Assembly: GCA_033032865.1 (NCBI GenBank)
Contig: JAWHQI010000148.1
Coordinates: 887,501-951,500, forward strand
Origin: Dactylorhiza incarnata
Taxonomy: Eukaryota; Streptophyta; Magnoliopsida; Asparagales; Orchidaceae
Direction of reading: 5' to 3'
DNA length: 64,000 nucleotides
Within the stretch, counting starts at the first letter, position 1. Each line of letters begins with the position of its first letter. Both the position numbers and the translations under genes were made by a program. Below the pieces are notes generated by a model. It saw nothing but the letters and a program-made list of their open reading frames with translations, was not told the origin of the DNA and searched no databases. This document shows positions 1-64,000 of this stretch, one piece after another.

Positions 1-346
1 TCCGTGTTAGCAAGAGCTAACGACGGTTGTGAAGAGGTGTTTACGACCCTCACCCTTTCGCGCTAGAACACACTCCATTCCGCCTCACGAAGCACGGCAT
101 CGCGGCCGTTGCATCCATCTCACCTTGCGAAGCGGTGTTTTCGACCCGCATCTCTTTTTGTTGTTGTTAAGATTAGGAAACCCAACCAAGAACCCCCCTT
201 TTTCATGTGTGTTTTGCTTGTGTAACAAGAGTCACGCTATGCGTTTCGTTCACCCAACCTGCATTCCTCAAGAGACCGACATTCGGGGAGTCCACTCTCC
301 ACATTTATTACTTGACAGCGACCGGTGCACTTGCCGACACGCATCA
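1..346 (+). repeat. 5' LTR of element A (3' part only)
   Basis: Collinear with 5733-6078, the end of the 3' LTR. It ends in GCATCA just before the primer-binding site. It contains the hairpin GTTAGC/GCTAAC at 6-21 and the conserved word CGACCGGTGCACTTGCCG about 25 bases before the LTR end. Confidence 0.92.
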
Positions 347-352
347 AGTTTT

Positions 353-370
353 TGGCGCCGTTGCCGGGGA
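353..370 (+). other. Primer-binding site, tRNA-Asp type (element A)
   Basis: TGGCGCCGTTGCCGGGGA is the exact complement of the 3' end of plant tRNA-Asp(GUC) including CCA. It starts 7 bases after the LTR end. This primer is typical of Athila and several other plant gypsy-type elements. Confidence 0.92.
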
Positions 371-461
371 ATGCAGGCGTGTTTCGTCTTGTGTTGTGAC
401 TTTCGTTATACGAGCAGTTGTTTTTGATTTTCTTTGTTTTTCTTTTTGTTTGTGACAGTGC

Positions 462-2791
462 ATGCAGAGACAAGCCGCAGGGGAGCTAGTACCCTTCGAT
501 CCTGAGATTGAACGGACTTCTCGCGCACGAAGGCGCGCGGCTGCCGTACAAGCGGCAATGGGTGATCAGGTAGACCCAAATGATGGTGACGCAAGAGCGC
601 CCGGCGTGGGGCAACATCTGCCTGGAGATGAGCAGGAGGCGGCGAGGCCTCGACCTCGCACGATGAGAGATTACACCACTCCAACTGCTGGGAGCGTGTA
701 TCCGGGGTTTGGGCCCAATATTATGAATAATCAGTTTGAGATCAAGCCAGCGATCTTAAACATCATCCGGAACAACGCTCAGTTCTCGGGGTTGGCCAGC
801 GAAGATCCGCATCTGCATCTGGCGGAGTTTTCTGATATTTGCGGAACCTTCCGCTACGTGGGGATTGCTGACGACACGGTCAAGCTTAGACTGTTTCCCT
901 TTTCACTCCGCGATAAAGCAAAGGTGTGGCTCCACTCCATTCCGCCTGGGACTGCTGCAACTTGGGAAGCCCTCGCATCCAAGTTCCTTGCTAAATTCCA
1001 TCCTGTGGATAAGATTGTAAGCTTGCGGCGGGAGATCGCCACATTTCGCCAACTTGACCAAGAGACCCTTGCTGAAGCTTGGGAGCGCCTCAACGATCTC
1101 CTTCGCCGTTGCCCTGGCCACGAGCTCCAACCATGGAATGTCGTTAAATTGTTCTACTTCGCGATCGAGCCCAACTACAGGGCAATGATCGATGCTGCGG
1201 TGGGTGGCACCTTGATGAACCACACCCCTGAGGAAGCCCTTCGAATTCTGCGCGACACTGCCTCCCACAGTACATTCTGGACTGCAGGGAGAAATGCTCC
1301 AAGAAGCGGCCGAGGTCTTTTCATGGTCGACTCTCTCCCCTCTCCATCCGCGACTGCTGCTGTCATTACCTGCGAGAGATGTGGAGGCGGAGGCCACCAC
1401 GCGTATGAGTGTTCGGGGAACAACGTGGCAGGTGACTTCGCACACTTGAACTTGAACGAATCTGTTAATTATGTAGGAAATCAGCCTAGGGGGGCGCCTT
1501 TCAATAATGCTTATAATCCGGGAGCGAGAAGTCACCCGAACTTCTCGTGGAATCCAAACACACCTGGCCAACGATGGGCACCGGGGCAGCATCAAAACGA
1601 TGCTTACGCCTCCGGGAGCCAACCGAGGCCACCACACCCGGATTATAACCAAGGTCCCCCAATCCAAAAAAGAGTAATTTGGAGGAAATGATGGAGAAGT
1701 TCATGCAAGCGGCCAACTCAAATATGGTGAATCAAACTGCATCCATGCGTAACTTGGAAATGCAGTTGGGCCAATTGGCCCAAGTGCTAACCGAGCGGTC
1801 GCAGGGGACCCTTCCCAGCAACACTGAAAAGAACCCAATAGATCAAGGGAAGAGTCTAGGCGATGTGGTTGAGACTGATCCAAGTGAGTTGGTAATTTCT
1901 TGTTCCATCAATAAGGTTGAAACAAAAGCTTTATGCGATTCCGGTTCCTCCCGCAACATCATTGCACTGCAAGATGTTGCGAGATTACAACTTGAGATGA
2001 ACACGGAGGAAAGGAAATCGCTTGTTCTCGCTAACGGCACTATTATCCAATCTGATGGGGAAGTGAGAAATGTGGAAGTAATAGTTGAGGGGACGACTGT
2101 GGTCGCGGACTTTCAGGTGTTGGGCCCCCAGGAAAATCAATCCATTCCTATCTTGGGCGTGCCGTTCTTGAAAGAGAGCGACGCCACCCTTGACTTCGCT
2201 ACGGGGTGTGTTCTCCTACCTAACAAGGCGCTGCAGCCCACTCGCCTCGAAGCTACAACTGACACATCCACTCCTCCGCCTCTCGTTATTTCTGATGAAT
2301 TTCTAAGCTGTGCAGGAAAGATACATGATCAAGAAACAAGTGAAGGAGGAAAGGAGGAGCTCCAATCAGATGAGGAAGAAGAGGTTGACTTCCGGAAAGA
2401 GTTCGACTCCGAGAAGGAGGAAGACTGCAGTTCGGGAAACGTTGACTTGGATCTAGTTAGGGATGCTGATTATTTATCTTCTTGTGGTGAATCTTGTAAT
2501 AAACTATCTAAGCGCTCCATCTCCTGGGCCGATCCGGTGGTCACCGCGATACCGGAGGTGACGCCACCCCCCGCTAAAGTGGAGAAATATGAAAACTCTC
2601 AACGGTGGCAGTCTCCGACTGTCGCCAAACTTAAAAAGGAAAAACTTCTGCGCGATGCTCGTGCTGCCGCTCTCCGTGGCAAGATGGCGGAGGTTAGGGG
2701 AGCATTGGGTAACACCAGTGCTGGCCCTAAATCCTTCACCTCTCGCCTACGTGCTACGGGAGACGCGTATCATAAGAGCGCTTTTAGTTGA
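462..2791 (+). pseudogene. gag-protease of element A, broken by a 1-base frameshift
   Basis: The ATG at 462 opens a frame to 1691 that aligns with residues 1 to about 400 of the intact 776-residue protein of element B. The rest (frame of 1679-2791) continues in another frame. Comparison with B places a 1-base loss in the A-rich stretch near 1665-1673. Domains: retrotransposon gag domain about residues 115-255; CCHC zinc knuckle C-x2-C-x4-H-x4-C starting at residue 304; aspartic protease with an LCDSGSS active-site motif and an ILGVPFL strand in the second part; acidic Glu/Asp-rich tail. The role is capsid formation and maturation in cytoplasmic virus-like particles. There is no pol. The apparent start at 1679 is a TTG codon, so the second part is not a separate gene. 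Confidence 0.9.
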
Positions 2792-4572
2792 TTTGTGTTT
2801 CTTCTGATGTGGTGAACTGCTTCTGAATATTTCTCTTTCAATTCCTGCACTCTTTAAACACTGCTAATACAGGTATTTGGTCCAGCTTAAGGACGTTAAA
2901 TGAAAGCGCTACTGGGAGACAGCCCAGATATCCTGATTTTGTAGTTTTTTTTTATCTAACTTCTTTTAGTTTAGCTTTTGCATATTTGTTGTTTTGAGTT
3001 TTGTGCTTGCAGGTTTTGTGTTTGATGGTGCGGATGCTGCGGACAATTCTTGATCATAAACGCCGATCGTCTGGTGTGCTCAATTCTGAGCATTAGGTAA
3101 CACTTCCTCCCCTCTTTTAGCTTCAAATTTTTAGATATATTGTTTAGCTTAAGTCTGGGGGAGCGTATGTTGTCACCCACTGTGCACGAGTTGCACTGCA
3201 TACTAGAAGGTTGTTTCTTATTTATTCCAGTCATTATCATTGTTTTCATGCTTCACACACCACTACACCCACTTGAGTGCGTGCTTATCTTTTTGTCGTT
3301 GTTCCGTTTAAACTATTTTGGTCGGAATGTGAAATAGATTGTTAACGTAGGAATTATTATTTGGAGTGCGATGTTGACTCATGCAGTGTTCTAGTCACTT
3401 CGCATGCTATGGTAGAAGTTGAGTAGAACTAGATTTTCTTTATGCATCTAATTTATGTTTAGTATTTCTGCGTAAATTTAGATTTAATATACTCAAGTGG
3501 TGAATTTGTATGGAATTGACGATAACCCGGTGTTGTGTGTGTGCGATTACTAGTCGTGTGTTGCTCGAGTCGGGAGGAAGGTTTACCTTTCTCGTGGGCT
3601 AAGAACTTGCCCCAAGCGACTCTCGAAGCATGGGCGAGAGCGACTCGTCGAGTTAAACATGATGTAGGCCACCCTTTGGCTAGTTTGAGCTTTGTTATTC
3701 CATGTCCATTTCGTTCACCGTTGCAAGCCAAATTTGTGCCTACCAATCCTTTGTTCAGCTCCTCTTCATCAACCAAAACCTGAAGCCTATCCTACCCCCG
3801 CAACCAAATTGTTTTAAACTACGCTCATATTTCTCAACTTGTGTGGTGTGTGGAATCTTTGTGGTTTGAAGAGAAAATAAAGTCTATCTGCTGATTTTGA
3901 ACCAACCGGAGGATACATAAAAGAAGTAAAATCTGTTAAAAGAAAAAAGAGAGTATTTTGAAAAAAAATCCTTCCGAGCTAAAAAAAGACAATCTGTTGG
4001 TATTTGTGAAGTAGGCCGTGTGCACACCTGGTTTTCATGATGAGTCTGGGGGTGTGTCACACAAGCATTGTTTGTTGGTCTTGAGTGGTGCAGCGTTCTT
4101 TAGCTCACTTGGGTTGCGTAGCCATCGTGTTTAACTTTGAATATCATACCGTAACCTAAGCCCCGTCTTATTCCTAAAAGCCCTACTGATTTGACTTGCG
4201 AGAGTGCTAGCGCCGTGGAGAGAGTGTGACCGGGCAAGCGTATGGTTCACGACGTTGATGGATTTCAGCGGAGTTATTCCTAAGCCCCGATCTTTTGCAA
4301 CACCCGCCTCAGTATCTTGTCACTTTCACACCGGGCATGATCGTCAAATTCTTCATAATTCTCCAGCTGAGTATAACTAAATCTTTACTTACACTTTAAT
4401 ACTCATGTAAATTAGTTAGCACATTTAGAATCTCCTTCTGCTAGAATCTCTACTCGCATGCGTATGTTACTTCGCACCGTACTCCCTTGTGTAATTCTCT
4501 ATGTTAATTATCGTTTTCATACTCTGCCGGATTCGTTTGCTCGAGACGCGCAAACAATTTAGTCTGGGGGTG
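2792..4572 (+). other. Non-coding 3' region of element A
   Basis: About 1.8 kb without a credible ORF, but clearly alignable with B (45172-46939) and partly with C (about 7985-9678). It holds a CTGGG/CCCAG hairpin (2912-2927), a (G/A)TGCTCA/TGAGCAT hairpin (3076-3093) and three purine-rich AGTCTGGGGG words (about 3150-3163, 4042-4054, 4560-4570). The last of these abuts the LTR and is the polypurine tract. Confidence 0.75.
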
Positions 4573-6078
4573 TGATGAGTCCTGATCATATACACATTTA
4601 TGGACTCATCCGGGCCGTTATTTAGTCAATTCACCGCACTATAGCCTTGTTATAGCTTATATTTGATAATCCATGCTAGGTGCACTTCTAGGCCCACTTT
4701 GGTGTGATTTTATGCTTATTGTCTTTAGTAATTTTCATGCGCTGTTAAGTGCCACTTTCAGTGGCTAGATTTGTGGTTGTGCCTGGAATAGGAGTCGTGC
4801 GAGTGTTCCCGGTGCAATTCTGCACAGGAACACTGCGCACAATCGCCGGTTCTATTGCGCACGACCACTGGTCGTGTGCTACTGATCGTGTGCACTTAAC
4901 ATCTTTTTCATGAGTTCTGTTTGGTGCAGTGCGCACGACCATCAATGCCAGTGCGCACGACCACCGGTCACTGCTCGTGCGCACTTACCATTTAATTTCC
5001 GAGTTCTGTTTGCTGTTGTGCGCACGACCATCAACTCCAGTGCGCACGACCACCGGTCGTGCGCCACTGGTCGTGCGAACATTTTATTTTATAATTTCGT
5101 ATCTTGCAGGTTCCACCCAGGCCGTGCGCACGATCGCAGAATTCCAGTGCGCACGACCACTGGTCGTGCGACAATGACCGTGCGCAGTATTTATTCCAGC
5201 GCCTATTTAAACGCCTGTTGCGATTTTTAGGGCATTATCAGCCGCCGGGAGCGGAGTTCCTGTTCCGTACGCCGCCGACCTCCACCGTGGGACGCCTCCA
5301 CTTCATCTTCTACGCAAGGGGAAGCCTCCTCCACCCATTCCAAGACTTCCTCCATTGTCCGTGAGTGTTCTCCATCGTCCGCAAGCCTCCAAGCAACCAT
5401 TCTCTCATTCCGCCCGGTGAGAAGAAGAAGGAACCTGAAGTCGAAGACGACGGAGCTACGTAGGGAGATCATGACAGCTCTCTACGCCGGAAGCATAGTC
5501 CGCCCGAGTCCGGAGGTAGCCCGACAACCTACCATTCCGGCCGTGAACGGCCGCTAGTCTTCACCATCGGTTATTTCTTTCCTCTTTCCCCCATTGTACT
5601 CGTTGAATCGTGTAAACTCGAATATTATGATGATGTTTATTGAAATGAATGTTTCCTTGTTGTTCTTCATGGTTTGATTGTGATCCACTCCGTTCTCACT
5701 CACTCACTCTCATACGCACGCAAGGTGTTTGTTCTGTGTTAGCAAGAGCTAACGACGGTTGTGAAGAGGTGTTTACGACCCTCACCCTTTCGCGCTAGAA
5801 CACACTCCATTCCGCCTCACGAAGCACGGCATCGCGGCCGTTGCATCCATCTCACCTTGCGAAGCGGTGTTTTCGACCCGCATCTCTTTTTGTTGTTGTT
5901 AAGATTAGGAAACCCAACCAAGAACCCCCCTTTTTCATGTGTGTTTTGCTTGTGTAACAAGAGTCACGCTACGCGTTTCGTTCACCCAACCTGCATTCCT
6001 CAAGAGACCGACATTCGGGGAGTCCACTCTCCACATTTATTACTTGACAGCGACCGGTGCACTTGCCGACACGCATCA
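4573..6078 (+). repeat. 3' LTR of element A (1506 bp)
   Basis: Begins TGATGAGTCC right after the polypurine tract and ends GCATCA. The first 38 bases contain the inverted repeat GATGAGTCC / GGACTCATC (4574-4582, 4602-4610). From about 4797 to 5190 there is an array of GTGCGCACGACC words and their complements forming short palindromes, for example 10-bp arms at 5042-5051 and 5055-5064. A TATA-like TATTTAAA lies at 5204-5211, immediately downstream of the array. The R-region hairpin GTTAGC/GCTAAC is at 5738-5753. Confidence 0.92.
5204..5211 (+). promoter_or_regulatory. TATA-like box in the 3' LTR of element A
   Basis: TATTTAAA directly downstream of the GTGCGCACGACC array. The same word is at the same place in both LTRs of B (41855-41862, 47576-47583) and in E (13003-13010, 17350-17357). 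Confidence 0.6.
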
Positions 6079-6099
6079 CTACTCCGTCTAGACGTTCTG

Positions 6100-6890
6100 A
6101 CGAAAATGCCCACCACCTCATCTCTGATTTTCTCCTCTGCCTGCGGCACTCTGCCTCCTCCTAAAACTGGGTCCCGCTTCCATCACACTCTCTGCGGGTC
6201 TCTTAGCACCAGCCTGGACCCCCAAGTGGTCCGCCTCTAATTTTTTTGCCATATTTATGATTTGTGCAAGGCTCGAATCAACGATGAATAGAAGAGCCTG
6301 CCTTAGGGGTCTCGCAAACCCCTGTAAAACCTCTTGGCGTACCCCTGATCATTCAAGGCATATGTGCCCGCGAATCTAGCAAGATGCGAGAACTCTCGCT
6401 GATATTCCAATACTGACCTAGATCCCTCCTTCAGCTGCAGGAACCTCTCCTCAAGATCATCACGTGCCGTGGGAGGAACAAAATGCTCCAGAAATGTGTC
6501 CGAGAACTCATCCCAGCAGATGTCAGTATAGGTGCGTCCCTCAAAAGTAGAGCCCATGAGGGACTTCCACCATCTCTTGGCATGTGATTCCAATGAAAAG
6601 ACTGCCAAGGTAACTGCCATGATGACAGGGCATTGGATTCTGACCATCATCTTCTGCACTGTGTCAAGCTACTCCTCCGTACGAACTGCAGGCTCAGTCC
6701 AATGAAAGATAGGCGGGGAAAGACCTCGAAAGGCACTCAACCAGTTTGACCCCTGATTTGGTTGCTGTACCGAAGCCTACTGGGATCTAAAAGCATCCAA
6801 AATTGTAGTCAAGAGCTCAGACTGTTGAAAGGGAGTAGCATCCGAAGGAAGGGGAACACTACTTACTGGCTCAGAATGCGCGATAATCTA
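6100..6890 (-). pseudogene. Gypsy gag fragment of element G
   Basis: The minus strand reads a retrotransposon gag domain. The clearest piece is 6659-6303, with an AKRWWKSL segment, a 'WDEFSDTFLEHFVPP' segment and the typical 'FLQLKEGSRSVLEYQREFSHLA' pattern. In-frame stops interrupt it upstream (including one just before 6659) and downstream of 6303, so it is dead. This type of gag is usual in chromovirus Del/Tekay-like elements; that assignment is from general resemblance only. It would have formed the capsid of the element. The C-terminal part and pol are missing because A is inserted here and the rest lies outside the window. Confidence 0.8.
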
Positions 6891-7068
6891 TACATAAGGA
6901 TACAAGTTTTGGATTAGGTTGGTAGTTTATAGGAAATGGTAAACAACTTAATGTGAATCACACATGCGCACACCAATATTTCCGCTATTTCAGTTTGTCC
7001 TCATATTGAATCAACGATAGGGGTGACCCAGTGGTTTAATGGACTTCTTTATCTCAGGATCGATTGCA

Positions 7069-7079
7069 AGCTGATACCA
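7069..7079 (-). other. Primer-binding site of element G (initiator tRNA-Met-like)
   Basis: On the minus strand TGGTATCAGCT starts 2 bases after the LTR end. The first nine bases match the complement of the initiator tRNA-Met 3' end (TGGTATCAGAGC). Confidence 0.7.
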
Positions 7080-7081
7080 TT

Positions 7082-7420
7082 TGTAAGACCCCCCTACGGG
7101 AACACAAGACACGACTAAGTGGAGTCCTATGCCCAGAACATCTGCCTTGCAGAAGCGTCAGTACACGGTCTAGCCTCTTCCACGAGACGCCTATCCTGCC
7201 AGCTATTCTCAAATATCACATGCCAACCCATCAATAATTTATACAGAAGACCACAATTCCACAAAAAGCATAAAGTCCACAATATATATAAAATGAAAAC
7301 AGGAAACCACGTGGTCTCCTGAAAATGTCAGAGTACAAAGGACTTGACATCTGGGATTCGCTGCCGCCCATGACAGTCGTCTCCAAGTGTTACCATATTT
7401 CTTTATACATGATGGTGACA
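7082..7420 (-). repeat. LTR fragment of element G
   Basis: 3' part of an LTR in minus orientation. It aligns with 29870-30356 (LTR N) but lacks the CACTA element present there. The region around 7180-7200 therefore shows the empty target site, with a single CGT at 7187-7189 on the minus strand. Homology is clear for about 250 bases; beyond about 7330 it is weak. Confidence 0.7.
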
Positions 7421-7429
7421 TTCAAGTTG

Positions 7430-7980
7430 ATTGAGAAGGTGCGACATGGAGACAATTGGATCAACCAAGTCCGCAAAGTTGGGTCAGGACGTGTTGAGTG
7501 CGCTGTTCATGCCGATGCTGCAAAGGATATGTTGGAGGCTAGTACCTCAGCTGGGACAAGTAGGCAGCTCCCTGATCTGCCCCACTCCGCCTCTCCTACT
7601 GCTCAATGGTACGCCCCATGGCACAGCATCGAGCAGCAATATCCTTAGTTTTACGATAAGTTCGTGCGCATGGAGGATGCTATGGCCATGCAGTATGAAC
7701 TTTCTTTGCGGATTGGTGCATGTTTGGGAGTTGGCCTCCTGCTGTCCCTGCCCAGGCTTTTACATCGCAATCTCGGCGGATGCGTACTCCTCCTCCTCCT
7801 CCTTCGCAGTCTCCTCCTCTATCTCCCCAATGATTGCTCAGTTACTTCTTCCAGCTCCTCTTGTTGTTTTTAGTAGTTTTGTTTCTTTTAAATATCTGGG
7901 GTGCTCTATTAGTTTGACTCTGTACTCGATTTTATTCTGCTGGGGCATCGTCCCTAGGTTGTGGTTGTGGACAATTTTTT
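7430..7980 (+). pseudogene. Degenerate ORF remnant of element C
   Basis: Three frames each hold part of a once-longer reading frame. 7325-7648 contains 'DMLEASTSAGTSRQLPDLPHS' and ends in 'IEQQYP'. 7664-7873 continues in another frame with 'MEDAMAMQYELSLRI' and then a leucine/serine-rich run from CTC/TCC repeats. The position just upstream of the conserved non-coding region fits the end of the element's gag or polyprotein, but I do not recognise a domain. Not a functional gene. Confidence 0.4.
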
Positions 7981-9678
7981 TATGATATCTTTCATCATTG
8001 TCGTATCGTTTGTCTATGCCGCATATATCTTCTCATGATAAATATCAGTGCCGATAGTTTTGTTTATGTTTCTGCGGTTGTTGCAGATTTTGTTCTGCAG
8101 GTAGGGCGACTTCGATGGCGGATACATGGAGCTAATTTACAGTTTAAAGCCAATCTTTCGGTATGCTCATTTCTGAGCATGGGGTAACTTCTCCTCCTAC
8201 ATCTTGTTATGAATATAATATTGCATTATGTGATGTTTAGATTTAAGTCTGGGGGAGAGTAGTTTGTCGTTACCCACTTGCACGTGCACATAAGCACATC
8301 ATAGTAGAAGTTACAATCTGATTTTTTATTTTCATTCTCATAGCACACCACACACCCACTAGAGAGCACACTTAATCGTAGGCGCATGACGAGTCTAGTT
8401 AGTTTCTTTTGTAGGATTGGGAAAATTGTTGTGCTGGCTTAGGGTTTTAAGACGGAGTAAAATGTTGACTCCCATAGTGCTCTAGTCGAGTACTCGCGTC
8501 TTGCATAGAATTGTGTGTAGAATACGTTTTTCTTTATGCTTATAGTTTTGTAATTTTGTCTATTTGCGTGATAATTGTTTATTCTACTCAAATGTGGTGA
8601 ATCCGGTGTGAAACCGACGATAGCGTAGGAATGTGTGTAGACGGTTGCTAGGTTTGTATTGCTCGAGTCGGGAGGAAGAATTTTCTTTCTTGGTGGATAA
8701 GAACTTGCCCTAAGCGACTTTCGAAGCATTGACATAAGTTAGTTCAAAGCGTGAACATGATGTAGGCCTTCATTTTGGCCAGGTTGAGCTTTGTTTACCG
8801 ACCCTATCATAAACCTCGCTAGCCTCGTTTTGCCTACCCCGTTCTTTGATTCAGCTCCACTCATATTTCACCAAAGCCTACAAGCTAATCTTAGTCGCAC
8901 ATCCAATCCAAGCTCTAGTGTTTTATCATCTTCAATTGAGGGTGTTGATGCGGTGAAAATTTTGTGAAAGTGTTGTTTGTGCTTCCTCAGTTTATTTGCT
9001 AAATAAATTGCGAGAATAAAAGAAAAAAGAAAAAAAAAGGAAAAGAAAAATTTTTTGTGGTCACGAAAAGAGTTTAATTGAAAATCTTTTAAGATTTGTT
9101 TTTGGGAGTAGGCGGTGCACACACCCATGTTTTCAAGTTCAAGTCCGGGGGTGTGGTGCACCCGTGTTTGTATTGTGATGCTTGGATAATTTCCTTAACG
9201 AGAGCTCTTTTGGGTTAGATGCGGAAACCTTTATGTTTATCATTGTAAACCCTACCGAATCCCAAGCCCCGTATTTATCCTAAAGCCCTATTGACTCACG
9301 CAATGAATCAAACTATTGTCGTGGAGTGAGTGTGACGGGGTGAGCTTATGTTCACCGACATTGATGGATTTCAATGGAGGTGGTTCCGAGCACCGATCTT
9401 GAGCAAGACTAGCCTCATATATCAGTTTACTTTCTTCTTATGCAAGATCGGGCGATTCATCGAGATTCAACTTTTGAGTAGAAATAATATATAATTACGC
9501 TCTTAGATTATTACAAAGTATTTGTATAATTAAATATTTTGTCTATTGCATTTCTATACACGCGAGCATGCGACTTTCATGGTACTCTGCATTTACAATT
9601 ATTAAGCCAACTAATCCTTTTCCCGTCCACATAAGGGATGATTTTCTCGGGACGAGCAAATGGTTAAGTCTTGGGGTG

Positions 9679-11243
9679 TGATGAGTCCAATATTTATATG
9701 ATTTTATGGACTCATCCGGGCTAGTTTTCACTGTTGCGCACATCCTTTTCGAGCTATAATTGCTTGTATCGCTCTTATAATCACTTCCGCGCTATGTGCA
9801 CTATTTAGGCCCGTCTTGGCTTGCTCTTATGATTCTTGTTGTTGGGGGTAAGCACATGGTGCTCCCTAACCTTTTATTCTTTATTTATATTGAGTTGGAT
9901 GGGTATTCCCAGTTGTGTTGATGTTTATGCAGGCAGATGGATCATCCTATTTTACCCAGAATTCATGTCTGCATGAATTGCACGGTCATGCGTTTCCTTG
10001 ACGCACGGGCGGCTACGGTCGTGCGCCCTCATATGGGGTGGAAAATAATGTTCTATGTTTGATCGTGCATTTTTACACACGGGTAGTTGCCCGTGCACGA
10101 AGGAAATGCATGATCGTCTGTTAAGCCTGATTTTTAGGCCTTCTGGACTTGGTCGTGCATTTTTACGCACAGGTGGCTTCGACCGTGCGTGAGTAAATTG
10201 CACGGGCATTGCCGCTTCTTCCTCAAGTCGTTTCTTTTTCGTTAATAACGCAAGGTCTACGCACTGTCGTGCATTCGACCGTGCGTGACTTAATTTCTGA
10301 TATCTTAATATATAAGCCAGGAAATCTGCTGGTTTTGAAGAAGCCGGGAAAATCACTGAGAACCCGCAATTTCTGCTCCAGTCCGCCCATTTCGCCTCTC
10401 CACCACTGTTCGACCTAGGAGAAGCTCCGACAACCATTTTCTTGCAAATATTCTGCCAAAGCTTCCTCCTCGGCCTCCTCCTTCATCCACAAGCTCAAGA
10501 ATTCCATCGACAGAAAGTCTCCGCTGCATTCAAGGTGTGTCCAACAAGAGTTAGTTTGAGATAAACCACGAAGAAGACGGGTAAAGTAGAGGAAGGTGAC
10601 AACTCCTCTGGTCCCCGAACAGCAATTGAAGACCGAGCACGGACGAGGCTTGACAAACCTACGATTCCGACCGAGAACCTTCAGCAAAGTCTTCGAGCTT
10701 CGGTTACCTCTTTCCCATTGTGTATGGTTTAAGGTTCTTTCCATTGTATGTGTGTAACATTTGGATGATGATTCATAAACTTTTTGTTTAAGCTAATATA
10801 AGTTCATGCTTATGAAATATGTTGTGGTTTATGTGAGTTGAGGAGTGCCCCATTCCACCATCCACTCCACTGCTCCGTTTTGCACCGCACTAGCAATTGC
10901 TAGTTGCATGTTCCATGACGAGGTGGACTCTCACTCCGCCAGTTACGAATCGTCCATCCGCTAGCCTTCTCGTCCACTCGCTTACCGAAGCACAACATTG
11001 CGGCCTGCATTCCATCCCGCCAAGCGAAGCGGTGCTCTAGGCCTGCATTTTCTTTTATTGTTGTTAATTTAGGAAACCCATGATCAAACCCCCCTTTTTA
11101 TTATTTGCATAGCAATCTTTATAATCTATTTCCCTGATGAGAAATCATACACCCCAACTTGCAATCCTCTGAGAATGATATTCGGGGAGTCTCTCCCAAG
11201 TTTTATTACTTGTACGACCGGTGCACTTGCCGTAAGCGTGTCA
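9679..11243 (+). repeat. 3' LTR of element C (1565 bp)
   Basis: Begins TGATGAGTCC after the purine tract and ends GCGTGTCA. It has the terminal inverted repeat GATGAGTCC (9680-9688) / GGACTCATC (9708-9716), an array of CGTGC(G/A)T words about 9970-10290, a TATA-like TATATAA at 10309-10315, the palindrome ACTAGCAATTGCTAGT at 10889-10904 and the conserved CGACCGGTGCACTTGCCG near the end. The next 5 bases are ATTAT; the left target copy is not available. Confidence 0.85.
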
Positions 11244-12016
11244 ATTATACTCATTTATTTTAGATTGCCATCTTTTAAAGGACTATCCTTTGGAAAAATT
11301 TCTAGTCGTTGGAGCTTTCCTCTTCTGAAGCAAGGCCCTTGCCAATCCAGTACCCTATATAAAGGGATATGAAAAATGTTCAAGACACTACATATACATA
11401 TATTTAAAAAGAAGGCACACGCGTAAATACTGAACAAGATTGTTTGTGCAAGTATTAGCAGAGATCAAGCTATAGAATTCTGTCAAGTCTATAGTCACTA
11501 CAAATTAGAAAAGATTTCTTCCAATGCTCAATAAGATCTATTCTTTTACTGAAGAACCACAACCAAGTCGGGTCAGAGATGGACCTTACTGCCCAAGACG
11601 GTCACCCTACGCCTTCCAAGTGGCAATTGAACCACTCTCCAAGTAGACTGATCGCCTTGTTAGGCTATGGAACACATCACATCAGTTCAATTATGCGGAA
11701 GCAAATCTGAAACCAATATATATATATTTCCTCTTAAAGCACCTTGTTCAAGACACTACATATACATACATTTAAAAAGAGGGCCTGGATACCAGTTCAA
11801 CTATGTTCAAGACTTGGGGAGTAGCTTGAGTTATAATGAGTACTATTTATGGGCAAATTCTTCCAAGGGCAAAATTGTCCTAATGGCCTGCGGATAGCTT
11901 CCTTCGCCTTAACCAAATTACTATATGCAGACACAAATGGTCTGCGAACAGCTCCTCATGCCTTTTTGTAAATACTAAGCGCAACCCCCATTGGTCTGCA
12001 GATAGTGAGGGAGGAC
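11244..12016. other. Unassigned AT-rich stretch
   Basis: No coding potential. A direct repeat TTCAAGACACTACATATACA followed by an ATTTAAAAAGA run occurs at about 11379 and about 11748. Three loose copies of TGGYCTGCGRATAGC-like sequence occur at 11884-12007. CTATATAAAGGG near 11361 could be a TATA box of a decayed LTR. I cannot name the element. Confidence 0.4.
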
Positions 12017-12331
12017 TGATGAGTCGGGTTGGCCCGAACTCTCCTTGCTCCCTCCTTGAGCGAGTGCGGCTAAAGCAACTAGGTCATATCGAACTCGCCG
12101 AGGGCGATTTCTCATGAGGCGAGCTCGCCCGAGGCCAAGTCAAACTCTCCTCGTCCTGGGCAAGAAGGAGTTTTGTCGCCGGGATGGGTTGTTCACATCG
12201 TCTAGAAAAACCACACTCATATCGTCGAGAATAGAAATCATGTCATCGAGACGAGGTCATGTCGTCAGGACAAGGCTATGCCGTTGAGAAGGGAATGGGT
12301 GGCGTACTCGCCTCACCCTACCCTAGGCGAG
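12017..12331 (+). mobile_element. Element F, left piece (LTR-like start)
   Basis: Starts TGATGAGTCGGG and is rich in GCGAG/CTCGCC words that continue after 18326, showing that E is inserted inside one element. An imperfect inverted repeat (GAGTCGGG / CCCGAACTC) is at the very start, like the terminal inverted repeats of A, B, C, E and H. The LTR end and primer site are not recognisable. Confidence 0.5.
12327..12331 (+). repeat. Target-site duplication of element E, left (GCGAG)
   Basis: GCGAG precedes the 5' LTR and is repeated at 18321-18325 directly after the 3' LTR. Confidence 0.93.
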
Positions 12332-13973
12332 TGATGAGTACTTTTTGTACTCATCTTTTAGTATTATTTTAATATAGTTTTAAATTGAATTTATATAAAT
12401 TACATGTATTTTCTTATTTAATCTGTTCCTTTTTAATTTCATCAACTAATTTAAGCTTATTTTATGTTTTGCAGGTTTTCTGGGCACTTTGAGTACAAAT
12501 GTCAAGTACACGCCCAAGGTCACGGCGTCACCAAGGGCGTGTCAGCCTAAGATGTGTTCCAGACCTGCTGCCGCCACTTCGGGCCCATTCCGTGAAGATT
12601 CGCTAAGTACACGCCCCAGGTCACGGGCGTGACAAAGGGCGTGACATCCAAGTCACGGCCGGGACCACGCCACCAGCATCCATATCGAGCCGCCACATCA
12701 TCCAAGTCACGGCCGGGACCACGCCACCAGCATCCATATCGAGCGTGACAAAGGGCGTGACCGAGGGCGTGACCTCCAGTCACGGGCGTGACTCGCCCCG
12801 AACTTCCGCCAGAGTTTCCCGCCAGCAGCACTATTTCAAGATTACACGCCCCAGGTCACAACGGGCGCGACCTAGGGCGTGACGCGTCCGAAATGCCTGC
12901 ATTGAAGCCAGAACGCGCCCTCTCCGCACCAGCATCGATCACGCTCCTTACACGCCCTTGGTCACGGGCGTGACCAAGGGCGTGTAACATCAAATTTCTG
13001 CCTATTTAAAGGGAGCTTCTCCAGATCTTCAAGGACGAATTATTAGGATTAGAATTTCATTTTCTTGTACTATTTTCATGTTTCTAGTAGTTCTTATGCT
13101 CCTCCTTTATTTCTTATGATGGTAGCTATTTCAATTCAAAGCTTGTAGTTTCTCTTGTAATCTCAATTTTATGTATTCTTCTTTTTACAATTGACACTAA
13201 TAAAATCGTAATTTTTAGTCTCTAATTTCCCCGCTCTTTTCGCTATGTTTTCTTCCTCCTCTTCTTATGATTTCTCCGTGATCATGAGCAACTAATCACT
13301 TTTGTGCTCGGCTTAGATGATCCAAGGATGATGCAATCTCTTTTTGTGCTTTAGAATTCTGTTCTTAGTGTTAAAACGCTTACGATTTACCGTGGCCAAC
13401 TCGTTCTAGTAACGGTTTTCGTCTTTTGACGGCCGAGAGGCCCTTAAGACGGATCGGTCATTGGTAAAGAGAGTCGAACGTACCCCTCGAGAGAGGACAT
13501 ACGTAACTCTTCCGGACGGGATTAACATCGCAGTGAGGTCCTTCTCTTAAAGCAAGTCTTAAGCCACTTGATTATAGAACGAGAGTTCGGTCGTGTGCAA
13601 CTTAAGCTTAGTTGAGCCAACCCTCGAGAGAGGAGCACTCATGCTTTTGGATCCTCCGCGGTCAAGGCCACTCTAACACGAGATCGATTTCTACTACACA
13701 TTTCTTTTGCTTAGTCTAAGGTGATTCGAAAGCCGTGCGCTAGTTTTTATTAATTAGTAAAATTAAATAACATAAACCCAACCTTATTCTTCTATCGGTA
13801 AAATAATAAACATTCACTCGAAGTAGAAGTACTTAACATGACCCGAGTCTAATACGACCATGATCTTGCGAGATCCCATACTTCACTCGATACGGTACAC
13901 TTGCCGTTATCGTTTGTAGTTATAATTTTGCACGTCAAGTATTTTTATAACTGCGACGCATTTTTATGCATCA
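12332..13973 (+). repeat. 5' LTR of element E (1642 bp)
   Basis: TGATGAGTAC...ATGCATCA. Terminal inverted repeat GATGAGTA (12333-12340) / TACTCATC (12348-12355) with loop CTTTTTG. Palindromic ACACGCCC..GGGCGTGT units from about 12500 to 12987, ending in a perfect one at 12948-12987. TATTTAAA at 13003-13010. It is 26 bp longer than the 3' LTR because a stretch of about 45 bp (CAAGTCACGGCCGGGACCAC...) is duplicated at about 12647-12742 in place of one palindrome kept in the 3' LTR. Confidence 0.93.
12948..12987 (+). repeat. Perfect 40-bp palindrome in the 5' LTR of E
   Basis: Arms TTACACGCCCTTGGTCACG and CGTGACCAAGGGCGTGTAA (19 bp each) separated by GG. It ends 15 bp upstream of the TATA-like box. 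The identical unit is at 17295-17334 in the 3' LTR. Confidence 0.9.
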
Positions 13974-13979
13974 AGTTTT

Positions 13980-13997
13980 TGGCGCCGTTGCCGGGGA
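13980..13997 (+). other. Primer-binding site, tRNA-Asp type (element E)
   Basis: Exact TGGCGCCGTTGCCGGGGA, 6 bases after the LTR end. Confidence 0.92.
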
Positions 13998-14138
13998 TAT
14001 TTGTTGATATTTTGAAAAGAGTGAATTTTATTAATTTTATCATTTTTTTTATTTATTAAAATATATAAATTTTTTTTTTCTTATTTTTTATTTCAATTCC
14101 ATTCATTTAAAATCCGTTTGTTTTTCAAAAAAAAAAAT

Positions 14139-15319
14139 ATGTTTTGGCTATCCGGCACGCTTGATAATGCTAATAATGTCTTAGAACTTTCTGCTTCTAT
14201 TAACGCGCTTCAAGATAAAATCAATGATTTAGAAGCCGCGGTTAGGATAAATAATGTTATTAGGGAATATTCTTCGCAAAATTCTCAAAATTTTAATAAA
14301 GAAAATAGTTTTCATAACAATTATCAAAATAATTTTTACTATGAAAGTAATTTTTGTGAAAATAATTTTTCAAATTTCTACGAGAATAATTTTCCTAACG
14401 CTAATAATTCTAATTTCCAAAATTCTCAAAATTTTAATAATGAAAATAATTTTTATTCTAATTATGGAAATAATTTTTCTCAAAATAATTTCTATGATTC
14501 TTATGAAAATATTTTTCAAACTCTTATGAGAATTCTAGCTATAATTTAAATTCTCAAAATTTTTCTTATGAAAATATTTTTAATTTTAATAAAGGTAATT
14601 CTCATGAATCTTATGAAAATAATTTTCATGATTTTTATTCTAATAATTTTCATGAGGAAAATAATTATTATAAGAAAAATACTTTTTATAATCCAGATAA
14701 CGCTGGTGATTCTTTTTCACTCACCGACTTAGATTATTCATGGTGGGCAGGCCACCCGGATAGTCTTCGCGGCAATGAAGAAAATTCATCTCCTAAAAAT
14801 TTTGTTTCCCTAATTTCTCCTCCCTCCCAGATTTTAGAAAATTCGTTAAGTCAAGATTTTTCGCATTTTCATGATAATTCGCTAACGCCACCTATTTTTG
14901 AAAATGAAATAAATGAAAATGATGATTCTACGCGTTTTGACATAACGATTATTTTAGGGGAGAAAACCTTTATTTTAAACGAGCAATCGGATTTTAATCT
15001 TTTTCTTTCAAAAGTGACTCCTCGTGAAATTGTTTCTGACCCCTTTGCCTTTGATTCTTCAATTCCTAATGATTTTCATGTAGAGGATGAGCCGTCGCAA
15101 CTAAACGTCATAGTGGACACATTTGCCGCTCATCTACAAAAATTCAAATCACCTCAGGTATGGATAGGTGATTCGAATTTACACTCTCAACCTAAAAGCA
15201 ACAAGGAGAATCAAATAGCAAGTGGAGGAGTCGCCGGGCAACGGATCACATCCAAATTCCCGCAACGCATATTCAGGGAGTTGCCCGTGCACCTTAAATT
15301 CTATTTTCCTTTTAGCTAA
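14139..15319 (+). pseudogene. Asn/Phe-rich protein of element E, unknown family, one frameshift
   Basis: The ATG at 14139 (MFWLSGTLDN) opens a short predicted coiled-coil segment ('INALQDKINDLEAAVRINNVI'), then a long low-complexity tract built from NNF, SYEN, NFYE and FYSN-like words. Near 14515-14525 the frame shifts by one base and the same composition continues in the second frame to about 14700. This passes into a more ordinary acidic C-terminal part that includes 'DYSWWAGHPDS' and 'REIVSDPFAFDSS' and stops at 15319. Total about 390 codons. It occupies the gag position, 142 bases after the PBS, but shows no gag domain, zinc knuckle or protease motif. The Asn/Phe/Tyr/Ser tract resembles prion-like, phase-separating segments; a capsid-like or RNA-binding role is only a guess. 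A/T-rich codon use differs from the GC-rich gag of A and B. Confidence 0.6.
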
Positions 15320-16704
15320 CACTAACCGTCTAGCTTAAAGACGGGAAAAACAAAGCGCTCTTGGGAGGCACCCCTTGCTCATCTTTAATTTCTTATATTC
15401 TTCTTTTACAAGTTTTTCTTTCAAGTATTCTTCATACTTAGTTTTAAACATTGGGGACAATGTTTAATTTTAAGTATGGGGGTGTAGCTTTGCATTCCCT
15501 GTATTTTTATTTGATAAAAAAAAATTATAAAAATTATAAAAATGTAATTTCTTAGAAAGGGCGCTTTGGGCTTGAATTCCCATCACAGCTCCTAGTACCT
15601 TGCGAACCCTTCACCGGGTAGCCCTTGGGAAGTCCAAGAAATAAAAAAAATAATAATAATAAATACGCCTAGCCTTGTTGTTTTTAATTTAGTTTGAGGT
15701 ACGATTATAAGTATTCCTACATTTTTAATTTAGCTAAATATTTTATTTGATCAGAATTTGTTAAAACTAAATTTGAAGTAATTTAGTTTTAAGAAACATT
15801 TTATGTTTTTAATTCAATTAGAGAATTTATTTAACACTATTTCTCCGTTTAATTTTAAATAGCTTCATTTTATGGCAAATTGGCTAAACATATCTAGATT
15901 TCTATTATATTCTCTTTTAACTTTAAGAACTTAGGAAATTTCATTCCACTAAAAAAAATTTTGCTCTCAAAATAATTTAATTTATAAACTAGAAGTATTT
16001 CTTCCCCCTCACCCTTTGTTGGCAAAAAAAAAATGTAGAAAAAGATCATATGTCATGGAAATAAGAGGATAAAATTCATTATTTCCTAAAACATATGCAC
16101 CCAAAATCATTTAAAAGATTATATGTCATGATGTAAGAGGATAAAATTCATTACATCTAAAACATATACATTTTGGGTTTTTGATTGAAGAGAATTGTTA
16201 AAAGATTATATGGCATGGAAAATAAGAGGATAAAATTCATTATTTTCCTAAACATATAAAATTTCGTATTCAAATGAGGTGAGAGGATAAAATTCATCAC
16301 CTCTATTCAAGAACACTTCATTTGCCATTTCGTTCAAACCCATCCCTAGCCAATTTCATTGTTTCTAGTCCTAAACTAAATTATTAAGAGAGCAGTATTT
16401 TAGTAGGTGTCTTTTCCTTAAGCTTCTTTTATGTTAGAGTGTCTATAATTTCAATCTAATTTTGTTTGAAAATTTCTATAATTTTGATTGCTAAATAGTT
16501 ATCTTGAGAAGTAGTTAGCTAAACAAATTTCTCTTTTTAAATTATCAACATAACTTATGACTTAATTCTTGAATTCCTAAAATTTGCCTTTGACTTATTC
16601 ATGGTTTAATAAAATTTTAGTTAATTAGAAATAATATCGATGTCTTGTAATTCTTTCCTCACTCTTTTGCTCTGGAATAGCAAAATCTCAAGTATGGGGG
16701 TGTT
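15320..16704 (+). other. Non-coding 3' region of element E
   Basis: No ORF. It contains GCGCTCTTGGGAGG (about 15355), the hairpin AAACATTG-GGGA-CAATGTTT (15446-15465) followed by an internal purine word TAAGTATGGGGGTG (about 15471-15484), the four constant-loop stem-loops (16047-16303), and the terminal purine tract CAAGTATGGGGGTG (about 16690-16703). Confidence 0.75.
16047..16303 (+). repeat. Four stem-loops with an identical 14-nt loop and different stems
   Basis: The loop GAGGATAAAATTCA occurs at 16065-16078, 16137-16150, 16226-16239 and 16283-16296. The flanking arms are perfectly complementary but differ between copies: GGAAATAA/TTATTTCC, GATGTAA/TTACATC, GGAAAATAA/TTATTTTCC, GAGGTGA/TCACCTC. 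The first three are enclosed by an outer 6-bp helix: CATATG/CATATG, TATATG/CATATA, TATATG/CATATA. Confidence 0.9.
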
Positions 16705-18320
16705 TGATGAGTACTTTTTGTACTCATCTTTTAGTATTATTTTAATATAGTTTTAAATTGAATTTATATAAATTATATGTATTTTCTTATTTAATCTGTT
16801 CCTTTTTAATTTCTTCAACTAATTTAAGCTTATTTTATGTTTTGCAGGTTTTCTGGGCACTTTGAGTAAAAATGTCAAGTACACGCCCAAGGTCACGGCG
16901 TGACCAAGGGCGTGTCAGCCTAAGATGTGTTCCAGACCTGCTGCCGCCACTTCGGGCCCATTCCGTGAAGATTCGCCAAGTACACGCCCCAGGTCACGGG
17001 CGTGACAAAGGGCGTGACATCCAAGTCACGGCCGGGACCACGCCACCAGCATCCAGATCGAGCCGCCATGTCATTTAAAGTTACACGCCCTCGGTCACGG
17101 GCGTGACCGAGGGTGTGACCTCCAGTCACGGGCGTGACTCGCCCCGAACTTCTTCCCGCCAGAGTTTCCCGCCAGCAGCACTATTTCAAGATTACACGCC
17201 CCAGGTCACGGGCGTGACCTTGGGCGTGACGCGTCCGAAACGCCTGCATTGAAGCCAGAACGCGCCCTCTCCGCACCAGCATCGATCACGCTCCTTACAC
17301 GCCCTTGGTCACGGGCGTGACCAAGGGCGTGTAACATCAAATTTCTGCCTATTTAAATGGAGCTTCTCCAGATCTTCAAGGACGAATTATTATGATTAGA
17401 ATTTCATTTTCTTGTACTATTTTCATGTTTCTAGTAGTTCTTATGCTCCTCCTTTATTTCTTATGATGGTAGCTATTTCAATTCAAAGCTTGTAGTTTCT
17501 CTTGTAATCTCAATTTTATGCATTCTTCTTTTTACAATTGACACTAATAAAATCGTAATTTTTAGTCTCTAATTTCCCCGCTCTTTTCGCTATGTTTTCT
17601 TCCTCCTCTTCTTATGATTCCTCCGTGATCATGAGCAACTAATCACTTTTGTGCTCGGCTTAGATGATCCAAGGATGATGCAATATCTTTTTGTGTTTTA
17701 GAATTCTATTCTTAGTGTTAAAACGCTTACGATTTACCGTGGCCAACTCGTTCTAGTAACGATTTTCGTCTTTTGACGGCCGAGAGGCCCTTAAGACGGA
17801 TCAGTCATTGGTAAAGAGAGTCGAACGTACCCCTCGAGAGAGGACATACGTAACTCTTCCGGACGGGATTAACATCGCAGTGAGGTCATTCTCTTAAAGC
17901 AAGTCTTAAGCCACTTGATTATAGAACGAGAGTTCGGTCGTGTGCAACTTAAGCTTAGTTGAGCCAACCCTCGAGAGAGGAGCACTCATGCTTTTGGAAC
18001 CTCCGCGGTCAAGGCCACTCTAACACGAGATCGATTTCTACTACACGTTTCTTTTGCTTAGTCTAAGGTGATTCGAAAGCCGTGCGCTAGTTTTTATTAA
18101 TTAGTAAAATTAAATTACATAAACCCAACCTTATTCTTCTATCGGTAAAATAATAAACATTCACTCGAAGTAGAAGTACTTAACATGACCCGAGTCTAAT
18201 ACGACCTTGATCTTGCGAGATCCTATACTTCACTCAATACGGTACACTTGCCGTTATCGTTTGTAGTTATAATTTTGCACGTCAAGTATTTTTATAACTG
18301 CGACGCATTTTTATGCATCA
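16705..18320 (+). repeat. 3' LTR of element E (1616 bp)
   Basis: Same ends as the 5' LTR. It holds five palindromic units at about 16880, 16979, 17082, 17192 and 17295, spaced 100-110 bp; the last is perfect. TATTTAAA at 17350-17357. It is flanked by GCGAG at 18321-18325. Confidence 0.93.
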
Positions 18321-20166
18321 GCGAGTCAGATCGCTATTTGGTCTACTCGCCGAATACGGGTTGTACACAATCCCCGCTCTTTGCGAGCTCGTCAGAGGTA
18401 GGAAAGAAGAGGCCAACCCCTATTTGGCGAGACCACGCTCTTGCTGGGCCTTCCTTTATAATTAGAGTGGGGGTATGTCTTTGACCATTCACGCTGAGAT
18501 GGATTTTAGAGGAGGTTCTTCTGTGTCCGCCAACCGAGTGCTTGCTGGCGATGAGCCTGAGGTGGTCACCATTCTTGACCTCATTGGCGATTTCCTGCCC
18601 CCTGCCTTCCTAGCTCCACGAGGAAGAAGAAGCACAAGAGAAAGAGGGCCGATCCTACTCCGCGCGAGAAGTCCTTTACAGATCCCAAGTCCACTGCAAG
18701 ATGCGGGACTTCACCTAAGAGGTTAGCCACCTCGCCTATTAACGAAGAGCCCAACGCTGACTTGCCTCTTCGATAAGGTGAGGGCGAGATCGAGACTACG
18801 ACCAGAGGGGTCGGGGATGCTGGACAGCCTCCAGATGTCATGGGTGCTCTGCCGCTCGCTCCTATTCGCCTCGCCGTGGTACCAGGTAAGGATATAACCT
18901 TCTCGCCTACCTAAAATGAGCCAAGCTTGACTCCTTGCTTTCTGTAGTGCCCTATAGATGTCAGGTGCGGCCGAACAACTTACCGAGGTATGGTCGAGAG
19001 GCCTAGCCACTACGTCTTCTTTGGTCCTAGGGCAAGTAGGTTCGACTCTGGCCCCCTCTCATAAATGTCTCAGCATTTGTCGACTCGCCCCACTTCTGGA
19101 GGAAAGTTTTTGGTGATGGGTCTCCTTCTTGGGGGGGATAGGCGTGATTCTACTCCTACCCGCCTCTACTGAAGGACTTCAGGCCGATCCACCTCGGATT
19201 CAGGATGGTGGTCTCGCTCCTACAAGTACTCACCCCGCTCATCCCACTAACATGTATCTCTCATTTTTTCTTACTGTCAGACTTCTCATCCAGATAGCCA
19301 TGCATCCTCCTCCCGTCACTCGCCGCCCACAGACTCGCTCCTGGGATTTCCGCCGCCTGCGGCATCCACGCCCTTGAGGGAGCTACTCGCAGATCCTCCT
19401 GGCTTCAAAGAGGGGCCGTGGGCTTGCCTCATTGCCGTCCTCCAATCCCACGGGTCCTTCATGTTGGCTATGCTGCCCACCGAGGTGAATCAGCGATTGG
19501 TTGATCTCAGAGATTGCCTCACGGAAGTGGATGAATTTCAACTACAACAAAAGGGCGAGGAAGGCCTATACGCCTAGGTGGCTGATCTGGAAATGAGGCT
19601 ATATGATATGGAGACTCTCCAACAAGCCACTGAGGATGATCTCCATAGGTTTGCGCAGGTGGAGGGTACTATGAGCGAGGCCTCCCTATTAGAGGAGCAC
19701 ATCTGGCAAGGCGAGGACCATATAAGACAGAGCGAGGAGATCTTGGAGAGGGCTCGCGAAGACCTGCGAGCGGCCCACGACATCACTTGGAGGACTCACC
19801 ATCCCCACTACACACGTCGCCGAGGTCGCGGTCCGGTGCGCTGCAGTTAAATTCCCTATATCGTTCTCGCCTTTTAATTTTTTTGATGCCTGGTATGATG
19901 TTGTACTCACGACCCTTCGTGTCTTTTTAATGTGAAGGCAATATTTTTATACTTGTTTCTTTTGTACTCTTTCTATGCGCTTATGGAAATCCGATTTTTG
20001 TACTCGTGTTATGCGCTTCTTTTAATTATCTGGTCTTTTATTTTTGCTTGCGCATTGTTAGGCCGGTTACTCGCTTTAGCGTACTCGCAACACGACCAGT
20101 CTACTCGCGCACGATAGGATTTGGGGCCGAGGGATATAAATAGAGGTTCTCCGAGAGTGCGGGGGT

Positions 20167-20191
20167 GGGGGGGGGGGGGGGGGGGGGGGGG
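20167..20191 (+). repeat. Run of 25 G in a 55-base G-rich tract
   Basis: The tract spans about 20160-20211 and is nearly pure G. It could form G-quadruplexes; its exact length may also be an assembly or sequencing error. The glycine-rich ORF read through it is an artefact. Confidence 0.7.
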
Positions 20192-20344
20192 AGGGGTGGG
20201 GGGAGGGGGGGATGCGCTTTTACAGCCTTTCGAACACCCTCTCCCTCTCGAATCCTCGCCACAGACCCCCTTACTCATCGCTAGCCATGGTGAGAGAGCC
20301 TTCTGAGGGCGGGCGTGCCTTCTGCACCCATAATTTCAGAGCGC

Positions 20345-21030
20345 ACAACTTCCCAGCTGGCAGAACCGAGTCGAGGAGCTGGGCGGCATTAAAATCAACT
20401 ACTTACCGCCTGGCTCTACTGCGAGGTGGCTAGGCCCCTGCGAGTATCTCAACACGCTCTATAGTGGAAAGCTTGCCTTACCCCTGGCTCACTTCCATGT
20501 GGGGCTGAGATTGCCTATGTGGCCTGAGGTCCATCAGGTCCTTCGCTATTTCAGGATGATCCCCGCGGAGGTCAACCCGAATGCGATTATGGTCCTGGTC
20601 GCTTATGCCTGCTATCTGTGCGAGGAGAAGATCGAGTTCAGCCTCTGCTCCTTCCGCAAAGTCCTGACCCTGAAGGAAACCAATGATGACACCATGTTTT
20701 TCACCAACATGTGTGTCAAGGTCGCCAAGACGCTCAATAAGGTCCACCACTGGGCCGATAAGTTTGTTCTAGTGCGGGGAGACTTCAAAAACATTCCCTT
20801 CGCAAGCATCCCAGGTAGTTCTCTAAGCAGCAGTTATCCACCTCCCTGATAGTTTGTATGAGATTTCTCCAATACAGAAGACAAAAGCAGAGTTCAAGCC
20901 ACCTCGCCTGAAGGTGGATGCGCTGGAGCTCTACCTTTTACTAAAGGACAAGGTCATGGACGTCCTCTTCCTGTGGCGAGGCGTGGAACAACTCGCCTTT
21001 GTGAATCCGGGAGCGGGTAAGTCTTGGGTA
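20345..21030 (+). pseudogene. Plant retrotransposon-associated protein, N-terminal domain (PF04195-like), with intron-like gaps
   Basis: The plus strand reads 'LAHFHVGLRLPMWPEVHQVL' and continues 'IPAEVNPNAIMVLVAYACYL' up to about 20814, close to the pattern of the 'putative gypsy-type transposon' domain that is common in large plant retroelements and frequently annotated as a host gene. The frame then meets CCAG|GTAGTT (about 20815). It resumes after ...TACAG at 20878 in a frame reading 'KTKAEFKPPRLKVDALELYL' to 'LAFVNPGAG', followed by GGTAAGT at about 21016. These look like introns, but the phase at the first junction does not fit cleanly, so an indel is also possible. Molecular function unknown. 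The family assignment comes from remembered pattern, not a search. Confidence 0.5.
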
Positions 21031-21294
21031 GTACTCGCCACGCTGGTTTCGCCTTTCTACTCTTGCTGGGAATGGACTTGAACTGTCTTCTCTTCTTTTG
21101 CATGTAAGCACACCGTCCCTACTCGCCCCTTGCGATGCCTCATGATAGTGGTCGAGCAAGCCCCCCTCAAGGATGTTCTCAGTGTGGCTGTGATTGTGGT
21201 GGACAGTGAGACGCCCCCGGTCATTGATAAGGGCAAGGGTCAAGTCAACCCCAAAGTCGCCTCAACAAGCGAGACGAGGCGTTAAAAGTAAAAT

Positions 21295-22200
21295 ATGGGG
21301 ATTTCCCTCCCTCGCCTTCCAGAGAGCTCGCCTCTAGACCCCTCGTCCCATGCAAACTTTGGGTTGGGGATGATGAGTGAAGACTTCAAAGGCAACCCCC
21401 TACTGATATGGGATTCGACGATGAACATGGTCTCTGTGAGCTCACTCCTCCCCTCCTGGGAGGACTTCGAGGAGGTCAGCGACCGTGTGTACAACCTCCT
21501 CTATGGGTTGTATAGGCACGAGGATGCTGAGGTTCTTGCGGAGGCTCCTATCCGCGAGCTGGCCAATCTCAGTAGCTGCTCCGCCCTTCACACTGCTGAG
21601 GTGGTTCACCAGACCACGGGGCGAGGGCTTTAGGCAAATAGGTGACTCCGTGACATGGTCCTAGCCTACGAGGAGCAGGGGGAGAGGCTAACTCAAGTGT
21701 AAAGGGAGCTGGCTGCGCTCAAGGCTAAGGATGCTCCTCCTCCTGAGATATGGGCTCTTACTCGCCTCCATTTTGCTCCCCTGCCAACTTGGTTAGCTTT
21801 TCTATTTAAGGAAACCATGGTCGCGTTGGTGACACGAGTGTCCGAGCTGGAGGAGCAGCTGGCCGCGGTACAATGCGAAGCCAGTTATCTAGGGACTCAC
21901 CTCGCTGAGGCAGAGTCGGAGATAGCGGAGTTCTGCCACCCAACCGGAGGGAGTCATCAACAATCCCCCACTCCTTCACTTAACCCAAGCCTAAGTCGCC
22001 GAGATGGGCATCCAGCTTACCATCAAGATAGCAGTATTCATGCTAGAGCACCTTCAGAGATAGTTCATTCTCACCGCGAAGTGGGCCCAAATCGACCTCA
22101 TGGTCTTTCTTCCAGAGCTATACCGCGAGTTGACGAGCTCTGTTCCGGTGAGAATCCTGAGCGACGACTCTTCCAGCGAGTCAGAGGAAGATGACCAAGG
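21295..22200 (+). pseudogene. C-terminal coiled-coil part of the element F protein
   Basis: 21295-21633 reads 'LPSWEDFEEVSDRVYNLLYG' and 'EAPIRELANLSSCSALHTAE'. After stops, 21817-22194 starts 'MVALVTRVSELEEQLAAVQC', a heptad-like coiled coil. After one further frame change the end reads an acidic tail, 'ILSDDSSSESEEDDQGE', stopping near 22206. Coiled coil plus acidic tail is the usual C-terminal layout of PF04195-type retroelement proteins. Broken by several stops and at least one frameshift. Confidence 0.5.
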
Positions 22201-22644
22201 CGAATAGATTATTTTCATGTTCTTAACTTGTAATAATCTCTTTTTTCCCTTTCCTGTTTATGAACTTACTCGCCATTTTCATTTTATTGAATAGGTGTCC
22301 TCCCCTTGGTCTATTCTGCGATTGTGCTATCTCATGTACTGTAATAGTCTATTATTTTCCTTTTCTCTGATGTACTCGCCCATACTGCATGCTCACTCGC
22401 AGTAATGTCTCGCATAAGAGCATTCTTTCCGTTGATCTAGTGCCCGCACATCCCTATACTCGCTGAGAGTGCAAGGCTATTAGAGGGAGCCTTGGTGCGC
22501 TAGGTGATCACATATTTCTGTTAGGATTTATTGTGAGGTGGTTGACGAGTGGTTTCGATGATCGCAGGTCTTAGAGATATCGAGAGTACTCGCCTTGCCT
22601 CCCTTCACCCCATCATGAAACTATGTTGGTGTTAGCACTTTATA

Positions 22645-23465
22645 GAATTTGGAGCTCACTCAAGGGGGCAAGTAGCCGGCCTATAGGGGAGGAGACCGGT
22701 GCAATGACCTTGTCTATGACAACACTCTGCTCAAGGGAATGGAACTCACTCGAGGGGCATGTAACCAGCCTGGATGGGAGGATCCCAGTGCAATGTCCTG
22801 GTCTATGAAAACACTCTGCTTGAGGACGTAGAACTCACTCAAGGGGGAAGTAGCCATCCAACAGGGGAGGAGCCCAGTGCAACGGCCTAGTCTAAGACAA
22901 CACTTTGCTCGAGGACATAAACTCACTTGAGGGGGCAAGTAGCCATCCTGCAGAGGAGGACCCCAGTGCAACATCCTGGTCTATGACAACACTCTGCAAG
23001 AGGACATTGAGCTCACTCGAGGGGGCAACTAGCCAGCCTTCAGGGGAGGAGCCTAGTGCAACAGCCTGGTCTACAAAAACACTCTGTTCTAGGACATAGA
23101 ACTCACTCAAGGGGGCAAGTAGCCAGCCTGCATGGGAGGAGCCATGTGCAACGGCCTGGTTTACGACAACACTGTACTCGAGGACATAGAACACACTTGA
23201 GTGGGTAAGTAGCCTTCCTGCAGAGGAGGTGCCCAGTACAATGGACTGGTCTACAATAACACTCTGCTCGAGAACATATAACTCACTCGAGGGGGCAAGT
23301 AGCCAGCCTGCAGAGGAGAACCCAGTGCAATGACCTAGTCTATGACAACACACTGCTCGAGGACATGAAACTCACTCGAGGGGGCAAGTAGCCAGCCTAC
23401 AGGGGAGGAGCCCAGTGCAATGACCTTGTATATGGAAATACTCTGTTCTAGGACATTCAGAGGTC
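22645..23465 (+). repeat. Tandem array, about nine copies of an 89-90 bp unit
   Basis: The word CTATGACAACACTCTGCTCG and variants recur at 22713, 22802, 22891, 22980, 23070, 23160, 23250, 23339 and 23429, giving periods of 89 or 90. Each unit also has ACTCACTCGAGGGGGCAAGT and AGGGGAGGAGCCCAGTGCAA. The array follows the coding end of F. ORFs read through it on either strand are by-products of the repeat. Confidence 0.93.
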
Positions 23466-23574
23466 TTGTCTCTTGGTACCTGTCATCCAGATAGTGAAGT
23501 GATACACAATTGCAACAGGAGGTGTTATCAATTTATTTTAACATGAAAGATGAACAAGACATTACATTGCTATT
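23466..23574. other. Spacer between tandem array and integrase fragment
   Basis: No feature seen beyond an AT-rich stretch. Confidence 0.4.
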
Positions 23575-24006
23575 AGGAGTAAAAACGTTTCATGTCATCT
23601 CCAATCCAAGTGTTTCCTAGGAGATCTCCCTTGACATTATGCAGGCGATACCCTCCTGTTTTTAACACCTCAAATACTATGAAGGGGCCCTCTCAATTAG
23701 GGTGGAGTTTACCTATCGCCGCGGATCGTCCTGCAACGTCCAACTTTTTAAGAACTGGGTCTCCCTTGTCAAATTGTTTGATTCGAACGTTCTTGTCGAA
23801 GTGTCTCACCATTCTCCGCTTGATCTCCTCCTGGCGGATTATGGCCTGTTCACGAAGTTCTTCTACAAAGTCTAGCGAAAGTCACTATGCTTACTTGTTC
23901 TCGAGCCTCCATCCTTCGTCTCCATCTTCTGCTACCACCACCTAGTACTTCTGACCTCGAATTTCACTGGAATGAGGGCCTCCAAGCTGTGAGATAGATT
24001 GAAGGG
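23575..24006 (-). pseudogene. Gypsy integrase C-terminal fragment
   Basis: The minus strand reads 'PF..SHSLEALIPVKFEVRS' at the right edge, then 'REQAIIRQEEIKRRMVRHFD', 'DKGDPVLKKLDVAG', an 'EGPF' motif and 'GGYRL'. This is the usual C-terminal tail of a Ty3-gypsy integrase, the enzyme that inserts the cDNA into chromosomes. One in-frame stop precedes EGPF and the middle is shifted, so it is inactive. The catalytic D,D,E core is not present: copia element D is inserted at 24007 and the continuation beyond D is lost. Confidence 0.75.
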
Positions 24007-25500
24007 TGTTGGAAATTGTATCCACAATTACCTTGATTTGACGAAGTCCCCTTGCACTAAGATGAATTGAGTTTGTATTTGATTTAGTATTTTAGTTATG
24101 TGTTTGCAGATTATTAATTGCTAAGTACAAACCAATGTCTGGTTTCAATGAGTCATAAAACACATGCCCATGCAATATAATTCCTCATTGTGTAGACCAA
24201 GGTGTTGATTCATATGCAATCTCTCTATAGGGGTGTACTTCATATTCACACTCTAAGAAGAAGTAAAAAAGGAGCTGCTTGCTGGAATCAGGACAGACAA
24301 ATTTTTTTCAGTCTAGAAGAATTCGTCGATTGGTTTAGAAGGTTTCATCGATTCGTCGAGTAGTCTCGTAAGCACTCGACGAATTAACAAATAGCGGCTT
24401 TCAGTTTGACTTCGTTGAGTAGGTTTTGTCGATTCGTCGAGTAGTCTCATAAGCTCACGATGAATTGACTTAAGCAAGTTTTCGTTTTGAATTTTTGCCA
24501 AGAAGATTTTGTCGAGTGGTTTAGAAGGTTTCGTCGATTCATCGAGTAATCTCGTAAGCACCCGATGAATTGACAAAAAGCTGCTTTCGGTTTGATTTCA
24601 CTGAGTAGGTTTCGTCGATTCATCGAGTAGTCTCGTAATCTCATGATAAATTGACTTAAGCAGGTTTTCGTTTTGAATTTTAAGATGACAAACATTTTAG
24701 GGCGCCATGTACAATACACATGGAGGATTGTCCTGAAATCATGTTCTAGCCGTTTGAATAGGGTTTGCTATAAATAACCAAGTATTGTTTCCGAAAACAA
24801 GAATCTAGAAATCGAAGAGAAACCGCATAAACGTTGATCGCCATTTCCGTCTGTAGGCTTTTCGCAAAAAGGAAGATCACGCCACCGACATCTAAGTTCA
24901 CGATTTCCTCTCGAAGAAAGTTTAGACAGGATCTTCAATCTCAGAATCTTCAAAGTTCCTTTCAAGATCCAATTGAAACTCAAGTTTTCAGATCCAGCTT
25001 TTTCAAGATCAAGTCTTTTTTTCCCTTCTTTATTCAAGCACAAATTTCTCTATCTCAAGCAAGGAAGAAGAAGACAAATTTTCTCAGATCTGAAGTTTAA
25101 ATCTCTTTTAGATTTCAAGAAAGTTATTTTTATAACCATACATATTGTAGGAAGTTATTACTTCCAAGTTTGTAGGAAGTTTTACTTCCGAGTGTAGGAG
25201 TTGAGGCTCAGAGTTTGTAGGGGACGTGGTCTCCGAGTTTGTAGGAGTTGTATGCTCCGAGTTGTAAGATTTGTTTAAATCTGAGATTAGTGAAGTAGCC
25301 TAGTCTAGCTGGGAGTGCTAGATAGGTGAAGCGGGAAAGTGGACGTACCCATTACGAGGAACCACTATAAATCCTTATGTTTGTGTGTGTGCTCTTTATT
25401 TTTGTGTGCTTTTATTTCAAGTTTTTAATTCCGCATAAAAGCCATAGAATTCACCTATTCACCCCCTCTAGGTGATTTAAATAACAACTAGATACTTTCA
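24007..25500 (+). repeat. 5' LTR of element D (1494 bp)
   Basis: TGTTGGAAATTG...GATACTTTCA. Four tandem hairpin units lie in 24345-24655. The best is ATTCGTCGAGT (24351-24361) / ACTCGACGAAT (24374-24384) with a 12-nt loop. TATAAATA at 24769-24776. Near the end is the copia-LTR word TATTCACCCCCTCTAGG. Confidence 0.88.
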
Positions 25501-25502
25501 AT

Positions 25503-25514
25503 TGGTATCATAGC
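25503..25514 (+). other. Primer-binding site, initiator tRNA-Met (element D)
   Basis: TGGTATCATAGC, one mismatch to TGGTATCAGAGC, 2 bases after the LTR end. Confidence 0.85.
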
Positions 25515-25577
25515 TAGGTTGTTCGTTAAGAGGTTAACACCTTGAACAAGATCTCTATCTAGTTATTTAGAGACATC

Positions 25578-27960
25578 ATGTCTGGAATGGACAGAACCAA
25601 GGATTCTTCCATGAAGTTGCCGGTGTGCACCAAAGAAAACTTTCCGATGTGGAAGGAAAGGGTCAGATTCTACATGGAAGCCGCCGATCTAAGAATATTT
25701 CAGATTGTTGAAGAAGGTCCTCATGTTTCTATGACAACATCTACCGTAAATCCAAACGTGCAAGTTCCTAAGAAGAAGCTAGATATAACAAAGGATGAGA
25801 TTGGTATTGTCGCCTTGGACAAGAAGGCAAAGAACATTATTGCAAGTGCAGTGGATGATTCGATGCTGCAAAATTTATTCCACTATAAGTTTGCCAAAGA
25901 GATGTGGGATTCTCTAGTAGTTCTGATGGAAGTTACTGAAGAAGTAAGAGATAATCGTAGATCTCTACTGAATCAAGAATACGAAGCCTCCAAGAAAGAT
26001 CCAAGGGACATCATATCTGATACTTATGAGAAGTTCTTCAAGATTGTCAACGGTCTAAGAAATTATGACCTTGAATTTACTGTTGGAGTATTGAATGACA
26101 AGTTCTTGAGATCCCTGACGAAAGAATGTGATACCAAGGCAATAGCTATAAGGGAGTTTGGTAAGTTGGCTACGATGGAGCCACTGATTCTCTTTGGGAA
26201 ACTTCTTTCCCATGAGCTAAAGCTAAGCATCAGAAAAGCTGAGGAAGAGGGAAGTAAGAATTCAGGAAGAGAGAAGTCTGTAGCTCTGAGAGCCGAATGG
26301 TAAAGGAGAGGTAAAGCTGTGCCATCTTTGAGGAGACAGTCCTCGGATGTGCATGATGACTCAGAGGCTTGCTCATACCGCTTGGAAATGTCAGATGGAG
26401 AGTTCTCCTCACTCTCCAAGCAATTCAAGAGAATACTGAGCAAGAGATGACAAATGAAAAATCAGTCTTACTCTTCTGACTTCAGAAAATCAAAACGTGA
26501 TGATGATCATCATAGGAAAGACTAAAACAACAACAAAAGGTACGAATCTAAATAGAACAAACATAATTCGTCTGACGTTGTTTGCTACTACTGTAATAAG
26601 CCAAGACATTTAAGTATGGAATGTCCATACAAAAAGAAGGAAGTGAAGAAATCCTTCAAAGGAAAAAAAGAAAGTAGAAAAGATCTTTATCTCTAAGAAG
26701 TCGAAGACTCTTAGTGACAATGACTCAGACGAGTCAAGCTCAAATGATGAAGCCTATTTTGGGCTTATGGCTCATTTAGATTCGGATAACTGCGACACCC
26801 CTTATGAGGGGAAGGCAAATTCTCACACTCCTTTATCTGAGTCTGAGACTGCATCCAACGCGGATGAAGGCTAGTCTTTAGAGGAAGATGCAGATCTTCT
26901 AGTTCAATATAGAGCACTATTGAAGGGATTTGACAAATGTTGCAAGGTAGTCAAATCTCAGGCAAAAGAAATTGAGCCTCTCAAGGCAGTGGAATCAAAT
27001 CTGAGGGAAGAAATTGAACAATTAATTCCCTTTAGAGATGAAGTCCAACTCTTGGAAGATGAACTTAAAAGCTCCACTGAACTGCTAAAGCTGAAAGAGA
27101 AATCTATAAATGAGTTGGAAGGAAAGTTAGTGGTTGAAAGGAAGCTAGTAGAAAGCTTCTCGAAGCCAAAGACTATCCTTCCAATTATTGATGGTTTCTC
27201 AGCTCCTGCGAAGGGTAGCGGTATCGTTCATCAGACCGAGAATAGTAAGGTTGCTAAGAGAAGAGCCGTTAAGGGTAAGGGCAAGGTTGATCAAAGTCAA
27301 CCTTCCTTCAAGAAGGTGGTTTTTCCGACAAACACCTATGACTTTGAAACCTCTTATGGTCACTTTATGAGACCAACTCACGTTGAGCCTAATAAAAGTA
27401 ACCAAGGATGGAGCCGTCCCCGAAACATCAGAATGACTACTCTCAAAGCTCCTTATGAATAAATAATCCTCAAGGATTATGGTTTATTCGTGCATAGACC
27501 GTCTGCTGAGAAAGCACCGAAAGTCAAAACTGTTGTTACGAAGCCACTTGAGAAGAAGCCATGTGTATGCTACAATCATGAGGCTTCCACCTCCAAGTTT
27601 GTAGCTCCTGCTCGACTCCCCGTTCAAAGAGTTTAGCAGGAGAAGAAAAGAAGATACAACAGATTCGACTATTGGTGTTGGGGAAAAGTTGGTCACTTCA
27701 CCATAGATTATTGGTTCAATCCCTTGAATTTCAAGACTCCACGAGTTAATAATGTAATAATGATCGCTCGCAATATTAACATTCCAAGTGGTAGTCGTCT
27801 AACCAGGAACTTATGACCTAAATCCGTTTGGGTTCCTAAGGGTAATTAATCTGTGATTGCAGGTATGTCCAAAGGCCAACCAAAACTCTTATCGGGCATT
27901 TGGACAGAGGATGTTTGTGGTACATGAACGAAACCCAAAGTTTATAATGAAATTGTTTAA
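25578..27960 (+). pseudogene. Copia gag (and first residues of protease) of element D
   Basis: The ATG at 25578 opens 241 residues of a UBN2-type copia gag ('CTKENFPMWKERVRFYMEAA', 'FAKEMWDSLVVLME'). After a stop at 26301 the same frame continues with further stops to a CCHC knuckle (C-YY-C-NKPR-H-LSME-C, about 26584-26625). A frameshift in the A-run near 26665-26675 leads to an acidic serine segment and a coiled coil (26920-27140). A second, damaged knuckle lies near 27670. The frame starting near 27880 shows 'LDRGC', the position of the protease LDSGC motif with its serine replaced. Capsid protein of the element; clearly inactive. Confidence 0.8.
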
Positions 27961-28159
27961 AAGCTCAGGAAATCATTCCAAGCACTGCAATTATAAGGGG
28001 GGGGGGGGGGGGAGAGAAGATTGAGGGGGAGATGAAACAAGTTTTCAAAGTCTACTTTCAAATAAGGACTCCGATGCAGTTGCTGAGGGGGAGAACCCTT
28101 TTGAACTGCCATGTTGTCACTTCCCTATTTGAAGCAGTCAGAAAGGGGGAGAGAAGGTT

Positions 28160-28228
28160 GAAAAACAAGAATGTTGAAAAGCCAAAAGGTTGAAAAGCAA
28201 AAGGTTGAAAAGCAAAAAGGTTGAAAAG
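28160..28228 (+). repeat. Short tandem repeat, AAAGGTTGAAAAGC-like, about five copies
   Basis: 14-15 bp units AAGGTTGAAAAGC(A) in tandem just before the polypurine tract region of D. Confidence 0.8.
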
Positions 28229-28334
28229 CAAAGTCTTTAACTCTCTATGTCACTTTATGTATTTGATATTAAAATTATTCTTTGTGCAATTCAACTTAGT
28301 ACATAGGGTTCTGACTTACTCAAATAGGGGGGAT

Positions 28335-28380
28335 TGTTGGGAATTGTATCCACAATTACCTTGATTTGAAGAAGTCCCCT
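28335..28380 (+). repeat. 3' LTR fragment of element D
   Basis: TGTTGGGAATTGTATCCACA follows the purine tract AAATAGGGGGGAT. It matches the first 46 bases of the 5' LTR with a few differences, then homology stops. Confidence 0.85.
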
Positions 28381-30356
28381 TGCGATGCATAATTGAATGA
28401 AGAATTTAAAGGACATATTTATATAAATGCTCACATCTTTTGACAATCTATCGGATGGTTAGATTTGTGATAACCTCTCAATATGGGTGATAGCTTCAAG
28501 GGTGTTGAAACACGCTGTGAATTGAGCACGTGAATTGAATATTGATGATAAGTTGGGCTTACTTATTTAGTAAGATATGAATATGTCTTTATACGCACAA
28601 GTAGTCCTGAAGGGTCTCATAGAGTAATTTCCATGTTATTCACACACCACTACACAAGAGTTAGAACAACTCGGTATGGGTAGCATTGAAGGCTTGATGC
28701 TGGTTATAAGATATGGTCATATCTTGTGGTGCAATGTTAAGGAACCGGTGGTTGGGGGACTTGGATTCTAATTAGCATCGACATTGATTGTATGAGGAGA
28801 AATGTAATAAGGCTCCTTTCGTGAGTCCTTGGGTGCTTGATAGCACGGGTTGTGCATGGGAATTACATGAATGTGCATGGTTTACACATGGTGGTGTAAT
28901 GATCCTGGTTGGAGGATTACATGTGGTGGGTCTACGGGCTTGCTAGACATGACACCGACAGAAGATGGCAGTTAGACTCTAGACCTGTTGGGTTGGACTC
29001 TTGGTGCTCACTTCCCAAAGACCCCTTCCGTGTTATGAAGACTCAGCATGATGCGAGCAGTACACAGGGTCTCCGCTGTGTGTTCTTAGATTCGAGGTAT
29101 ACGTTGGCCTAGGTCTGGTAGTGTTCATACCCGCCTAGTAGTGGATAAGCCCGTTCTACAGCCACCGTCTGGCCACGATGGGGGGGGCGTTTGAGAGGTT
29201 AACGACTCTCGAAAAGTGGGAAGTACATGTCTATGTCGACATAGCAAATATGCATGGGTGAGTCATCATATCATAATAATTGCATTGCATTCATCCTTTC
29301 ATGATCATAGCATTACACCGCATTGGATCCTCATCATATAAACATGTATGGGAACCTTTATATGATGGGTTACTTTATGTTTGGATCCTTAACTTATAAG
29401 CTTGTATGGGCATCATTATAAGTTAAGTTCAATTCAGTTATCTATATACTCAACTTTCTTATACTCTGTCGCTGACCATACTACTTGTTAGATGTACTTT
29501 AAATACTTTTGATATACTGCCGTGATTACACCTTTCATTGCCACCTGCTTTTGCTACTACTGTTTATATTGCAGCTTCTCTTCATTCCCTTCTGCCCGAT
29601 GCCTTGGAGTCCCCGGGGGAGGTGATGTGAAGCCACTTAGTCATTATGACTAATGGTTGCTGCACCCCGCTTTTTCAGAGCGCACCTAAGAGCAGCAACG
29701 CACGGCGCTGGAGACAGATAGCCAGGTCAGGACGATAGGGCTGGAGACTACGATACCATCATTACCGTCAGTGACATATGTGAGCGATAGTTTTGAGTTG
29801 TAGCTCTTGGGGCATTTATTTTGATACTCTAATACTTGAAGGAGCTCTCGGAGCTACCCGTCTTTTGTATAATTGAGACACTTTTACTTATATGTGAATT
29901 TATGGCTTCTGTCTTTCATACTATTGAGGGGTTGGCTTGATAATATTGGTTTGGCCAACAGGATAGGCGTCACTACTAGAAAATTGACTTTTAGCCACGC
30001 TCGTATTGCCCACGGCCATTTTCCGTGGAAAACAGTCCAATTATCATGGCTAAAAGTCTAAAATCGTGGCTAAAAGTCATAGAAAAAGGGTATTTGCCAC
30101 AAAAAGAGCATGACAAATACTTTTTTGCCATGCTCGTATTGTCCACGCCCATTTGCCATGGAAGTCCGTGGCTAAAAGTCTTTTGCCACGATTTTGGACT
30201 TTTTGCCACGACAATTTACCCTGGCTAAAAGTCAATTTTCTTGTAGTGCGTCTTGTGGAATAGGCTAGCTCGTGTGTTGGCACATCCTCATGGCGACTGT
30301 CCTGGGCATAAGGCTCTCCTCGTCCGTGTTTTGTGTTCTGGGAGGGGGGTCTTACA
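28381..30356 (+). repeat. LTR N: gypsy LTR (solo or 3' LTR), carrying a CACTA insertion
   Basis: Ends CTGGGAGGGGGGTCTTACA at 30356. The last ~480 bases (without the CACTA element) align with the reversed LTR of G at 7082-7330. What follows is not a primer site, so this is a 3' or solo LTR. The start is uncertain: homology to D ends at 28380 and TGCGATG at 28381 may be the LTR start. No ORF in it is credible. Flanks CCCCT and TGAAA do not match as a target duplication. Confidence 0.65.
29971..30248. mobile_element. Miniature CACTA transposon (278 bp)
   Basis: Starts CACTACTAGAAAATTGACTT and ends with the complement of CACTACAAGAAAATTGACTT; the inverted repeats are about 28 bp with two mismatches. 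It is flanked by the 3-bp duplication CGT (29968-29970 and 30249-30251). Inside are several copies of GTGGCTAAAAGTC in both orientations, the subterminal repeat pattern of CACTA elements. There is no ORF, so it would be moved by an autonomous CACTA transposase. The related LTR at 7082-7330 has the uninterrupted site. Confidence 0.93.
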
Positions 30357-31250
30357 TGAAAATTCTAAATCATGAATTGCATAATTCCTTTCATGAATCT
30401 TCAGTTGTCTTGACCAATACGCAATTACCTTTCCTTCTTGCATCAAAACACACCCAAGCCCGACGTGCGATGCGTCCATATAAATAACATAATCCACTCC
30501 CTCGGTAGGTAAAGCCAAGACAGGAGCGGTGCACAACCTCCTTTTCAATTCCTGGAAGGCTTCTTCGTACTTATCGCCCCATACAAACGCTGCATTCTTC
30601 TGCATAAGAATAGTCAGTGGCGCAAACAACATAGAAAAGCCTTCCACAAATCTCCTATAATATCCTGCCAAACCTAAGAAGCTCCTTATATTCTTAGGCA
30701 TAGTAGGTCTTTTCCAATCCATGACTGTAGTTATCATTTCTGGGTCCACAAAAATTCCTTCTTTACCCACAATATTACCCAAGAAGTATAATTGAGAGAG
30801 CCAAAACTCATACTTACTCAGCTTTGCATACAACTTATGCTCTCTCAGAGTAGATTGAACCAAACACAAGTGCTGAGCAGAGGGTGCATTTGTCAACCCA
30901 AAAGACATTTCTAAGAACTCAAAATGTCTGTGCTGAGAACAGAAAGCAGTTCGTGGAACATATGACTCACGGTTCCACGGATGATGGTAGACCGAACAAA
31001 GATCAATCTTTGAAAACACTGAACTACCACGTAACTGATCAAACAAATCATCGATTCGCGGCAATAGATATCTATTCTTGATGGTTACCTTATTCAACTC
31101 TCTATAGTCTATGCACAACCTCATAGAACCATCTTTCTTCTTCACAAACAGAACTGGAGCACCCCACGACGAAGAACATGGCCTAATAAATCCACACTGC
31201 AACAATTAATCTAGCTGGGTACGCAACTCTTCCAGCTCACGCGGGGCCAT
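30357..31250 (-). pseudogene. Reverse transcriptase and RNase H start of element M
   Basis: The minus strand reads '[20 protein letters not shown]', '[20 protein letters not shown]' and 'FGLTNAP', then jumps to '[19 protein letters not shown]'. The segment that should carry the YxDD catalytic box is missing by an in-frame deletion. Then '[18 protein letters not shown]' and the RNase H start '[19 protein letters not shown]' to '[10 protein letters not shown]', where LTR N cuts it. The enzyme cannot be active. Confidence 0.88.
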
Positions 31251-31454
31251 ACGCTATGGTGCCTTGGCCATAGGATGAGTTCCTAGCTCAAGGTCAATAA
31301 CAAACTCCACATCTCTCTCATGTGGAAGACCAGGGAGACTAACTGGGAAAACATCAAGGAACTCTCGCACCACTAGAATATCCTCGACACACGGCAAACT
31401 ACTAACAATTTCTAACATAGAAACAAGGTAAGCAAAACAACCAAATCTAAAAGT

Positions 31455-31850
31455 TTACGAGCATATATCGCAGAAATAATCGGGGAATCCTGTCGCGGAA
31501 AGCCATATACACTCATGGGTTGACCGTGGTCCATCGTGAAGTCCAAAACTCTTTACATTGCATTGGATAACAACATCATATCTGGACAACCAGTCCATGC
31601 CCAAAATCACATCGAAATATTCAAGGTCTAGCGCCTTTAGATCAGCAAAAGCTAAAAAATCACCTAAGAGGATAGAACATCTCTGGATACCATGGCTCGT
31701 CACTACGGAGTCGCCAGAGGGAAACTTAACACGAAACGGATCATCAATTTTATTGAGGGTCAAACGATGATGCTCTACAAAAGTCTTAGCCACGAACGAG
31801 TGGGTAGCACCAGAATCGAAAAGGACGTGCGCCCAACGGTTCTTTACCTT
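31455..31850 (-). pseudogene. Retropepsin-type protease of element M
   Basis: The minus strand reads the active-site motif FDSGATHSF near 31820, then 'FVEHHRLTLNKIDDPFRVKF' and 'DVILGMDWLSRYDVVIQC' (31793-31455), the typical gypsy aspartic protease with its ILGMDWL flap-side motif. It would cleave the gag-pol polyprotein. The domain reads without a stop, but the polyprotein around it is broken. Confidence 0.82.
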
Positions 31851-32099
31851 AAATTATCCTATAAAATCAAATATGTAACTAGCCGAACAGAAATCGAAAA
31901 CTATAGTTGAAGGCTAAGAGTTAAATTAGGGCCTAACCTAAAATCAACTGGGCGGAAGTCTGCACTTCTTCCCTGGTCACTAAATTTAACTTGCCCCTTC
32001 CTTTATCCAGTTGCTGCGGTGGCGGCAATGCCTGAAGTGGCACTGGCAACAAAGGAGTCTGGGATTGTGGGCATTTAGGCTTAATATGCCCCTTCTGGA

Positions 32100-33165
32100 C
32101 ACACTAGAAATAGATCTTGTCCTTTGACTAACAATGGGCAACATCATGCCCCTTCCGCTTACAAGAAGTACATGTTAGATCTCCTTTTGGAGCACTCTAA
32201 ATTGTCAGCACTTGCTGCTGCTTCTTAGCCCCCAATATCTTGGAACATTTTTCGTAGGGATGGACACGACAACCACAGAAACTACACACTTTGCTACCTC
32301 TCGTCTTCGGAGCAGGGCCAGATACTTTGGGGCTTCCACCATCTTCGAACTTTCTCTTTACCTTCCTCATCATTTCACCTCTGCTCTTAGCATTGTCAAT
32401 AGCCTCTACATTCAAAGCAGCTTCTACCACTTCAACATAGCTTTCTGCCCTGTACGCACTAGTCGACTGCTGAACGTCACTACAAAGTCCTCCCAAAAAC
32501 CGCTTCACCCTCCTTGCCTCAGAAGCTACTAAATCTTGAGCAAATCTGCTCAACTTACTAAATTCAATCTCATACTCACTAACTATGAGTTGTCTCTACT
32601 TCAGGTGCAGGGAATTGTTTATCTGACGGTATCACTCGAGCGACGACAAGAACTTCTTCAGTAACATCTTCTTGAATGACTCCCATGAACATCCGTCTGC
32701 GAGGCTCTCTCTTTCCCTGATCCAGCAGCTCTTAGCAAGTCCCTTCAGATGGTAAGCGGCGACCATCACCTTCTGGCCCGAAGAAATCCCTAAATACAAA
32801 AACATTTCTTCGATGGAAATTAGCCAATCATCCAAAGCCATGAAATCGGCTCTTCCATCATATGTAGGGGGTCCTAATCGCTGAAAATGCAATATGAAAT
32901 TCATATCCGGTGGCAGCAGAACTGTAGGCACCAAAGGAGCAGGAGGAATAGGTACAGTCTGACGCACTGCAGGGTCCTGCACCTCAGGCTGCTGCCCAGA
33001 GGCGGCAGTCACAACGTCTAAATTTGCGATTGCATTGCAACCAACTACCTTGATAGAGCCTCATTACTCTGTCGCAGAACCTCAATCACGGCTTCACTTT
33101 GCGCACTCGAATACTCACCCTCAGATTGGGGAGTCGACATTGTCGCAACACGCTTCGGTGCCATT
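32100..33165 (-). pseudogene. Gypsy gag of element M
   Basis: ATG at 33165 on the minus strand (MAPKRVATMSTPQSEGEY). A frameshift follows, then 33012-32632 with 'FMALDDWLISIEEMFLYLGI' and 'VAAYHLKGLAKSCW', the usual chromovirus-type gag core. 32553-32197 carries the knuckle C-SF-C-GCRV-H-PYEK-C. After a stop there are two more Cys/His boxes near 32175-32090. Nucleic-acid-binding capsid protein; inactivated by frameshifts and stops. Lineage (Del/Tekay-like) is by resemblance. Confidence 0.8.
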
Positions 33166-33167
33166 TG

Positions 33168-33780
33168 TTGGATCTGTAGGCGCCCTTAGAGTGGGGGGGG
33201 GGTGAATAAGGGTTTTAAAAACTTTAATCTTTAATAGAAAACTTTTGATATTTTGGTCGAAGTAAGTTAAATCAAAAGTAAAGAGATAATCAAATTAGAA
33301 ATGAAATCAATTTTATTAAACAAGAAAAGACATGATTATCATTTATAAAATTGATTACAAAATCTGATTTCAATGAAGCTAGAAAACCAAGCGAATAATA
33401 TGAAAACCCTTTTTGTTTTCTATACTGACTCGTATCCCCACGAACCGGTTGGATTTAGCCAATCTCTCCTAAGATACGGCCTCAAGCCGCTCTAGCCAAT
33501 CTATCACTAAAAAGGCCTCGAGCACCCCCTAGATCTATTCCCTAGACCCAGTCGCCAACACGAGGCTAATTCCTCCCTAAGTCCTACCTCGACCTTGTCG
33601 CCAACACGAGGTGAATTCACGAACCGATTACAAAGATGAGATAAAGGAAAAATATAAAATACAAATACAAAACTCCCTATGACGTAATCTGAAGGAGACG
33701 CCAAAGAATCGCTGAAGATCGTTGAAGTCCAAGCGTGCGTTCTTTCTTGCTGAAGATCGACTGAACCTTTCACTTAGAAG
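33168..33780 (-). repeat. LTR fragment K' (reverse orientation, same family as LTR of K)
   Basis: The reverse complement of 33168-33780 aligns with about 39370-39980, including the CACGAGG...CGACTGGGTCT-type blocks and the end GATCCAACA. A run of 10 G (33193-33202) is the reversed TTCACCCCC motif of copia LTR ends. The 5' part of the LTR is missing where element L begins. Confidence 0.8.
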
Positions 33781-34135
33781 GAGGCTTGAATATGATCTGT
33801 CTGTTTGGATTTGCTGATTCTTTCTTGCTCATGTATAGATCCTGAGCTCCCAGAATGGTTTGAAAGTTGACTTGAGGAACTATTGCTTATGGGTGCTTGT
33901 CTAAGTAAACTTCAGCATTGAACACATTCTTTGATTTGTACTTTTCAAATTCTTTCCTTCTGATTTCTGACATGGTTGAATATTTGGAGTAATCCTTGCC
34001 TTCAACTTTTGCCTTATTAATCTGAGTTGTTGCTACAGATTCTCTGAATCTGGCCATATGAGATATCCTCTCCTCTTCTGGATTGGGAGAAGGAGGCCTA
34101 TACTCAACATCACTATCTTGAACTGAAGAATTTCC

Positions 34136-35818
34136 TTAAGGATTTTTATCTCTGTGAGAGGAGCCATCAGAAACATGATACTTATATCCTGAAGGAATTG
34201 ATCTGGAGGAACCTGAAGGAGGTCTTGATGACCTTGAGCTATGAGAACCACTAGAACTAGCTGGTCTCTTGGGTTGCTGAGAGTATCTTTGGGAGGAGGA
34301 AAAGAACTTTGCTGAGCCAGCTGCACCTGCTGCTGGAGGAGGAGGATGGTTATGCTTGACAGGCTTGTCAGAGTAGTAACCAGTCTTCTTCATCTTCTTC
34401 CTTCTGTTGGCTTCATTCCTTAAAATTCTCATCCAGGCAGGAGAATCCCTGGTGCGTGTGATGTTATGCAAAATGTAGTATGGAATATCATTGTTGGAAT
34501 TTGGAGGCTTTGGATCAGCCTTTGACATATGCTTAGCTTTTCTTTTCTTGGATGATTTATCATCAGAGTCATCATCATCACTATCATCATCATCACTATC
34601 ATCTGATGATTGAGGATTATCATAGAGATCATCAATAAGTTTCAGGGCTTTAGAAATATCTTTCTCACTAATTGGAACTGGAGCTGGACTTTCTGCAGTA
34701 ACTGGGACTATAACTGGTACTTCAAACCTTTTGAGAAATTCTTTTAATGTAACTTTATTTACAGGAGCAGTGTAAGGAACAATTGCTTTTGAACAACCTT
34801 GAAACTTTGGCAAATTTGTGAAAACTGTATTGAACTGAGAAGGCAAATAAATAATATCTATGGATGGATGAATAGAAATATTATTTATTTCTTCTATAAC
34901 AGGAATAACTGTATCTATCATCTCTGAATCTGCCTGAACTGAAATTTCTTCAAACATAACTGCACCTGCACTGAAAGCTGTGAGAACTGGAGCTTCTTCA
35001 TCAGACTTCTCCCCCTGCCTAGTTTCAGGAAAACCTGAAGCTAGACCCCTTGAAGAAGGGACATAATAGGAGGATGAAGGGAAGGAAGCTATTTGAGCAG
35101 ATAGATCAGCTATGGCTTAAAGAACTGGAGCAAGTTTTGCATCTAGGAGATCATTTAGCCTTGGAGCAATGTGTTGATATATTTGATCAGCAATAGATTT
35201 AAAATCAATATATACAAGATCTTGATTGGGGTGAGAAGATGATGGGATGGAGTATGGGAAAGAAATGTTGGTAGCACGTGCTATGGGTGAATGAATATGG
35301 CAATGAGGGTGGATGGGTGAGTGAGGTGGAGAGATAGCTTGAGTGATAGATGACTGATGGTCAATGTGGATGGGGGACTGAGGTGGGGAGATATTTTGAG
35401 GGATAGGAGACTGGGGAAGGGTAGGTGATTGAGAATCAATGTTGATGGGAGAATGAATGTCATTGAAAGATGAAGGCTCTTCAGATGGATGAGTCTGAAG
35501 AATAGAAGAAGATGGCAATGAGGAGGAAGGGATAATGGGAGATTTGGGAGGAGGGATGACTTCAGAGGAGACAAGGGGTGGAGATGGGAGAGGAGGAGAA
35601 GAAAAAACAGGAGGAACTTCTGGAAGGGTTGAGGGAGTGACCTGCACAGTCCTTGTGCCTTTTGAAGCTGGCCTGGGGGAAACAACCCTTGGATTCTTCT
35701 TAGGAATTACTCTTCCCCATTTTCCAAACAAGGTTGATGTTAGCCTCTTACTTGCATTGATAAAGACCTTAGGAGAGACCAGAAGGTCTGGATGCTTCTC
35801 TTGAAGAAATATTCCCAA
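34136..35818 (-). pseudogene. Post-pol extra ORF of element L (one in-frame stop)
   Basis: One frame of about 561 codons on the minus strand, interrupted by one TAA at 35117-35119. The beginning reads 'MGIFLQEKHPDLLVSPKVFI' and 'LTSTLFGKWGRVIP', then a long Pro/Ser-rich linker, then 'PSIDIIYLPSQFNTVFTNLP', an Asp/Ser tract (SSDDSDDDDS), a Lys/Arg-rich segment and a Ser/Arg-rich tail. It resembles in layout the ORF after pol in element I (58962-60281: Pro-rich linker then Lys-rich part). Some copia lineages carry an additional ORF after pol, at times called env-like; I see no membrane segment or signal peptide here. Function unknown. Confidence 0.6.
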
Positions 35819-35838
35819 TATTCTTCCATAACCAACAC

Positions 35839-36672
35839 TTACCTTGCTGATTTGGAATCCTTCTTTCTGAAATCTTTTCTAGCCATTTTATAAAATCTCT
35901 TGGCTAGTAAGCTCATAAACTCTAGTTCTCCTGGAGCTTTTTCTTCTTCTTCAGTAGCTTGGAAAGCTATACTTTTCTCCTTCTTGGATGCTGGAGATGA
36001 AGTAGACTGTTCAGCTTCTCTAGACTTGATAAGCTGCTCATAGGATTTGAGTTTTCCTAACAAGCTCTCAGTGGAGATCTCATTAAGGCTTCTGGCTTCC
36101 TTGATTGGCCAGATCCTAGAGTCCCATGTGCTGGGGAAGCACATTACGATCTTATCATTCACTTCAGTGATAGAGATCACTTTGTCCAAAGTTTTCAGCT
36201 CATTGATTATGAGGCTGAGCCTATTGTACATATCAACCACTGTCTCAGTTTCTCCCTTTTTGAAATTCTCATATTGAGAGATAAGGTAAGATCTTCTATC
36301 CTTTCTTTCATCTGCTGATCCTTCAACCATATTGTTGAGTGAGATCCAGATTTCTCTTGCTGAAGTGCATTCCACAACTCTTTGGAAAATGTCATCTGAC
36401 ATTGTTTGTGCCAAAATATTCATTGTCTTGGCATCTGCACTTCTCTGCTTCTTTTGAGCATCTGTCCACTCAGGTGGTGGAACAACATTGTTTGTTGTTG
36501 GTGCTTCAGCACTTGTTGTTGCTGTAGGAGTAGGAGGTCCTGTCAAAATAACATTAAAGATATCCTCATCAATAGAATTCATGTACAATCTGATCCTTGC
36601 CTTCCATAGTGCAAACTTATTTAGATTGCACATATGAGGTCTTGTGCTTGAATATTCTTTGTTCTGTGCCAT
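35839..36672 (-). CDS. Copia gag, N-terminal part (element L)
   Basis: Minus-strand ORF of 277 residues from an ATG at 36672. It aligns along its length with the first ~270 residues of the gag of element I ('STRPHMCNLNKFALWKARIR', 'SADERKDRRSYLISQYENFK', 'FPSTWDSRIWPIKEARSLNE', 'LEFMSLLAKRFYKMARKDFR'). This is the UBN2-type copia gag domain. It stops just before the place where the CCHC knuckle should come, inside GCAAGGTAAGT, and the extra ORF follows in another frame. The ORF is open and could in principle give a short gag lacking its nucleic-acid-binding knuckle. Confidence 0.82.
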   Translation of the reverse strand: MAQNKEYSSTRPHMCNLNKFALWKARIRLYMNSIDEDIFNVILTGPPTPTATTSAEAPTTNNVVPPPEWTDAQKKQRSADAKTMNILAQTMSDDIFQRVVECTSAREIWISLNNMVEGSADERKDRRSYLISQYENFKKGETETVVDMYNRLSLIINELKTLDKVISITEVNDKIVMCFPSTWDSRIWPIKEARSLNEISTESLLGKLKSYEQLIKSREAEQSTSSPASKKEKSIAFQATEEEEKAPGELEFMSLLAKRFYKMARKDFRKKDSKSAR

Positions 36673-36762
36673 GAATTATTTTAGCAAAAGAAAATTCTAA
36701 AATAAATTTAAGATCTAATTGATCTTTTGATTCAGGTGTTAGCCTGTATACAATCAACAGCC

Positions 36763-36774
36763 CTCTGATACTAA
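36763..36774 (-). other. Primer-binding site of element L (initiator tRNA-Met)
   Basis: The minus strand reads TAGTATCAGAG right after the LTR end, one mismatch to TGGTATCAGAG. Confidence 0.75.
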
Positions 36775-36775
36775 T

Positions 36776-38131
36776 TGAAAGTGAGGTTAGATCTTAAAGT
36801 TACTTCAGGGGGGGGGGGGTGAATAGAGTATTAAAAAGTTTTTCACTTATTTTATAGAGGAATTAAAATAGTGATACTTATATGTGTATTGAGTGAGTTA
36901 TAAAACAAATAAAAAACAAATCACAGCACACAGCACACAGAAAATCATAACACAGAGGACACAAGGATTTTATAGTAGTTCCCCAATCAAACTGGGTACA
37001 TCTACTCTTCTACCACCCTTGGTAGGATTCCACTAGGTTTTTGATCAGGTGCCCTATCACCAATGGATTTTTGATCAGGTGTCCAAACACCAATGAGCTT
37101 TTGATCAGGTGCTCTAACCAAACCACAGGTTTTTGTTTAGGTGCCCTGCCACTAAGGGGTTAACTTTTGAAGGGAGTTATAACCCTGTACAAGAGGGGAT
37201 AAAGAGGGTTTAGATGTTCTTCTCTGTCAATAATCTGAGAGAAGACTCTAGTGGAATGTGATGATGTAAAGCTCCCCCTGTCTGATTGAAATTCTTGACA
37301 GCTTGAGGATGGAGCTTTCACTTGAAACAGATTTCTTCCTTGATAGCTGATGAATCTGAGAGACAAAATGTTTCTCAGATTGTTTGTTGCTCTTTTGAAG
37401 ATCTGAACTTGCAGCCAAAAAACTGAGAGAAGGTGTTGATGTTCTCAGAGAATGAGATGTGTTGCTGCTTGAGGAAGATGAAGATTGTAAAGCTTTTTCT
37501 GTATATTTTCTTTCTTCTTCCTCTCGACTGTATTCCTCTACTTCTCCTTTCTTTTTCCTGTACAGTTATTCTGTGATATGTTCTGTAATAATGTCGTCGT
37601 ACTGTATATCTTCTTCTTCCTTATTCTTTTTGATAATATATCTCTGATTGATTTGAAATTCAAATCCCTTGATTTATGGAATAAAATATTCTGAATGAGA
37701 TATTCTCGGAACTGCAAAACCTGACACACTTTATTTCTTTTCCTTTTCCATGAAAGCTTCCTTTTCCAACAAATATCAATGGCCTCTTTCCAAAATAAGA
37801 GAATAAATAATAGAAAATATAATATCCTTACATATCTGGAAGAATAGAGCCGTTGCTGATAAAGGATCTGAGTTCAGAGAATGAAATGAAAATAATCCTT
37901 CTGAAATTCTGAACTGAATAGAAATTCGTCGATCTGAATAAATTTCGTCAAACACAATCTGGAGTTCATCGATCTCAAGCTGGAGGTCGTCGAACTGAAA
38001 GATTAACTGCTAAATCTGCATGGAAGAACTAAGTTCGTCGAACTGAGAAGAACTTTCGTCGATCTGAACCAATTCGTCGAACCCGTAGGAATGATCAAAG
38101 TTAGAAGAATTCAACAAAATACCTGTCAACA
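36776..38131 (-). repeat. LTR of element L (about 1356 bp)
   Basis: On the minus strand begins TGTTGACAGG (38131) and ends CACTTTCA (36776). Near the end it has CTATTCACCCCC with 12 C (36808-36819 as G). Several TTCGTCGA(A/T)C words occur at 37920-38090, near the LTR start, as in element I. TGTTGGAAAAGG at about 37770 is an alternative start. Confidence 0.7.
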
Positions 38132-38616
38132 GAGGGAAAGAAAAACAACTAAAAGGCTGCAAGGTCCTGCCTTGCTCTGATCACCTGCTACTGCTCAAAC
38201 CCTGAGGCATTCAAAGGAAAAGAATACCCCAGCACAAAGTAAATTCAACAAAAGTGAAAAAATTTTGGAGGACTTAGTAAGCTCAAATAGGGTTACCAAC
38301 CCAACAGAAAGGAGATAGCTGCGAAACAACAACAAATAAGTAAAGAAATAAGTAGTATCCCAATAGGGAAAAACTTGCATAAAATGCAGTCAAAACTATA
38401 TAATATCATCCAAATTGGACGAAGAATGACGAATTGGCTCAAGAAGTGAATCATTAACCCAGCCAAAAGATGGTACCGAGGCGGTGGCTATCCTTCCAAC
38501 ACAAACCATCAGACCAAAACATCCAGGGAACAAAAGCATTATGGCGGTGCTTTTTCCCACACAACCAATAGTCTACATGTCCAAGGAAGAAAAACAGGAA
38601 CTATGGTGGTGGCCAC
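38132..38616. other. Unassigned stretch left of element K
   Basis: No ORF. 38479-38616 looks like two loose copies of a ~62-bp unit starting GGCGGTGG/GGCGGTGC and a start of a third (GGTGGTGGCC). The five bases before K are GCCAC. Confidence 0.4.
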
Positions 38617-39980
38617 TGTTGGAACATGGTCTTCCGCATCTCCTAGGTTTGAGAATAACAAATCCTATGTGTATTTGATCTTGTGTGTTTAAGTGTGCAG
38701 GAAAACAAAGTCCATTTGACTCAAGGATTACATAAGAAGGTTGCCCCCAAATTTGAGCCATCAAATCCAAAACTCCTACTAGCGCCGGCGGTACCGCTAG
38801 CGCTAAGGAACCGCTGAGACGGAAACCAAACCGCTGAGACGAAACAGCTAAGACAAAACCGCTGAGACGCTGAGAAGAAACCGCTGGGAAGGGAAACCGC
38901 TGAGATGCAAGCTGGCGTTAACATATATAGAAGGAGATAACGCCTGGCAGTATCCGATAGCGCAGGCGGTAGCGCGGAGCACAGAAGGCAAGAGAGAATT
39001 GTTTCATCGGATTTAAGATTCTGCCGTGCAGAATATGTCCTAAAATGGGATAGCGCCGGCGGTAGCTGATAGCGCGGCGGTAGCACAAAGCAATAGAGTA
39101 AGGCGGCCGACTTGCTTAAAATGAAGGATTCTCACGCGGAGAATATTTCCTAAACAGGGATAGCGCCGGCGGTAGCGATAGCGCAGATGCTAGCTCCAAG
39201 GCTATAAAAAGGACCCCATGGATCCGTCTTCTTCATCATATTGAGATCCAAAATTCTAGAGCTTCGTGCCACAGCTTAGAGAGGAAGGTTCAGAGAGATA
39301 CTCCCACAAATCCATGAAGGCTTAAGGAGATCCGTGGAGAAGATTTCAACACGCGTCATCATCATGACGAAAGACCGCATCGACTATGATCATACTCTGC
39401 GTGTCTTCACCTACTTCTCCAAGAGATCCACATAGGGAGTTTTTATATTATTGTCTTTTTATTTCATATCTTATCTTATAATCGTTTAGTGAACTCGCCC
39501 CGTGTTAGCGACTAGGTCTGGGTAGGACTTAGGGCAGAAATTTGCCTCGTGTTGGCGACTAGGTCTCGGGTGTAGGTCTAAGGGGTGCTCGAGGCCATAT
39601 CCGGGGAAGGGTTGGCTAGAGCGGCTTGAGGCCATATCCGGTGAAGGATCGGCTAAAGACAACCAGTTCGTGGGGGATACGAGTCGGTATAGAAAACAAA
39701 AAGAGTCTTTCATATTTCGCTTTGATTTCTAGCGTCATTGAAATCAAAATTTTGTAATCAATTTTATTAATAATAATCATGTCTCTCTTTGTGTAATAAA
39801 ATTGATTTGTTCTTCATTTCTCTAAATTGTTTATTATCCTCTCCTTTATTATAAAACAATTTAGATCGTTATTTATAATCACTATTTTGATCTCTAATCA
39901 TAAGCAAGTATTTCAAAATATAATATAAGTTCTTAAAACCCTTATTCACCCGCCCTCTAAGGACGCTTACCGATCCAACA
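38617..39980 (+). repeat. 5' LTR of element K (1364 bp)
   Basis: TGTTGG...CCAACA. From about 38773 to 39195 it carries repeats of TAGCGCCGGCGGTAGCG and CCGCTGAGACG. TATAAAAA at 39203-39210, directly downstream. The copia word TTATTCACC(C/G)CCCTCTAAG is near the end. Confidence 0.9.
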
Positions 39981-39982
39981 AG

Positions 39983-39994
39983 TGGTATCAGAGC
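39983..39994 (+). other. Primer-binding site, initiator tRNA-Met (element K)
   Basis: Exact TGGTATCAGAGC, 2 bases after the LTR end. Confidence 0.95.
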
Positions 39995-40028
39995 GGTTTT
40001 ATTCCAATCGGCTTAACAACCAGGAATA

Positions 40029-41218
40029 ATGGCGTCTCATGATCTCGCTTCTACTAGTGGGGTAAATTTTTATGAAGAAGAAAAATCTCTTAAACCACCT
40101 TTATTCGAAGGGAGAAATTATAAAGGGTGGAAATTTTTAATGGAAAAGTTTATTAAAAATTTAGATATCAATGCATGAGATATAGCAATAGTTAGACCAG
40201 CGGATGAATCAAATAAACATGAACGTCATCTAAATGCAAAAAGCTTTAAATAGTATTTTATGTGCTTTATCTTACGAAATTTCAAAATTAATATATTGTT
40301 TTTCTAGTGCATACAAAGTATGGAAATTTCTTGAAGAAATGTATGATTCTCCATCTACAGGTATGGAACAAATGCAAGAAGTGGAGAACATACAAGATTG
40401 CACATCAAATGGAAAAGAAGAAATCCCATCTTTGGAAGAGGAATGCCAAATAGATGACGACAACAAAGAAAATTCGTGCTCAAATCTCACAGCATCCAAA
40501 AGCACTGTAAGGAAATCAAATCATCTTATTGTTTGCAATTCTATTTCTACTTTACAATTGCTACAAATTACAAAGCGCAAAATTAAGAAATTAAAAAATG
40601 TGAATTGCAAATTGCGCTTAGAAAATAAAAATTTAAAAGCAAGAGTTAAAGTAGAATCAAAATCTGATTTATCTAGCTTTACTCATGTCACTTCAATTGA
40701 AAATAAAAAACCATGTTTTGATTGTAATAATATTAAGGAAAAATTCAAGGAACTTGAAAAAGAAATTATTTGTATAAAAGAACATAATGAAAAATTATCT
40801 TTAGAAAATTCATCTTTAAAAGATGATTGTGCTATATGCAAAAGTTATAAAATTGAAATTGAAGAAATGGATGAAACATTTGAGGAATACAGAAATGAAT
40901 ATCAAAACCATATTGATTCAATTGTTTCAACTCTTAAAAATAGCACAATTGCGTATAATAAAGCTAGACATAATTTGAAACTTAAGAACAATGAATTAGA
41001 AACTAAAATTAATTTGCTTAAGGAAATCATAAAGAAAAATTCTCAATATCAAGCAAACTCCAAAAGCAAGTTGAATATGATTTCTCAAAATTTGAATAAA
41101 CCAAACAATGGAAATAAAAAACTTCAAAAGATTGAAAATGAAATTCCAAAATACTATCATCATTATCACTTACAACATCAATCTTCTCCCAACATAAAAT
41201 TAAATGTTCACAACTTTC
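40029..41218 (+). pseudogene. Copia gag of element K, 5' part
   Basis: The ATG at 40029 reads a typical start ('KPPLFEGRNYKGWKFLMEKF'). A TGA at 40176-40178 and a frame change near 40225 break it; from 40234 an open frame runs to the insertion point of B at 41218 ('YEISKLIYCFSSAYKVWKFL' then a long Lys/Glu/Asn-rich coiled coil). The zinc knuckle is not evident. Continues at 48455 in the same frame. Capsid protein of a copia element; inactivated by the stop, the frameshift and the 7.2-kb insertion. Confidence 0.82.
41214..41218 (+). repeat. Target-site duplication of element B, left (CTTTC)
   Basis: CTTTC before the 5' LTR and again at 48450-48454 after the 3' LTR. Confidence 0.95.
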
Positions 41219-42728
41219 TGATGAGTCCTGATCATATATACATTTATGGACTCATCCGGGCCGTTATTTTGTCAATATCACGCACTTTAGCCTTATTATA
41301 GTCTATATTTGATAACCCATGTTAGGTGCACATTCAGGCCCACTTTGGTGTGTTTTCGTGTGTATTATCTTTAGTAGTAGTCATATGTTGTTAAGTGCCA
41401 CTTTCAGTGGCTAGATCTGTGTTTGTGCTGGAATAGGAGGCGTACAAGTGTTTCCGGTGCAATTCTGCACAGGAACACTGCGCACGATCACTTGTTCTAG
41501 TGCGCACGACCACCGGTCGTGCGCCACTAATCGTGCGCACTTAACCCTTTTTCGTGAGTTCTGTCTGGTGCAGTGCGCACGACCATCAACTCCAGTGCGC
41601 ACGACCATCGGTCGTGCGCCATTGCTCGTGCGCATTGACCATTAAATTTCTGAGTTCTGTTTGCTGTAGTGCGCACGACCATCAACTCCAGTGCGCACGA
41701 CCACCGGTCGTGCGCCACTGGTCGTGCGAACATTGTATTTTATAATTTCGTCTCTTGCAGGTTCTGTCCAGGCAGTGCGCACGATCGCAGAATTCCAGTG
41801 CGCACGACCACTGGTCGTGCGACAATGATCGTGCGCAGTATTCAATCCAGCGCCTATTTAAACGCCTGTTGCGATTTTAGGGCGGATCGATCATTCCGGG
41901 AGCGAGGTTCCTGTTCCGTACGCCGCCGACCACCGCCCTGGAACGCCCCTACTTCATCTTCCACGCAAGGGGAAGCCTCCTCCATCCATTCCAAGCCTTC
42001 CTCCATCGTCCGTGAGTGTTCTCCATCGTCCGCAAGCCTCCAAGCAACCATTTTCGCTTTCCGCCCGGTGAGAAGAAGAAGAGACCTTGAGTCGAAGACG
42101 ACGGAGCACGTAGGGAGATTGTGACAGCTCTCTACGCCGGAAGCATTGTCCGTCCGAGTCCGGAGGTAGCCCGACAACCTACCATTCCGGCCGTGAACGG
42201 CCGCTAATCTTCACCGCCGGTTATTTCTTTCTTCTTTCCCTTCATTGCACTCTTTGAACCATGTACTAGATGAATATTGTGATATTTACTTTGATGAAAA
42301 TGAATATTTCTTTGTTTTTCTCCATGGTTTGCTCATGATTCATTCCGTTCTCACTCACTCACTCGCACACGCACGCAAGGTGTTTGCTCCGTGTTAGCAA
42401 GAGCTAACGACGGTTGTGAAGAGGTGTTTGCGACCCTCACCCTTTCGCACTTGAGTTCACTTCATCCGCCTCACGAAGCACGGCATCGTAGCCGTTGCAT
42501 CCACCTCACTTTGCGAAGCGGTGTTCTCGACCCGCATCTCTGTTGTTGTTGTTAAAATTAGGAAAACCAACCAAAAACCCCTCTTTGTGTTTGTGAAACG
42601 CTTGTGTAACAATAATCACTGCGCGATTCGTTCACCCATCCTGCATTCCTCAAGAGACCGACATCCGGGGAATTTATTCTCCACAATTATTACTTGACAG
42701 CGACCGGTGCACTTGCCGACGCGCATCA
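41219..42728 (+). repeat. 5' LTR of element B (1510 bp)
   Basis: Terminal inverted repeat GATGAGTCC (41220-41228) / GGACTCATC (41248-41256). Palindrome array of GTGCGCACGACC words about 41455-41840. TATTTAAA 41855-41862. Hairpin GTTAGC/GCTAAC 42393-42408. Ends GCGCATCA. Confidence 0.95.
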
Positions 42729-42733
42729 AGTTT

Positions 42734-42751
42734 TGGCGCCGTTGCCGGGGA
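42734..42751 (+). other. Primer-binding site, tRNA-Asp type (element B)
   Basis: Exact TGGCGCCGTTGCCGGGGA, 5 bases after the LTR end. Confidence 0.94.
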
Positions 42752-42840
42752 ATGCAGACGTGTATCGTCTTGTGTAGTGATTTTTGTTATACGAGTTGTT
42801 GTCTTTGAACTTCCTTGTTTTCTTCTGTTTCTGACAGTGT

Positions 42841-45171
42841 ATGCAGAGACAGACCGCCGGTGAACTCGCACCTTTTGACCCAGAAATCGAACGGACTGCT
42901 CGCGCGCGAAGGCGCGCTGCAGCCGTACAAGCGGCCATGGGTGATCAAGTAAACCCGAATGATGATGATGCGAGAGTGCCCAACGAGGGGCAACATCTGC
43001 CTGGTGACGAGCAGGAGGCGGCGAGGCCTCGACCCCGCACGATGAGAGACTACACCACCCCCACTGCTGGGAGTGTGTACCCGGGGTTTGGGCCCAACAT
43101 CATGAATAATCAGTTTGAGATCAAGCCAGCGATCTTAAACATTATCCGCAACAATGCTCAGTTTTCAGGGCTGGCTAGCGAAGACCCGCATCTGCATCTG
43201 GCAGAATTTTCTGATATCTGCGGAACCTTCCGCTATGCCAGGATTGCTGATGACACAGTCAAGCTGAGACTGTTCCCCTTCTCTCTCCGGGACAAGGCAA
43301 AAGTGTGGCTTCACTCCATTCTGCCCGGGACTGCTGCAACTTGGGATGCCCTTGCATCCAAGTTCCTCGCTAAATTCCATCCTGTGGACAAGATCGTGAG
43401 CTTGCGGCGGGAGATCGCCACATTTCGTCAACTGGACCAAGAGACCCTTGCTGAAGCATGGGAGCGCCTTAACGAGCTCCTTCGCCGTTGTCCTGGCCAT
43501 GAGCTCCAGCCATGGAATGTGGTCGAGTTATTCTACTTTGCAATCGAGCCCCACTACAGGGCAATGATTGATGCCGCAGCGGGTGGTACCCTGATGAACC
43601 ACACTCCGGACGAAGCCCTTCGGATTTTGCGTGACACTGCCTCCCACAGTACGTTCTGGACTGCAGGGAGAAATGCCCCGAGAAGCGGCCGAGGTCTTTT
43701 CATGGTCGACTCACTCCCCACTCCGTCTGCGCCTGCTGCTATCATTACTTGTGAAGGATGTGGAGGCGGAGGCCATCATGCTTATGAATGTTCGGGGAAC
43801 CACATGGCAGGTGATTTCGCACACTTGACCTTAAATGAATCTGTGAACTATGTAGGAAATCAACCCAAGGGGGCGCCTTACAATAACGCCTATAATCCGG
43901 GAGCGAGAAGTCATCCAAACTTCTCTTGGAATCCCAACACGCCCGGCCAACGATGGTCACCGGGGCAGCATCAAAATGATGCTTACGCCTCCGGGAGCCA
44001 ACCGAGGCCGCCGCACCCGGATTATAACCAAGCACCCCCCACCCAAAAGAAAAGTAATTTAGAAGAGATGATGGAGAAATTCCTGCTTGCAGCTAATTCA
44101 AACATGGTAAATCAAACCGCATCTATGCGAAACTTGGAGACGCAATTGGGCCAATTGGCTCAAGCGCTAACCGATCGTTCGCAGGGAACCCTTCCCAGCA
44201 ACACGGAAAAGAACCCTATTGATCAAGGGAAAAGTCTGGGAGATGCGGTAGATGCCAAACCGAGTGAGCTGGTAATCTCGTGCTCCATCAATAAGGTTGA
44301 AACCAAAGCTTTATGCGATTCCGGTTCCTCCCGCAACGTTATTGCACTGCAAGATGTTGCGAAGTTACAGCTGGAGATGAACACGGAGGAAAGGAAATCG
44401 CTGATTCTCGCTAATGGCACGATTATCCAATCTGAGGGGGAAGTAAAGAATGTGGAGGTAACGGTTGAGGGGACAACTGTAGTAGCTGATTTTCAGGTTC
44501 TGGGCCCGCGAGAAAACCAGTCCATTCCTATCTTGGGGGTGCCGTTCTTGAAAGAGAGCGGTGCTACCCTTGATTTTGCTACGGGGTGCATTTCCCTAAC
44601 CAATGTGGTGCCGCAACCTACTTGCCCTGAAGCCACAACTGAAATATTCACTCCGCCCCCTCTCGTTATTTCTGATGAATTTCTAAGCGGTGCAGGAAAG
44701 ATACATGTTCAAGAAACAGGTGAAGGAGGAATGGAAGAGTTCCAATCGGATGAGGAAGAAGAGGTCGACTTCCGGAAAGAGTTCGACTCCGAGATGGAGG
44801 AAGACGACAGTTCGGGAAACGTTGACTTGAATATAGTTAGGGATGATATTTATTTATCTCCGTGTGATGAATCATGTAATAAACTATGTAAGCGCTCCAT
44901 CTCGTGGGCCGATCCGGTAGTCACCACGATGCCGGAAGTGACGCCACCTGATTCTAAGGCAGAAAAATCTGAGAACTCTCAGCGGTGGCAGTCTCCAACT
45001 GTCACCAAACTTAAAAAGGAAAAACTTCTGCGTGACGCTCGTGCTGCTGCTCTCCGTGGCAAGGTGGCGGAGGTTAGGGGAGCATTGGGTAATACCAGTG
45101 CTGGCCCTAAAGCCTTCACCTCCCGCCTACGTGCTACGGGAGAAGCGCACCATAAGAGCGCTTTTAGTTGA
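42841..45171 (+). CDS. gag-protease polyprotein of element B (intact, 776 aa)
   Basis: Starts at the ATG at 42841, 90 bases after the PBS; A has the same start context. Residues about 1-100 are Arg/Ala-rich and basic. Residues about 115-255 form the retrotransposon gag (capsid) domain with 'DDTVKLRLFPFSLRDKAKVW' and 'LHSILPGTAATWDALASKFL'. The CCHC zinc knuckle is residues 304-317 (C-EG-C-GGGG-H-HAYE-C). A Pro/Asn-rich linker follows, then a retropepsin-like protease: LCDSGSS with Asp493 as the likely catalytic residue and ILGVPFL near residue 565. The tail (about 600-776) is Glu/Asp-rich, then basic. It would make virus-like particles and mature them, packaging the element's own RNA. No stop or frameshift and no pol, so cDNA synthesis and integration need a partner element. 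Confidence 0.94.
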   Translation: MQRQTAGELAPFDPEIERTARARRRAAAVQAAMGDQVNPNDDDARVPNEGQHLPGDEQEAARPRPRTMRDYTTPTAGSVYPGFGPNIMNNQFEIKPAILNIIRNNAQFSGLASEDPHLHLAEFSDICGTFRYARIADDTVKLRLFPFSLRDKAKVWLHSILPGTAATWDALASKFLAKFHPVDKIVSLRREIATFRQLDQETLAEAWERLNELLRRCPGHELQPWNVVELFYFAIEPHYRAMIDAAAGGTLMNHTPDEALRILRDTASHSTFWTAGRNAPRSGRGLFMVDSLPTPSAPAAIITCEGCGGGGHHAYECSGNHMAGDFAHLTLNESVNYVGNQPKGAPYNNAYNPGARSHPNFSWNPNTPGQRWSPGQHQNDAYASGSQPRPPHPDYNQAPPTQKKSNLEEMMEKFLLAANSNMVNQTASMRNLETQLGQLAQALTDRSQGTLPSNTEKNPIDQGKSLGDAVDAKPSELVISCSINKVETKALCDSGSSRNVIALQDVAKLQLEMNTEERKSLILANGTIIQSEGEVKNVEVTVEGTTVVADFQVLGPRENQSIPILGVPFLKESGATLDFATGCISLTNVVPQPTCPEATTEIFTPPPLVISDEFLSGAGKIHVQETGEGGMEEFQSDEEEEVDFRKEFDSEMEEDDSSGNVDLNIVRDDIYLSPCDESCNKLCKRSISWADPVVTTMPEVTPPDSKAEKSENSQRWQSPTVTKLKKEKLLRDARAAALRGKVAEVRGALGNTSAGPKAFTSRLRATGEAHHKSAFS

Positions 45172-46939
45172 TGTGTGTTTTATTTGCTGTGATGAACTAT
45201 TTTTGAGTATTTCTTTTTAATTCCTGCACTCTTTTTAAACACTGTTAATACAGATATTTGGTCCAGCTTAAGGACGCTAAATGAAAGCGCTACTGGGAGA
45301 CAACCCAGATTTCCGTTTTCGTATTTCTTTTTTTAGTTCAGCTTTTGTATTTGCTTTTGTTGCCTTGAGTTTGTGCTTGCAGGTTTCGTGTTCGATGGCG
45401 GATGCTGCGGACTATTCTTGATCGTAAACGCCAATCGTCTGGTATGCTCATTTCTGAGCATTGGGTAACACTTCCTCCCCTCTTTCAGCTTCAAATTTCT
45501 AGATATCGTGTTTAGCTTAAGTCTGGGGGAGCGGTTGTTATTATCCACTGTGCACGAGCTGCATTGCATACTAGAAGGTTGCTTTTTATTTTTCATTATC
45601 ATTATCATTGTTGCATTCCTTACACACCACTTTACCCACTTGAGTGCGTGCTTTTCTTTTTGTTGTTCCGTTTAAAATTAGTTTGGTTGGAATGTGAAAT
45701 AGTTTGTTAACATAGGAATTATTATTTGGAGCACGATGTCGACTCATGTAGTGTACTAGTCACGTCGCATGTTATGGTAGAATTTGAGTAGAACTAGATT
45801 TTCTTTATGCATCTAATTTATATTTAGTATTTCTGCGTAAATTTAGAGTTAGTATACTCGAATGCTGAATTTGTATGAAATTGACGATAACCCGGTATTG
45901 TGTGTGCACGATTGCTAGTCGTGTGTTGCTCGAGTCGGGAGGAAGGTTTATCTTTCTCGTGGGCTAAGAACTTGCCCCAAGCGACTCTCGAAGCATTGGT
46001 GAGAGCGACTCGTCGAGTTAAAAATGACGTAGGCCACCATTTGGCTAGTTTGAGCTTTGTTATTCCATGTCCATTTCATTCACCTTTGCGAGCCAAATTT
46101 GTGCCTACCAATCCTTTGTTCAGCTCCTCTTCCTCCACCAAAGCCTGAAGCCTATCCTACACCCGCAACCAAATTGTTTTTAACTGCGCTCATAAGTCTC
46201 AATGTGCGTGTCGTGTGGAATCATTTTGTTATGAAGGGAAAATATTGTCTATCCGCTGATTTTGAACCAACCGGAGGATACATAAAAGAAGAAAAATATG
46301 TAAAAGAGAAAAAAAAAGTAGTTTGAAAAAAAAATCCTCCCGAGCTAAAAACAGAAAATCTGTTGGAATTTGTGAAGTAGGCCGTGCGCACACCTGGTTT
46401 TCATGATAAGTCTGGGGGTGTGTCACACGAGCGTAGTTTGTGGTTTTGTGGGGTGCAGCGTTCCGATAGCTCACTTGGGTTGCGCAGCCATCGTGTTTAA
46501 CTTTGAATATCATACCATAACCTAAGCCCCGTTTTAATCCTATAAGTCCTACTGATTTGATTTGTGAGTTTGCTAGCGCCGTGGTGAGAGTGTGACCGGG
46601 CAAGCGTATGGTTCACGACGTTGATGGATTTCAGCGGAGTTATTCCTAAGCCCCGATCTTGTGCAACACCCGCCTCAGTGTCTCGTCACTTTCATACCGG
46701 GCATGATCGCCAAATTCGTCATAATTCGCCAACTGAGTATAATTAAATCTCTACTTACGCTTTAATACTTACGTAAATTAGTTAGCATAGTTAGAATCTC
46801 TTTCTACTAGAATTTCTACTCGCATGCGTATGTTACTTCGCACCGTACTCCTTTGTGTAATTCTCTATGTTAATTATTCGTTTTCACATTCCACCGGATT
46901 CGTTTGCTCGGGACGCGCAAACAGTTAAGTCTGGTGGTG
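45172..46939 (+). other. Non-coding 3' region of element B
   Basis: Alignable with A (2792-4572). Contains CTGGG/CCCAG hairpin (45293-45308), ATGCTCA-TTTC-TGAGCAT hairpin (45444-45461), purine words at 45518-45531 and 46407-46420, and the terminal tract AAGTCTGGTGGTG (about 46927-46939), which has a T inside the G-run, unlike A and the internal copies. Confidence 0.75.
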
Positions 46940-48449
46940 TGATGAGTCCTGATCATATATACATTTATGGACTCATCCGGGCCGTTATTTTGTCAATATC
47001 ACGCACTTTAGCCTTATTATAGTCTATATTTGATAACCCATGTTAGGTGCACATTCAGGCCCACTTTGGTGTGTTTTCGTGTGTATTATCTTTAGTAGTA
47101 GTCATATGTTGTTAAGTGCCACTTTCAGTGGCTAGATCTGTGTTTGTGCTGGAATAGGAGGCGTACAAGTGTTTCCGGTGCAATTCTGCACAGGAACACT
47201 GCGCACGATCACTTGTTCTAGTGCGCACGACCACCGGTCATGCGCCACTAATCGTGCGCACTTAACCCTTTTTCGCGAGTTCTGTCTGGTGCAGTGCGCA
47301 CGACCATCGACTCCAGTGCGCACGACCATCGGTCGTGCGCCATTGCTCGTGCGCATTGACCATTAAATTTCTGAGTTCTGTTTGCTGTAGTGCGCACGAC
47401 CATCAACTCCAGTGCGCACGACCACCGGTCGTGCGCCACTGGTCGTGCGAACATTGTATTTTATAATTTCGTCTCTTGCAGGTTCTGTCCAGGCAGTGCG
47501 CACGATCGCAGAATTCCAGTGCGCACGACCACTGGTCGTGCGACAATGATCGTGCGCAGTATTCAATCCAGCGCCTATTTAAACGCCTGTTGCGATTTTA
47601 GGGCGGATCGATCATTCCGGGAGCGAGGTTCCTGTTCCGTACGCTGCCGACCACCGCCCTGGAACGCCCCTACTTCATCTTCCACGCAAGGGGAAGCCTT
47701 CTCCATCCATTCCAAGCCTTCCTCCATCGTCCGTGAGTGTTCTCCATCGTCCGCAAGCCTCCAAGCAACCATTTTCGCTTTCCGCCCGGTGAGAAGAAGA
47801 AGAGACCTTGAGTCGAAGACGACGGAGCACGTAGGGAGATTGTGACAGCTCTCTACGCCGGAAGCATTGTCCGTCCGAGTCCGGAGGTAGCCCGACAACC
47901 TACCATTCCGGCCGTGAACGGCCGCTAATCTTCACCGCCGGTTATTTCTTTCTTCTTTCCCTTCATTGCACTCTTTGAACCATGTACTAGATGAATATTG
48001 TGATATTTACTTTGATGAAAATGAATATTTCTTTGTTTTTCTCCATGGTTTGCTCATGATTCATTCCGTTCTCACTCACTCACTCGCACACGCACGCAAG
48101 GTGTTTGCTCCGTGTTAGCAAGAGCTAACGACGGTTGTGAAGAGGTGTTTGCGACCCTCACCCTTTCGCACTTGAGTTCACTTCATCCGCCTCACGAAGC
48201 ACGGCATCGCAGCCGTTGCATCCACCTCACTTTGCGAAGCGGTGTTCTCGACCCGCATCTCTGTTGTTGTTGTTAAAATTAGGAAAACCAACCAAAAACC
48301 CCTCTTTGTGTTTGTGAAACGCTTGTGTAACAATAATCACTGCGCGATTCGTTCACCCATCCTGCATTCCTCAAGAGACCGACATCCGGGGAATTTATTC
48401 TCCACAATTATTGCTTGACAGCGACCGGTGCACTTGCCGACGCGCATCA
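46940..48449 (+). repeat. 3' LTR of element B (1510 bp)
   Basis: Same length as the 5' LTR with about seven transitions. TATTTAAA at 47576-47583. Followed by the CTTTC duplicate. Confidence 0.95.
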
Positions 48450-48454
48450 CTTTC

Positions 48455-48693
48455 CTATGAAAAATACTTTCAATAATCATCAATATAAAGATTATCACAC
48501 TAGAAATTTCACATATAAGAATAACACTAAACCAAAGTTTGAATGGAGGCCCAAAATTAAAACTGAAACATTAACTTCACATGAAAGGACCCATTCATCA
48601 ATATCTACCCACAAACCTACACATTATATTTGGGTACCCAAAGGAACCACCACACTTGGTCCCCTTTGGATACCTAAATCTCTTATTCAATAG
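48455..48693 (+). pseudogene. Copia gag of element K, continuation after B
   Basis: Frame continues from 41218 when B and one CTTTC are ignored. It reads an Asn/His/Lys-rich stretch and a 'HYIWVPKGTTTLGPLWIPKS' segment, then stops at 48691-48693. The WVPKG word is typical of the gag region before the protease of some copia lineages. Confidence 0.75.
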
Positions 48694-49012
48694 GTATCAA
48701 CAATTTCATGAAGTAGAATCCTTTCAAAATGAAATATACAAAGTTCTACTTCATGATATGCTTTCATGTCTTTTAATTTTTCTTGTTTTCTTATTTTTTT
48801 TCTAAGCTATCATGTAATGGTCATCTTATATGTTATTGGAAATATGATTTTATCTCTTAAAACTTAATGATTTTATAAATCAAATTAATCAAAATTCATA
48901 ATCATTTTTTTTTATTTTGATGACCTATCTCTCTTTCTTATATTCATTGCCTATATATATCATATAGTATTCATATAAATTGAACTATAAATTTGCTATA
49001 AGATATGATTAG
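48694..49012. other. AT-rich remainder of element K
   Basis: No ORF or motif; simple A/T-rich sequence up to the start of LTR J. Confidence 0.5.
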
Positions 49013-50250
49013 TGTACAACCCCAATATTCGCCTAGTGGGTGAGCAAAGACGGAGGAATAACCAACAAGTAAAAGTAATGCGGGAGGGATATACGTTAAT
49101 AGGCAGAAAATAAGAGAAAGAACAAAATTGACATATGCGGTCGACGAATGGCGAACGGCGCTCCGCGAATGTCGAACGGCGATTGACGAATTACATTATA
49201 ACAGTGGTCGATGAATGAAGCAATATATCAGCGATCGACGAACAGAGAGGTTCAGCGCTCGACGCTTGTACCCCAGCTCGGCGGTCGACGAAATCCTGAG
49301 ATCGACGAACCCCGTCGTCCGTTCGACGAACGCGGTCCATTCGACGAATTTGCTTCCTGCAGGAGGGAACATGAGACCCGGTGTCGATGGACGTCGCCGA
49401 CAAGAACGCGAGCGAGGTCTTCACAGGTCGCTCGTCCAAAAGGGGTTTTTAAATCCAACAAAAGAAGAAAGAATGTTAGGAGGCGAACCAGAGCTCGCAA
49501 AAGGCTACTCGCGGGAAGGGGCACGAGCTTCAGGATCAAGTCGCGAGAAGGCGAGCGAGCCAGGTATTCGCCGACTGCTCGCAAGAAGGTCGGCAAACCG
49601 GGCACTCGCCGACTATTCGCGAGAGGGCAAGCGAATCAGATTCTTTCCAAATCTTAGGGTTCGGCAGATTGCTGAAGTGCGCTCGATGAATGCCGAGCAT
49701 TTGTCATGGTCGCCCAACCCAGTTCAGCGTTCGACGGACTTCATTCTCCGTTCGACGAAGCCCGTTCGAAGAAGCCCGTTCGACAAACTCGTTTTCCCGT
49801 TCGACGAATTCACCCATGGTGGGGTTACTCCTTTGCCCCTGATGGTCTGCAGGTAGCCTCTCCAAACAACGGAGTTTGGCTGTTAGCAGGCCCAATTGGG
49901 GTGCGTTTAGTAAAACCGAAAGGCGGAATTCCGCTATTGACAAACCATGAGTAAAAAACTATAAATAGACCTTAAAGGGCACCTTGGGAGGGGATTGCCT
50001 TCTCAGATCTCTGAGCTTCTTTTTCCCTTGGTTACTTTGGTTTAGCTCTCTAGCTCTCCAAGGTGCCCGAGTCTCAGCTTTGGCTTGGGAGGGGAAGCGC
50101 TCAATGATCTTCCGGGTTAGTGGAGGGACCTCCTCACTGTGACTAAGGTCTTAGTCCTTTTCCTACTCCGAGGGATCAGTAAGGGCTAGCTTCCCCTCAT
50201 TTCGATGAGGGCCCCGAGCTCCACAAGAGGCTGAGAAATTGGTTTCAACA
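49013..50250 (+). repeat. LTR of element J (about 1238 bp)
   Basis: TGTACAACCCC...GGTTTCAACA. Many TCGACGAA/GTTCGACGAA words at 49141-49345 and 49680-49815. TATAAATA at 49960-49967. The LTR start is inferred from the TGT...ACA ends. The sequence after the end (TTTTGGTGCGGTGAGCG) is not a primer site that I recognise. Confidence 0.6.
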
Positions 50251-50288
50251 TTTTGGTGCGGTGAGCGTGGAGCGTGGCTGGTCCAAGA

Positions 50289-51450
50289 ATGTTCCAAGGA
50301 ACAGATATGACAGGAGGCGAGGATCGAGGAGAGGAGTTCAGCGAGTCACCGCAGGTGGTGACACCGAGGATGTTCGCGGATTTCAGGAGGGAGGTGCTTG
50401 ACATTTTGGACTCACGGTCGCGGCGCTGCGAAGTGAGTTCACGACCCCAGCACCTCAGGCGACCCCTCCCCCAGCAGCGGTTGGCGAGAATGCCCCGGGG
50501 GGAAGGGCCGGAAAGGAAGTCGCTGGAGGGTCAGTGCAAGACCTAGAGGGGCGAGTGCTGTTCGCCAGCCCGGCGAGCTCTGTGCCGGCGAGCTCGGTGC
50601 CGGCGAGCGCGGCGCAGGCAAGTGCGCGCCCGGAGGATGCAACTACTATGGGGGTGGTTCAGGCGAGCGTCGTTCCCGCGAGCGCGGTCCTCGCGAGCCC
50701 AAGTGTGGCGAGGGGGCTTGGGGGCGTATGGAGCGAGAAAGGGTCGCTGGAAGAGGAAGTCCTTTCTGCGAGCTGGTGCTTTCTGCGCCCATCCTGGTAG
50801 GATTCGGGGAGTGGGATAGGGTGTATTACAATGACAGGAATGATCCTGTCCAGCACCTCCAGTCTTTTGAGGACTCGGTCTCTATCAGGCTGATGTCAGA
50901 TGCTTTCAAGTGTCGGTTATTCGTCGTCACCCTTAAAGAGAAGGCCAGGGACTGGTTCCATCAACTCCCTACAGGGTCGATCTACGCTTTCGAGGATCTG
51001 CGCCGAAGTTTCTTGTTGCGATTCTCAACTTCAAAGAAGAGGAAGAAGGACGCTGAGTCTCTCTTCAAAGTGAAGCAGGAGACAAATGAGTCGTTGGCTC
51101 GCTACGCAGACCGGCTCCAGGAGGAGGTGCTGCTCACTCAGGAGATGCCTGGGTTTGCACTCCAGCTCGCCTTCATGGTCGGGTTGAGGGAAAGTTTCTT
51201 CAAGATGGCTCTGAAGAGGAAAGCCCCCGTCTCCTACGAGGAGCTGATGGAGAGGGTGGCGGAGGAAATTGAGAGTGAGGAGGCCAACCCGAAACTCACC
51301 AAGAGGCTAGCAAAGCTCAGTGAGCCAGAGGTCAGAAAACAGGAGGTGAGGAGAAGGGAGGAGCCCAGGGCCCCAGAGGGAGAGTGGAGGCAACAGGGCG
51401 GAGAAATGCAAGGCCAGGGAAGGGGTTACGCCCCGGGGAGGGGTAACTTC
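50289..51450 (+). pseudogene. Gypsy gag of element J
   Basis: Starts at the ATG at 50289 in one frame ('VTPRMFADFRREVLDILDSR'), passes into another (an Ala/Ser/Pro-repeat linker, 'SSVPASSVPASAAQASARP') and into a third from 50728, where the gag core is clear: 'NDPVQHLQSFEDSVSIRLMS', 'LKEKARDWFHQLPTGSIYAF', 'KQETNESLARYADRLQEEVL'. This pattern is usual in Tat/Ogre-type gypsy gag. The end is rich in Arg/Glu/Gly. Inactivated by two frameshifts and by the insertions of I and H. Confidence 0.8.
51446..51450 (+). repeat. Target-site duplication of element I, left (ACTTC)
   Basis: ACTTC precedes the 5' LTR and recurs at 61743-61747 after the 3' LTR. Confidence 0.94.
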
Positions 51451-52749
51451 TGTTGGGGAAATGATTTATCTTAACCCCTAAAAATGAGTAGAATATAAAT
51501 TCTAAGAATGAAAAATTAGTCTAAGTAAATATGCGTCGAATAGTATTCGACGCAACGTCAAAGTGTAGTCGACGTTGCTTTCAGAATGAGTCGAAGTAAC
51601 TCCAAACAGAATTCAACGTAACCTATGTCGACGTAACTCTGATTTCTAGTCGACGTATCTAGTGAAGTCGACGCACCTTCCATATTCTCCTCTCGACATC
51701 CAGTCAGTCTGAAATCGACGCTTCCGTCAAATAGTAATCGACGTACGTCGATTTCTATGTCAAATTCAAAAACACGCCAGATCTCTTTCCTTCTATCTGT
51801 AGATCTGAAATTTATGGAATGATATTATTCTTTTCTAGCCGTTTTGAATCAGTCTTTCCTTCTAAATGATTCTTAGCTAAATTGATTAAGTTTATTATGG
51901 ATATTATTTGAAATCAGAATGATCTCTTTCCTTCTATAGAAATATTGATTATGGAATCTTTTCTCTCTTACTATTTCTCTGTCTGCTAATTGATTATTCT
52001 CCTATAGTATTCTTTGAATAAACAGAGCTATAAATAAGAGGGAAGTCGGCAGAGAAGCAAATGAGAAGTGATCCACTCCATCCATTTGAAAAAGAGGAAA
52101 AGCTCCCAAGTGAAAAGTGAGAAAATCTGAGAGAAGTAAAACTGTGCTGTAGCAAACAACAAGCCCTCTTCTTCTCCTTCTTCTGAAGCCATACTGCTGC
52201 AATTTCTGAAAGCTCTCATTGATAAAGAAAAAGGCCTACAATCTCCTTCTCACTATATAAGAGAGAGTTCATTCACTATTTCTTGTGCTTCTAATCTTCT
52301 TGCTAGGAAGAAGATTCTTTCTTGTTTCAATTACTTCTTCTACTTCTTCTTCTTACTCTTATTTCATTTTCAAATTGTGTAAAAGAGTTTTTAGAATCTC
52401 TCTTCAAAAAATTCAGTTGTACTGGTTCTAAGAGCCTCCTTATCAAAAGACTCAGGCTGGTTCTAAGAGTCTCCTTATCAAAAGACTCAGTGCAAGATAG
52501 TGAATTCCTACCAAGGGGGTAGAAGAGTGGGCTACCCAAAGTTTGGGGAACCACTATATTTCTTTGTGTTGTGCTGTGATTTTCTTTTTGCTATTTTGCT
52601 TAATTCTTGTTGGTGTGTGGGAAGCTTAACTCTGTGATTATTACACACACATATATATATATATATTTGTTAACTTTGCACAAAGTACTTTTAAATCTCT
52701 ATTCACCCCCCCTCTAGAGAATTATAATGTGGTTAACTGTGCACTTTCA
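51451..52749 (+). repeat. 5' LTR of element I (1299 bp)
   Basis: TGTTGGGGAAATG...GCACTTTCA. Array of GTCGACG words at about 51528-51755, including the palindrome GCGTCGAATA-G-TATTCGACGC. TATAAATA at 52029-52036. CTATTCACCCCCCCTCTAG before the end. Confidence 0.94.
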
Positions 52750-52751
52750 AT

Positions 52752-52763
52752 TGGTATCAGAGC
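52752..52763 (+). other. Primer-binding site, initiator tRNA-Met (element I)
   Basis: Exact TGGTATCAGAGC, 2 bases after the LTR end. Confidence 0.95.
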
Positions 52764-52845
52764 GAGGTTGATCTAAAAGGGTAACTCCTTGATCAAAAAG
52801 ATAATTCCTCATACATATATATATTTCTAAAAACTATTTGTTTAC

Positions 52846-54852
52846 ATGGCACAAATCAAAGATTATGCTTCCACCAGACCACCAATTTGCAACCTTGAAA
52901 AGTTTGCACTTTGGAAAACAAGAATTAAAATTTATCTAAACTCTATTGATGGAGAATTATTTGATGTTATTATGACAGGTCCTCCCAAGACATTCAAGAA
53001 GGACTCAAGTGGAAAGGTCACACAAACACTTGCTCCAAAGGCTGAATGGACAGATGAAGAAAAGAAAGCTCATGCATGTGATGCCAAGGCTATGAATATC
53101 TTAGTCTCAACCCTCTCAGATGAATCCTTCCAAAAGATTGCTGAATGTGAGTCAGCTAAGGAAATATGGGAAGCTTTCACTAAAATGGTAGAAGGGAGTG
53201 CTGATGAGAGAAAAGATAGAAAGGCATTACTCATCTCTCAATATGAAAACTTCCAGAAGAAAGATAGTGAAAGCGTTGCTGACATGTTTGCCAGATTCAG
53301 CCTCATAACAAATGAGTTAAGAACACTTGAGAAGGACATATCTCTCACTGAGATAAATGACAAATTGCTAACTTGCTTCCCTAGCTCTTGGGACTCAAGA
53401 ATTTGGCCAATTAGAGAATCCAGAAGCCAAAATGATATCTCAACAGATGTTCTGTTGGGTAAATTAAGATCCTATGAACAGTTGTTGAGAACAAGAGCTG
53501 AGAAAGAAGTGAAAGAAAAGACTCCTTCACTCTCAAAGGAAAAAAGTATTGTCTTAAAGGCCACTGCAGATGAACCCTCTACAAGTGATGAGGAGCTGAT
53601 CAGTCTACTGGCCAGAAGGTTCAAAAAGTGGATCAAAACAGAAGGGTCCAGAAGGAGAGACTCAAAAACCAGGTATAACAAAACCCCTACTAAAGAGATT
53701 ATATGTTACTCTTGCAGGAAACCTGGACACATTGCACCTGAATGTCCTAAAGAACTCATCTATAAGAAAGATCTGAAAAGAACAGATCTAAAGAAAAAGA
53801 AGAAAGAGAAAGGATTCATTGCTCAATCATGGAGTGATTCAGAATCTAAAGGAAGTACCTCATCTGAAGATGATCAAGAAGAGGCTAAGCAAGAGGAAAC
53901 CTGTTTGATGGCCACTGAGAAGCATGATGATAAATCTCTGGTAAATATATCTGATGATATAGATTTTTCTTCTACTGATTTCAAAACTAATTTCAAAGAA
54001 TTTTGTTTAGATCAAATCAAATCTGAGAAAGAAATAAAAAGGCTAAGAAATGAATTAAACAATCTCAAACAAATGGATACACAATATAAAAACTATGAGC
54101 TCAGTCAAGAACTCTCTAGATCAGAGGAGCAACTAGATAATATAAATACTGAAAATCAAACACTGAAAAATGAGCTAGCAAAGGCAAAAGCCTTTGAAGA
54201 TTCTCTAAATGGCAGAAGTCAAAAACTCAAGAAAATCTATGAAAATCTCACTGATAGATTTAGACAACTAGAGTTTAATACTGACTTAGAACCCAGACCT
54301 CAGTCACCCAGCAAACTTGTCTGGAGACATCCTATCCACTTCACTAGGAAGAATAATCTCATAGGAGAAGAATCATCAGAAAATCCAGAAACAACTACTG
54401 TTTTCAATAAAAATAATTTCACTATGTATGAAGGAATCCTAGGTAAATATCCTCTGAAAAGAAACAAATTTGTGTCGAATCAGTATCGACGTGCGCCGAA
54501 CTCAAATAATACGTCGACTCCCAATCAACGCAACCTCTCCTATGCTTCGACTAAAAGAGAACACATAATGAAGGAAGCGTCGACTTTGACTCGACGCAAC
54601 CTTAAACATACGTCGAATTCATATCGACGCAACCAATTTAACAGAAATATCTCCTTTTCCAAAAAGTCTTCTCAATCCGTTTCTTTTTATTATGAATACT
54701 ATTTCTGCAATATTACTAAAGACTGTTGGTATGATAAGCCAACACTCCTAAAGAAGAAAGGGTACTCTGAAAAACCAACTTACTCTTTCATTGAACCTTT
54801 TTCTGTTGGGAGGAAGGGACCCCAGCTTAGCAGGGTCCAAACTAATGTTTAA
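52846..54852 (+). CDS. Copia gag of element I (668 aa, open)
   Basis: ATG at 52846, 83 bases after the PBS. Residues 1-260: UBN2-type copia gag ('RPPICNLEKFALWKTRIKIY', 'SADERKDRKALLISQYENFQ', 'FPSSWDSRIWPIRESRSQND'). Residues 287-300: CCHC knuckle C-YS-C-RKPG-H-IAPE-C. Residues about 380-470: Glu/Lys/Asn-rich coiled coil. Residues about 540-605 are encoded by an array of GTCGA-type inverted repeats also found in the LTR. It ends at 54852; pol follows in another frame 8 bases later, so a frameshift or separate expression would be needed. Forms capsids of the element. Open over its whole length in spite of the broken pol. Confidence 0.92.
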   Translation: MAQIKDYASTRPPICNLEKFALWKTRIKIYLNSIDGELFDVIMTGPPKTFKKDSSGKVTQTLAPKAEWTDEEKKAHACDAKAMNILVSTLSDESFQKIAECESAKEIWEAFTKMVEGSADERKDRKALLISQYENFQKKDSESVADMFARFSLITNELRTLEKDISLTEINDKLLTCFPSSWDSRIWPIRESRSQNDISTDVLLGKLRSYEQLLRTRAEKEVKEKTPSLSKEKSIVLKATADEPSTSDEELISLLARRFKKWIKTEGSRRRDSKTRYNKTPTKEIICYSCRKPGHIAPECPKELIYKKDLKRTDLKKKKKEKGFIAQSWSDSESKGSTSSEDDQEEAKQEETCLMATEKHDDKSLVNISDDIDFSSTDFKTNFKEFCLDQIKSEKEIKRLRNELNNLKQMDTQYKNYELSQELSRSEEQLDNINTENQTLKNELAKAKAFEDSLNGRSQKLKKIYENLTDRFRQLEFNTDLEPRPQSPSKLVWRHPIHFTRKNNLIGEESSENPETTTVFNKNNFTMYEGILGKYPLKRNKFVSNQYRRAPNSNNTSTPNQRNLSYASTKREHIMKEASTLTRRNLKHTSNSYRRNQFNRNISFSKKSSQSVSFYYEYYFCNITKDCWYDKPTLLKKKGYSEKPTYSFIEPFSVGRKGPQLSRVQTNV

Positions 54853-54860
54853 CATCTTAT

Positions 54861-57800
54861 GTGCAAATGTATCACACATTCAGGCTGGTGCGGTACTTGG
54901 ATAGTGGATGCTCCATGCACATGACATGGTACAACAATCTATTAACCAACTTTGAAGATAGACTTGGACCATCAGTGACCTTTGGAGACTCTAGCTGTGG
55001 GCAAACCAGGGGCTTTGGAGATTTCAAAGAAGGGAAAGTTACCTTCAAGAATGTGGCAGTAGTCAAAGGACTGAAGCACAATCTGATAAGTATAAGTCAA
55101 ATATGTGATAATGGTAAGTATGAGGTAAAATTCACCACACTATTTTGCCATATTATTGATGTCAAGAGTGGTGCCATAGTACTCAATGGAATTAGAAAAT
55201 GGAAAGTATATATAGTAGACTTTAGCTCCACACCCACAAAAGTTTGTTTGTTCAATAATATTATTGATAAAAATGAATTATGGCATAGGAGACTGGGTCA
55301 TCTAAACTACAAAACCATTAGTTAACTAGCAAAGAATAACCTAGTCAGAGGCCTACCAAAGGGGAGGTACTCTAAGGATTCTCCATGTAGACCTTGCCAA
55401 CTAGGAAAATAGACCAAATCATCCTTCAAACCAATTGGTAAGGATGACTCCACCAGTATTCTCTACCTACTGCACATGGATCTCTTTGGTCCCATATCCA
55501 CTCAGAGCTTAGGTGGAAAGTCTTATACCCTAGTCATTGTGGATGACTATTCTAGATTTAGCTGTGTATTCTTTCTAAGGGCTAAGTCTGAAACCCACAA
55601 GATTCTCTCTAGATTAATAAGACAGATTCAATCTGAATTCAATACTCATATTTCCATAATCAGAAGTGATCATGGGACTGAATTTGAAAATCAGTTAATC
55701 TGTAGTTTCTGTGAGGATGTAGGTATCAAACAAAGCTTCTCAGCACATAGAACTCCTCAACAAAATGGAGTTGCTGAAAGAAAGAATAGAACCTTAATTG
55801 AATCAGGAAGGATCTTGCTTGCATAATCAGGATTACCAAAAACCTTCTGGGCTGAAGCAGTCAACACTGCAAACTATGTTCTAAATAGAAGCCTCATACA
55901 TAAAACTAAGTCAAAAACTCCATATGAGCTCCTGAAGGGAAAAACACCCATTGTTGAATACTTTAAATTTTTTGGATGTGCTTGCTTTATCCTAAATAAT
56001 GGGAAAGATCATCTTGCCAAGTTTGACAAGAAGTCTGATGATGGAATATTTTTGCGGTACTCATCATTTAGTAAAGCTTATAGGTGCTATAACAGGAGAA
56101 CTCTCAGAATTGAAAAATCCATGCACATTATATTTGATGAAACTATCATGATGTTTAAGGGGGAGGAAACTTCCACCAGTCCCTTTCCACAGGAAAATAG
56201 CAGCATAGAGACTCAACTTGAACGTCTGACTCTAAAGAACACAGACAATGAGAAAGAAAACCAGATACAGGAACCAAGTGAGGAGTCTGAACAAGAACAT
56301 GAAGAAGGTTCAGAAAGGAGCAATCAAAACCAACTCCCACAAGAGAACATGGTTCAGGAGGAACAGTTGGACAATGATCCCATTGTTAATGAGGAAGAAG
56401 AGCATCTGACAAATCCAAGCAGGACAGGGATCAATATGAAAAATCATCCACAATCCCAAGTAATTGGAGACCCCAATACTGGAGTAAGAACAAGACACCA
56501 AGTCTCCAATGGGATGATGCTCCAATGCTTCTTATCACAAGTTGAACCAAAGAAGTTAGAGGAAGCAAATTGTGATCCTCACTGGATTATAGCCATGCAA
56601 GAAGAACTAAGCCAATTTGAGAGAAACAAAGTGTGGAACTTAGTTGAGAGACCAAGAAACTACCCAGTTATTGGTACAAAGTGGGTATACAGAAACAAAC
56701 TAGATTCCACTGGAGTAATTGTCAGGAACAAGGCAAGACTTGTATCACAAGGATACAAACAAGAAGAAGGAATAGACTACAATCAAACCTTTGCTCCAGT
56801 AGCCAGATTGGAAGCAATCAGACTCTTTCTTGCCTATGCATCTTTCATGAAGATGAAAGTCTACCAGATGGATGTCAAGAGTGCTTTTCTGAATGGTGAC
56901 CTTCAAGAAGAGGTATATGTAGAGCAACCACCAAGTTTTATCAATCCCTCCTCTCCTAACTTTGTTTATAAACTTAACAAAGCTCTTTATGGTCTTAAGC
57001 AAGCACCTAGAGCTTGGTATGAAACTCTCTCCAACTTCCTGATAGAAAATTCTTTTGAAAGAGGTAAAGTAAATAAAACACTTTTTACTAGAACCCACAA
57101 GAATAAACTCCTGCTTGTTCAAATCTATGTAGATGACATCATCTTTGGCTCAACCCATCCCAAACTCTATAAAAGATTTGCTAATCTAATGCAATCTAAA
57201 TTTGAAATGAGTAATATAGGAGAACTCTCTTATTTCTTAGGGCTACAAGTTAAACAAAGCAGTGAGGGGATCTTTATCTCACAATCTAAATACACTAAAG
57301 AGTTAATCAAAAAGTTTGGTATGGAATCAGCATCTACCATGAAAACACCTATGGAAACTAATGCCATCATAGAAAAGGATGATAAGGGAAAATCAGTAGA
57401 TTAAAAGACCTATAGGGCAATCATAGGTTCCCTTCTCTATCTAACAGCTAGCAGACCTGACATTATGTTTGCCACCTGCATATGTGCTAGATTTCAGGTT
57501 GATCCAAAAGAATCCCATCTCTCCTCTGTAAAAAGAATTCTTAGATAACTAAAGGGAACACCTGAACTAGGTTTATGGTACTCAGCAGAAACCAACTATG
57601 AATTAACAGGTTTCTCAGATGCAGACTCTGCTGGTTGTAGGGTTGATAGAAAAAGCACATCTGGTACTTGCCAATTCCTAGGTGACAGATTAATATCATG
57701 GTTCAGTAAGAAACAAACCTCAGTCTCAACCTCAACAGCTGAAGCTGAATATATAGCTGCTGGGAGCTGTTGTTCACAAATCCTATCGATGCAAAATCAG

Positions 57801-58073
57801 CTTCTTGACTATAAACTGGAAGTCAATAACTCTAAAATCTATTGTGATAGTTCTAGTGCTATATCCATAGCATCCAACCCAGTCCTTCATAGTAGAACCA
57901 AACATATAGAAATCATACATCACTTTCTTAGAGACAATGTGGAAAAAGGCAAGATAACCTTAGAATATATCCCTACTGATAGCCAAAGAGCAGACATTTT
58001 CACCAAACCCTTAGATGAAACTAAGCATACTTACTTCATCAACACCTTAGGAATGCTTGATGGAAGCTTGTAA
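54861..58073 (+). pseudogene. Copia pol of element I (protease, integrase, RT, RNase H), five in-frame stops
   Basis: One frame throughout. Protease: YLDSGCSMHM with Asp codon at 54900. Integrase: pre-integrase zinc-binding 'LWHRRLGHLNYKTIS' and a CRPC box, then HMDLFGPI, IIRSDHGTEFE and 'NGVAERKNRTL', so the D,D,E residues are present. RT: 'VYQMDVKSAFLNGDLQEEVY' and the catalytic YVDD at 57126-57137. RNase H: SDADSAG, 'STAEAEYIAAGSC', YCDSSSAI and ADIFTKPL. Stops: TAA 55323, TAG 55410, TAA 55824, TAA 57402, TAA 57546. All catalytic motifs I looked for remain, so decay is recent and consists of point changes. It would have copied the RNA to cDNA and integrated it. Confidence 0.95.
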
Positions 58074-58507
58074 ACATCATTGTTGGGCAAATCTAAAAGA
58101 AGTCAGAATTACTAAGAGAGCACTTGAAGATACGTCGATTACCTATCGATGCACCGTCGAAAAGAACTCAACGCTAGCATTGATTTCTTAACAGACAAAG
58201 ATACGTCGATCCCTTCTCGACGTACCGTCGACTTGATATCGACGCAAATCTACGAACACATCGATAGGCCACTAGGCTGACAAAAATTTGACGGAGCGTC
58301 GACTCCATATCGATGCATGCGTTGACCTCATGATAAAACTAGAAACAAATCTTTACTTCCTCTTTTGACGATTGGATTACCTAATATACCTCGATTTCTG
58401 TTTCCTTTTTCGACGTCTCACCTTGTTTAAATAATACCTCATATTTCATAAACTCCTACTCTCCCAAACCGCCAAAAACTTCATCTTCTACCTTTCTACC
58501 TGCAACA

Positions 58508-58809
58508 ATGGCGCCAACTCCTGTTCAATCTGCCATCATCCAAGCAATAAACGATGCTCTGGAACAACTCGTGAATGAATTTTAGACACGACTAAACAAC
58601 TTCTCAAACGAGTGTGCCGCCATGCTAACTACCTGTGAAGCCAAATTGGCCAACCTCTCCGCTTATCTTCCTGAGCTTCATGTTCTTCTTCACAAACAAC
58701 ATCTGTCGCCAAAAAGGTTTACATCCTTTATGCAGGATATAAACCAGGGGGAGAGTTGCTCTAGAAACCCCTTTATCCAGGTTCTATATTCTCTTAAAGC
58801 ACAGGGCTA
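58508..58809 (+). pseudogene. Post-pol ORF 1 of element I (one stop)
   Basis: ATG at 58508 (MAPTPVQSAIIQAINDALEQ), a TAG in frame near 58583, then open to 58810 with a helical, Leu/Ala/Cys-containing segment ('MLTTCEAKLANLSAYLPELH') and end 'VLYSLKAQG'. About 100 codons. I do not recognise a family. Position between pol and the 3' LTR suggests an accessory protein. Confidence 0.5.
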
Positions 58810-58879
58810 ACTCTTCTGCAATCTCTAAATAGTATCTCTAAGTATTAAACCAACTTCATCTTTTTTAACCATAGGCTCA

Positions 58880-60281
58880 AATCTTCTCAAAGCACTCTGA
58901 TTACACTTTCAACACACACTTTGGTGAATCCTCATCCTACCATACAGAAGGAGACCATGCTGTGGATTCAGCATTCAGAGTAGATGCCCCATATGTTCAG
59001 GGGGAGACTGCTGTAATACAAAATACAGAAGTCCAGGGGGAGGAAGAAGTAGCCACTTCTGATGACCTGAAAGGGCAAGTCTGGATTGATGTACCCCTAT
59101 GTGTGGAAGAATATCAGCATCACTCTCCTGGCTTCTCTGCTAGCTATATCAAACTCAAGACACCCCTACTTGAGGATATTCCTCCAGAAGAGATTGAAGG
59201 AGAGAAACAGTCCTCAGCACAGTCTACTCTACCAGAGGACATTCTGCCTCCTGTTACAGAACAAATTCCCTCTCCTACAAAAGTTCCTTCTCCACCTTCT
59301 CCTTCTAAAGAGAAAACTACATCTCCACCTCTGCCTCTTCCACCACTTCAACCTCCTTCTCTACCTCCTCTACTACCTTTACCTCCACAAATGCTACCTA
59401 GGGAAAGACCAAGAGGACAAATAAAAAGAAGAAGAGAAGCCATCCCTCATTGGCAAAAATTCTCCAAAGAAGAAAGGAAAGACTATGCAAAGGAAAAGAA
59501 ATACAGAAAGGCTGTTGAGGAGATAAAAAGGTTTGAATGAATGCCTAATATCACTCCTAACAGTCCTGTAAAGGAGTACTATGATCCTGACATGGAAAAG
59601 AGGCATGAAGAAATGAGAGAAAGAGAGTTGTATGAATTTGAAGCAGCAATGAAAGAGACAGAGGATAAGAGGAATATCTGGATGGAAAAGATCAAGAAGG
59701 GGATGACCAAAGAATAAATTCTTGCTGAATCTTCCATCAAACTTCCAAAGAAATTGTTTGATGTTGAAGCATATCAGAAGAAAAATCCTCAGGCAGGGAT
59801 TATCCTAGACAAAGGACAAAAGCACAAAAGGGGTGTAGGGTGTTCAGAAGATATCTACATTCCCTATAAAAAGCCTAAAAATCCAGAAGGATTAGACAAA
59901 TGGCATAGTTCACCCTAGAAAGGGAAAGGAAAAGTGTCTGAGATCCATGAGAAACAAGAATCAGAGAAGAAGAGAAAATATAGGCCCAAGGTTGACAACA
60001 AGGGACCATCTGAGCCCAAATCTACACAAAAGAAACCTCATAGTATTACAATTGAAATGATTGATGAAAAGGCAGCAATTATCATTAGCAAGGGCTATTC
60101 CATAAATGACACCCTTCCTGATGCTGAAAAGATCCTGGCAAAGCTGCACACAATTATCAGAAATGTTCAGAAGCATCCTGATAAAGCCAGGCCCTACATT
60201 TTTGAAGCTATTGAAAATTTATCTAAGAAACTTTACTCTACCTTTGTCAACTTCATATATAACAAGAAGTTCTTAGTTTAA
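58880..60281 (+). pseudogene. Post-pol ORF 2 of element I (three stops)
   Basis: Single frame from about 58880 to 60281 with stops at 59538-59540, about 59715 and about 59919. Order: acidic start ('EEEVATSDDLKGQVWIDVPL'), long Pro-rich linker (59270-59400), basic segment ('RGQIKRRREAIPHWQKFSKE'), Glu/Lys-rich helical part, and C-terminal 'AEKILAKLHTIIRNVQKHPD'. Layout (Pro-rich then charged) is like the extra ORF of element L, suggesting a shared accessory gene of this copia group, though direct sequence similarity is weak by eye. No signal peptide or membrane segment. Function unknown. Confidence 0.55.
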
Positions 60282-60424
60282 ATCTTGTGAAAGATACTTA
60301 CATGTTACATGATTTCCTTCTCTACTTTCTTCTGATTACTTAACATATTTCTTTTCTATATAAATGCCTTGCTGTGTTGATTAAAAGCTGGTACAATTTC
60401 TCCCTGAATAGGGTCAAGACAAAT

Positions 60425-60434
60425 AGGGGGAGAT
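60425..60434 (+). other. Polypurine tract of element I
   Basis: AGGGGGAGAT immediately before TGTTGG of the 3' LTR; primes plus-strand DNA synthesis. Confidence 0.8.
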
Positions 60435-61742
60435 TGTTGGAGAAATGATTTATCTTAACCCCTAAAAATGAGTAGAATATAAATTCTAAGAATGAAAAAT
60501 TAGTCTAAGTAAATATGCGTCGAATAGTATTCGACGCAACGTCAAAGTGTAGTCGACGTTCCTTTCAGAATGAGTCGAAGTAACTCCAAACAGAATTCAA
60601 CGTAACCTATGTCGACGTAACTCTGATTTCTAGTCGACGTATCTAGTGAAGTCGACGCACCTTAGTCGACGCACCTTCCATATTCTCCTCTCGACGTCCA
60701 GTCAGTATGAAATCCACGCTTCCGTCAAATAGTAATCGACGTACGTCGATTTCTATGTCAAATTCAAAAACACGCCAGATCTCTTTCCTTCTATCTGTAG
60801 ATCTGAAATTTATGGAATGATATTATTCTTTTCTAGCCGTTTTGAATCAGTCTTTCCTTCTAAATGATTCTTGGCTAAATTGATTAAGTTTATTATGGAT
60901 ATTATTTGAAGTCAGAATGATCTCTTTCCTTCTACATAAATATTGATTATGGAATCTTTTCTCTCTTACTATTTCTCTGTCTGCTAATTGATTATTCTCC
61001 TATAGTATTCTTTGAATAAACAGAGCTATAAATAAGAGGGAAGTCGACAGAGAAGCAAATGAGAAGTGATCCACTCCATCCATTTGAAAAAGAGGAAAAG
61101 CTCCCAAGTGAAAAGTGAGAAAATCTGAGAGAAGTAAAACTGTGCTGCAGCAAACAACAAGCCCTCTTCTTCTCCTTCTTCTGAAGCCATACTGCTGCAA
61201 TTTCTGAAAGCTCTCATTGATAAAGAAAAAGGCCTACAATCTCCTTCTCACTATATAAGAGAGATTTCATTCATTATTTCTTGTGCTTCTAATCTTCTTG
61301 CTAGGAAGAAGATTCTTTCTTGTTTTAATTACTTCTTCTACTTCTTCTTCTTACTCTTATTTCATTTTCAAATTGTGTAAAAGAGTATTTAGAATCTCTC
61401 TTCAAAAAATTCAGTTGTACTGGTTCTAAGAGTCTCCTTTTCAAAAGACTCAGGCTGGTTCTAAGAGTCTCCTTATCAAAAGACTCAGTGCAAGATAGTG
61501 AATTCCTACCAAGGGGGTAGAAGAGTGGACCACCCAAAGTTTGGGGAACCACTATATTTCTTTGTGTTGTGCTGTGATTTTCTTTTTGCTATTTTGGTTA
61601 ATTCTTGTTGGTGTGTGGGAAGCTTAACTCTGTGATTATTACACATATATATATATATATTTGTTAACTTTGCACAAAGTACTTTTAAATCTCTATTCAC
61701 CCCCCTCTAGAAAATTCTAATGTGGTTAACTGTGCAATTTCA
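60435..61742 (+). repeat. 3' LTR of element I (1308 bp)
   Basis: Collinear with the 5' LTR. It carries an extra GTCGACGCACCTTA copy at about 60651-60675 and scattered substitutions. TATAAATA at 61027-61034. Confidence 0.94.
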
Positions 61743-61806
61743 ACTTCTATGGGGGTCAAGGAAGACCCCATCAGTTGGGATGGAGGCAGGGTCCGACGCC
61801 GATGCC

Positions 61807-63469
61807 TGATGAGTCCCGATTATATACACATATATGGACTCATCTGGGCCATTTATCTAGTCATTCCACTGCACTTTAGCTTTGTTTTAGCTTATATTTG
61901 TTATCACTTGCTATGTGCACGTCTTGGCCCATTTTGGTGTAATTTTGTATCTTTCTTTGTTATTAGTTTTCTTGCGCTGTTAAGTCTCACTTTCAGTGGC
62001 TAGATTAGTGGTATACGCTGGAATAGGAGTCGTGCAGGTGTTCCCGATACAATTCTGTACAGGAACACTGCGCACGATCACCGGTTCTATTGCGCACGAC
62101 CACTGGTCGTGCGCCACTGATCGTGTGCACTTAATCCTTTTTCATGAGTTCTGTTTGGTGCAGTGCGCACAACCATCTACGATAGTGCGCACGACCACCG
62201 GTCGTGCGCCACTGTTCGTGCGCACTTAGCATCAATTTCATGAGTTCTGATTCAACCAGTGCGCACGACCACCTACGATAGTGCGCACGACCACCGGTCG
62301 TGCGCCACCGGTCGTGCGAACATGTTATTTCATAATTTCTGTCTTTGCAGGTTCCGTCCAGGCAGAGCGCACGATCACCGAATTCTAGTGCGCACGACCA
62401 CTGGTCGTGCGCCAATGACCGTGCGCACTATTTATTCCAGCGCCTATAAATCGACCTGCTCGCGATTTAGGTCGGATCGGCCGCCGTTTTCACGCCCAGC
62501 TCCGCCGTTCCGCGCCAGTTTCGCCCCTCCATCGTCGCCCACCATCTAGAGGTGCTCCGGGCTTGTTCTTCACGCCAATCTTGAGCCGGAGTTTCCTCTC
62601 GGCCTCCTCCTTCATCCAAGAGCTCCAAAGGTAGACCTAGCCGCCATTGCCATCAAGCAAGAGGAAGTTTGCAACCTCTACCAGATCGTGACACGAAGAA
62701 GATGGGTCCATTGGAGAGTCTTGACAGCTCTCTCTACCCCGGACGTAGTTGCGGACCGAGCTTGGACGCGGATTGACAACCCGGCGATTCCAACCGTGAA
62801 TCTACAACGAGACTTCGGATTCGGTCGATTTCTTGCCTTGTTCTCCTCTTATTGATTGTTGTAATAGTTAGATCTTTTGTATTTTGATGAAGAACACTAT
62901 AGACCTTGCTATTTAAAGTTATTTCATGTCTATGTGAAATACCCTTTTTTGTTTATTTGTGTGCTTGAGGTGCGCCCCATTCCATCCTCCATCCTGCCGT
63001 CACGTCCGGTGCCGCACTAGCAATTGCTAGTGGCGTGCTTGTCAAAGAGGTGCTTGCGACCCTCATTCCGTTAGCCTACTCGCCCATCCGCCTACCGAAG
63101 CGTGGCATCGCGGCCCGTATTTCATCCCGCCTAACGAAGCAGTGCGCTCAAGGCCTGCATAGTTCGATCCGTTTGCCTACTCGTCCATCCGCCCTTACGA
63201 AGTAGCGCGTTCAAGGCCTACGTAGTCATCCATCCCGCCAAGCGAAGCATTGCATAGCGGCATTGCATAGGAGTAGTTGATAGCTTTTATTTTATTTTCC
63301 AAAAGCCAACCCAACTCCCCCGCATTCCATCCGATTTAAGGACTTCAATCTCAAGTCCTTCCTCGAAACCTAACTCCACCTTACTGTGTTCCTCAAGAGA
63401 TCGACACTCGGGGATTTTACCCATTATTATTACTTGCGCGACCGGTGCACTTGCCGAATCATCGCATCA
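61807..63469 (+). repeat. 5' LTR of element H (1663 bp)
   Basis: Terminal inverted repeat GATGAGTCC (61808-61816) / GGACTCATC (61836-61844). GTGCGCACGACC palindrome array about 62040-62430 like A and B. TATAAAT 62445-62451. Its second half resembles the LTR of C, with the palindrome ACTAGCAATTGCTAGT at 63016-63031. Ends ATCGCATCA. Confidence 0.88.
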
Positions 63470-63475
63470 AGTTTT

Positions 63476-63493
63476 TGGCGCCGTTGCCGTGGA
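63476..63493 (+). other. Primer-binding site, tRNA-Asp type with one mismatch (element H)
   Basis: TGGCGCCGTTGCCGTGGA; one G to T difference from the exact complement of tRNA-Asp. Confidence 0.85.
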
Positions 63494-63722
63494 ACACAGT
63501 CGTGTGAGTTTTCTTGAGAGGGAGAGCCGAGAGATAGTAGTTCTTCCAGTGTGTATAGCCGCTTTATTATTTTTGTTTGCCTTTTAATTATCTTTTGTTT
63601 GTTTTTATTTTTTCTCCCCTATTTTAAAGTTTTAGGCAAGTTTTATTCAAGGAGTTTTTCTAGTTGTGTAGATTTCCTTGCAAAGAATTTCAGTTTCTTT
63701 TTATCTGCTTTGAATTTTGAAA

Positions 63723-64000
63723 ATGTCATCATGGGGTATTTCGCCTAGCTTTAATGATAAGATGGTTTATTATATAGACCAAATGAATGAGTTGAATGCT
63801 AGGCAGTGTAGGAACATTGTTTGCTTGTTGTGTCGAGGAGAGGGTCATGAATTGAAGGACTGTCCTAGTCTTTTCAAGCCTGACCGCCACTCCTCCACTC
63901 CGGACAACATTGTCCCTATCGCTCATTCTTTACCCATGGAGGCAATTGTGCCCTTTACCCCTGAGCTTGTCTCGTGCACGGACTCCTCACTTCCTGTTTA
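63723..64000 (+). CDS. First ORF of element H, N-terminal part with CCHC knuckle
   Basis: ATG at 63723 (MSSWGISPSFNDKMVYYIDQ), 230 bases after the PBS; open to the window end (92 codons seen). A zinc knuckle of the form C-LL-C-RGEG-H-ELKD-C lies at about residues 38-51, unusually close to the N-terminus and with no capsid domain before it. A hydrophilic Ser/Pro region follows. It may be the start of a gag whose capsid domain comes later or is missing. Not related by eye to the gag of A and B. Confidence 0.7.
   Translation, partial: MSSWGISPSFNDKMVYYIDQMNELNARQCRNIVCLLCRGEGHELKDCPSLFKPDRHSSTPDNIVPIAHSLPMEAIVPFTPELVSCTDSSLPV

Follow-up and report, generated by a model that had tools for sequence, protein, structure and literature searches.

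The four stem-loops near the 3' end of one orchid retrotransposon raise the question of why a single loop should be carried on stems of different sequence, and of what such an array might do for the element. They lie in a 64,000-nucleotide stretch of Dactylorhiza incarnata DNA, referred to here as the window, within an element designated E, all of whose features given below are on the plus strand. In every one of the four the loop is the 14-nt sequence GAGGATAAAATTCA, and the arms are perfect but different. Hairpin 1 (H1; 16047-16097) has an 8-bp inner stem formed by GGAAATAA (16057-16064) and TTATTTCC (16079-16086), with the loop at 16065-16078 and an outer helix CATATG (16047-16052)/CATATG (16092-16097). 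In hairpin 2 (H2; 16120-16168) the 7-bp inner stem is GATGTAA (16130-16136)/TTACATC (16151-16157), the loop is at 16137-16150 and the outer helix is TATATG (16120-16125)/CATATA (16163-16168). Hairpin 3 (H3; 16207-16258) has the same outer letters, TATATG (16207-16212)/CATATA (16253-16258), around a 9-bp stem of GGAAAATAA (16217-16225) and TTATTTTCC (16240-16248), with the loop at 16226-16239. Hairpin 4 (H4) is without an outer helix and has the 7-bp stem GAGGTGA (16276-16282)/TCACCTC (16297-16303), with the loop at 16283-16296. The four copies and the perfect stems of 8, 7, 9 and 7 bp described in the initial annotation were thus all recovered. Its claim that the outer helix also covaries stands only in part: within the window it applies to the end pair alone, and among other copies that were scanned L134 (CATACG/CGTATG) is a clear compensation, but most have the same letters and a few carry one mismatch. 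The predicted fold shows that the 14-nt loop is not simply open, as pairing of GAG with UUC leaves one A bulged and reduces the loop to seven nucleotides, GAUAAAA.

Chance is a poor explanation of this arrangement. Sets of shared-loop hairpins were defined by arms of at least 7 Watson-Crick pairs, loops of 8-20 nt that are identical, and different arms, all within 400 nt. The largest set in real E has four members, and 500 dinucleotide-preserving shuffles of E gave no set of two or more, so that an equal count in shuffled sequence, named beforehand as grounds for rejecting a selected structure, did not occur. The loop word alone is less telling, with 4 matches in the window at up to 2 mismatches and 7 of 100 shuffles reaching 4. 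For the 281-nt hairpin region the folding energy is -64.7 kcal/mol, compared with -43.4 kcal/mol (sd 4.05) for shuffles (z -5.3), and individual z-scores are -3.7 to -6.0 for H1-H3 and -2.1 for H4.

Element E (12332-18320; 5,989 bp) was delimited by LTR self-alignment, and its ends, TGATGAG...GCATCA, were read by eye, as was GCGAG, the 5-bp target duplication that flanks the element (12327-12331 and 18321-18325). Its 5' LTR (12332-13973) and 3' LTR (16705-18320), both placed by self-alignment, are 95.8% identical. The primer-binding site TGGCGCCGTTGCCGGGG (13980-13996), which presumably fits tRNA-Asp, is identical in L137, L140, L150, L154, L156 and L169. An orphan coding region (14139-15319) follows, in frames 14139-14546 and 14507-15319 that are shifted in this copy; no significant Pfam match and no gag or pol domain were found in it, and a search of 5.8 billion proteins gave no homologue of frame 14507-15316. 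Related frames with 38-48% identity occur at L144, L133, L153, L172 and L141. The 3' polypurine tract AAGTATGGGGGTGTT (16690-16704) directly adjoins the 3' LTR. With LTRs, a primer site, a polypurine tract and a target duplication, and no pol, E is a non-autonomous LTR retrotransposon, and its hairpins sit in the 3' non-coding region, between the end of the coding region and the polypurine tract. About 300 bp of its 3' region are 80% identical to L221, an autonomous element of a hairpin-less family; E itself is without pol, and its primer site is identical to that of its relatives.

Several other features of E and its neighbours were recorded. The orphan frame (14139-15319) is rich in Asn, Phe and Tyr and has a conserved C-terminus, GGVAGQR...ELPVHxxFxFPFS. 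The near-palindromic block TTAAACATTGGGGACAATGTTTAA, with the polypurine-like AAGTATGGGGG upstream of it (together 15444-15482), lies some 1.2 kb ahead of the true polypurine tract and is kept in autonomous and non-autonomous elements. The LTR start is a perfect hairpin with arms that differ between families, GATGAGTAC/GTACTCATC, GATGAGTCC/GGACTCATC and GATGACTA/TAGTCATC (16706-16728 and 46941-46977; L220, L221, L222); it was not seen in L182. The LTR of E (16876-17337) and that of a gag-pro element in the window (41476-41837) contain tandem units of about 100 bp, rich in G+C and strongly palindromic (ACACGCCC..GTCACGGGCGTGAC..GGGCGTGT; GTGCGCACGACC).

The hairpin extends far beyond E. The search covered one genome, the window's own (3.27 Gb in 3,184 contigs), in which the exact loop word has 20,355 copies against 13 for a reversed-letter control; allowing up to one mismatch raises these numbers to 28,087 and 1,645. 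The initial observation is therefore correct and larger than was reported: the loop word occurs over 20,000 times, and autonomous and non-autonomous elements share it. A search for the word flanked by complementary arms had been proposed. The arms were examined, with G.U allowed, at the first 100 sites listed with flanks in contig order, out of 14,017 fitting the search pattern. Six or more continuous pairs are present at 73 of them, and at 89 if one 5'-side bulge is permitted. The other 11 have fewer than six pairs even with the bulge. Unpaired arms in other copies had been put forward as evidence against the structure; such arms exist in these 11 sites, but the large majority pair, and breaks are expected for dead insertions. 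Among distinct arm pairs, an arm matches its own partner in 23 of 33 cases and a swapped partner in 364 of 1,056. By the same rule 120 listed copies of the loop word in viral contigs, used as a control for chance, gave 1 (continuous) and 4 (with bulge), none of them with six Watson-Crick pairs. Some families have a bulged fourth base in the 5' arm, which may be T, C or A with its neighbours still paired.

Neither an A before nor a T after the loop was present at 78 sites. Loops closed by C..G were considered as strong compensation and were dropped, as 16 of the 30 loci fetched for these atypical sites are one unrelated repeat, 15 of them matching the RT part of P0049, the Platanthera zijinensis protein used as Pol reference. 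The loop-word counts thus include a small background share. On some contigs the hairpins, or the 3' or coding runs of autonomous elements, recur regularly, at about 4.2-4.3 kb on C42, C111, C133 and C155 and about 9.4 kb on C399, C1110 and C2463, which suggests that whole LTR elements are arranged head to tail and share their LTRs.

If the structure has been selected, changes on one side of the stem should be matched on the other, and this was examined in an ungapped alignment that includes decayed copies and was selected for the exact loop. Of 83 sources, 26 were dropped since their flanks match no hairpin-bearing element (one of them, L206, has the left arm only); the remaining 57 yielded 104 hits, among them 44 distinct 32-mers. 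Across nine pairs, pairing holds in 80.3% of the cells against 68.5% in shuffled partners; the covariation score is 0.529 against 0.297, with none of 500 shuffles as high, and 89 cells are changed on both sides against 39.5. When the partner was slid by one to three columns, the score fell to 0.18-0.32. A double change of any kind is found in 8 of 9 pairs, an unremarkable number that 143 of 500 shuffles also reach. The selection was for the exact loop and no loop position varies in the 44 sequences, so covariation is uninformative on pairs within the loop, including an alternative GGAU/AUUC pairing. For the stems, the claim of a selected structure is supported by arms that covary in 44 distinct related hairpins.

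Trees were built from the flanks, with the hairpin excluded, because the copies are related. Simple Fitch parsimony on 18, 22 and 13 hand-chosen loci gave, for pairs 1-7, 10 double changes that keep pairing and 2 that break it; for all nine pairs the numbers are 10 paired and 4 unpaired. Single changes in pairs 1-7 left the pair in 24 cases and broke it in 20, such breaks being expected in dead copies. Double changes at the third pair were seen at six sites, four of them paired, too few to weigh.

These counts bear first on the view that the hairpins are functionless leftovers of tandem repetition in a hypervariable 3' region. Repeats of this kind are described as common in the 3' regions of related lineages (PMC11963269 and PMC7004042, in their accessible parts), and in E itself TRF finds an 89-bp period of 2.1 copies at 16112-16292. 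Stem covariation, a loop held constant across families and the occurrence of single hairpins in one of the main groups of loci all speak against this view, and the covariation counts largely refute it, leaving it very improbable.

A mutational origin is harder to set aside. In such a scheme a template switch during reverse transcription or replication copies one arm onto the other, and the loop is kept in some other way or by recent ancestry. It would fit the 266 of 308 alignment cells that are Watson-Crick, the few wobbles among the rest, and the resemblance of three of E's hairpin units to a diverged tandem repeat. An excess of G.U was sought and was absent, with 12 G.U or U.G against 11 A.C or C.A in the 44 hairpins; at the second pair genome-wide, 149 G.U against 198 A.C point in the opposite direction if anything (p 0.01). 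The mismatches consequently give no support for an RNA strand, and the lack of wobble is again what template switching would leave. The process leaves the near-constant 14-nt loop unexplained, however. Loci were mostly retrieved by an exact loop match, which inflates loop constancy, and hairpins that did not serve for retrieval are a fairer sample, although the model used to find them in 48 sources was trained on exact loops and leans towards constancy. Among 42 such hairpins, in 43 loci, the loop is exact in 25, has one change in 15 and two changes in 1, and is altered in length in 1; a variant loop, GATGATAAAATTCA, recurs in four loci. Average identity between the flanks of the loci compared is 62-72%, and between the two main locus groups no linking alignment above 90 bits was found beside the hairpin. 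The loci of the second group have single hairpins (fold z -2.1 for L163 and -3.4 for L164).

Three further observations count against template switching. Full switching of strands would invert some loops, and the loop word was seen on both strands in no fetched locus of this genome; the bulged fourth base varies while its neighbours stay paired; and the hairpin is present in derivatives without recognised genes. The fold-back alternative raised in the initial annotation could therefore explain the perfect arms but not the constant loop, and as a full account it is improbable. Template switching may nevertheless act together with selection, helping to keep the arms perfect.

The range of elements that carry the hairpin is wide. 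Two autonomous carriers were seen, with arrays (L142, L148) about 1 kb after the end of the integrase, where the continuation of the frame was recognised by eye. The stretches upstream of these arrays (L225, L223) run from RT to integrase and are 81-85% identical to residues 577-1080 of P0049; L225 has Pfam matches to RVT_1 (3.3e-27), RT_RNaseH (4.8e-35) and rve (1.6e-19), and in both the coding sequence is broken by stops or frame shifts. Of 35 candidate autonomous Pol copies scored in the genome, the best match an orchid protein at 87-92%; on this one gene of a mobile element, the host plant would tentatively be placed among the orchids. A second class codes for gag, and the stretches read contain no match to RT. 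It comprises L218 (upstream of L195), L214 (upstream of L164) and L216 (upstream of L197). L218 has the Pfam domain Retrotrans_gag, and its Gag is 50% identical to that of L214 and 27-37% identical to that of L216. L219, upstream of L196, also has a match to Gag, but on the opposite strand to the hairpin, and this match was not counted. E and its relatives with the orphan frame are another class. In the derivatives L137, L140, L150, L154 and L156 a perfect primer site precedes the first exact-loop hairpin by 1.1-1.3 kb, and neither P0049 nor the frame of E, the two sequences compared, has a match in them; the junction of polypurine tract and LTR was recognised in all of these except L137. No pol was found in L224, upstream of L154, and the L154 array belongs to a derivative without recognised genes. 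We take this hairpin-bearing group to be Athila-like Ty3/gypsy.

The hairpin is absent from another autonomous family, in three of three copies read (L220, L221, L222), and from the window's own gag-pro elements, suggesting that not every relative needs it. A possible second loop type, TTAGATGATACGGTGAAGAGAC on an A/T-rich stem, occurs in the hairpin-less autonomous family, with 72 copies; its arms hardly vary, so that it offers no covariation test. The gag-coding elements of the window without the hairpin word are at 1-6078 and 41219-48449 (with Pfam gag and aspartyl protease at 42835-45168), and gag-coding relatives of these elsewhere in the genome carry one hairpin.

Where present, the hairpins number one to four and lie near the 3' end, separated from the polypurine tract by a few hundred bases. 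Their orientation is fixed: in 23 of 23 loci with a primer site or a junction of polypurine tract and LTR, representing about 15 element copies, the loop is on the same strand as these signals. Such a bias is relevant to a role in DNA, where the hairpin would serve transcription, integration or chromatin as a cruciform or binding site, whether in single-stranded cDNA or in the double-stranded element. The complementary strand of the 281-nt region folds about equally well (z -5.0) and the mismatches are without strand bias, as a DNA feature would have it, but a double-stranded site has no need of compensated arms, and the fixed orientation would be left without a reason. A DNA-level function is improbable, and rated a little lower than mutation without selection. 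Orientation and context together point to RNA, rather than DNA, as the probable active form.

The evidence thus consists of a near-constant loop, covarying stems, a defined position and orientation, and sharing between autonomous and non-autonomous elements that extends to derivatives without recognised genes. Taken together, these features suggest that the hairpins are probably a cis-acting RNA recognition element of a Ty3/gypsy group, served in trans. A protein would meet a constant sequence, GAGGAUAAAAUUCA, at the tip of the stem, whose own letters would be free to change as long as pairing holds. Placed in the 3' non-coding part of the sense transcript, the hairpin would act in cis on a factor supplied in trans, for instance an element-encoded protein that recruits the RNA into the particle or the reverse-transcription complex. 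Retention of the hairpin in families lacking pol, gag or any recognised gene, along with its presence in autonomous elements, suggests action in cis on such a factor, and gene-poor derivatives that retain little more than LTRs, primer site, hairpin region and polypurine tract suggest a role in mobilisation. That a protein reads the loop is likewise an interpretation of the sequence pattern. Among the roles proposed at the outset, a protein-binding hairpin array appears to fit best, and a packaging role is possible. Dimerisation is less suitable. The dimer-initiation or kissing hairpins of retroviruses have a self-complementary loop of about six bases, and the longest self-complementary stretch here, as judged by eye, is AATT; loop-loop kissing is therefore unlikely.

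The identity of the reader is a separate matter. Within the recognition reading, a protein of the autonomous element that selects RNAs for particles or reverse transcription may be tentatively favoured, and a host factor for export or stability would be a somewhat weaker candidate. Among the gag-coding carriers the loop stays the same though the Gags are very different, a pattern that speaks for Pol or a host protein rather than for Gag.

That argument also serves the main rival to this reading, in which the same cis hairpin would have another reader and act in host-mediated export, like the constitutive transport element (CTE). The CTEs of simple retroviruses lie in the 3' non-coding region. 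The position of the hairpin before the 3' LTR would correspond to this, one host protein would be expected to meet the same loop despite very different Gags, and carriers both with and without recognised genes would be served alike. A retroviral precedent exists in the CTE, described in the accessible text of PMC7551171 as a cis-acting RNA structure for the export of unspliced retroviral RNA, which has one long stem with two internal loops and binds NXF1. The likeness is that of cis-acting structured RNA to candidate cis hairpins; the difference is that those of the orchid are separate and short, with the constant sequence at the apex, and that AAGACA, reported for one CTE-like loop in the same text, is absent from their loop. 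It also counts against the export reading that some relatives in the same genome are without the hairpin. RNA export of plant LTR elements has not been studied directly, according to the accessible part of PMC12786077. Host export seems rather unlikely as the sole account, although its probability overlaps with that of the recognition reading.

Other known systems resemble the array in part. The eel elements UnaL2 and UnaSINE1 share a 3' stem-loop with the loop GGAUA, a portion of which has been suggested to be read by the LINE reverse transcriptase (PMC5135761, accessible text). As in the orchid, this is a conserved-loop hairpin near the 3' end, with an unpaired stem base, that is common to autonomous and non-autonomous partners, two autonomous carriers having been seen here; the letters GGAUA also occur inside the orchid loop, probably by coincidence. 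The eel elements are, however, non-LTR elements in which the hairpin is read at the 3' end, whereas E and its kin have LTRs and carry one to four hairpins internal to the 3' LTR.

The 3' UTR tandem repeats of Tat/Ogre and Retand elements, called hypervariable in the accessible parts of PMC7004042 and PMC11963269, occupy the same site between coding region and 3' LTR and also vary in copy number. Those repeats are described there as family-specific, in contrast to a loop common to several families on arms that covary; those parts contain no mention of a constant-loop hairpin, and the words 'hairpin' and 'stem-loop' are absent from the main text of the Retand paper. By structure, E, the gag-coding elements without RT and the gene-less derivatives are of the LARD, TRIM and TR-GAG kinds, for which no report of a shared constant-loop hairpin was seen among the openly licensed papers listed.

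In the iron-responsive element and the MS2 coat-protein operator, a constant loop and a bulge on a largely free stem are bound by one protein. Their sequences differ from the one found here, and so does the side of the bulge, which is the 3' side in the orchid hairpin. Rfam covariance models over 12300-18400 gave no match up to E = 1, and the loop word appeared in no paper in a full-text literature search. The initial statement that no such array was known in plant LTR elements agrees with the openly licensed papers listed, among which no report of constant-loop hairpins in these elements was found.

How plant LTR retrotransposons choose RNA for export, packaging and copying is poorly known, and so is the way in which non-autonomous families of large genomes gain that machinery. 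In this one genome autonomous elements and what seem to be their dependants are marked by a short, countable motif that covariation supports, and the natural series of elements with pol, with gag only and without recognised genes already points to action in cis. The hairpin offers a direct bait for the putative reading protein and, through its sequence, a means of predicting the families that a given autonomous element can mobilise. A more specific proposal, possible though short of probable, is that of a shared pass-word: the protein of the autonomous element would read GAGGAUAAAAUUCA, and whole families of parasites of three kinds in unlike surroundings, those coding for gag without RT, those with the orphan frame and those without genes, would be mobilised through the same hairpin in up to four copies. 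If this is true, the hairpin would be the LTR-retrotransposon counterpart of the partnership of LINEs and SINEs through a 3' hairpin, and the hairpin-less relatives would form a different mobilisation group.
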